In this document: positions 1 through 64,000 of the stretch, piece by piece
How positions within the stretch are numbered: position 1 is the stretch's first letter
Layout: the number at the start of each line of letters is the position of its first letter
Notes under the pieces: generated by a model
What the model saw: the letters and a program-made list of their open reading frames with translations, nothing else
Told to the model about the DNA's origin: nothing
Databases searched by the model: none
Origin: Tubiluchus corallicola
Lineage: Eukaryota; Priapulida; Priapulimorpha; Priapulimorphida; Tubiluchidae
Length of the DNA stretch: 64,000 bases
Assembly: GCA_030141605.1 (NCBI GenBank)
Contig: JAQGDQ010000007.1
Span: 607,173 to 671,172, forward strand
Reading direction: 5' to 3'
Position numbers and translations under genes: made by a program

Positions 1-3000
1 CTTGGATGCTGCAGTACTACCTTTACATTTTTGCTTTCTGACATCACATTAAATTTTATTGTATTGTAATATTCTCACCAAATTCTTTTTGCGAGTTAAA
101 TTTTTCCGAGTTTATAAACGCAAGAAAGATTATTTAGAATCAAACAAATGAAACTAATAAATTAAAAAAGCCAAAAATCATTTTAAATATTTTACTAAAC
201 GTGTAAAAGCTTTTTGCTCAATAATGCACGCACTTCCCACATAGTGACCGCATTCTTTCATTACAAGTCATACCTTGTCAAAGCTGAAATACTAATGCTT
301 AATGCTTAATGTACTTTAGAGGACATTTCACTTGATAGGGGGCAGCAGTTAACAACTACAAATTTCTTTCTTGAGTTTGCTTGCTCACAAATGATCACCC
401 AACTAAGAATCATGGATGTTAAATGACGTGATAATTATGTTATTCTAATTCTTCTCATTGAACGAAATATCTGTACATGTACTACCCATTGCTAAGCGAG
501 TCCAAATGACTGTGGGTCCTTGCTGTCTAGGCCTCCACCTACCATCAACTTAAAGATGCAAAACCTAAGATGAAAAGTTATGGATACCTCTGATCAGTTT
601 ACCACATTGGTTTTACCAGCAAAGGGTTAAACGCATTAGCGAGAGCCCTTTTCTTTTCTAACTCTTCCTGTACCACTGACACGATACCTGCATTCAGGAC
701 TTATAATACTTCTAACCTACTCAATAGACGCCTTGTTTCCCCTGCTGACAAAAAGCTCTGCTACTTCCGCTCCGTGTTTTGTCGTGATCACGGATAAATG
801 CTTTCTGCTAATCCCTAACCAAAACACACAGTAACAATGGCTTGGACCCGCTAGTTGAAATCATTCAACAAAATTCCCGGCTAAAGTTAAACTGTGTGAA
901 ACCGAGTCGATGATAAGTGAAGATGGCACTGTTATTAATACCCGAATGCACCTGTTGTTGTCGGGGGCTGCGCTAGATCATGGGTGTGGAGAAGATGTCA
1001 CTATAGAGTGTAAAGGGCGAAACCACGTCAAGTTATTGGGAAGAGGGTGTCATTATGTGGTTGTACTTGGTTTTATCGAGTAGATTTAGGTATCGTGGCG
1101 CTGGCTACTGGAAAACAGCATTATTATTTACACCCAATTACGCTGGTTGTTGTCTAAGGGAAAGCCAGTTCAAGGGTGTCATCGAGATTACAGTTGTTGG
1201 GTACAGACTGTAACTGTGCCTGGAAGATCAAGCGGGTCGTTAGGTGCGTCAGGGATGGGGTGTGGGCGAAGAAACAATAGTCCACATGAGTGTCTGTGCC
1301 ACAAACATTTTTGGCAATTTGACGTAATAATAACAGGAAACTGATTGCATTTTATTCAAAACAAAATGACGAAGTACCATTGTAAAAATAAACAGATGAA
1401 AAAACTCTGGCATTTGCAGTTTACAAATCATAATTTGGTGACATAATTATAGGGAACTACATATTGAAAACTAGATATACGTTATGCAGGCCTGTAATGG
1501 CTTTTCTTTACATGGCCTGAACCTGGCGCAGCAAAGGAACGCAGGACTTGTAATCCATTAAAGTTTTTGTTCAAATTTGAAAGATCAAGTGAAACATAGG
1601 CGTATACGTCATCTTAAATTTAATTCAGTTCAACCATTTTATAACAGATGCGGCGCCTTCTTCTGGCAGAAGTTGTAACCTATCATTGCCACTAAAGCGG
1701 ATCAAGAGAAAAACCGTCTGTGGAGTTGGGCTGACTATAACTTTTTGTTTTAAGTAAGGTTTCGTACCTATAACATCCAATTAATTTTCTCTGGGCAATG
1801 GCACATTGTTTCTTAAGGCGTAAGCTTATTATTAATTTTACATTTCTGATAATTCTATAGCACTAAAGTTGTGAAAAGTGAACTAATTACAGATCACGTT
1901 CTTCTGTCAAAGTATTTAAAAACCATTATCCCAGTTCTATGCAAACATTCGAGTATATTAAAGCTTGAATAAAGTAAAGTTCTATGCCACTCGATGTGGG
2001 AGTGTGTAAGAAATTTAAATTTCTCAGTTCTGTGATTCCAGATAGTAAATGTGATCAGACAAAGTAAGAAGCTGAAGTTCAATACACCTGCGTGACGTTA
2101 CACTACCATCAAGTGGGCATTGTACACCAGTCATCGTTGTTCTTATAATAATTACCAGTCGTATCCCGTCTTAAATCAGTCTCGTTATTAAAATGTCACC
2201 TCTCAAGCCTGAGCACAAAACTCTCTTTCACATAGTAAGGTGTCATTTTCCTACAACATCACGCCCCCTGGCAAGCCATATAATTTGTCACAATTTTTCC
2301 CAAATTAGAAAGCAGACGCCCCCTAGTTAGGAGCAGTTTCACAATGATTTGACTTGTGTTTAGTTGATCATTTGTGGAATCGCTGTTATTAACCCGTTAA
2401 AGTCACAAAAAATGCATTTTCCTTCGCAATATAGCAACTGTATTTTGAATTTGGCCGCTTCTAAAGTTTCTAGGGTAACTCTTCTAACTTCAACACATCC
2501 AGGCAAACCAGGACTGTTTTCGGGAATTTTCGTTTCCAGCAAATATTCACTTTGCCATTTTCTAAATATTAGTTCTCAGAACTGTGTAGCGAACGGTTTT
2601 ATTGTAACTATATAAACGGTGGTTTAGTTCATTAACTAGATATAAAGATTCAAGTGCTTGTTTAGGGGAATTTTACTATGGGAGTTACAAGCGTGAGTAG
2701 ACTTCCACAAAGGTTAATACAGATTCAAACTTCCAAGACAAGAATATTTCTTATCTTTGAAAATTCCTCATAAAACAACAAGCAATACGAATACAAATGA
2801 TATGTTTTTTCTATACTAGCCAACAACAAAAATCTACTCTAATATCAGCACATTTGTCAATCGGTTACATTCATCTTACGTCATGATGCATCGTGAAAAC
2901 TTTAAGGATAAAACGTATTCTTACCTTGAATGATTTTCCACGTACACTTACCAAGTCATGTATTGCTGGCGCAGCTTTGCTAAACTACAAGGCCAATCTG

Positions 3001-6000
3001 TTTAGCATATTTTAATCCACTGTCTCAAGCAATTTAAATCTACCAATCGTAGATTTTTCTGTGCATTACTAACGAGTTACTTATTATTAGTTAATGACAG
3101 TAAGGCTAAGCTTCTAATTAACAGACTTTAACAACTTAAATAATAACAGCAATAAATATAATGATTGCATGAAAAACTGTTGCCTAATTGTCGTTTGTAA
3201 GACCCATTTGTTGAACTTACGTTTGATTAAGTGCATGATAATTGTTAAGTAGTTCAATATATCTGGTCAGTATTTAGAAGGTAATGAGTTCGAATCCCGG
3301 ATTATGATTTAGTTAGTGTGTTCTGGACTCTGATAATTGCAAAATTCTTAAATCACAGTGTTCCTCTAGCAATGGCGAATGAAAAAAGTCCAAAAGTATT
3401 CTTTCTTTGTTCTTTGCGAGAAAATCAAGCAAAACGCCCTACCGGCGCATGCTGAGCGAGTCTTTGTGGGATATTTATAGCTCATCAGAAGAAGGAGGAA
3501 ACCGTGCTATGCGTTGATGTAGGTCTCTTTTACAAAAGGCTTTACCAAGATGAAGAGTTGCAAGTTAATTTGGGGAAACGTATTTATGGATAATCCGCTG
3601 TTGAGGTTAGGTTTACTGCATGGAATTTTCTGTTCACTACGTAGGGTTAGCAAGTTCTTGATATAAACGGTTAACTGGCCGCGAAGGTTCAACTCTAACA
3701 AGTGGTTTTCACTGCTGAACACACGTATAATTTCACCTAATATCATAGCAATTTCTCTACGTCCATACCTGATTGATTTACCACCGTTATTACGTCTATA
3801 ATAATCATCTATACTTACCTGGTGTGGTATTATTTCAGTTCACTAACTGTTAAGTACCCAGGCTATTAATAGGTCTGATTGCTGGTTTGATTGTACAGAA
3901 TTTTTACAATTTTACTACAAAAACGGCTAGGATCGTTGTTAAAATAAAATTAAACACACACACAATTGCTTGAATTAGGTCATTTTAATAATTCATGAAG
4001 TACGGTAAGCTGAGGTCAGTCATTGGAATACGTAGGCTGTAGATACATTCCACAAATTGCGATTTCATCAAGTCTTGAGTAATTGTAAAATACAACTGGG
4101 AAAATTATTTCGTTCGGGTTATTGAATTACCAGACTTGTATGATTTTTCAAAAATTAAATATTGAAATAAGTATAATTTAAAACAGTCTTCAAATAGAGA
4201 AATTAACAAAAAATGTTAACACTAAACAGTTCTAACTGATTACCAATGGAATAAAGCCGCGAGTATCAAATTTTTGAAGCCAAACCTGATTGAAAGTTGT
4301 TACAAAGTTGGCAGTGGTGTGAGTGGCCTACAGTTAAACAGAGACTTTGAAATCACAAGCTTAACGCCATGATCATTACAGCGTACACCACACAACCGTC
4401 TGATCCAGAAATCCTTAATTCTATCCTAATAACTCGCCAACTAGTCTAGCATTTCATAGTGAGACATGGTTTTTCCTTGTCATATTACGTCTATTGTAGA
4501 CGTTGGGCAGGCAGAACTTTAAAATAAAAGATTAAGGCAGCCTTCAAGACAACTAGGCATGCTCAGCAATAATCCAGTTATGCCACTGGTTTGTCAGCAT
4601 AACTTCGAACATGTTTATTCGCACAAAAGTAATTATTTGCTTAATTTTCCGTACATAGTTGAAGAATAATCTGCGCTTGAAAACTTAGTCCAAATGGTTA
4701 ACCATTTATGGTTAATTATTATTTTCATTTTTTACACCAATCCACATATTATTATTAAAACTTCTACATATTATTATTAATTATTAAACAAACGAAAAAT
4801 TTGCCGTATATTACCCCATTACATGCTCCATTCTTTTTATGTTTTTTCACACGAAATTTTTTACTGCTTTACTGCATATTTTCTGTTTAAGTTAAACCTT
4901 TATGATGCTTCTTCTTTTTACCATTATGAACTGCTTCATTTTTTCCACCTCCAAATAACAACCATCTCAAACACTCTTCATCAGTTCCTTCATGCCAAAT
5001 CTTTATTTCTTATCTGCACATAAAATTCTCATCTTAAAATTACATGCCGCAGTTTCAATATCTTTGCCACATTTACAGTCTTTTTCTATACTGCTAGCTA
5101 GCACCATCTTGCGCTAGAAAATGGAAAACATTGCGCTTTAGACGATTGAATTAAAAATAAATGGCTTATTGGGTTTAAACGCTTTGATTTTCGAAATTTA
5201 ACTAAAGTTGATGTACTTTTAAAAATAATTTGTCAATGCAGGTCTTCGGCCACCCCACCCCTGCCCCGAAATTCAAAAATACTTGTTCTCATAATTGTTA
5301 TAAGCCTAATTATCAACCACCATCAAACATAACTCAATAAGAATTGACTTTAATTTTTTGCACGAGTGCAAAAACGTGCAAATATTAGCCTAGTGTAATT
5401 AGACCGGTAACTAATACTTAAATAACCCCTAACTCAAACTCCCTAACCGTCAGTATCATAATACAAAAGTTGCCTAACTACGTGCATAAAGACAATTAAT
5501 TGACTGTGTTTAGCGATGACTTTGTGTCAAATTGCTGTCGTAATTGAGTTTATATTATTTAGTTTTTGCCGGCTGTTTTAGCAAGTATTGAATTAAGGCA
5601 TAATTGCTTTATTTTCATTACCATTATAGGCTTAAGTGAATTTTGAACAGGTATAGAGTGTTTAGATAAGTTAAGTCTATGTGAGGCTTGTTGCTGGACA
5701 CAATACATTATTATTGTATTGCTGATCGACTGATTAAAGTAATGTAAAACTAAAAAGCAGCAACAGAATAACATCTAATTATCTGTAAAATTAATTAGTC
5801 TGTTAATTAGTATAACAAAGTGTGGTTTATTCTAACTGATTGTTGAATTTAATTGACTTATTGTTTATTGTTACTACAAAGCTTAAACAATTATTCTATG
5901 AAGTAATTCGTATACCTTTTTGTGCAGAACAAAACCTTGTATTCGATTAATTAGTCCGTTAGTCAGTCAGTTCATAAGCAACACACTGAGTGAGCCATAA

Positions 6001-7080
6001 CCAAACCGCACACAAGGAATATTAATTTAAATATGTGGCTTCACCGTCAATATAATTCTGGCCATATGTAAAAGTGGCTTTCTCACTTCATAGTTAAACA
6101 GATATCGTTGCCAGTCGAGGTATAAATGTTCTGATTTAGATTTGCGGTGGATAATTTTGTTGCTTCTAACTTTCCTATTTTCTCACGGGCTTGGTCTACC
6201 CACTTCCAGAGGAAGTGGCTTCATTGAATTCGGTTAGGTGTACCTGTCCGGTTTTTGGAGGACACGCTGTTGCTTTTGATATGATGGCGACAGGTTGTTC
6301 TGTGAAGACGTTAGATGTGGCAGAGCTAGTGAAGTTAAAGTAGTTCCATTCAGTGGTGCACAGTTAGATCTAATGATGGTTCTGGAATTGTAATTCCACA
6401 TTCCACTTTTGTGGTACGGTTTGGGGGGCAGACGCCAGGGTGAAAGAACTGTCTGATGATACGTAATACTGAGGTACGATCTAGCGTAATTTGGCGGAAC
6501 AAGTCTGTGGGTGATCGATAGTTTATTGAAGCAGGCGTTACTTGAAGTCAGAGACCATCCAGTGGTACTAAAACTCGGTCGTGATCTGTATGTTCCTGTC
6601 ATACCAGAACTGTTTTCATGTTCACTGCGCGAATATCATTCTTGGAGACGGTACCATGGTAATAGCGCCGCCCCTGTGTACATAGATATGCCCCACTAAC
6701 ATTTCTTTCTATGCTAATTACCCCTAATATGTGGATTACACTGACATCGTAATTTCGTTCAATATAGAAAATGTAATGACTTCTAGTGAAAGTAACTTTC
6801 CGAGTTTCCAAATGTTGAAAACGCTTATTTTTGTGTTAACGATACTATAATTGAAACGATTACCACTTTGACATATTTGATTTTTGCAATAATATTGTAT
6901 ACATTTGTTTCTTCTTTAATCACGAGGTTTTTTCTGTATATTTGCGTTTTGGCTAAATAAACATAATCAACATAATCAATAAACAATATCTGCACCCCGA
7001 CGAATCCCCCCGTATTCATACACATATTTAGTGAACAACTAAACAAATTAGTCTTTAGACTCGCGACACATTACACCATA
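1..7080. other. No gene recognised (intergenic)
   Basis: AT-rich sequence. The open frames are short and do not resemble a known family. The longest, on the minus strand at 6234-6602 (122 codons), has no recognisable domain or splice context. A box-B-like string lies near 3289-3300 without a convincing A box or cloverleaf. No transposon ends with target duplications were found by eye. Distal 3' sequence of the minus-strand gene at 9044-17630, or exons of unknown genes, could be hidden here. Confidence 0.5.
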
Positions 7081-7735
7081 TTTCTATGCTAATGCCATTG
7101 CTGGTGTTGTTGGTCAAATTAAGTTAACATGCCTATGCTGTTTTTGTTTCTCTGAGTAATTGGTCTTAACGTAAAGTTACTATGCATCTGTTAAGCTTGT
7201 TGATTAAGTTACGTGCATAGTTACTGATCCTGTTGGCCTAGTTACTATGCCCACATGGTCGTTAGTCTCACTTATCAAGTTACAGTGCATATTCTATTGT
7301 TGCTGACTTTGTTGGTCTGATTACTACCCCACACGCCAGATTCATCTTGTTGATCTATGCATATCCAATTGTTACTGATCTTATTGGGCTTGTTGCTATG
7401 CCAACATTGTTGCTCGTCCCGTTGATCAGGTTATCATACGCCTGGTTGCTATGCATACACGATCGTTGGTTAGGTTCCCCAAGGCACTACGTAAAAAATA
7501 TTATATTTATTGGTATTGATCTTACTGATGTGGTTGCTATGCCAACACGTCTGTTGACCTTGATGTCCAAGTTACTGTGCATATCTTATTGTTACTGATC
7601 TCATTGGCATGGTTGTCATGCCAACACAGTTGCTGGTCTCCATGTCCAAGTTACTATACGTACATTCTCTTATTACGGATCTTGTTAATCTGGCTCCTAT
7701 GTTCACACGATTGTTGGTTTCACCGAAGTAAGTAT
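7081..7735. repeat. Degenerate tandem repeat, unit about 75-90 bp
   Basis: Recurring phrases such as GTTACTATGC, TTACTGATCTTATTGG, GCCAACAC and AAGTTACTGTGCATAT return in the same order every 75 to 90 bases, with many substitutions and small indels, for roughly seven or eight units. This is an old, diverged minisatellite-like array. The short open frames across it on both strands are by-products of the repeat and show no domain. Confidence 0.55.
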
Positions 7736-7744
7736 TATGCAGTA

Positions 7745-7815
7745 TACATAATCTATGAGAGGGAGACAGAGTAAAAGAGAAAGAAGATGGAGACAGAGAA
7801 AAAGAGAAACAAGAA
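7745..7815. repeat. Purine-rich (GAGA/AGAA) low-complexity tract
   Basis: Almost uninterrupted run of purines on the plus strand, made of AGAGA and GGAGACAGAG variants. Simple-sequence tract with no coding character. Confidence 0.5.
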
Positions 7816-9043
7816 GACTGCAGTGTTTCAACTCGATCAGCAGCAGTGTTTAACCCTAATTCTATACATAGGTTGATTTTGACACCTCGAATAACAGGGA
7901 TTAGAGACAAACTACTTAAAATGCACTGATGCGTAGATAGAATTGTTCAGTTTGATATTATGATCAGCACTGCTATTGCCATAAAAACAGTAATCAAAAC
8001 ATTATGCAGCTTTACATAAAACACCTCCAAATGTCATAAGTGATACTAAACATAAAAACGAGAATTACTACAGTATAAGAAGTTTTTAGACAATTTAATC
8101 TGTAATCTGCATCTAAGCACAATAAGCAGTACCCATTGTTGCCAACATTTTACAATGTTATAAGGTTAAAAAAGCAAATAATAGTGAATCATTAACAAAC
8201 ACTTAGTGCAACCACTATTCCAAAATCTTCATTAGAACCAATTTTCTTCGCATGTAAGTTGGTTACAATAACAGAGTGCATATAAGACAATTTACACATG
8301 CCAATGATATCAGCCATCAATATTGTGTGTTTACGTAGTTATAAATATATGAATATTTATTTAATTAGCAATAATTACCTAACCAGGAAAAAGATTTGCT
8401 TCTTCATAAAAAAAATTAAATGCGTCAGTAACTGGTAGGTTACACAAGTATTAATTTAGTATTACCAGATGCAGCATCTGATTATTTATGTTTTGGTACC
8501 CCATTACCCACTTAAGGCAGAACAAATTTTTTTATTACTCTACATTTGGTAAAACCCTAACTCATCGATGCCCCAAATAAATTCACCAATACATAGTACA
8601 GTAACTGGCAATGACTAAATCTATGAGGGTACTTCACAACTGAAACGTACAATTAAAGAAGTATGCTATGTCACAGTTTACATAATGCCTGTTCAACATT
8701 TGCAATGCAAACTTGAACATTTTCGTCAGATAAGGCAAATTAAAACCCACTCATGACGACAAAATTCAAACAGTCTACAAATAGTTACTATACACAATAA
8801 TTCATTTACTAGTTTACATTTGAACAGTGTGTGGATAACAAATAGTTCATGCACTGATCAGGCAAGTCGTAAGTAACCTTCTGCTGGTCTTATGTCATCA
8901 AACATTTATCATAAATTATCGAGGTCGCAAGACATAATAAAAGACCGTATCTGCCAATAACACATTAACAAGTTTGACAATGGAAGGAGTTCGAACACCA
9001 TTCAGTTAAATGCTTTGCCATCTAAATGAGGAGGTGGGGTCAC
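7816..9043 (-). other. Probable 3' UTR and downstream flank of the TCF20-like gene
   Basis: Follows the TGA of the minus-strand gene (9044-9046). AATAAA polyadenylation hexamers on the minus strand (TTTATT on the plus strand) lie at 8531-8536 and 8356-8361, giving a 3' UTR of about 0.5 to 0.7 kb if either is used. No other coding signal seen. The exact 3' end cannot be told from sequence alone. Confidence 0.35.
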
Positions 9044-12000
9044 TCAAACGGGAGGATCTGGCTCTCTCTTTGCTCGTTTACCCTATAAATACAGAAAACT
9101 CAAGAAAATTAAACAATTATGTAAGCAATAAACAAAAACATGAAAAGCTTCATCAAAAACGACAAAACGTCTAAACAGCCATGTTTAAATTAGCGTCAAA
9201 TTTCATTTGAAAGCAAGTTGACAAAAGAATATTTCCAGTTTCTAGGCATAGTTAAACCAACAGTACTGAACCTAGGTAGACAACAAAAATTGGTTCAAGT
9301 TTTTTAAACTATAGCAGCTGATAAATCAGAATGTGATAAATTTCACTTATAACTGTAAATCTAAATTGCTGCAAAGCATCTGTAATGGTAAAATTTAATT
9401 TATGCTAAAAATAGTTACAGAAAATCTTTACAAAAACTACTAAATTTAGTTGCTATTCACTTTAAGTTTAAGCACTACACCCACCGCTGGCACTTTTCAT
9501 GGACATTACAGATATGTTTACAAATGCATTCAGAGGTACTGATGGTTAGTGCCTGCTATTAATAGTTAAAATGTCAAACTATAACCACATAAAATACTGA
9601 CCCTATGTTTCCGGCATTCAAGTGAAAAACTCTCCTTGTCCATGACACAATCTGTAAAAACATAAAACCGTTACTTAATACTAATTGTATTTCATTTATA
9701 TGCCAATGTTATTCCTTTCACATCAGACACAACATTCTATTGAAATTACACACAACTAGCTTTTATTTTGATCAAAGCTTTCCTGCACGACTGCAGTTTT
9801 TACAATTCCATTCACTTTAAAAGTAAGATAGTTGTTATTAATAAGGGTAATTTAAGCAAATTTTGCGAACATCAGTCAGTGTCAATGTTCCAACTGAATG
9901 ACAACTCAAGATTACTCAATGAACAATCAGCACAGTCTTTATTTTGAAATTTTAATGGCTTGCACTGTCCTGTACTTGTAGTTCACTCCATTTCTAATTA
10001 GATTCAGAAGTCAGTGAATCGAGAAACTCTATGCAAGTAACGGTATGCCAAATAAAGATTAGCAGGTTGGGTTTGGGCTCACAGCTTCTTATAATGGCAG
10101 CATGGACTGGAATTTAAAAGGTTTCTCAAACAAATTTTATTTTTATTCAATATGTCTCTGTCTCACCTCTTTGTCTGGCACAGTCATAGTGATACGTTTC
10201 TTCGCATTTTTTCCACACACATCCGATAGTTGCTCCGGTCTGCTTACAAACAGAGCAAGCCTGCAGAGTACAAAATAAACTCTCTACTTGCAATTTAACA
10301 AAAAGACAAAACAATAATCATATTAGAAAGTCTATATCTCTAGCTCTATGACACTACTTCATCCTAACAACCAAAAAACAAAAAAAAATCAACACAATAA
10401 TACCACCATGCATGTGACATTGAGGGACGAATTATAAATTTAATCCCAGACATGTACTTCACCCAAGCACAAAATATAACAGCATCTATCACTATTATTA
10501 ACATAGTGTTTATGAGCATTTATCTTTATAATACTTGCTCATTAACTTACCGGACATTTTTCTTACCAATTTGATCAGTTTTGGCTTTAGATACATGGTA
10601 CTTATACAACTATACAAAGAATGATAAAAGTAATAATACTGGTGAGGTTTCCAAGCTATTTGTTCCTCTGTTGTACATCTACAAACTTGTACTTCTTAAA
10701 CATCATGATTGTGTAAAGATTGTGTTTTTGTAACAATCATGCATTTTAAAAATGACGGCTCATGCATATGCATAAAAATGCACAAAGTTACATTTTGTTC
10801 GAAAGCACATAAACAGAATAATATAAACGCAAAAACTTGCCATCTGTTGTCCTTCAGTGACTGCTTCTCTTAAACCATGCACCCGATTTCCGACCAGGTA
10901 AATTCCAGGAGACCAAACTGCACAACTCTGATGTATCCAAACTTCAGAAAGGTCATTTAATAGTTGTCTTCTAGACTGTTCAGAATGTTTATGCTTTTTA
11001 CCAGTCTCAGAGTTTGTATTATCTACATTATATGGCCCAAAGAGCACACCGAGCGAGTTTTCTAAAGTCCGTTTACCACATAGTGCACAAAACCAGTTTT
11101 TCGTATCACGGTTATGAAGTTTAAAGTGTTTGCTGCCATGACGATGTTTTCTCGCAACACTGTCTTGATTTGAAATATTATTTACCACTTTTTCCGAGAC
11201 ACAAGTATCTCGATTACCGTACACTTTTACAAAAGGACCTCGACTGTTGTCGTCACGTGGTTTTCTCTTGTGCATGGCTTGGAGACGATCGACCACTTGC
11301 TTTCCTTCTTCATCACTCAGAGGTTCAAACCTCTTCTCTTTCTTTTTCTTTTTTCTCAACTGGCGAAATTGCTGCTGTGACATTTTGTCTTTTTTCGTCA
11401 TTACTTTCAGTTTTGCTGATTTTAACAGCTTTTTGGGTTTATCAAGCTTTGCTTTTTTTATGGTTACTTTAACTGGAGAAGCAGATGTCTCTTCTAACTT
11501 CCTTTTCTTTGCTTCGCGCTTCAATTTGGCTTCTTTTTTCTCTTCCGGTGTCATCTTGGGTCGGCCACGCCCATCCTTCTTTTTCACTTTAAGTTTGCTG
11601 GCCACTTGTTTATCAACTTCTTGATTTTCTTTATCGGGTATTACATCACCCTTTTCATCATCTACAATTGGTACTGCAGCAGCAACCGAATTGATTGTTT
11701 CGTCTATGTTCACTTTGGAGTCAACTTTTTCATCGTCTACAACTGGTACTGTAGCAGCAACCGAATTGATTGTTTCGTCTATGTTCACTTTGGAGTCAAC
11801 TTTTTTCTCACTATCTTCAGGAGCAGATGCACCAAGATTTTTCTCATCAACCACGCTAGGTTCTTGTTTTTCACTTGGCGTTTGTGTAGGCGGTTCACTA
11901 CCGGGTTTGCCTGTTTCTTGGGCAATTTTTTGCTCTGCTGTCTTTTGCAGAGATGCCAAACGTTCTCTTGATCTTTCACTCTCTGCCAAAAGCTTTGCCT

Positions 12001-15000
12001 TTTCTGCTATTTCTTGCATTGTCTTCTCATTTGTTGATCCTTTTATTGTTACTTTATAAACTTCTGCTTTTGCTATTTGAGGAGTAGGTAGCAATGGTTC
12101 TCTGGGTTTCGCAGGAACAAAAGTCCGTACCTGCCAGTTACGTTTAGCAAACTTATATGGCCGCTGTCTACTATCCTCAGCTGTTTTTGACTCGTCTAGG
12201 TGTTTCCTTTTTTCAAAAGACCCGTCTTTGTCCATCACAGCTGCAATGCTCGGATCCTGTAGTTCATTTTTCCTGTACATTGGGAAGGTTTTTGGCTTCT
12301 CTATGGGAGTTGGTAGCAAGGCTCTTTTGGGAGATGTTTCCTGATTTGCATAACTGGCATCCTTATCAGCAATATGATGCTGAGAAAAACTGTCTGGTGC
12401 AGGCTCTCTTGGTACTTCTCGGTTAGGCTTACGCTCATAAGAAAAACGTCTACCATTAGCACGATGCACAGCTAAACTGCCATCTTTGTTTTCAATGGCT
12501 TGCTGTGACAAGCGTCTGTCTCTGCTATAATCGTTCAGAGCACCAGGAAATTGTGATTTATGGTCGCTATGGCTAAAAGACTGTAGAGAATGTTTATCCC
12601 TTTCATTCTGGTGTGACTCCTGTCTTGTATCGCCCGCATTCCAGTGCACATCTGGGCTGCGTTGATCCCCAATTCTCAATTTGTCTCCACGAGGAATGGC
12701 CTCTCTTCTTGCAAGTCGGGGATCACGAGAGCTTTTTTGGTCAAAGGAATCTGGCCTACTATAACTTTTGTTTAATGGCCTTGGGTCAGAAGAGTCACGG
12801 TGAGAATCCTTGGCATATAATCTTGAATCAGCAGCTTCATGAGGATAATCCTTGTTAGATAATCTTGGATCAGAATGTTCACGAGGCTGGTCTTTGGTCA
12901 GTAATCTTGAATCTGCAGATTCATGCAAGTTATCTTTGCCAGATAACCTTGAATAATCACGAGAATAATCCTTAACAGGTAACTTTGAATTAGAAGATTC
13001 GCGAGAACGTGTTTTGCTAGATGACCTCAAGTCAGAAGAATCGCGGGAGTAGTCTCTGCCAGAAAACCTTGAGCCAGCAGAATCACGAGAGTAATCTTTG
13101 CTGGATGATCCTGAATCTGCACATTTATGAAGGTAATCTTTATTAGACAACTTCGAATCAAGCGATTCTTTTGAAAGACTGCGTCTAACAGATCTCGGAT
13201 CGGAGGAACGACGATGATGCCGTTTATCCAATGATCTGTGATCTGATTGAGGATCTCTGCTTGACGATCTGGAATAGGATGATTCTCGAGGATAATGATC
13301 CCTGTCAGATAATTTACTGGATGATCTCGCAGATGGGGAGCTTCGAGATTTATTCGAATAGCTTCTTTCCCGATTTGAAGACTTATTTCCTTCAGGTAGC
13401 CTAGAATGTAAATCTGAAGTATTTCCTATTACAACTTTGCCATCTTTGTTACCTTGTTCTTCACCTGTTTCACGTTTTGGGCTTTGGGAAGAATCAAATG
13501 AACTTGTGATGCTCTTCGGTTCGGGTGAAGATGGCTCTGGAACTCTGGGTTTACTTGCCGGTTTCACTTTTGCCCAGGCAGGGAGTTGTCGCCCTGTGGA
13601 TTTTGAAGTTGGCTTTTGTTCCGGGGTGGGAGAATGGATGGTTTCGCTTGATGTGTTTGGCAAGGCTGGTTTCAAAGGTGTGACCTTTGAAAGCTTTTGT
13701 CTGGGGTCAACAGGGTGCACCACTGTTGTCTGTTTCACAGCATCACTGGGGAGCTGCTGCTTAGTAGCCTGATCCTTCCTACGGTCTGGAAGACTATGAA
13801 GATGGGTTTTATCTTTTTCCAGAATTTGTAATTTATCTTTCTCTGTAGAGATTTTTCCTTTCTCAGAAATCAATTTTAGCTCTTTTTCATTAGCTGTTTC
13901 AGCAGTTGATTTGTGCTCCTTTTTTTCTTGTTTCTGTTCTGTGTGAGTTACAGAATCACCTTTGTGTGATGCGCTCCTTTCAGGGGTACCCTTAGGCATG
14001 GCATCGTGTTTAGACTCAAGCTGTTTTGGTTCAGATACAGGCTTAATTTTATCACTAGTTTTTGCAACAACACTTTCATTTTTGAACAAAGACACACTAT
14101 CAAACAGAGACTTTCTGTCGTGTTTTGAGTGATGATGTGCTTTCAGTGCATGCTTGTCTGTTTCCCGGGACAATGTTCGTTCTTTCACCAAAACAGGAGG
14201 AGAGGAGCTTCGCCCTTCCTCTATGTCAAGATTGTGAACATCGTGAGTTATAGGGGAGAGTTGAGGAGCAGGACTATCATTAGCATCACGACTCACAAGT
14301 CCAGTAGACGGCGTGGTTACTGGAGAAGTTGGTGCCATAGTAGTTAACCTTTTCTGCCCCTGGCTAAGCATTTTCTGAAAAAACAATAACATAAAACATG
14401 CAATTAAATGATACCATTATACATACTGCTATAAGTACAACAGGTGCCGCTTAATAGATTCACTTTGGGACGAAAGTGTTTTTACTCAATTAGCCGAATG
14501 AATCATTTAGTCGACGAATGTACTATCACTACTATAGAAGTATGAGTCAGCACTCATAAGCTTAGTATGCAGAGCAAAAGCTTTAAATAAAAACAAATTA
14601 GTGTCAAAAATCCTACGTGCACTTAGTTAGGAATATGGGTACATATTTATATAGGTGAGTAAATACGAAACTGAAAAAAATTGTGTAAATCTTTTTATTT
14701 ACTAAAAATAATAAAAATCCGTGAAAGGTCGGTTGCTTCTAGAGATGACACCCTGCCACGAACCGAGGTCAGGAGCCAAGAACTAGTTAGGGGGTCTATA
14801 AACTCTCCCAATGGGGCCTGAGACCTTATTCTGCATTTTAGATATTTTATGAGGTCTTTTTCAAAAGCTAAAACCAAGAAATTCAAACTACAAAGTAGTA
14901 CAAATTCTTGATTTTAGACTCCAAAAAGCCCTAAAAATCTGAAGTTTACAAAAGTGCAAGCAGTTCCTTCTCAGTCACGTTTCTTACACTTTATGAGGTT

Positions 15001-17630
15001 TCTGGGATTGATTTAGCAATCAAATTATTAATCACTTTATGTTGTATGAATAAAACTAAAGCAGAAGAATACTTGCTTTGCAGCATTTGCCGCTGCAACA
15101 AAAATTAGCAAAAAATGCAGAAGGGGTAAAATGATGAAGCCGTGCAACTAATTAAAATAAATTAATAACTTTACTAATTTAATAATAACAGAGACTCAGC
15201 TATTGTTTGGCTTGATCTTTTGTAAAGTTTCAATAGAACATGCAAGTTGTATTTCCGCTTTTTTTCTACTTAAATTTAAATGTGATGTTTGAAATCAGAA
15301 GATTTCACAATTTTTCAAAAATCTGATCGAACTCGAATCTATGGCTGATTTTCAGGATACTCGGGGCCAAATCAGGAGTGGTGACAACCTTAGCTGCTTC
15401 TTCACAAAGAAGTTATTTTATAAAGTTCTCACACTGACAAAAACAATGAAAACCTCTTGTTGCATACTGCAGATATTCACGCAAAAAGCCTAATGCCTGA
15501 TGTACTTAAGCTGTAGTTGGTGATGCCCGTGTTTTCCCTGCGAAAAGATTTAAGTTTGGCTTCCAGAAACAATGAGGTTAAATGCAGCTAACGAGTGGGT
15601 GACAGATTCAAAGCAAAACAGCTATACTAGCATTTTAGCACGTGATAAACGTATCTGCTTACAAACAAAACAGTACTTAATATGATTGTTTATGGTGTAC
15701 ATTATGGTATACAAAAGTGAAAAACGTATTATGACATAAACATGGTAACTGTTCCTTGGTCACAGACATAATATAATTTTGTCTAGCTTTAAGATCATAA
15801 AGCAAAAATATTGAAACAATTATGTAGAATTATTTGAGTCAATAGTCAACTTTTTCACACACACTTGAATAGGAATGGCCTGTACCACGTGTTTTTTACT
15901 CAATTATTTGACTGATTCTATTAAAAGTGAGTCCAATAAACTACGTCTACCGTATTATGTACTGCAGTCGTCAAGCATGATGCGATTTCGCACCAAATCT
16001 GAATAATACAAGATCTAATGTTGAATTAGCTAAGTGTAAACCTCGAAGATACCAACTAGCACAACATACCTTTTAACCAACTCTGCACATCAACATGTGA
16101 TGAATTAACAGCTGCAAGCAATAATAATACATAAGTGATAAGAAGTAAATACCTACTTTGTTAACCAAGTTTGTACATAAATATTAATTGCTATAATATT
16201 GAGTGCGACTACCTGCAAGGCTGATAATGGATCAGCCGCAATAGCAGCAATGTCAATCGCGGCAGACGTTGATTCGCTAGTCTCTGCACCTGTGAAGTTT
16301 TGAATGGTTGGTGCTTTCTGTGCTAATGGTGTTTGTTGAGAAACATGTGATGCCAAACTGCCACTTCCAGAAGTTACTGGCGGACCTACAAAGATAAGGA
16401 TTATAATACAATAACATAAACGTGGATTAAATAAGGTGCGCACAAACTCTTAATACACAATTCAAGTAGTGCGAACAAACTCTTAATACACAATTCAAGT
16501 AGTGCGAACAAACTCTTAATACACAATTCAAGTAGTGCGAACAAACTCTTAATACACAATTCAAGTAGTGCGAACAAACTCTTAATACACAATTCAAGTA
16601 GTGCGAACAAACTCTTAATACACAATTCAAGTAGTGCGAACAAACTCTTAATACACAATTCAAGTAGTGCGAACAAACTCTTAATACACAATTCAAGTAG
16701 TGCGAACAAACTCTTAATACACAATTCAAGTAGTGCGAACAAACTCTTAATACACAATTCAATTCACTACATAGTAGTTACCTTTGTGTTCTTCAGCATG
16801 CTGTATAGCATCTAATGACTGTGGCAACACCTTGTTGCTTGGCAATGTTCGTAAATCTACATCTCCATGAGGATTGCACACCAATGAATCTTGCTGCTGC
16901 TGTTGCGTTACGGCAGACGGAAACCCACCTGCTGCTGCCATCTGGTATTGAGATTGGGTACCGCCCTCGTTTAGTGACGGATAGTAATAAGTATCACCTG
17001 TGAGCAAGTGCTGCTGTGTTCCATGCTTCGGAAGAAGCTGTTGTTGCGTGGCTTGTTGCTGCTGCTGATAATACTGATACTGAAGCTAAAAAAATCAATA
17101 AGTCATGAAACAAAGTTGAAAACATTAACTTAAACGGATGTCTAAAAATCTGAATTTTCCAAAATCCAAGCACATGATTTTCTGTTAAAACTATGGCTAC
17201 AAGACAAATAAGACAAGCAAATAAGTTGACTTCAGCAAATAAACAACAAGAACGAAAAGAACAAACAACAAAGAAAGACATTTACAATGTAACTACTATA
17301 GTAGATTTCATTCACTTGTTTGGTGAGGGTTTCTAAAACTTATTCTATAACAGGTTTATCATTTATTAATTCAGCTAACTGAAACAGAAACATTTTAGCC
17401 CAATAGTTCCAAAGATAAAACTGCAGTTCAAAATAAAAATTTGAGAAAGTTTTTTTTGCAAAAGTAAGTGCTTAGAGAAGCTTGCAAAATACAAACGAGT
17501 ATATGAACATTTTTGTATTAAAAATACTACATTTAGACTATGTTACATTTACATTATAAGTGACTCTTACCGAAGTGGCCTTATTTGCTACACTGTACAA
17601 TTGCTGTGCTTGAGCTCTATCACCTGACAT
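9044..17630 (-). CDS. TCF20-like: TCF20/RAI1-family ePHD chromatin protein, 7 coding exons, 1417 aa
   Basis: Coding exons, in transcription order: 17630-17571, 17085-16782, 16385-16213, 14374-10841, 10260-10167, 9651-9602, 9082-9044 (TGA). Splice phases agree throughout and the total is 4254 nt. Residues about 20-75 are Gln-rich. A long Ser/Lys/Asp-rich disordered stretch follows, with nine 14-residue repeats (about 592-715), a 25-residue duplication (about 1037-1087) and an AT-hook-like GRGRP near 1116. From about 1274 to 1405 comes an extended PHD finger: FCALCG, VWIHQSCAVW, GIYLVGNRVHGLREAV, ACSVCKQTGATIGC, TYHYDCA, CRKHR. This order and the C-terminal position match TCF20 and RAI1, nuclear proteins whose ePHD binds nucleosomes; nuclear chromatin function is inferred from that family. 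The exon 4 to 5 intron uses a GC donor. The ATG lies only 8 nt after a 3' splice site, so upstream coding exons cannot be excluded. JADE- or PHF-type ePHD proteins are alternatives, but GLREAV after GIYLVGN favours TCF20/RAI1. Confidence 0.85.
11655..11800 (-). repeat. 75-bp tandem duplication inside exon 4 of the TCF20-like gene
   Basis: Two nearly identical 75-nt copies in frame encode a duplicated acidic segment (VNIDETINSVAA then VDDEK, 25 residues per copy). The few differences are mostly conservative (for example Val to Ile). The spacing from TTGATTGTTT at 11691 to the same string at 11766 gives the period. A recent in-frame duplication in a disordered region. Confidence 0.85.
12767..13138 (-). 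repeat. Nine coding 14-residue (42-bp) repeats in the TCF20-like gene
   Basis: Translation shows consecutive 14-residue units on the pattern D-Y-x-R-(E/D)-S-(A/S)-D-(S/P)-R-(L/S)-x-x-K, for example DNLHESADSRLLTK, DQPREHSDPRLSNK, DYPHEAADSRLYAK and DSHRDSSDPRPLNK. Eight units of 14 plus one of 12 residues fill exactly 124 codons. More degenerate Ser/Arg-rich sequence lies on the N-terminal side. The units are polar and probably disordered. Confidence 0.85.
14375..16212 (-). other. Intron 3 of the TCF20-like gene
   Basis: Bounded by CAG|gtagtc at 16213/16212 and a polypyrimidine-CAG acceptor ending at 14375, phase 0 on both sides. No further exon or clear mobile element recognised inside. Short frames here (for example 14695-14886 on the minus strand) have no family resemblance. 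Confidence 0.7.
16437..16766. repeat. 33-bp minisatellite, ten nearly identical copies, in intron 2 of the TCF20-like gene
   Basis: Ten head-to-tail copies of a 33-bp unit containing GTGCGAACAAACTCTTAATA, with essentially no divergence between copies except at the two ends. The array starts about 16 bp inside the intron from the exon 2 donor (16781) and ends about 50 bp from the acceptor of exon 3. Because 33 is a multiple of three, long repetitive open frames run through it; these are not genes. There are no spacers, so it is not a CRISPR array. Confidence 0.95.
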
Positions 17631-17638
17631 TACGACAA

Positions 17639-18469
17639 CTGAAAATAACCATAGTTACGATTGTAGTTTATTGAGATAACTATTTAAAGACATTTTATTT
17701 ATTAATTATCACCCCATAATAACTGCTTGTATCTGTATCACACCAAAAATTTAATTTACCACAAGATTTTTTTTTAAAATACGTTAGTAATAGTTAGTTT
17801 CAAGTCTTTGCTCACCAATCAACAAAATAAAGCAGACAAAAAAGCGCTGGTACTATTTTTCTGCAAAAATTCACTGATAAGTGTTGATTTTGTCCAATGG
17901 GAACTGCAAGTGATGATTATGCATTCATACAAACAATACTGATGGTGTATTATAAATTAATCATGTTCAATTTGTAAGTTATAATAATTCATTAATATTA
18001 CGTATACGTTCAGGTATCATTTGCAAAAATTGGAATAATCCCCAAAATATTCTAATAACATGACATGACATTTCAGAACAACTCACAACAACAATCATCT
18101 ACGATAAGACTAAATTTTATTTAAAACCCTTATTTTACCATTTAGGATTCGCTTAAACAAATTTCGTACATTGCCTCCTTAATCAAACATTTAAGAAGGC
18201 ATGTTACTAAAAATTCAACATGTGACCTTTAAACAGTAAAAGTGAGAGCTTTAAATGTTTAGTCTGATGATGGATGGCTGGGATCATGGGAAATGCTTGT
18301 TTGTTCTGGGCTGTCACGTAATATTAATATAATTTTATGCACATTTTGGAATGGTTCTGATTTGAAAACCGTATGCGAACATAATTAAACGTTAGTTTTT
18401 GAACCATGCACACTGCTATGTATCAGCTTCGGGAGTGCACTGAATCACAGACAGATGGACTTGTTTGCC
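17639..18469. other. Upstream flank or 5' UTR intron of the TCF20-like gene
   Basis: Begins at the 3' splice site (TTTTCAG at about 17645-17639) that precedes the start codon, so the promoter and any non-coding first exon must lie further upstream. No core promoter element or coding exon could be fixed. Confidence 0.4.
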
Positions 18470-20280
18470 ACCAATAATTATTTTCTCATTGGTTTCTCAA
18501 TTTCTCGCAAGTCAGGCAAGCCCTCGTATGTCGAGCCTAGTGCATACAGACCCATTTGTATTTCCAGTCATATTGGCAAACTGATAGAAAGAATACACGA
18601 ATGCCGTCTAAGAGAATTTTTCGAATCACAGCATTTATTAGATAGTGCCCAAGAAGGATTTAGAAAGAATAAAAGTGCTAGCAGATATTTATATAGACAT
18701 CGGTTAGAAGCTAAGCGTGTTATTATTGTAAATTGGTAAATGGTCTTCTTCTATCCGTGGATTTAGAGAAAACTTTTGGTTAGATTGCTAAAAATGTGAA
18801 GCACAGGTGTATGTGATAAACTGTTTATATTATGGCCGACTGTAACTAGTATCTTCATGTACAACAGTGAAATGTGGGGTTTAACTGCAATGTAGGAAGC
18901 AGAAATAAATGTATTTCACATAGGCCTACTCAAAATATCTTAAAACTAAAATGACCATATATCAATTTAAACGAGCCAAAGAAAACTGGAGCTTAAGAAA
19001 ACTAAAATCAGAATCAGAAGACTAAGACGAGTAGGGCATTGAATGAGATTGCCAGAAGCAACACCAGTAAGATTAGCATTGAACAAGGCACTGAAACGTA
19101 CCAAACAACCTCCAAGCAAACCAAAAACAACATGGATATCAAAAATTAATAATGATTTACAACAGCTGGAAACAAAACCTAACAATAGCATCAAAGGAAT
19201 TGAAAACTTTAGCTGCAGACAGGAAACAGCAGAGTGCTCTAATAAAGGATAGAGACTCAATGTCTACAATAGATGTTTAGAGCAACAGAAGAAGAAGAAC
19301 AAAAAATTGCAATTTGATTGTAACAAGATAACTAAATGGTGCAGAAAGTGGCATTTAGTAATTAATACAACTAAGACAGAAGTTGTGCCTCTAAATATTG
19401 AGGCTGGCACATTTCAAGCTATTTGGATTTGAGGTAAACAGTTCAAAGAGTCACGTTTGATTCTAAGCTAAGCTTTAAACATCATCGCAACACCATACAT
19501 GGTCGATGCTTAAACACCAGGATGCGAATAAAAAAACTATGTTCCAACAAATGGGGTTTAAATATGAAGTCTTGTATGAATCTAGTCAATTCATTAATAT
19601 TTCCAATACACGCCTATGGAGTATCAGCGTGGGAAAATACTGAATCTGTACATAGAGACTTAACTTGCATTACGATATGTTAGTGTCAGCCTCCGGCAGA
19701 TACTATCATCCTGGTATGAATGTTTCGGAAATTATATACAACTCGGCACCAATGGATATACAATGTAAATTTTGCAATCCATGATGAAGTTGCTACGTTG
19801 TGATGATAATGATCAATTAAAAGTCAGTGATCATCAATGACATTTCTTCATACACGACAGTTCATTGCCTTCAGAAATAATTCTCGTGATCACTTGATAG
19901 ACATCTCGGTTTTGAACCAACAGGGCTTTGTTAATGCTAAAGTGGAAAACGTTTATTATGCACTTATGGCAAAGGATAAGGTCATGGTAAAAGAATAATT
20001 GTCTGAAATACGCTCTCCCTGTTTATCATGCAAAATTGTGAAAGACAACCAGAAGCCTTAATAATAATAGATGGTATTCCAGCTGAAAGAATAAATTTGA
20101 CCTTGGATTTAGACGAAATTTATAAAGTTAGCTATTTGCAACTGCTCTGAAAGTGAAGAGGATATGGAACAAGTTGTATTTGTTTACAGATTGCATGATC
20201 ATTTGTTTCCAAATTTGTTTACTGTATGCTGCAATAAGGCGGAAAGCGAAATAGTTACCCGTATGAGTAGAATTTTTAAA
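18470..20280 (+). mobile_element. Decayed non-LTR retrotransposon (LINE) reverse-transcriptase fragments
   Basis: Conceptual translation shows scattered RT-like blocks with frameshifts and stops between them. At about 18500-18715 are SAYRPICISSHIGKLIERI and LLDSAQEGFRK, the fingers/palm start of non-LTR RTs. Near 18750 is VDLEKTFG (an eroded DLEKAFD). A tail-like RRVGHWMRLPEATP block lies at about 19010-19250 and a KWCRKWHLVINTTKTE thumb block at about 19310-19400. Near 19450-19700 is a HHRNTIHGRCLNTRMRIKK to IFPIHAYGVSAW segment. The order suggests at least two fragments, one inserted into or joined with the other. Non-functional. CR1/Jockey-like is a guess. Confidence 0.7.
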
Positions 20281-21085
20281 AGTAATTACTAAATTAGACG
20301 GCCACATATCATTTGCAGATCATAATTTTGTTGGAATTTGATTTTTTGTAGTAATTAAATTTTATCTTGTAATGCTGCCTGCAAATAGGACTGTACACCA
20401 TATCATTGGTCTCTGGCTTCTCAAATCATTTCAGCAATGACCTGACGAAATCGTAAAAAAAGGCCTAAAACTTTATAATTACTTGTCTCAAAATACGCTT
20501 GAAACCTCACTATACTCTTAGGCTTAGAATATAAAAAAGTACTAATTTTTGAATCTAAATTACTACTACTAAAAGTAAAAGTACTATAATGTAAATTAAA
20601 CAAACCGATTTACATAGCCGAAAAGAACCTTAAGATTTCACAAGTATGTCGAAATAATATATGCAGTATGAATTTAATGAATGCCTTCCGGAAAAATGTT
20701 AAGACTGAGGGTAACAATTGTATTTTGATTATAAATTCATGGGTGAATTAACGCAAATTCGTCGCCATTTTTACACGTTTTTCATCTTCTATTATTCGAC
20801 AGCGAGGATAACGAGCAAAGAGCAATGTGTTTTTTTGTTCACCCAGCACGACTCTTGGTACACAACAACGACAACGACAACGACAACAACTCAATCAATA
20901 AGTTTCCAAAAGGATTTTCAACTAACATTATTATCGATGGACTACCGTCTACTATTTCTAAAAGTGCATCGGTTTTTGCCTTAATATTTCTGCAATTTGC
21001 ATAAAATTTTTACGCTTATTTACCTTCCATCGTTCACCTTTGGTGATCAGGGCGAAGCTAATATCTTTTTGCCCATGGTTGCAAT
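20281..21085. other. Intergenic, no gene seen
   Basis: AT-rich, with a short (ACAACG)n tract near 20861-20887. No coding signal recognised. It may contain the unrecognised 3' end of the LINE remnant upstream. Confidence 0.4.
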
Positions 21086-21455
21086 TAGGGGTGAGCATCG
21101 AACTTTCAAATGGAATTCGAACGTTTGAATTCGACTCGAAAGAGTTTTTTAGATCGAGTTCGATTCGAACTTAAAACTATAGATTTGAATAATTCAGCAC
21201 TTCAATCTTTTATGTTCTTCACTTTTAAAAGGATTGGAATGTCATGCAATTAGCGTAATTTAGCTTTGATTTCTGTGCACTATTTTAAACAAGTTATTAG
21301 GGATTTTACTCTAAAAAAATCTAGTAACATGCATAATCTTTGTAAGACTAAGTTTTACTGGTGGTTGGAAAAATCTTTCAATCTCAATTTGAATTCAAAA
21401 TACTGAAGTTCGGTTCGATTCGAATTTGTATTCAGGTAGAGAATGCTCACCCCTA
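21086..21455. mobile_element. Non-autonomous hAT-type element, 370 bp, 8-bp target duplication
   Basis: Terminal inverted repeats TAGGGGTGAGCAT and ATGCTCACCCCTA are flanked on both sides by the same 8 bp, GTTGCAAT (21078-21085 and 21456-21463). Subterminal sequence is rich in TTCGAATTCGA-type palindromic motifs. The 8-bp duplication and the GGGGTG-type ends are typical of hAT transposons. No transposase coding is present, so it must have been moved in trans. Confidence 0.85.
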
Positions 21456-21573
21456 GTTGCAATACTTAATTGTATGCATAATGTTGCGGATTCGGGTAAA
21501 CACTGTAACTGTTAATATTATGCCATTGTGGTATATTGCCAGGTGGAAGTTTTTAATTCTCTGCCTATAGGGT

Positions 21574-22440
21574 CTATACACGCTGAAATGGGTTGTGATA
21601 CATTTCAGGATGGTTTATACAATACTGATCCAGTTGTGACAAAGTGTGAAGCATCAGTGGCACATCTTTGATCTTGATATGAAGCATCAGGATCAAATCG
21701 CCTCTCTTCCCTCGAAATCTCAATGAGGGGAGTTTCAAATTCCTCATCCGTTCTGAATGTTTCAGATGACTCATGGCAGGAACTAATTTTGTAGCTCTAC
21801 ATTGGACAGATTCCACTTTCCTTATTGCATTCAGTCTAGATGGATTCCATATGATATCTCAGTAGTCAAGAATAGGACGGACAAATGTTTTGTATAGAAT
21901 TAGAAACATTGGGATAACTAGGAAAGTGAAAGTTCTTATAATTAACCAAAACCTCTTTCTTGCTTTCTTCGTGACTTCATCCGTATGTTGATTAATGAAA
22001 GCTGGATTATCCACATATACCACAAGATCTTTTTGACACACAATTTGCGTTATAACTCTCTGTCTGACTGACCTATCAGTCATGAAAAAATTAAATTCGT
22101 CATGGTTGTTTGCTAGCTGTAGAGTTTTGCAATATCTGTGTTAAATGGCATTTGCCATTCTCTGGACCATGCATCCATCGCTAATTATCATACCGCAGTG
22201 TCATATGATAATAAACTGACTATATACTTTTGTATATCTTTGTGTCAACGCCAAACATTTTGACTGTTGCTATTAATTTGTCTGATAGGTCATTAGTGTA
22301 TATAAAAAATATTTGTTTTTGATCTTCTTTGTTTGTTTCTGCATTCACTTCTGCATACTGTGCACGCGAAGGGCATGTACACAACTTAGTCAATGTCATC
22401 CATGGGAAACAGATCTTTAAAGGCCAGTCTGGCATTTTGG
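21574..22440 (-). mobile_element. Decayed LINE reverse-transcriptase fragment, minus strand
   Basis: Read on the minus strand from 22440 down: FFIYTNDLSDKLIATVKMF followed by GVDTKIY, the position of the RT catalytic F/YADD box, here eroded to FGVD. Then TFVRPILDY, DIIWNPSRLNAIRKVESVQ, RATKLVPAMSHLKHSERM and LKLPSLRFRGKRGDLI, the standard C-terminal RT signature of CR1-like elements. Interrupted by stops and frame changes. Opposite in orientation to, and a different copy from, the remnant at 18470-20280. Confidence 0.8.
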
Positions 22441-22472
22441 ATACCCATATTTCTGCTTGTAAAGTGCTAAAA

Positions 22473-22563
22473 TTGTATTACGCATGCGCATATGCATGAT
22501 CATTAATAACAACCACAATTGAATTAGCATGCACATATGCATGCTCATTAATAACAATCACAA
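22473..22563. repeat. Two-copy 45-bp tandem duplication
   Basis: A 45-bp unit containing TATGCATG then TCATTAATAACAA occurs twice head to tail with a few substitutions. It includes alternating purine-pyrimidine GCATGCGCATATGCATG. Confidence 0.7.
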
Positions 22564-23931
22564 TGTTGGCCTATCATAGGCATCGTGTTAGGTGAGAATT
22601 GTAGGTTATATGTAAAACTGATTTTTTTGAGAAAATAATACTTTATCACTTATTCTCAGCTTGAATCGAGAAAATTAATTAAAACATGTATCTGTACACA
22701 TATAATATTGTTTACACATTCCATGACGTGTACAGTACATGGCATACTGGTCAACAGGTGTATTCTTTGGGGCCCCACTTGCCAGTCAAATTTAAACCAG
22801 CTTCGTGCGCTGAGACGAAAATTTTTGCCTAATCTTTATGGTCTTTCTAAACCACACACTCCAAATCAAACTTCTCTCCAATTTCTAAATCATACTTTAA
22901 TGATTGTGAGAAATTAACAATTGATGATTTCGTTAGGTACAGTATTGCTGTATTCATGTACAAAACCCATTTTAATTTGTTTTCATTTTTTTAAAAATCA
23001 CAATAGTATATATCAAACACATTAACACAAGGTTTAATGAATATTATGTTAACCATTGCAGAGCTAAGATTGCTAAACATTTATTTCTTTTATAGGAGCC
23101 TGTGTTTGGAATTCTATTTCTTCTAATAGTAAAACACTATCACGGCAACGTAGAATTAAGAAGATGATGAAAACACATTATGTGTCTTGACCTATTCTAC
23201 CCATATTGTACGTACCATGTTGGATGCTACTCACAGTCTGTCCTTGTTCATAACAGATTTATGATTGATGATAGCCATTTCATTACATTTTCAGAAGTAT
23301 CAACTCATCATTTCTTTGCATTTTCTTACAACTTTTAACTTAATCTTACTTCTCTTCTATTCACTTTACATCACACAAATATACTTAAAGCATTATTTTA
23401 CTTGTCACATCATACCTTTCGTTGCTCATCTCTTTAATTCTGCCCCTAACACTGAACAGTACACCATGTATTGCAGTAGGCATTTTAAGGTCTTAGCTTT
23501 TAGCTCTGCTGCAAGCAGTTGCGTATTAATTGTTTACATACTAATTGCTCCCCTGAAGTAATACTTGTCAGTAATTTCTTCATTTTGTTTACTGTTGGCT
23601 ATATTAGTGATTCCCTACATTACGATATTGGACCATAACAGTCTAGCATAGCACTCTCGCTAGTCTGCTACATAACAATAACTGATGATGACGATGAGTC
23701 AACGACAACCATAACAGCAATAAAGAAGGCAACAATAGTGACACCGCTATGGCGATGACGTCGATAACAGTAAAGCTATAACATAACATTAATTTGCCTA
23801 CATTAAATTTGAATTCAAAACTTTGAATGTAACGAATTAGTGAAATTTAATAGTGAAAACCCGTCGTAAGGAATGATATGTTTAGCGCAAACTGCAAAGA
23901 CATGGTGAAGAAAGGCGTGTGCTATTGCTAA
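22564..23931. other. Intergenic, no gene seen
   Basis: Several open frames of 60 to 100 codons have no recognisable domain. Around 23690-23780 the sequence is enriched in GAT/ACA trinucleotide-like steps. No splice-bounded exon recognised. Confidence 0.4.
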
Positions 23932-24890
23932 TGTTGGGAGCCGAGTGGACCACTGCGCCAAGTAGACCAATTGGTCTACTTGGGCTAGCCCAAGTAGACC
24001 GCGGTCTACATGGGCTAGCCCAAATAGACGGCGGTCTACTTGGGCTGCCCAAGTAGGACACTAGAGACAGGTCGCGAATTGAGTCGTTAAGTGTACTGAC
24101 ACCGTCCGTTGTGCTTGTTTCTGTAATAATAATAATTAAAAACGTTAGTACACGTTGAATAATTTATTATACATCTAATAAAATAAAAGAATTTTATTCT
24201 GAGCTGGTAGAAGCACCGCGAGGAGGTCGAGAGGTTGGACTTAATTAGCTCAGCAAAAATTTTTTTGATGGCTACCTTGCCTTTGAAGCGATCAGTTTAT
24301 GCCCACTCATACATACACACAGTGATTGCTATTTCAGTTCAAAATCAATTTTCGTTTTGTTTTGAAAATATCAGTTTGTTCATAGGGCAACATCGCTATA
24401 ACAAACCAATATTTTTCATCCACACTGAGCATTTGGAATTAATGTTAGAAAAATTTATCAGCTGCATTTTTATAAACATGTTTATGCAATTCAAGTAGGA
24501 AAATATTTGACTGAATTAGCAATGCACTTTCACAGAATGCAATACAAAATAAAAATAAATATGACTATGGAAACAATAATAAATACGAGCAAAGTAAATA
24601 ACAGGCTAAGCTACAACAATATTATAAAATAACATTTTGGTTGGGACTCAAAAAACTCAAAAAAGTTATTACTAGTAGCACAATTAACCAAAACTTGACA
24701 AAAGGCAAAACTTGACAAAAGTTCATAAACACTGGAATATTCTCACTTAATATTTAAGTCTACAGCCAAACAATCCTACATCTAACACCTACATTTATCG
24801 CTAGTGTCCTACTTGGGCTGCCCATGTAGGACACTACTTTTAGCGCATCAAATGGTCTACTTGGCGCAGTGGTCCACTCGGCTCCCAACA
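23932..24890. mobile_element. Palindrome-rich DNA element with 38-bp perfect terminal inverted repeats
   Basis: The left end TGTTGGGAGCCGAGTGGACC... and the right end are perfect inverted repeats for 38 bp (23932-23969 and 24853-24890), flanked by the 5-bp direct repeat GCTAA (23927-23931 and 24891-24895). Just inside the left end are perfect palindromes: 22 bp at 23960-23981 and 28 bp at 23973-24000, then two diverged versions up to about 24060. A matching hairpin (CTACTTGGGCTGCCCATGTAGG) lies at about 24809-24830 near the right end. No transposase coding seen. A non-autonomous TIR element of uncertain superfamily; 5-bp duplications are unlike hAT (8) or Tc1/mariner (TA). Confidence 0.8.
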
Positions 24891-26840
24891 GCTAAAACTA
24901 AGCAACGCCAACGCCTCATGCACTCGTGCAGCGTATTTATAACATGAGTTTTGCCGGTGCTTTAATGCAGTTCCGCTCATGGCGCATTCTTCACAGATTT
25001 TAGTTCCGTGTCACCCTTGTGCTTATGTCAGGTAATTAGCTGTTTATCCTTTACTGTATCCCAGTAGCAAGATACTTCCCGTATGTGATAAGCGTTTTTG
25101 TAAGTTCACATTAAGTATTAATTAAACTTTCCATTCTTTACACGTGTTGCGTGCTAATAAAATTTTCGTTACAGTCAAACTGCGAAAACTGATTTTGAAG
25201 TGCCGTCACGGTCAAAATCATGCCCAGTACGCTTCGCTGTAATCCCTTACGAATTTAAAAGTGTAGGGCGCGAAGTATTGAACAAAATATTTCTAAAATG
25301 TCTTTACGACACACTAGAACTAGTACTTAGTAGTAGTAGAAGTTTGGGTGCGCATGGTTAGAACAAATGCTGAGAAAAAACAACAACTCGCTAATTGGTG
25401 ATGGTATTAGAGGTTATGATTAAGAGGTGAAACAGGAAAATCAAACATGGTGTGGATGCAGACTAAAAACATGGTTAGATTTACAAAATCTCTTTATAGT
25501 ACAATAAAACATGATTAATAAAAGAATCGCTAATAAGTTTTGAGGAATGGTTAAACTGAATAGATAGATCTAGAACTAGAGAAAGGATAGCAAAAAGACT
25601 AAAGTCACCTAGTCTGCTATCCTTTACCGAATATAGATAAAATGACTTTTAGACACTGGTGGGCATTAATGTTATCAGTTTAACTTAGGAAACATTAATA
25701 ATTTTAAAATTATGACATTTGCTATATTAAGTAATCCAGAGTAAAGAAAATATGTGTACTTTAATTAGTGGGCAACAAAATAAGGTCAATCTTGTATAAA
25801 CTATAAATAGCACTTTGATTTTATGTGAAAAACAGGTCAAAATTGTTATGTAATGATAAAAACACTTTGGGTTAATAATGCAAATTAATCAACAACAAGA
25901 GATACATTTTGATTTGAGTTCAACTTCATTATTTCTAGGCTTATTGATTAAGAATAAATGTACTGACTTAGACAATGATACTAAATAATATAATTTTCCG
26001 TATGCCGATAAGACAAACATTTAGCTATATAGGTTTTTTAGTAATTTTGTAAAGGAGAGGTAAGACTTGTGCAATCTGTGATTTGTAGAGTTATAAGTAA
26101 CAGCATTCAAAGTACGAATCGATAGCTCGTTATTCAATAATTGAAAAAAAATTTAATTGAGTATTAAAATATATTTTCTGAGCCATAGATTCATGCCATG
26201 CTGTAGTATTTCAGTTTTATGAATATTAATGTAGTTAGGGTTATTTAGTTAGGTAAAGAAAATATAATGATTGTGTTTACTTAAGTTATATAATGACAAT
26301 AATGTATTGTAACCTTAATACCAACTTTAACTCGATAAAAAAAAGTAACAAGGCCGATTTTGCTCTAAATCTTGCTGTGAGTAAAAATTAGTTGGTAAAA
26401 TTAATTACTAGTATAATGTGAAGCAAAATTTGTGTAAAAGTGTATTGGTTTGCCAAATCATCCTATCAAAGCATGTTGCCAAGGGCCATAGAGCCAAGCA
26501 GCAGTATGTAATTATTATTACAAAACACTGGTTAAGAAGTAAATTAATGGTTCAACTGACTGATACTGCAGAGACAAAAGTGTTTCACAAAGAAGTAAAC
26601 ACCTATAATTAGGTCAAAAGAGCTCGCTTCTTTAAGCTTGAAAAGCTGATAATATAAAAACTATTAGCTCTGTAGATCAAACTCTACTCATCCTAATGAC
26701 AATTATATTGTTAATTTATTAAATTGAAAATTAAAGTTTAATTAATCATTTATTATTATTTTTTGATATTATTATTAAATCAAAAAAGGAAAATTGACAC
26801 TGCAGTTAAGGATAACATGCTTTAAAAGCAATTAATGTAA
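24891..26840. other. Intergenic, no gene seen
   Basis: AT-rich sequence with only short frames and no recognisable coding, RNA or mobile-element signature. Confidence 0.4.
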
Positions 26841-26913
26841 CCCTGTTGCTCTTGGTGTGGTACTTGGGCCAGCCCGTGTACCGCTTGCTCTACCTGGGAT
26901 AGTCCATGTAGAT

Positions 26914-27410
26914 CAGGGGTGTGCAAATTATCTGACTGGCCGGGCCACATTAAACTTTCCCGCAATTCCTGCGGGCCACAGGCATAAATCAAGGAGCGAA
27001 GTACAGAAAGGCCTAATAACGATTTTTTGCATCCGACCAGCGTACATCATTACTACTACACTCAAGAAACTATTTTAGAAGTTATTAAAATTTATATTAC
27101 AAACCATATATTTCTACTTTCAGGACAGATAGTGGTAATTTCATTGCAATGCATATTAGTAATGTGTATCACACAGTCTGAGTAGTACAGTGACATTAAG
27201 CTACAACCGTCTTGTAAGGGTTAATGACATCCGATCTAGTAGAAAAAACTACCCGCACTATCTTTGGGATCGTGGCACGGACTTCAGCTGGATACACTCA
27301 ATTAATCGCCTGGGCCGCACTTTCATTAGGTTGACAAATCTCTTCGCGGGCCGCACAAATTCTCTCGGCGGGCCGCAAGTGGCCCGCGGGCCGCAATTTG
27401 CACACCCCTG
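26914..27410. mobile_element. Non-autonomous hAT-type element, copy 1 (497 bp), 8-bp target duplication
   Basis: Ends CAGGGGTGTGCAAATT and AATTTGCACACCCCTG are inverted repeats flanked by identical 8-bp ATGTAGAT (26906-26913 and 27411-27418). The subterminal regions are GC-rich with GGCCCGCGGGCC-type strings, as in Charlie-like hAT elements. Closely related to the copy at 28474-28966 but in the opposite orientation. Open frames across it come from the repeat and are not genes. Confidence 0.92.
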
Positions 27411-28250
27411 ATGTAGATACTTCGCTCCCGACAAAAATATTAAGTTCTTGAAACACACGAAATGAGACAAAACACGAATTGCAAAATAAAGATGACGTCA
27501 TTTCCGCTCCAACAACCATGAAAAAGTGTTCTGGGGTTTTTACAGTAGAAACTCTCTAATATGTCTGACTGGATTTTCCTACTTCCTAGTTTGTAATATT
27601 TCATAATTTATAAACATTGAAAACAATTAATTCCTGTTCTTGCTGTATGTGCTCAGCTAACAATATGGCAATATTAAGCAGATATTGATAAATTGCTCCC
27701 AGATTCGTTCACTTTTGTAAAGTACATGCTCTACATTTATCACTGATATTCATGTTGCTTGCAGTCCTACTGATTGTGATCATATGCCAGCACTTTTTGC
27801 ATTTCTGCACTTTAACACTTTTTATATAACATTTTTTCAATTGCTTGTATTTTATTTTGAAAATATGAAACTTTTATAGGGCTGAATTATTCAGGTATAG
27901 ATATAACAGGATAATAATAGACAGTAGCTGTTATGAACTTATGATGTGTGAACATGTTTTGTAGTAAGTGATGCTTCAGTTTGAAAGGAAGCAAGGTTAT
28001 AAACTAAATAAAGTGAAGAAAATCACACAACATTTATTCATAATGTTTATTTGTATGTGAAAAATGTAGTAGTAAGCTCTTAGCTATGTTTTACCTTATT
28101 GAACTTATTGAAACTTGTTTTTTAACTTAGTGCAATGCCACTTGTCTAACGAAATCTTTTACAACGCTAAGGTTCGTTATTCACGTCTGCTAAGAAATCG
28201 TGCTTCAAAACTAACTGTGCAAAGATAACTGCTTTTTTCTTGTATTGCAG
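27411..28250 (+). promoter_or_regulatory. Candidate TRAF7 promoter / 5' UTR region with a consensus CRE
   Basis: A perfect CRE palindrome TGACGTCA at 27493-27500 is followed at once by TTTCCGC (an ETS-like core), a common arrangement in housekeeping promoters. It lies about 0.8 kb upstream of the first recognised TRAF7 exon, whose 5' boundary is a splice acceptor (TTGTATTGCAG ending at 28250), so a non-coding first exon somewhere here is expected. Start site and donor not identified; low confidence. Confidence 0.3.
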
Positions 28251-28269
28251 GTTACTGTGTGTGTATAAC

Positions 28270-28282
28270 ATGTTCTTAGACA

Positions 28283-28290
<8 letters not shown>
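28270..28290 (+). promoter_or_regulatory. Short uORF overlapping the TRAF7 start codon
   Basis: ATG TTC TTA GAC AAT GTC TAG, six codons plus stop, starts 13 bases before the TRAF7 ATG (28283) in another frame and ends just past it. If transcribed in the mature 5' UTR it could dampen initiation at the main start. Inferred from sequence only. Confidence 0.35.
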
Positions 28291-41208
<12,918 letters not shown>

Positions 41209-41860
41209 GTGAGCAACAAGCCATGTTTTTACATCAGGACTAACAAGTTGCCAAAAATGACACAGGTATCTACTATTGCCATGTATAGGACCTGGGAGAA
41301 GTACTTAATGATTCACATTGTTTTACATACTACATACTATAACATAATTTACATTTCACGTCGTCATTGTTTTGTTGATAATGATCGCAATGCTTTTTGT
41401 GTTTTTAATTATGGAGAATGATGTATTGAAAACTTAAAGTAGAATGGACTGATTAGCATGCATTATTATTATTTATTCTTTTTAATTGTGTCAGTTTTGC
41501 AGCAGTGATTGAATACAAGTTAAAACCGCTTCAAAAACATGTTATGATGAAAAATGTTTACGGAAAATCAGTGATTTCATCACATTTCATCATTTTCGAA
41601 TTAAAACAGACTTTCTGAAAATACTTTTTCTGTGAAAATGTTGTGTTTAAAATGAAGTGATCGTTTAATAATAATGTTCCAAGTATTGAATACCTAAGTT
41701 TAGATTGGATTTTAGCAAATAATATTTTATTTTAATTTTAATGATGGTAGTATAAAGTTCTAATGTTTTCTCAGTATTATGATATGTGAAAAAAAATTAT
41801 TAAATTTCTTGAGCTTTAGTTTTTATAGTAATATAAATAAAAACTTGATACTTTTTTATT
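41209..41860 (+). other. TRAF7 3' UTR with AATAAA
   Basis: Follows the TGA of TRAF7 (41206-41208). The AATAAA hexamer at 41836-41841 is the first good polyadenylation signal I see and would give a 3' UTR of about 0.65 kb. No coding signal. Confidence 0.5.
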
Positions 41861-43042
41861 AAACAATAATTTATAGCATTGTTTGAGATGTCGATATTTA
41901 CAATTAAAACAAATCTGAAAAAAATCTAAGCATTTTAAGATAAAACAAGTAGACAGAAAGCTTAATGTTACTATCCAAGCAGCAGTCAGCTGAGAATTAT
42001 AATACACGCGATTATGAAAATGTTCACGATACAAAACAACAGATACTTCTAAATGTAATGACAATCCAACATTTTCGTTTCAATATCTAAAATCCCTTTC
42101 TGTTTTTGTGCATTTCCATCATCACATTCACGACAACCAATGACTTTGGTAGTTTTAGAAATATGCTCAAATTACTCTGTAGAAAGAAAGTGGTAGATAG
42201 CAGCATGCATTTAATTGCAGTGCTTTTCAGTAAGTATTAATTAGGGCTGTAATTATACACTTAGGTCACGATACAATACGTATCGCGATACACGTGAGTT
42301 GATGCTTGCAGACTTTATGACAAAAAACTAGATGAAGCAGTTGATAATAAATGCTAAACAAAAATCGACAAACTGACTTATTTATTACTTGTGTAATGTG
42401 TAGGCTATTGTTTGTATTATAAGTTCCAAAAATGCAAAACATATCAATACTTTAGGTTTAAAAATTGCTTGTGGGTTTTCTGATTCACTTTTGCCATGTC
42501 ACAGGTGTAAACAATGTAATTAGCCTACTACAGATTAAACACCTTGCATTTTGACTGCTTTGGCTGTTGCAGAGCCTGTCTTAAGTCAACTACTGTTCAC
42601 TGAGTGATTGAGAGGTATCTACAGCACAATCTACAACTTAACTTACTTCATATCATTTTTATCAGTATGCAGTCAAATGTGTGCTAATTTGCTAAATATC
42701 ATTTGACTTAGTATTAATTGTAGTTTTAATCTGCCTTTTAATTTTAAGTATGATTTTAAACATTCTCAGACCTTAACAAGAACTGTTCCCTACCTATTTT
42801 TTAGTATTTTCCTACCTAATCTATCCATTTAGCTTTACTCTAAAAAAAATAATTTGGATTCGTTAAATGCCAGAATAATGAAATCTACGGGTTTTCATTA
42901 TAAATCAAATCGAGAGACAAAACTAAGGTAAAGTGTCAATTCCTTCATGCTTCCAGACTTGCACATTAACTAACAATGCATAATTCGCTGACAAAACAGG
43001 CTGTCAAAGGCTTTTATGATGTTGCAGAATACAGGGCAAGTC
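41861..43042. other. Short intergenic gap between convergent TRAF7 and FOXRED1
   Basis: No gene recognised. Around 42244-42295 is GGGCTGTAATTATACA followed by CGATACAATACGTATCGCGATAC, which resembles one end of some hAT elements; no matching second end or target duplication was found. Confidence 0.4.
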
Positions 43043-43316
43043 TTTATTTTTCAACTCTCCTCAGTGTGACTTGTTTAATCACTGCACTAGTGTCATGTCT
43101 TACTGACGGCACACATTCATTGATGCTCATACTTGCTAACTAAAGACACCACACAGCATGTTCGACTGACATTGTGCAAATTCTACTTCAACTACTACGA
43201 CCTTCCATAGTAAGACGGGGTCACATCTGTTCTATACTCCTTTCTTAAAATTCAGTTTCATGCAGCTTCAGAACATCCAGATTCGAAAGAATATTGATTC
43301 GTGATGCTGCGTAAAA
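43043..43316 (-). other. Probable FOXRED1 3' UTR
   Basis: Downstream of the FOXRED1 stop on the minus strand, with an AATAAA hexamer (TTTATT on the plus strand) at 43043-43048. No coding content. Confidence 0.4.
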
Positions 43317-46300
43317 TCATACTATACAGTTTTCACAAATTGGATTATCGTCGATGATTCGTTCAAAACTGAAGCATTCTAAGTCGATTGTTTTATATTG
43401 ACCGTCCAAGAAGCGTTCCATGACCGCCCGACCGATCGCAGGCGCCTGCTGAATCCCGTGTCCACTGAAACCATTTGCAAAAAAGAAATTTTCATGAATC
43501 GGATGTGGGCCAATGATGGCATTCTGATCAAATGTATTGTAATCGTAATAACCAGCCCAAGCCGCTTTTACCTGCAAACAAAATCAAATATCACAATTAG
43601 CAGCCTTAGTCACTAATTTGTAGATTTGCCATCACTTTTCACTACTAGTGCCTACTACACAGACAATAGCATATGCAGCTTATACACTACAAATAATTTT
43701 GATGTTGTGACTAGAATTATTAAATTTGCACCTCGGGGAAACGCTGACTGTAAGGTGACAGCTAACAAACACATTCACTGGAGCTCTCTTTTCGGTTTAG
43801 GTCTCTTGTTAAAAATAGACCTATATGTGGACCTTTACTAAACTTGGAAAGCGTACTCAATAAACACAGGCGAAGCCTACCAAATCAATATAGTAACTGC
43901 AGTATTATTCTGCACCTAAAGTTATGAAGAGTCGAAAAACAATGAAATTTAGGCCACATCAGGGCTGAACTGGACATAGAATAAAATGACTTCTTCCTAT
44001 TCCAGTATATTCATGTACGTGCACCAAAACTTGGTTTTAAACTAGCAAGTTACAGTAATTTAATTATGGCACCACAATTTTAGCTGCACAAAATAATATG
44101 GTTACAGATGGACATATGATTCCAGCATAAACAGTTTCTATACTCTACTTAAAAACTAGTTATCAAATGTTATAGTAAGCCCTTTCTTCTAACAACTGTT
44201 CACTACGACACAGCCGTTCACAAAGTTCCAGATTTTGAATATGGCCGGGAAAAGGGTACCATTGATGGCAGAGAATGACCATATTAGTACATGTTTGTTT
44301 AATCATGAGCTACAGCGAAGCAGCCAATATCAGCTGTACAAGAGTTCCCCAGTGACATAGCCACGGAAAAAGGTACCAGTGATAAAAGAGAATAAATCCT
44401 CTAGTATATTTAATTGTGTGAGTTTCTCTGTGGCCGTCAACATAACTGAGGATGCTCCCAGTGAACGGAAGAAGCTGAAAATTGAAAATTCCCTTGGAAA
44501 AAGAGGGTTCTAATTAGCATGAGCTCAAAAAGCCCCTGTATTGCAGTCAATCTTATTGTGAATGTTGACCAGTACATAGTAGAGAAGTATACTATCTACC
44601 AAGGATGATCCTCTAAGATGAAACACTGAAACAGCACAAAAGCTTTGCTTCATGTTTTGACACACGCATACGTGGTACCTCAATGAGAGAAATAATAGAG
44701 TAGCAAATGAGCAGTTTTCTCAGTCGCTTATGGCTATCTATCACATGCTAACTAAGTCATAGTTGCTTATACTTGTAGTTAAGTACACACCATGACCTCT
44801 CACCTGTTCTCTTTGACACTGCTGTCAGTCTGTGTAATAAACAATCATCTGGACAATCCTATGGGTAATTTTATACTAACAGCAAAATGAAGGCAAAGTA
44901 TAACTACGTAAAGTCAGTTAATGTATTTAGAGAGTTAAGCATCATCAAATCTGGTTAGTAACTGGAAGGCATGCAACTATGCGTCTGGGAGCAAGCTCTT
45001 AAACCCACGCGACAGCCTGCATGTTAACATATAGTATCACGGTTACTTGGGAACTGAGGCCTGAGAGAATTTCATGATGTTCTACAAAAATTATAGGGCG
45101 ACTGTTCAGTTTGTTTTAAATAAACCCAGCCCATTTTCCTTTGATAAAGTTTCTTTATTTAATTAGTTAAATGCAAATTAGTTAGCCTACACAACTGTAA
45201 ACGCCTTAATCAGTTAATGTTAATCTATGGCTTCTATTAACTGGAACTTCCTGCAACGTACCACTAGACTACAACACCATAAATAATGCGCAGACATTCA
45301 TTCAGTTACTGCAAGGTGTTTTTCAGAACGACCAATAGAGTTATTTTAAAAAGCACGTGATACCAGAGCTATAATAATCTACCAATTAAATACACACACG
45401 CGCTCTATTTGTCCCGCCCCTAGTCCTGCATAGACAAATGACTCCCATTGTTTCCCGAAGCCTTGGTTGGCTCAGCTTTCGGAGTCGATAAGGAGTTACG
45501 ACATTGACGTTGCTTTCAAAAGACAAATCGAAAGGTCAAAGAAGAGAAGATGATTTATAAATTTTTATTATTGGTAATGTTGATAACGGTAGTATGGGGT
45601 CAAAAAGACAACCAGCGAGGAGGTTCTAGTATGAACCGCGTGGTTTTGACGATACTTCACACAAACGATTTGGATTCACGAATTGAGCAAACTGACGAAA
45701 ATAAATCTATTTGTGATGGTGATGACTTATGCTGGGGTGGATATGCACGACTAATAACCGAGGTATCTAACAATAATAATAATATACGTACATTGTCATG
45801 CAATCATTTCCCTTCCTCTTCTCTCTCTCTCGCTCTTTCTGTCTCCCTAGATCTAGCCTGTACGTATTTAGAGCTGTATCAAGCATCAATATGTTTTTGA
45901 AGTCTATGCTCGGAAAAGTTTGTTCTTTATATTACATGTATTATCGTTAGTGAAATTTTATGATTTTTACGCACTTATTTTTTTGCAATCGCTGTGTGTA
46001 TTTAATGTTTAATGCTTTTTCTTTATTTGATATGAACGTACGTTGGAAACAAAAATTCATGTTAACTGAATTACCATAACTGCCTACCTAAGTGCATTGC
46101 CTGCCTGCTTGCCAGTTGCCACTTACTTGCCTTTGCCTATCTATCTACCTACATAATTTCTTACCTATTCACTTGCCTTACTACATACCAATTTATCTGC
46201 CTAGGACCAAATTCCCTAAACAATCTAGTTACTTGGACATAACGACGTTTGAACACACTGTTCTGTTCCACTTCATTGGACTCTGCTATATTATGTTTCA

Positions 46301-49300
46301 TGTCATATTGTTTCATTCTTTGCTGATCTGTGCTGTACTGTTCAGTCTGTTGCGATCTGATTTGTTCCATTCCGTTTATTTTACTCTATTTTCCTCAATT
46401 CTTTTGCAAGTTGATTCTTTCCATATTAGTTATACAATTATTACTTTTTACAGTTACACAGAAACTATCATATTAATTATATTATTAGCCTATTATTATA
46501 TTAATAATAATATTAATGAATTACTTGCAAGTAATGAGTTAATGAGTTAGGTAGATACATTGATAGGCAGGCAGTTAAGCAGGCAGGTAGGCAGGTAAGT
46601 AAGTAAATATGCAGATAGGTAAGTAGGTTTGTTGATAAGTACCTAGGTGGTCTGGCCTGTTTGCAACTAGTGAGGTAGGTAGATGGACAGGTAATTAGGT
46701 AGGCAGATGGTTAAGACTTGACAGTGTTCCTTGCAAAAATGTTTTGACACATGAGCAGTATGAATTTATTTTCAGCAATATAAATTTGTATAGTATGGTC
46801 CATGACCATGTTTGTCATGTGAATATGCCTGGTCCAGTGCAGTTTGATCATGCATGACTGGTCAGAGTGCAGAGTGCTCGAGACTATAACTTCTATTTAG
46901 AGTACACAGTAAATTGACTATACTTGTAGTCAGTGCAGTTATTCTAGTGTGACTGAGCAGTCTGAGGAGTTTCACATTTTGCTTCTTATCTTGAGCAATA
47001 ATTTAAATATTCCCAACCTTTTAATCATACCACTGTCTCTACCTCGTGTGTCTGTACTGCCTAGTTTTGCAACTCTATGTATTAGTTTTCTAGTTAGTCA
47101 ATGTTATGACTCGATCTGACCGATGTCCTGAGTCCTTGACCCTTCGACAATGTCACCATTCACCACATCACTGTCAAGGCCATTAGCCAAACATTGCAAG
47201 TTTCATGATGCATACTCATTTGCATTTTTAATAAGGATTTTTGATGGTGTTAACAATGAGAAAGACGACAATGCAAGGACTGGCTACTTGGACCCCTTCT
47301 TTGAATGGGCCAAATTAAGTGACAAGTAAGTTCACAGGTTCACAGTAATCGATGCATAGAGAAAGAAAATGCACACCAAAAATTTTGACTTGGTAAAAAT
47401 ATCTGAGGAAGAAGTGTTCAAATAAAAATGTGACATATGTACATTGAAATATATCGACTATATATCAAGACTCAGAGCCTGATCTTGTTTCATTACAGGT
47501 CAATAGTTATTACATCAACCTGAATAAATCAACCTCAGCTAACATTACCTTACATCAACCTCAGCTAAGCTTATTTTGTTGAATAATTGATGACCTCAGA
47601 ATGAAAGCACATGCAAAACACTGCAATATGTCATTACTTTCCCACCATTGTCAAATTGCTCAAAAATGTAATATCTTTTGTCCTGTGCAATACATCATTG
47701 TGTACAGCAAATATATACATGAACATATGTCATCAGGCTACAAAAGATGCCAGATAATAACTGACTTTAAAAGTGACCTGGAGATCATCATATAATTGTC
47801 TAGTTACATCACAAAGAAAATTGCTAAAACATATTATAAATGATCAAACTGCAAATTGCAAATGGCCTCAGGGCTTTCCTATTTTAATTATAAAGGCATT
47901 CTGTCTGCTCACTAGTGGTTAAGTACATATATGTCTAGATAGTGTGTAGTCACACTTATCTAGTGCTTAAATATTGTGATTATTTTAGGTTAAGAAAGCT
48001 AGAGCCACAGAAGAGAACGTTTTACTGATGGACGCTGGAGAACAACAGGTCGGAACCTTGATGTACAATATCCATAAGTACCGCGTGATATCTTACTTCA
48101 TGAATCTCGCCGGGTATGATGTGGCTGTAAGTGTTAATATTTATCTACATTGGTTGAGTAATTCCATAGTTATTAGATATGTTGTACACAAGCAAAGCGG
48201 CCTTAAACAACAGAGGATTCTGTGACGTTATGTTGAGTAGCTGTTGTGTTATGTTGCCTTTCGGATCTTTTTTACACAAGCAGTTTAGTGTTTGCTGATT
48301 GAGTGATTTTTGTTCCTTCTGACTAGCTAATTCACACATCTCAAGCCACCCAGTCAAGATTAGCAAATACTCCAACAAAACTTTTTGCCAATCTGGATTA
48401 TCTGGTAGGCCTACTGCTTATTACCAAACAGTCATTCAACTCTTTTCAGTTTTTGAAATGTAAAAACTATTTGACCATGAATTTCTTACTCGACATCATC
48501 AGCCCGATTACTAAGAATTGTCTCTCTTCTAGCACTAATACTTGTAAGTTAACAAATGCTTACCCAAATCTGCGTAGTTTTCTAGTCCTTTGAACCACTC
48601 CTATATAAGGTGTCAGACTGTCAGCTATACTATTCGTATCTTTTGCTATTTGGGAAGTTATACCTGGGAAGTTTGGGCCTAACTTTTCAAAAGTTTTGAG
48701 CAGTAGCTGAACCACCAACTCAAGGTCACCACCTAACTGAGCTAACTCTCATGAGGTTTTCCAACTCCTTACAGTTCATGAGTTGCAATTCTCTAGCAAT
48801 TTTTTGGTTGCTCACAGCCATACTTGCTGTTATCGTACTAAAGCCTAGAAATCTAAATCCCCCACATATAGTCATTAGTCAAAGGCTGGTGTCCTTAGAG
48901 ATTTAATTAGGATGATACAATTTAGGGGCTTGATATCAAATCAGGTGTGGGAGCTGTAAGGAATAGAAGCAGTTTGACTTATGGCACATGAGCAAGTTTG
49001 AGGACAGGGTGAGACGAAGCTTGGGTTGTCATTGGTTTTCTGAACTTAGACACTTTTTCAACGGAATTAAAATGCATGAAGAACGTGACTCAGGAAATGT
49101 GGGATTCACATGGAAATTAGATCAGGTTTGCAAATCAGCTTTAGGTGTGTTGCTCTGGATGGTGGCATTTTCTAGAGATATCGCAGCTATTTCCAGTTGA
49201 ATATTAAGATATTGGCAATGTGAAGTTCGGCTTTTGGCAGCATTAGTCTTTAGGAATGGAGATGAGATGAAAGAATAGGTAATTTCAACTCCACTCGGCT

Positions 49301-51610
49301 GTAAAATTGCCTCACTGCAACATTTGCCAAAATAGTAAATTATCTTCTCACAAGGCAATGCCTTAATATTCTTATGTAAGTTATTTAGATTACTAGTTTA
49401 ATATTCCTTACAATCCCGAGAATTTAATCCATTTGTTGTCATCACATTGATGACAATTTTTATCAAGATTACTTTACAAATTTCTCACCAATGAGCAGGT
49501 TATTCATAACATTGAAATTTTATTTATTACAGGCACTTGGAAACCATGATTTTGATTATGGCATGTACAATATAGCTTCCTTCCTGCGCAACCTGAGTTT
49601 TCCTGTCATCAGCAGCAATATCGACTCTACTAGAGAACCTCTAATGAGAGATATGTAGGTACAACATTCCGAACTTAAAAGTTGCTAAACTTTACAAACA
49701 CTCAATAAGTACAAAGTTCCTTTTTACAATTGTCGAAATATGCTGTGTTCTCAAAAGCAATACTATGTCTGCAAGGCATTATTTTTCAGATTACAAATTA
49801 ACAGCTTCATATTGTTTTTTTTTACATATTAATCTTTTATAGATTACAAAAGTCAATTATCATGACACTCAGTGATGGAACGAAAGTCGGTGTTATTGGT
49901 TATATAAATACAGAATTCCCTACAATAGGTAAGTTTGGATAAAGACTAAGTGGCAAAGGCATTGATGTAATTTTCTTACACATTTGTTGTTTCTAGAAGA
50001 GGAGTTAGTTTAGGAGACAAATGTATCGTCAAATGATTTTATGTATATGATAGCATCTTTTCCACTGATGCAAATGGGAAGTTTTGGCAGTTTTACAAAA
50101 CATAAAGTTATTTATATTAGTTTTAATGGAAATCTTGATGCACGCGCCGTTGAGTAGACTCACGGTTAATAGAATCAGTCGCTTAATTGACTCAAAAACA
50201 CCTGAAACGACAGCTCCTATTCAAATGTACACAAAACTCTTGGTCCTTCACCTACTTAAAATACAATACTTGTATGTGCGCAAAGAGCTTTTCCTACTTT
50301 TACGTCATCTTTACTTCCATTTTGTGCACTATGTATACAGAAACAATCATGTTAAGTACCGTTTTGTTTGTAAGCAGGTACGGTTTTTCCTTCACGTATT
50401 TAAAATAAGACAACTTGTGTGTTCCCAAAGAGTTCAGACTGCTTTTATGTTATCTTTACATCAATTTTGTGTACTATAATATATGTACGTAGAAACAGTA
50501 ATGTTGAGTACAGTTTTTGTTTGTAAGCAGGTACAGTATATTCATCATATGTTGTCTTGCGGTTTTGCTGTCTGTCACCTGCAATCAACCTCGTTTTCTA
50601 TTTGTCTCTAATGTAATAAATATGGTCATTCAAACAATCTTGTTTTACCCACAGCGATTTCATAGGACTTTATTAATACCAGTTAAGCAAGTTGCATAAT
50701 GCTCTTAACAAACAGTCGCTTTTCTTGATTTTAGGTCAACTAAGAATTGCAGAAATAGAACAAAGCTTACGAAGTGAAGTAGAAAAACTACAGAACACTG
50801 GTGTGAACATTATTATAGCTTTGGGTGATGCTAACTTAAATGTGGACCAGCAAATTGCAAGAAATGTTGCTGGGATTGATATCATTGTCGGCGGAGAGTC
50901 CAGAACACTTCTGTGGCCAGAAAACGGTAAGGTAAAGTTCTTTATATATGAGCTACATTTAATAATATGATTAAAAGATTGTTTTAATCATAAAAATCAT
51001 ACTCAAGAAATTTGTGATAAATAAAATATGATTGGCTGACAATAAAATGTAACTGAAATAGAGTTTCAAATCATAACTGACCTGAAAATGAAACTGATTG
51101 TAATGTATTACACTAATATGTGACTATATAAAAACTATTTCAGACGTTTTAAAGTCGCAGCCTGTGACTTTTAAACCAATTCTTGGAAATAATCTGATGA
51201 ATCCTTTTTACACAAAAATATATGTAAATATCTGCAAACCTTCATTTAAATAATCTAAATTATTTTCAGTTGAGCCACCATCAACTGAAGTACCACAAGC
51301 ACCTTACCCCTTATATGTGACAAATGAGAAAACTAGACAGGAGGTACCTATAGTTAGTTGTTTTTCTGGAGGCAAATATCTTGGGAAGATCAAACTCACA
51401 TTCGACAAAGATGGCGGATATTTAGTAGGAGCTGAGGGGCGCCCAATACCGTTAGACAAAACAGTTCCACAAGGTACATATGTATTATGTTTGTTTTAAA
51501 TCAAATTAAGTAGTAAGTATTTCTTGCTGTTAAGTGATGGATATCAGTTTGCAAAGTGCTAAATTGTACACAAAATACTACTACTGCTGCTGCTGCTGCT
51601 GCTACTACTG

Positions 51611-51666
<56 letters not shown>

Positions 51667-54600
51667 ACTTACTACTACTACTACTACTAATAATAATAAT
51701 AATAAATTAGTAAACAACAAAAAAGACTCACTGTGGATATAGCCTTAGAAAGCATTGAGTAAAAGTCGAATGCAAAAGGTTAATTCCTGAAAACAGGATT
51801 ATAAAAAAAAATTATTACAGTAATTTAAGTAACAGTAACAATTTAAGTCACGGTAATGATTAGCAAAACTTTTCTGTAAAGCACTATTAAAATTTGATTG
51901 TGAAATATAGATGCAAAACACTGTTTGTTAAACTTAACCATGAGGTTCTGTTTCTGAATTAATGCTGCATGACACTAAGAGTTAACTCTAGTAAGCACTT
52001 TCTCATAACTGATGCAAGTCAACTTATTTTGACGTACTGGAATTTAATTTTTCATATCCGATCACAAATGAAATTTAACAAAAACTACCTGACAAAATTA
52101 ACTTTTGATCTTTGTCTTTTATCAAGCAGCACTAAAATTTGTTCCGTTCTTGTTTTTACCTCAAAGGTTCTGATAATGAATGACGAATGACTCTGCTTAC
52201 TGATATTTAACTACTATTCTCTGACAACCAATGAAATTTTATTCAGACTTTTTAAATTCCATTACTTGAAATGCATTTGCCAGACACTGACCATCAGTGA
52301 AATTTAATTGACCTGCGAGTCTCACTTATATGTTTACACAGCCCAGACTGACATAACATGAAAGTTTGTGGACTGCATGTTTTTTACTTTTAGATGCAAA
52401 AAACAACAATGATAATTACTACAATTGCATTTTTGTGACATTTTAGATATGAATGTAGTGGAATTAATTAAGCCATGGATAATCAGCACAAATTCAACTG
52501 CAGTAATTGGAAGGACAGCTGTGGATTTGGAGGGTGGAAGACTTCCTTGCAGAGTTAGGGTAAGCTATGGAAGGTTGCATCCAAATTCTGCTTCATTACA
52601 TTGTAATGATATCGATTTTATGCAAAGGAAGCAGCATCGAATGAAATTGAAATTGTTGGCACACAAGACAATTCATCCTAAGCCTACTATGCTGTAAAAT
52701 ATTCGCAGAACCTTCTTTTACTGCTTTCAGTGAATTTCACATATAGGAATCAAGAGCCAGACTAAATTTTCAAACCTTGTGTAGAGTCTGTCCCTATTAG
52801 GGATTGGACTAGCCATTGATCTGAGTGTTTTGTTTTCAGCAACAATTAGTATCTTATAATTTACAAAAAGATATTTGATTTAGCAGCTCTGAATTTACTA
52901 CAAACTCATAAATTAAACATACTTTACCAGTGATTGCTGATTCATAGATAGCTCAAATTTAAATGAATTTCTAAAAAATGCACCTGATATCCAAAATAAT
53001 TTGATAAGAGCTGCTTATATGCAACAATACATTACAAAAACAAATTCATGACGTAAAATCCGGGGAATTTTCATTTAATCGTTTTTTAAGTTGGTTTGGC
53101 CTAGAAGTAGAATGAATGGCTAGGCTTCCCTTGACCTGGTTCCCTTATGAGGGTTGCAGATGATTTTTACAGACTTAGCTGATACGATAGTTAAGCACAA
53201 GTGAGCTTGTTTGTAAACAAATGGGCACCACTGGTAGAAGATTCTCATTAAAGGAAGATATGCACATTTTCGATTGTGGCTAAAATACATTTTGCCCGTT
53301 CAGAGTATTATCCTTGCTTTGTTGATAAGTTACTGGACTGTGGTCCCACCACACCTATTTAAAACAAATAGCAGGCTTGACTGTTGAGCACAGGATTCTG
53401 GTTTGCCATGTTTGCTTTTCTATAAAAACAAGTGCTGGTTTAGTAACTGCCATTTTGCTTTCTAATCATTATTACATTAATTGCATACTTTGCAAAATCA
53501 CCAAAGATTGTCGATAAATTGTATTAACAAGATTTTACTGTAAGTGATTATAGTTTATACTATATTGCAGGAATGTAGCCTGGGCAATCTAGTCACAGAT
53601 GCTCTAATACAGGAAAATCTTTACTCTAAAGATGGTTCTGAATGGGCACAGGAAACTATAGCTATATTCAATGGTGGTGCAATAAGAGCCCCAATTAGTA
53701 AAGATGACTATGATGGTAAGAAATAAAAAAGATATTACAATACTATGTATGAATTTGAAGGGGAGAATGGGGTCACAATTAGTTCAAAAATAGTCCGCCC
53801 GAGAACCAAGAGCAGTGAATGTGCAAAGTTAATGTTGGTTTTCTCTAAATGTTTTTAAGATAAAGTTAGGTCCACTTTTTGACTTATTTGTCGCCTACTA
53901 ACAATGAAACTTTTTAAAGTCATAATAGGATACACTTGAAGAAAACTTGAAGAAATGGAATGCCAAAAAACTTTAAGGAAATGTACTGATTACCATTTTT
54001 ACCTTGTGTAACTTATTCAAGTCATTGGAACTAACCACAAATAATGACTTGAGTAGTAACTGGACTCAAGTCAATTTTGTGGTGCAATGGTAGAATAGAA
54101 AACCCTGCTTCTAAATTCTAATATATAAACAATGACAACTAGTACTAAAATAAGATTCAAATATCTTATAAGGTGATTGTGTAAATATGTGTCTAGGCAT
54201 CTAATCACTTTGTACTTGGATACTTAATTATGCTTGTCAAGGTGTTCATTTTATGTCGAATTAAATTATGTAGCTTTGCACGAAATTAAACAAAAACACG
54301 CTTACGATAACAATAAGACTCTTTTCGATGACTTCCGTGTAGAAGACGCTCCCGGGAAACAGTTAAACAATGAATAGGCCCTGCTACACCACCAATATAT
54401 CGGTAAATGAGAAATTGCAAATTGATACACTGACAAACTTATAACCATTGTAGTAGGTGTAGTGACTGCTGGGCACTTACTGAGGATGCATCCATATGGA
54501 AACATGATTGATAAGATTAAAGTGAGAGGAAACGTTATAATGGCTGCAATGGAGCACTCGGTACGTGGTTACCATGTGGACTACCCAATGGGAAATTTTT

Positions 54601-57600
54601 TGCAAGTTTCAGGTAAAAAACAACTACTGTTTCACTTTCTGTTTATCTGTCAGTTAATCTTTCTGGGCCTCTTGTTCATTAATCTTCATTGTTTTTGCTT
54701 TCTCACATACTGTATGCGCAGCATCTTAATATTCTTATTCTCAATCTTTAAAATTAGGGCAAATAAAACAAGTAAAACAAATACAACATGGGAAACAATG
54801 GGATGCTAATACCGTCACATTTTAAAATGTATATTTCCTTGAGCACAGACATTTTCACAATCTTTAAATTTTTGACTTCTAATATTACAGAATACCAGTA
54901 ATTTAATAATTAAAAATCTTAAAAATGCAACATTCGTGTTTCAAACTTCGAGAATATCAAAATCCTGCATAACAAAAGTCAGAGCTTATGTGCCGTATAG
55001 AATTGAGAAGTATGGTTGGCAGAAACAGAAACGAACACGTTCTGGTGTGTATGTATCATCCAACATGCCAATTGCAACATGAAACTTATGTGAGAAATTG
55101 ACAAGGATTTTGTTTTACAAGTGGAAGAAACTGAGAACGCATAATCCAAGCCACATAAGTTGTCGTTCTCATCAAGTTTCTGCATGCACAATTGACCAAG
55201 TCTCTAGTGCAACTGTACTTTTGGTTACAAATTAGGAACAAAAGTGAAAGTGGGGCAGTTTTGAAGAGCACAGTCTGTATCATGCTTTTATTTTATTTTC
55301 ATTGACTTAAACACTTTCTTGCACTAGTTCGTGCAGTCCACAAAACAGTACTTGTTTGTTGTTGTTGTTGTCAGTGTTTAATATTTATTTTTACTTTTAC
55401 TACTAGTCTACTAATTTCTTTAATTGAACCACTTATGTAACTAACTTAAGTGTGTTTTCAAAAATAAATGATGTTAATAATTTAAGAAAAAAATGTTGCC
55501 TATTAATTTTACAGTTTGTCATTTTTTAATATTTTCCTAATCAGAAGCCCATAATGATGCCACATTTTGCTTTTTTTGCATTAAACTACATTATCTTTAT
55601 CTTTATGAATTTTATAAATTTTACAGTATTTTTAAAACTACATTATTTTTAGTTTTGTATTAGCTTGTCTACTGCAGGTTCATACGTGAGCACAGTTACT
55701 TATAGTCTTGAGATCTGTTACTTTAAATTTCCCTTTTTTACTTGATTTTGTTTCTAGGAATGAGAGTCAAGTTTGACATGGAGAAACTTGAAGGATCTCG
55801 TGTCGTGGAGATACAAGTGAGGTGCACCAAGTGCCGCATACCTGTTTACGAACCTCTGAACCTGAACAAGGAATACTGGATAATTACAAGTAGATATTTG
55901 GCTTCAGGAGGAGATGGTTATACAATGCTGAGAGATAATCAGTTAGCCAAGTTCGCTACAGGTATGACAAAAAATGATTTAGTACATTCATTAGTTGTCT
56001 TACCTGTGTGTCTGTTTAGTAGTTGGGAAAGAATGGCAATTGTGCCCGTTTGCATGTTTTGAATTGAGCAAGATATGCATGGGTAATGGAAATATCTAGA
56101 CACTTTGTTACTTTATCTAACATGCAGAATGAGATGGGGTGGGAAACAATTTTCGGCAGAACTATTATTAATGTATATATGTGCTAGGATAATTGTACAT
56201 TACTGTTACAGGTAATCGACTGCTTGTAAATGTGGCAGACTACATTAAACGAATGTCGCCTGTTATTCAAGGATTAGAAGGCAGAATAGTGTTCAGTGAT
56301 CGTACTGTCGTAACGTACAATTTCCGCGCCACACCTAGTTTTCGGTGTGTGGTATCTCCAGTTGATCCAGCAGCTCCCGTGCAACCCCAACCAGGTACAT
56401 CTCAGAAACAAGTCTCTGAATATGCGAAAAGACTCAGACCAAAACAAGTATATATGAAACCAAAGTTGGTTCCTCAAAGACCTCAAGTAGACCCGCAACC
56501 AGATCCATTTCCACAAAAAGTTTCACATTTTCCACTAATTCCTAACAGAGAGGATCCAACTCCGCAAAAAGTTCCATGGTATCCACTGAGACCTCAAGTA
56601 GACCCGCAACCAGATCCATTTCCACAAAAAGTTTCACCTTTTCCACTAATTCCTAACAGAAAGGATCCATCTTGGCAGGAGCTTGAGAGAAACAACCGTC
56701 GCCCGCAACCAGATCCATTTCCACAAAAAGTTTCACCTTTTCCACTAATTCCTAACAGAAAGGATCCATCTTGGCAGGAGCTTGAGAGAAACAACCGTCG
56801 CCCGCAACCAGATCCATTTCCACAAAAAGTTTCACCTTTTCCACTAATTCCTAACAGAGAGGATCCATCTTGGCAGGAGCTTGAGAGAAACAACCGTCGC
56901 CCGCAACCAGATCCATTTCCACAAAAAGTTTCACCTTTTCCACTAATTCCTAACAGAAAGGATCCATCTTGGCAGGAGCTTGAGAGAAACAACCGTCGCC
57001 CGCAACCAGATCCATTTTCACAAAAAGTTTCACCTTTTCCACTAATTCCTAACAGAGAGGATCCATCTCGGCAGAAGCTTGAAAGAAAAGACCGTGGCAG
57101 ATGGATTGAGAAAGTTCGAGAACGCTTTCTAGGTCGCCAAGGACGAAACAAACACCCCAGACGCAACAGGCCCGACAAACGTGGCGATTATTAGTTACTA
57201 TTTAATTAGTAGCTGCATTGCAAATTGTGAACAAAAACAATTATTGTATTATCATGGAAGTTTTGTATTATTATTTGCAATTTAATTTCTCAATTAGTTA
57301 TGCTTAATTATTCAATTAATGAACAGTGTGAATTGAACTATTTTGTTAATTGTAGTAATGATTAGAACCTGAATTTAATTACTACCATATTATCCTTAGG
57401 TTCTACAATGTTCTAAAACCACATGTTCTACAATTAGTAAAAAATTATTGTTGAAATTGTGTATCACTATGTAATGCAGAGCATACAGATTAACTCCATC
57501 AAGGTTTGGCAATGTTTTTTGACTGTTTTTCAATATACTGTAAAACTAACAAACATCACTAAACAGCAGCCTGTTTCAAATGAGTTTATTTTGGTATTTG

Positions 57601-60600
57601 TAAAGTGAAATATATGAACATCACAGAATACTATCATGGCTGCTTCACGTCAATTCTGTGAAAATCGAGAAGATTTTTTAGCATTTTTAAAACACAAAAG
57701 ACTTTGCGCAGTGCTTTATTATTTCTCTAATATTTTTTCAAATCCACTGAAACATTTCCAGGTGATGAACAATGGAAGCAGTTTAAATAATATAGTCTGG
57801 AAAGAATTATTCTAACCGATTCCTGTCTGAGGATTTAAATGACCGAAGTGAAAATACTGTTGCATGATGCGCACTTAGGTGCTATATGTGGGCTTGCAAA
57901 TCGAAATTGCTCATAAGTGATCATAGTTAAGACTATGTTATGATGCTTCAAAGTGGAAGGCACAAAAATTGGGTCAATAGTTAATTTTTTTTTATAAAAA
58001 CAAATGCTAACCACATTGGACTTTATATTCTAGCATCAAATCACCAGGAAATTGTTCTGTTGTCAAGCTCAAATCTTCATCTGAAAGACCCATCTATTGG
58101 ATTTAAATATAACTTCGTGTGTCCTGCAAGTCCATAGCAACCATGCTTTTGTACGGTTCCTAAGTGTTTTTGTAGAAGCTCGACAAAAAAACAACGGCAA
58201 ACTTTGACAGTGATTTACTCAAGATTATGTTTTTCAGTGCGCAGTGTGCACCTCATCTTTTGCTTAGAAATAACATAGAGCGATGAGCTTGGTACCAAAA
58301 CGATTCTCATCAAATGGAGATTTAAGATGTGTGAATAACTTAAAAAGCTTAATTGCTGACTTATCGACGTTGTTTGCTATGCAAGTGCACATAAAAGAGT
58401 AAAGTGGATTTCAAATCCTGCCAAAAAAATTTCCATACATCAAAGTTATACTTTATTACTTAGAATTACATTTACCTGCTTGAAAGACTTGTGTAATTGG
58501 AAAAGAAAATTCTGAATAATTTACAAATTTCGTGCCAACTGGCAAAACGTCAGTGATTTCAGTGATTTGCTATCCCAGTAGGCACCATTTACTCACTAAA
58601 AACACATTATCGATCCTACTGACAAGGTAAAGTAATTTCTAAGTTTGCTTGGTTAGTGAAGTATGTGGTACGAATTTTCTGATTATTTTTTCGAACTTAA
58701 ACAATATTATCAAAACTAGTTTCAATTTCTTATACAGCAACTGACTGTTAAAATAGTTGTGCCTAATTGTCAGCGCGGGAGTTTAGTTACAAGTATTATA
58801 TAGCTAATACTCGATATTGTTAATACTACATCTGTGTGCAGTAAGACTGGATGCAAGGGATTAAATGTTTCGAAACAAGTTATTAGCTCTATTTTTATTT
58901 AAGAATTCTCTTTTCTTGTCTTTTAAGCTTCCTAAGTGATAATTCTTCAACGCAAATTAGTCTTAAAAGGAACACACAGTAAAAATATTACAAATGGGAG
59001 AACCTTTTGTGCTAGACTAAACCAGACGGTTTAGTGTCTGGTTTAGTCTAGTGGTAATGCGTCTGCTTTCCATCTGGGAGGTCGTGAGTTCGAACCAGCA
59101 GCCAGGTCATACCAAAGACTTTAAAAATGGTACCTGCTGTTGCCCTGCCTGGGGCGCGGTATTTAGGGTAAAAGTGGGGTAATAATAGTCTCTGTTATGT
59201 AGCTGTGGGTTGTTGTTTACAGTCGGCGATAATAGCTCTTTGAGCTAATGTTAATTGTTGACCCAAAAGCCGACTTTAAATAAAGATTATTATTATTATT
59301 ATTACATGGTCTAAAGTTAAGTACCAGATTTTTTTAAAAACTGGGTACAAGAGGAACAAACCATTGTCTGTTTGTTGAGCGATACCGGTTAACAATACTA
59401 ACTGATGCATAAACAAACTACTTATCCTGCGTATAAACAAAAAGAAAAAACCTGCATGAACAGACTAGGCTGGATGACTTAATTTAGTCCACTAAGTTTC
59501 TAAAATGTTTAGTACATTCTGGATGATGACTATAGACCACTGTCAGAAAAACTGCTGTGTAAAAGTATCAGGCTAGCAATGGGTATTATTTGAAATAATT
59601 ACACAGCAAATAAAACGCATATGCGTCTTTCAACAACAGAAAGATCACTATAATTGTAAACATGCAAGTTTTGCCAAAAGATATTTGCAAAAATAAAGAG
59701 AGAAGAATGCTGAAAGTGATATTCAGCATACAAGTGTAACAAATATTTGATTTTTGGTACACTTACTTTTAATTTCTCAAAGCTTTGTACTCGTCTTGCT
59801 AATACCGGCCATATTTCGTCATGAAAAAAGTCATAGTCAACATCTAAGTTATCCGTAGATGGTTCTTTGTTCTGCAAGAAAAATCAAAGGCTTCTTTCTT
59901 GACACTAAAGAACAATGAACTCGAATCTTACTAAGTCTGACATAAATAAGTTTACAGATGTTTTTCCAGCAAGCCAATGTGTTTACAAAATAATAATTTT
60001 AAAATTTATTAAGTGTAGTTTTAAAAACAACATAATTACTTACTGTATAGTACAAACTTTTTGTCGGGCATCATTTCATTCTTAGTACACGTTGCTTTTA
60101 TTGCGTACTTTGCCTACTGTTCAAACTAATTTCAATTGCAAAATAATTTCAATTAATCTTATAGTGCAGCAATAAATTTGCTGGACACTCAGCTAGTTTT
60201 ACAAAAACTTAGTTTATTATCACACACTATAATTATTAACATGTACGTGTCCGTCTACTAGTCGGACATACCTTATATAAATTATATATACTTTAGCCGA
60301 GTACTTTGCACATGCCTCACTTATAGAATATCTTTTTATAAGCGTATTGTGGTCTCTAGTGGCTATAATTATATTACATTGTATTTATGATAAAAAATTC
60401 AGTTTTTTCCACACAAACATGTAGTAAAGCAATGTGGCATTTTATTATAGTACACTAATGTACCCCATATAAAAATTATGAAGCTAATAATAATAGGTGC
60501 AATTATTCATCTTGCAAATACACACTCTTGATAGTACAGCATTGAAGTTTGTTCCAGTTTGAACACGATATCAAAAAGCCCACTTTGTCAAGTCACGTCT

Positions 60601-62149
60601 TATCCCTGAACTGTGTGTAAAAACTTGGTTGACGAAAATAATAGAGTCAGTTAAATGGGCAGCAACGACTACGTTAATTACTTGCTTGCTAGGTAGTGAT
60701 GGTATGTATAAATATTTACTTCTTTGGGAGATGCACCACATAAGTAATTGCCAAGAAGACCTTCTCGTCTGAAATATGTGAAAGATTTTCCTGGATCAAC
60801 AACGAATGGACACTCAAGTCCTGGACCATTGGGCGAATGAACCATATATACGTATCTCTTCCTAAAATGTAAATTTAAAAAAGAATTACGTATTGGATTT
60901 TACATTGTTATTTATCCCACTTGAAGTCATAATACTGAAACATTTAAAGTAAACTTAGTAGTAAGATATTACAAAATTTCCAACAGGTTTTTTGTACGAC
61001 TGCAAGATTAAATGCCACAAGAACAACACATCTAAGACTCGGCAAGTAAGAACAAACAAGTACAAACACCTCATTAACATTTAATGATAATGTCAAAGAC
61101 TTTAGTCTAAGGCATAAATTTTGATAATTTCTTTATATTTTTAACAAATTAATACATGAAACAGATCATTATTAAAGTAAAAATACAGCCAGCTTGTTTT
61201 CTTTAGCAAAAAGAGACTACAATCGAGTTTCTTTTCATTTAAGTTTCCCTTTCACTAACTTTTATTTGCAATGCTGCTGTCATAGATATCAGCCTTGAGT
61301 AAAACATCATTTCCAGACAAGGTTATATGTGCTTTGGAATTTGTGGTTTATGATGCTGACACATTACACCTAAAAAATCCAACCGCCAACAAAAAATTGA
61401 ACAAAATTCCCGATTTTTATTAAACAGTAATTTTTGCTTGACAAGTCACGACATAATATCAATAAAATATCTGTGTGGTTACTCATCTTTTATCAAAAAC
61501 AGGCTCGATTTTTTCAGGAAATCATTACAATTTAAAACAATTGTCGTTTGATTATTGAAAGAGTGACAACTGTTTAAAATTGTAATGATTTCTCTTAAAA
61601 ATCGAGGCTGTTGTTTGATAAAAGTTGAGTAACCACACAGATATTTTATTAATATTATGTCAGGTGACTTTTCACTTTGCACAAACATAAACATGTTTAT
61701 GTGACTGTACTTCTTTCAATTTTACTGTCTCAGCAATGGAAGTCTTCTAAATGCAAGTTTAACACCCTCGGAAGTAATACAAGACTGTTAAACACAGTTA
61801 ATACACACAAGAGCACTTGTACCCTAACAGATACCCTTCTACTCAAAAAGTTACTGGAAAATTGTGGAAGGGGTTAAGGAGTAAGTCGGACTTTGAAATT
61901 TGGACCAGCAAATCTTGAAAAATGAGGTTGCACTCAAACTAACTGAGTTGACAAAACTTAAGCAAAAACCCATACAGACTTATGTGTTTTCATTTACCTT
62001 GGTTCCACAGGTATACCGACGCTAAGAATAGGGTTGGGTTGTGGTTTTCCTATTCCTGCCATATGCGCAATTTCTGCAGCCCACGGTCCAGCTGCATTAA
62101 AACAAAAGGCAAAATGTAGCGGGTACACCTTACCATCATCCATCTTTAT
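43317..62149 (-). CDS. FOXRED1: FOXRED1, C-terminal four coding exons (5' exons outside window)
   Basis: Exons in transcription order: 62149-61998, 60861-60720, 59871-59767, 43571-43317 (stop), phases 2, 0 and 0, together 217 residues of a protein that is 486 aa in human. Recognisable blocks: [16 protein letters not shown] (FAD-domain Gly-rich segment), [74 protein letters not shown] and [16 protein letters not shown]. These match FOXRED1, the FAD-dependent DAO-family oxidoreductase-like factor needed for mitochondrial complex I assembly. The join [14 protein letters not shown] is in phase and continues the family sequence, so the last intron (43572-59766, 16,195 bp) is real even though a whole other gene lies inside it. 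The N-terminal FAD-binding half and targeting sequence are not in the window. Confidence 0.94.
45300..45549 (+). promoter_or_regulatory. Candidate promoter / 5' UTR of the nested 5'-nucleotidase-like gene
   Basis: Immediately upstream of the start codon lie a CCAAT box (GACCAATAGAG, about 45340), a GC-box-like CCCGCCCCT (about 45413-45421) and no splice acceptor adjoining the ATG, so transcription may start here within the FOXRED1 intron. An in-frame TGA at 45505-45507 with no ATG between fixes 45550 as the first start. Start site not determined. Confidence 0.35.
45550..57194 (+). CDS. NT5E-like: Secreted 5'-nucleotidase (CD73) family protein with altered metal ligands and Pro-rich repeat tail; 11 exons, 851 aa
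   Basis: Exons: 45550-45762, 47989-48126, 49533-49654, 49843-49928, 50735-50926, 51270-51473, 52447-52559, 53571-53715, 54457-54612, 55758-55961, 56212-57194; phases agree. A signal peptide (1-17, ...[12 protein letters not shown]) precedes a metallophosphatase domain (about 31-315) and a 5'-nucleotidase C-terminal domain (about 330-550). Compared with human CD73, D36 and N117 are kept (D40, N121), as is the catalytic pair H118/D121 (H122, D125). Metal ligands H38, D85, H220 and H243 are replaced by D42, E89, D218 and E241. Nucleoside-pocket residues are kept or conservative: R354, N390, R395, Y418 (F417), Y503 (F500), D509 (D506). The family hydrolyses extracellular AMP; here activity is uncertain. 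No hydrophobic GPI-type C terminus follows; instead comes a roughly 300-residue tail of 33-residue PDPFPQKV repeats ending in a strongly basic segment. Whole gene nested antisense in the FOXRED1 last intron. Confidence 0.93.
46081..46715. repeat. Facing degenerate tetranucleotide tracts (CCTA/CCTG then TAGG/CAGG) in intron 1
   Basis: At 46081-46205 the plus strand is a degenerate CTAC/CTGC repeat; at about 46545-46710 it is a degenerate GTAG/GCAG repeat, i.e. its complement. About 340 bp of unrelated AT-rich sequence lies between. A transcript could fold into an imperfect long stem. It lies in intron 1 (45763-47988) of the nested nucleotidase-like gene. Confidence 0.6.
51583..51700. repeat. 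(CTG)n/(CTA)n trinucleotide microsatellite in intron 6 of the nucleotidase-like gene
   Basis: Mixed CTG/CTA steps with one uninterrupted CTG run of about 53 bp (51614-51666, near 17 units), then CTA and TAA repeats. Intronic. Confidence 0.95.
56491..57099 (+). repeat. Coding 99-bp (33-residue) repeats in the last exon of the nucleotidase-like gene
   Basis: The peptide [19 protein letters not shown] followed by (K/E)[12 protein letters not shown] recurs. PQPDPF appears six times, at about 56494, 56604, 56703, 56802, 56901 and 57000; the last four spacings are exactly 99 bp and the copies are almost identical at the DNA level. The first copies are diverged and shorter. The matching antisense open frame (194 codons) is a shadow. 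Confidence 0.93.
57195..59029. other. 3' UTR of the nucleotidase-like gene and FOXRED1 intron sequence
   Basis: Starts after the TAG at 57192-57194. I did not find a convincing AATAAA close to the stop, so the 3' end is open. No further exon or mobile element recognised before the SINE at 59030. Confidence 0.4.
59030..59306 (+). mobile_element. tRNA-derived SINE with (ATT)n tail, in the FOXRED1 last intron
   Basis: A pol III A-box-like TGGTTTAGTCTAGTGG at about 59038 and a B box GAGTTCGAACC at about 59086-59096 are spaced as in a tRNA head. They are followed by about 180 bp of non-tRNA body including GTCGGCGATAATAGCTCTTT and GCCGACTTTAAATAAAG, and a tail of TTATTATTATT. This head-body-tail layout is typical of a SINE. 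The body recalls the conserved central domains of the widely distributed MetaSINEs, from memory only. Antisense to FOXRED1. Target duplication not resolved. Confidence 0.8.
61444..61672. repeat. Long near-perfect inverted repeat (arms about 95-100 bp) in a FOXRED1 intron
   Basis: The left arm (AAGTCAC...GACATAATAT, AATAAAATATCTGTGTGGTT, ... AAATCATTACAATTT) is repeated in reverse complement to about 61672, with a few mismatches and one to two-base indels and a loop of about 25 bases around 61548-61570. No transposase. A fold-back/MITE-like structure or a hairpin-forming segment in the intron 60862-61997. Confidence 0.85.
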
Positions 62150-62517
62150 CTGTAATAAACGTTAATAAGTTTAACAGGTTAAATCCATAAATACGAAGAG
62201 ATTACAGTAAGTTCTTACTTAGCGATACTGATGCGTTCCAGCAAAATGCGATGTTAAGCGAAACTAAGGCTTCCATAGAAAGCAGTGTAAGAGTATTGAG
62301 ATACACTCCAGAGGCAGAAGTCAATGTTACTTAATTCATATAGTTTTTACATTTTAGGAATTTTATTTATATTTCAATTGATTTCTTTCTTTCTAATTGC
62401 TTGAAACTACCTATCTTTTTTACCAATACCTAGCCAGCATCAATGTTGAAGTGCTAGCTATGCAATTAGCAATTTGCATAGTAAAAGCCAAGCCCCGGGG
62501 AAGCCTTTTGAGACATA
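62150..62517. other. FOXRED1 intron, no exon recognised
   Basis: Upstream of the FOXRED1 acceptor (TTTATTACAG ending at 62150). Around 62205-62290 is ACAGTAAGTTCTTACTTAG followed by GCGTTCCAGCAAAATGCG, which looks like the end of a DNA transposon, but no partner end was found. No coding exon seen. Confidence 0.4.
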
Positions 62518-63980
62518 CAGTCTAGCCTCGTTATTTCACCCCTCGTTATGCCGCCAAACTCGTCTCTCGCCATAGAAAGTACCAGGACAGATTTCCTGCT
62601 TTGATGTTTACCTCTTTAAGTCGCCACCCTCGCTTCTCGCCCTCGCCACGTCATGCTAGGATGAGTGCTTATGTAAACTATATTCGTTATGCCGCCAAAC
62701 AGACAAACTCAGAGGTGAATCGATCAATACATATACCGCGTGTCGATCAATATAACCGCGGTATGTAGACAATGCTGCTGTACTCGATAGACAGACATAA
62801 TTAATCTAGTGTGTGTCTCACCAGGATTAGATTAGGAGTGCTGTGGTCGGTTAATGCGCAGAGAAACTAAAGTGCCAAAGCTGCGTTTTGGATGAATTTT
62901 TGAAGTCCCTCAACCGCAGAATGGCGAGTGAAAACCACCATATTTTGATGCTAATGGACAATGCACCCAGTCACATCATCCCTGAGAACTTAACTCATAT
63001 CCGCAGTGAGTTCTTGCCGCCTACCACTGCCAGCCACCTGCAGCCGATGGCCGCCGGTATCATCAGTGCATTTAAGTCCCACTACCGTCGCTATCTGGTT
63101 CGCATCTATGTGGATGCAATCGACGCAGAATGTACACCAAAGGTTGAGATCGGTGACACAATCCGCTGGACAAAGCTGAGCTGGGACGAAGTGACGGAGA
63201 GCTGTATCAAGAACTGCTGGTGCCAAACAGGTATACTACCAATAGAAGCAGCAGCCGCGGACGCTGACACTCAGTCGACAGCTGAAGCCCACCGTGAATT
63301 TCGCAACCTATTTGAGTCGCTGGGTATGCCGGCTATGCTGCTGATGACACCGGCCGAGTACTTAATCACCTGTCCACCTCCGAGATGATGACTGACACAG
63401 AGATAGTTCAGCTTGTGAGTGAAGGGCAGGCCGCGCGCAGCAGCGATGAAGATGACACGGGCAGTTGCCATGAAGATGATGGCGCATCTCATGTATCGAA
63501 TGACCAGGCAGCAGCAGCTGTCGACACACTGATGCGATACTTTGAACAGTCTGACAGAGTCACAAGCGAACGATATTCAAGGATTGTGTTTGATTAGACG
63601 TCGTGTTGACTGCTTCCGTGTATCATCAATGAAACAGTCGTCTCTTCTGAATTATTTCAGTCATCAGTAACTCACTTGTGAACATTTCTAAATCTTTTGC
63701 TAAGTTTATTGCATTTAAGTGTATACTCGAAAAAGGTTTTTTAAATAAAAAAGTAACATTCTAAGATTATTTTTATGACATTTTTTCATTTCTGATTTAA
63801 TGTTGATTGGTATCATAATGCGAAATATATTTTATATGTACATACAGGAACACTATGTTAATCAACTATTATGTATATACATATAGACTAACTTCGTTAT
63901 ATTCCCGTTATCTCGCCATACTCGCCTCTCGCCAAAAATTTGCCCTAGACGGACAGTGGCGAGATAACGAGGCTAGACTG
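62518..63980 (+). mobile_element. Internally deleted pogo/Tigger-like element, 1463 bp, TA target duplication
   Basis: Inverted ends CAGTCTAGCCTCGTTAT (62518-) and ATAACGAGGCTAGACTG (-63980) match over about 24 bp with two mismatches and are flanked by TA on both sides. The ends resemble Tigger termini, and CGTTATGCCGCCAAAC-type subterminal repeats lie inside. It carries only the C-terminal part of a DDE transposase; the N-terminal DNA-binding half and the first catalytic Asp are missing. It sits at the window edge in a FOXRED1 5' intron or flank. Confidence 0.9.
62888..63597 (+). pseudogene. Truncated, frameshifted Tigger/pogo transposase remnant
   Basis: Frame 62888-63388 reads ILMLMDNAPSH (second catalytic Asp, residue 24 of this frame), FLPPTTASHLQPM, GIISAFKSHYRRYLVR and WTKLSWDEVTESCIKNCW, the standard pogo/Tigger DDE order. 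The third catalytic residue, expected 31 positions after the second (30 between), is Ala in QPMAAG where active relatives have QPMDQG. After a single-base frame shift near 63365 the C-terminal part continues in 63385-63597 (TDTEIVQLV, then an acidic tail). The helix-turn-helix domain is absent. Not functional. Confidence 0.88.
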
Positions 63981-63984
63981 TATT

Positions 63985-64000
63985 TCGTCTAGATAGTGGT
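63985..64000. other. Window edge after the Tigger-like element
   Basis: A few bases of flank; nothing to annotate. FOXRED1 upstream exons are expected beyond this edge. Confidence 0.3.

Follow-up and report, generated by a model that had tools for sequence, protein, structure and literature searches.

An altered-ligand side branch of the CD73 family in the priapulid Tubiluchus corallicola

The stretch of DNA analysed here, referred to as the window, comprises 64,000 nucleotides of contig JAQGDQ010000007.1 from the Tubiluchus corallicola assembly GCA_030141605.1. On its forward strand it carries a gene of 11 exons with an open frame (45550–57194) that encodes an 851-residue CD73 homologue. All introns are GT-AG, and the model, which was built by hand, was recovered again by a spliced aligner. 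Exon 1 (45550–45762) encodes a signal-peptide-type hydrophobic N-terminus and the motif HTNDLDSR, in which alignment to CD73 places the D36 equivalent at 45667–45669 and the H38D codon at 45673–45675. Exon 2 (47989–48126) contains DAGEQ with the D85E codon at 48040–48042, and exon 3 (49533–49654) contains GNHDFD, the kept equivalents of N117 (codon 49542–49544), H118 and D121. Exon 4 (49843–49928) is followed by exon 5 (50735–50926), which supplies LGDANL and GGESR with the codons for H220D (50827–50829), H243E (50896–50898) and N245R (50902–50904). Downstream of exon 6 (51270–51473), the R354 equivalent is kept within CRVR of exon 7 (52447–52559) and those of N390 and R395 within NGGAIR of exon 8 (53571–53715), while position 417 in exon 9 (54457–54612) and position 500 in exon 10 (55758–55961) are both Tyr, the latter exon also keeping D506. 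The initial annotation let the gene end at 55961 and thereby overlooked exon 11 (56212–57194), which completes the catalytic domain and adds a tail of 297 residues, basic and rich in proline, together with the stop codon. A tblastn search of the window with the protein returned its own exons and two chance-level matches (E 3.8 and 7.1).

The window protein aligns to human CD73 with 415 bits over residues 32–553, covering both domains, at 40.5% identity over 511 aligned columns. Its Pfam matches are 5_nucleotid_C (2.3e-36) and Metallophos (2.6e-4; 21.9 bits, cut-off 21.5). Cysteines of the window protein match the paired cysteines of CD73 at 51/57, 353/358 and 476/479. Further likeness to CD73/NT5E (PDB 6xuq and others) lies in the two domains, the hydrophobic N-terminus and the nucleoside pocket, whereas the window protein differs by the replacement of four of six zinc ligands and of N245, by the lack of a GPI-type end and by a long repeat tail. 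Full-length homology, Pfam matches and the tree described below establish the window gene as a member of the CD73/NT5E family by descent.

In CD73, the zinc ions are held by six ligands, namely D36, H38, D85, N117, H220 and H243. Four of these are replaced in the window protein (H38D, D85E, H220D and H243E), as had been read initially and as is borne out by alignment to human CD73 with the numbering checked; the motifs HTNDLDSR, DAGEQ, LGDAN and GGESR are all in frame, and the spacing between positions 220 and 243 is exactly 23 codons. With four ligands replaced, catalytic-site residues are lost, as in a pseudoenzyme. A wrong exon choice masking the His residues was rejected, as homology extends to both sides of every changed residue within its exon and the tblastn search added just the two chance-level matches. 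GGESR also shows a fifth change, N245R, which the initial reading left undiscussed; PMC7508162 describes contacts between N245, R354 and R395 and the alpha-phosphonate of a CD73 inhibitor. D36 and N117 are kept, the H118–D121 catalytic dyad is intact, and the nucleoside pocket consisting of R354, N390, R395, the aromatic positions 417 and 500 (both Tyr) and D506 is complete.

The same genome contains three further altered-ligand genes, RET, TanA and TanB, and two canonical ones, INT1 (on C2207) and INT2 (on C977). The aligner models of INT1 and INT2 comprise eleven exons apiece, and their introns match those of the window gene, to which the two are 40.7% and 43.2% identical, respectively. They differ from it in keeping all six canonical ligands and hydrophobic C-termini, and INT1 has His at 417. 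One paralogue is nearly intronless, and the start of exon 2 in TanA is irregular. E85 and D220 are common to all four altered genes, position 243 is Asp or Glu, and D36, N117 and D121 are unchanged; D36, E85, N117 and D220 are identical despite synonymous codon differences. A strictly conserved acidic set of this kind would also be compatible with an active all-oxygen metal site. Ser occupies position 38 in TanA, so the statement that every lost His became a carboxylate holds for the window gene but not for the clade. Arg is found at position 245 in three of the four genes. In TanA, R354 is changed to His and R395 to Lys; RET has Phe in place of R354, and TanB has Asn in place of the catalytic H118.

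In a tree calculated with the ten altered columns removed, the four altered genes form one clade with a support of 99/99. Eight of 69 superconserved columns are changed in all four genes, comprising the four ligands and four neighbouring columns (88, 113, 119 and 222), each at most four residues away from a ligand, of which 113 and 119 fall within a search pattern used to collect the bacterial set. Clade-wide changes thus affect four of the six ligand columns versus four of the 63 other superconserved columns (Fisher p 0.001). Column 72, changed in TanA, is a gap at a bypassed junction.

That the ligand changes exceed chance is supported by the near-invariance of the ligands in the bacterial relatives examined: in this sample, which is ascertained on canonical motifs and hence non-random, D36, D85, N117, H220 and H243 are kept in 83 of 83 relatives and H38 in 82. 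The set derives from 84 loci, one of which had no family-motif ORF above 400 aa; 80 of the 84, mostly Alphaproteobacteria by title, are the best 80 of 589 relatives from one scan. As the search patterns cover residues 33–38 or 113–119 and ORFs were retained if they contained GNH, DAGD or GGH, bias is smallest for the counts at 85, 220 and 243. Single deviations occur elsewhere. Among 19 distinct viral-contig relatives (34 with an ORF, from 35 loci) D243 occurs once and Q245 once, a Tistrella plasmid copy has D38 and E245, and three distant ORFs of the genome that carries the window show Y38 (C679), Y38, D220 and R245 (C1761) and N121 (C1105). The four changes together are absent from these viral-contig relatives, the plasmid copy and the three distant ORFs, and a search of the viral contigs with the window protein as the only query gave no close relative. 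Among the open-access papers listed in literature searches, judged mostly from titles and the openings of abstracts, we recognised no altered-ligand CD73 relatives.

The altered clade evolves under purifying selection, with a dN/dS of 0.14 for the clade and a value below 1 estimated for every one of its four terminal branches. Constraint on the window branch is less firmly supported: its dN/dS is 0.30 versus 0.11 in its relatives, and two of three trees reject a value of 1 at the 0.05 level (likelihood ratios 6.56 and 7.54), but the tree with the canonical INT2 as outgroup does not (3.69). Fixing the window branch at 1 gives a likelihood of -6126.3, slightly above the -6127.9 of the single-ratio model. 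Of 15 paralogue pairs, 10 have a synonymous divergence too high to be corrected, the NG86 values for INT1–INT2 being dN 0.25 and dS 1.88, and a codon-model fit including both canonical genes was left out as an inner branch stood at its bound. The faster window branch, the one tree in which dN/dS=1 is unrejected and the irregular exon 2 of TanA would suit a decaying duplicate on its way to a pseudogene. We consider this very improbable, as the frame is open across 11 exons with canonical splice sites, the changes predate the four gene lineages with the residues at 85 and 220 fixed alike, and the estimates stay below 1 on all four end branches. The view that the changes are not random decay is therefore supported, the same kind of change being common to three paralogues, on which ground allele-specific decay was rejected as well.

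As most of the zinc-holding residues are now acidic and the remainder of the protein is kept, members of this clade are probably not ordinary AMP-splitting enzymes, and they seem to retain some other job. On balance, we favour the reading that they form an old, constrained CD73 side branch without the two-zinc AMP phosphatase site, of which the window copy is a secreted nucleotide-binding pseudoenzyme. The branch would have arisen via duplication of a canonical ecto-5'-nucleotidase, followed by loss of the two-zinc site. In the window protein, R245 takes the place of the phosphate-contacting N245, and we infer that binding of two zinc ions as in CD73 is lost and that AMP is not hydrolysed at rates like those of CD73. 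Arg 245 and the cluster of acidic residues probably balance each other's charge or accommodate no more than a single hard cation.

An improbable reading is that of a rebuilt enzyme: with E85, N117, D220 and D/E243 as ligands, a hard cation (Ca, Mg or Mn) would sit where the second zinc was, and the H118–D121 dyad would still hydrolyse a phosphate or pyrophosphate. This would agree with D36, E85, N117, D220 and D/E243 being oxygen ligands in all four genes and with the fixation of E85, N117 and D220 through synonymous change at the low dN/dS of the clade, but it is at odds with Asn at 118 in TanB, Ser at 38 in TanA, the loss of R354 in two paralogues and Arg 245, which in three of the four genes puts a positive charge next to the site. 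VPS29, of a related fold and with an altered ligand, likewise speaks against it, being described to bind metals weakly; its phosphatase activity was undetected in PMC3101248, though reported earlier. According to the same source, VPS29 resembles our case as a phosphoesterase fold with an altered ligand (Asn39) retained for another job, but it is an intracellular retromer part from another family in which one ligand became Asn, rather than a set becoming carboxylates. Also unlikely is a further reading, in which a conserved set of oxygen ligands (E85, N117, D220 and D/E243 plus D36) would have replaced the di-zinc site of the clade, Arg 245 taking the place of one metal in most members, and a hard cation would serve a new extracellular nucleotide reaction or a cation-gated nucleotide sensor.

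The window protein ends without a GPI-type hydrophobic segment, its best 12-residue hydropathy within the last 40 residues being -0.87, compared to 2.13 to 3.03 in four of the five other genes of the genome and -0.33 in TanB, which likewise lacks a hydrophobic C-terminus. Its tail contains five tandem repeats of 99 bp (33 codons, 97% matches) at 56603–57095 and an RGD tripeptide at 57180–57188, both on the forward strand, the latter followed by Tyr and the stop to give an RGDY end. A 137-residue tail query against the whole genome matched the window gene alone. Salivary 5'-nucleotidase relatives of blood feeders such as tsetse 5'Nuc and chrysoptin have also lost the GPI end, and tsetse 5'Nuc is described to double as a fibrinogen-receptor antagonist (PMC2843633, PMC2853526). 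As far as these accounts go, tsetse 5'Nuc keeps its metal ligands, for which reason the salivary apyrase of blood feeders was rejected as a simple parallel, and it shares with chrysoptin the absence of an RGD, whereas the window gene ends in RGDY.

A tail that is long, basic and confined within the genome to the window gene, together with pocket residues that differ among the paralogues, could point to a scaffold without nucleotide binding, in which the CD73 fold would serve protein–protein contact or carry the tail with its RGD and repeats, the acidic/Arg cluster being structural. Inactive paralogues with a new role have a precedent in scabies mites, where some inactive protease paralogues are described to inhibit complement (PMC4930577). 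We regard this reading as quite unlikely, given that the window gene has retained R354, N390, R395 and D506 as well as an aromatic residue at both 417 and 500.

As both domains of the fold and the nucleoside pocket have been retained, the window protein is most likely a secreted nucleotide binder, whose ligand would be AMP, adenosine or another nucleotide; alongside the canonical CD73 genes of the genome, it may function as sink, sensor or competitor. The missing GPI-type end and the basic repeat tail with RGDY in its place suggest that the matrix or cell surface, rather than a lipid anchor, would hold the protein. The initial proposal of a nucleotide-binding pseudoenzyme fits the window protein with its kept pocket, but it does not carry over as a rule for the clade, in which R354, R395 and H118 are altered among the paralogues; with R354 changed in two of them and R395 in one, the function conserved in the clade may be another than nucleotide binding.

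CD73 metal ligands are near-invariant from bacteria to human among the relatives examined here, and a four-gene clade that has altered most of them alike, has retained the fold under selection and exists beside canonical copies represents a natural experiment on the CD73 scaffold without its two zincs. Should its members bind AMP or adenosine, they would constitute an intrinsic regulator of purine signalling outside the cell and serve as a model for the competitive control of CD73, which is a drug target. If another metal is used, the clade would provide an example of a binuclear metalloenzyme that was re-metalled during evolution.

The genome under study (343.5 Mb in 2344 contigs, the window being C1831 607173-671172) is eukaryotic, as judged from introns and gene content. 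The CD73 homologue of the window is encoded by 11 exons at 45550-57194 on the plus strand (851 residues), whereby all 10 introns are GT-AG and the exon limits were reproduced by a spliced aligner up to residue 570. Human CD73 matches the protein across both domains (415.7 bits, 3.3e-123); Pfam finds 5_nucleotid_C at 2.3e-36 and Metallophos at 21.9 bits, barely over the cut-off of 21.5. Intron 6 harbours a CTG trinucleotide array of 27.7 units (51584-51666). Elsewhere, the window contains a Ser/Arg/Lys-rich open frame of 1218 aa (10760-14416, minus strand), the end of which by eye presumably resembles an extended PHD finger and had no match in a Pfam search, as well as open frames that may resemble TRAF7 (34563-39311, plus strand), in which a coiled stretch occurs along with one WD40 repeat (PF00400 1.9e-5, just under cut-off). 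A DDE_1 transposase fragment (62855-63388, plus strand; PF03184, 4.2e-21), a weak reverse transcriptase fragment (18389-18739, plus strand; PF00078, 8.7e-5, under its cut-off) and a 33-bp tandem repeat (16436-16762; 9.9 copies, 99% matches) were also found.

The zinc ligands of CD73 are D36, H38, D85, N117, H220 and H243. A study of the tsetse protein arrives at matching ligands through homology to the E. coli enzyme (PMC2843633). Where human CD73 has D36, H38, D85, N117, H118, D121, H220, H243 and N245, the aligned window protein has D36, D38, E85, N117, H118, D121, D220, E243 and R245. The initial annotation had described the changes H38D, D85E, H220D and H243E, with D36, N117, H118, D121 and the nucleoside pocket kept, all of which the alignment to CD73 bears out; R354, N390, R395 and D506 of the pocket are retained, with Tyr at 417 and 500. 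N245R is an additional change absent from that discussion. As H38, D85, H220 and H243 are all changed, even if D85E by itself is conservative, and an arginine is gained at 245, CD73-like two-zinc catalysis is unlikely given the known mechanism. With dyad and pocket remaining, AMP or adenosine might still be bound, the phosphate being held by R245, R354 and R395; in CD73, an inhibitor's alpha-phosphonate is contacted by N245, R354 and R395 (PMC7508162). VPS29, of related fold, likewise has an altered ligand (Asn39) and binds metal weakly, and the study in question detected no phosphatase activity, though weak activity had been reported earlier (PMC3101248). Searches of an open-access library listed no paper recognised as describing a CD73 relative altered in this way.

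A six-frame search of the genome with the window protein yielded 55 matches, from which paralogue models were built. INT1 (C2207) and INT2 (C977) are canonical genes with all six ligands; a near-identical copy of INT2's first five exons on C186 is probably a haplotig. Three further paralogues are altered. RET (C1302:50500-59500, minus strand) is an almost intronless long open frame of 704 codons stop to stop, 671 from the first likely Met, including 52 extra codons handled as an intron by the aligner, and is probably a retrogene, while TanA and TanB lie in tandem at C1831:257000-285900, sharing the contig of the window gene at a distance of ~370 kb. Identity to the window gene is 56.9% for TanB, 54.7% for RET and 47.1% for TanA. 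Positions 36/38/85/117/118/121/220/243/245 read D D E N H D D E R in the window gene, D D E N H D D D R in RET, D S E N H D D D R in TanA, with Ser at 38 and an irregular start of exon 2, and D D E N N D D D G in TanB, with Asn in place of the catalytic His118. The acidic set is fixed in all four genes, which would suit a hard-cation site, although single paralogues without R354, R395 or H118 speak against a common reaction in the clade; we consider such a site unlikely, and a scaffold role, ranked third, slightly more so. Outside this subfamily, an intronless, distant UshA-like ORF of 315 aa (C1761:213000-219000) also has an altered metal site, with Y38, D220 and R245.

To gauge selectivity, columns were scored that do not differ between CD73, INT1 and INT2 and that reach 95% identity or more among 83 bacterial relatives. 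Of these 69 columns, the window gene retains 58, TanA 57, RET 56 and TanB 55. Eight are altered in all four genes (38, 85, 88, 113, 119, 220, 222 and 243), with 38, 113 and 119 falling inside the search patterns that retrieved 80 of the bacterial loci. These comprise 4/6 zinc ligands versus 4/63 others (Fisher p 0.001), the four non-ligand columns each lying at most 4 residues from a ligand; for the window gene alone the counts are 4/6 versus 7/63 (p 0.005). The changes are concentrated on ligand columns and their neighbours, so that the metal site has been altered while the rest of the protein stayed conserved.

The protein ends differ as well. The N-terminus of the window protein is hydrophobic and of signal-peptide type. 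A C-terminal hydrophobic stretch of GPI-signal type is present in INT1, INT2, TanA and RET and absent from the C-termini of the window protein and TanB. Exon 11 (56212-57194, plus strand), missed initially, holds a tail of 297 residues with 62 prolines and a net charge of +24, encoded by DNA with five 99-bp repeats (33-residue units, 97% matches); a 137-residue tail query against the whole genome matched no gene besides the window gene. The final residues are KRGDY, in which the three-residue RGD motif may be a chance match. Secreted CD73 relatives of blood-feeding flies have also lost the GPI end, but the tsetse protein keeps its metal ligands and lacks RGD (PMC2853526 and PMC2843633), the window protein differing on both counts.

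In a tree of 18 rows (six genes of this genome, human CD73 and 11 sequences drawn from the 83 bacterial relatives), built with ten altered columns left out, the window gene, RET, TanA and TanB form one clade (support 99/99) with INT1+INT2 as sister (96/92). All six separate from human CD73 (100/99); the pairing of the window gene with TanB reaches just 85/86. The simplest history is that the ligand changes arose once and the gene then duplicated. NG86 dS is at least 1.5 in 15/15 gene pairs and beyond correction in 10/15, with dN among the clade genes of 0.28-0.41. A codon model of the four genes gave a dN/dS of 0.14; with one end branch freed, values were 0.11 for RET, 0.14 for TanB and 0.07 for TanA (likelihood ratios versus 1 of 30.1, 32.6 and 86.9). 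The window branch is higher at 0.30 versus 0.11 for the rest (likelihood ratio 9.7) and lies below 1 in two trees (6.56 and 7.54), whereas a third tree with INT2 as outgroup gave 3.69, not significant at 0.05. Low dN/dS, together with D36, E85, N117 and D220 being constant despite synonymous codon differences, argues for clade genes in use, the case being weaker for the window copy; decay is ranked last and appears highly improbable. For the function of the window protein, we infer binding of AMP or adenosine as the first and somewhat favoured reading. The altered-ligand observation itself is right and stronger than first reported, since the altered site is common to a whole clade of four genes.
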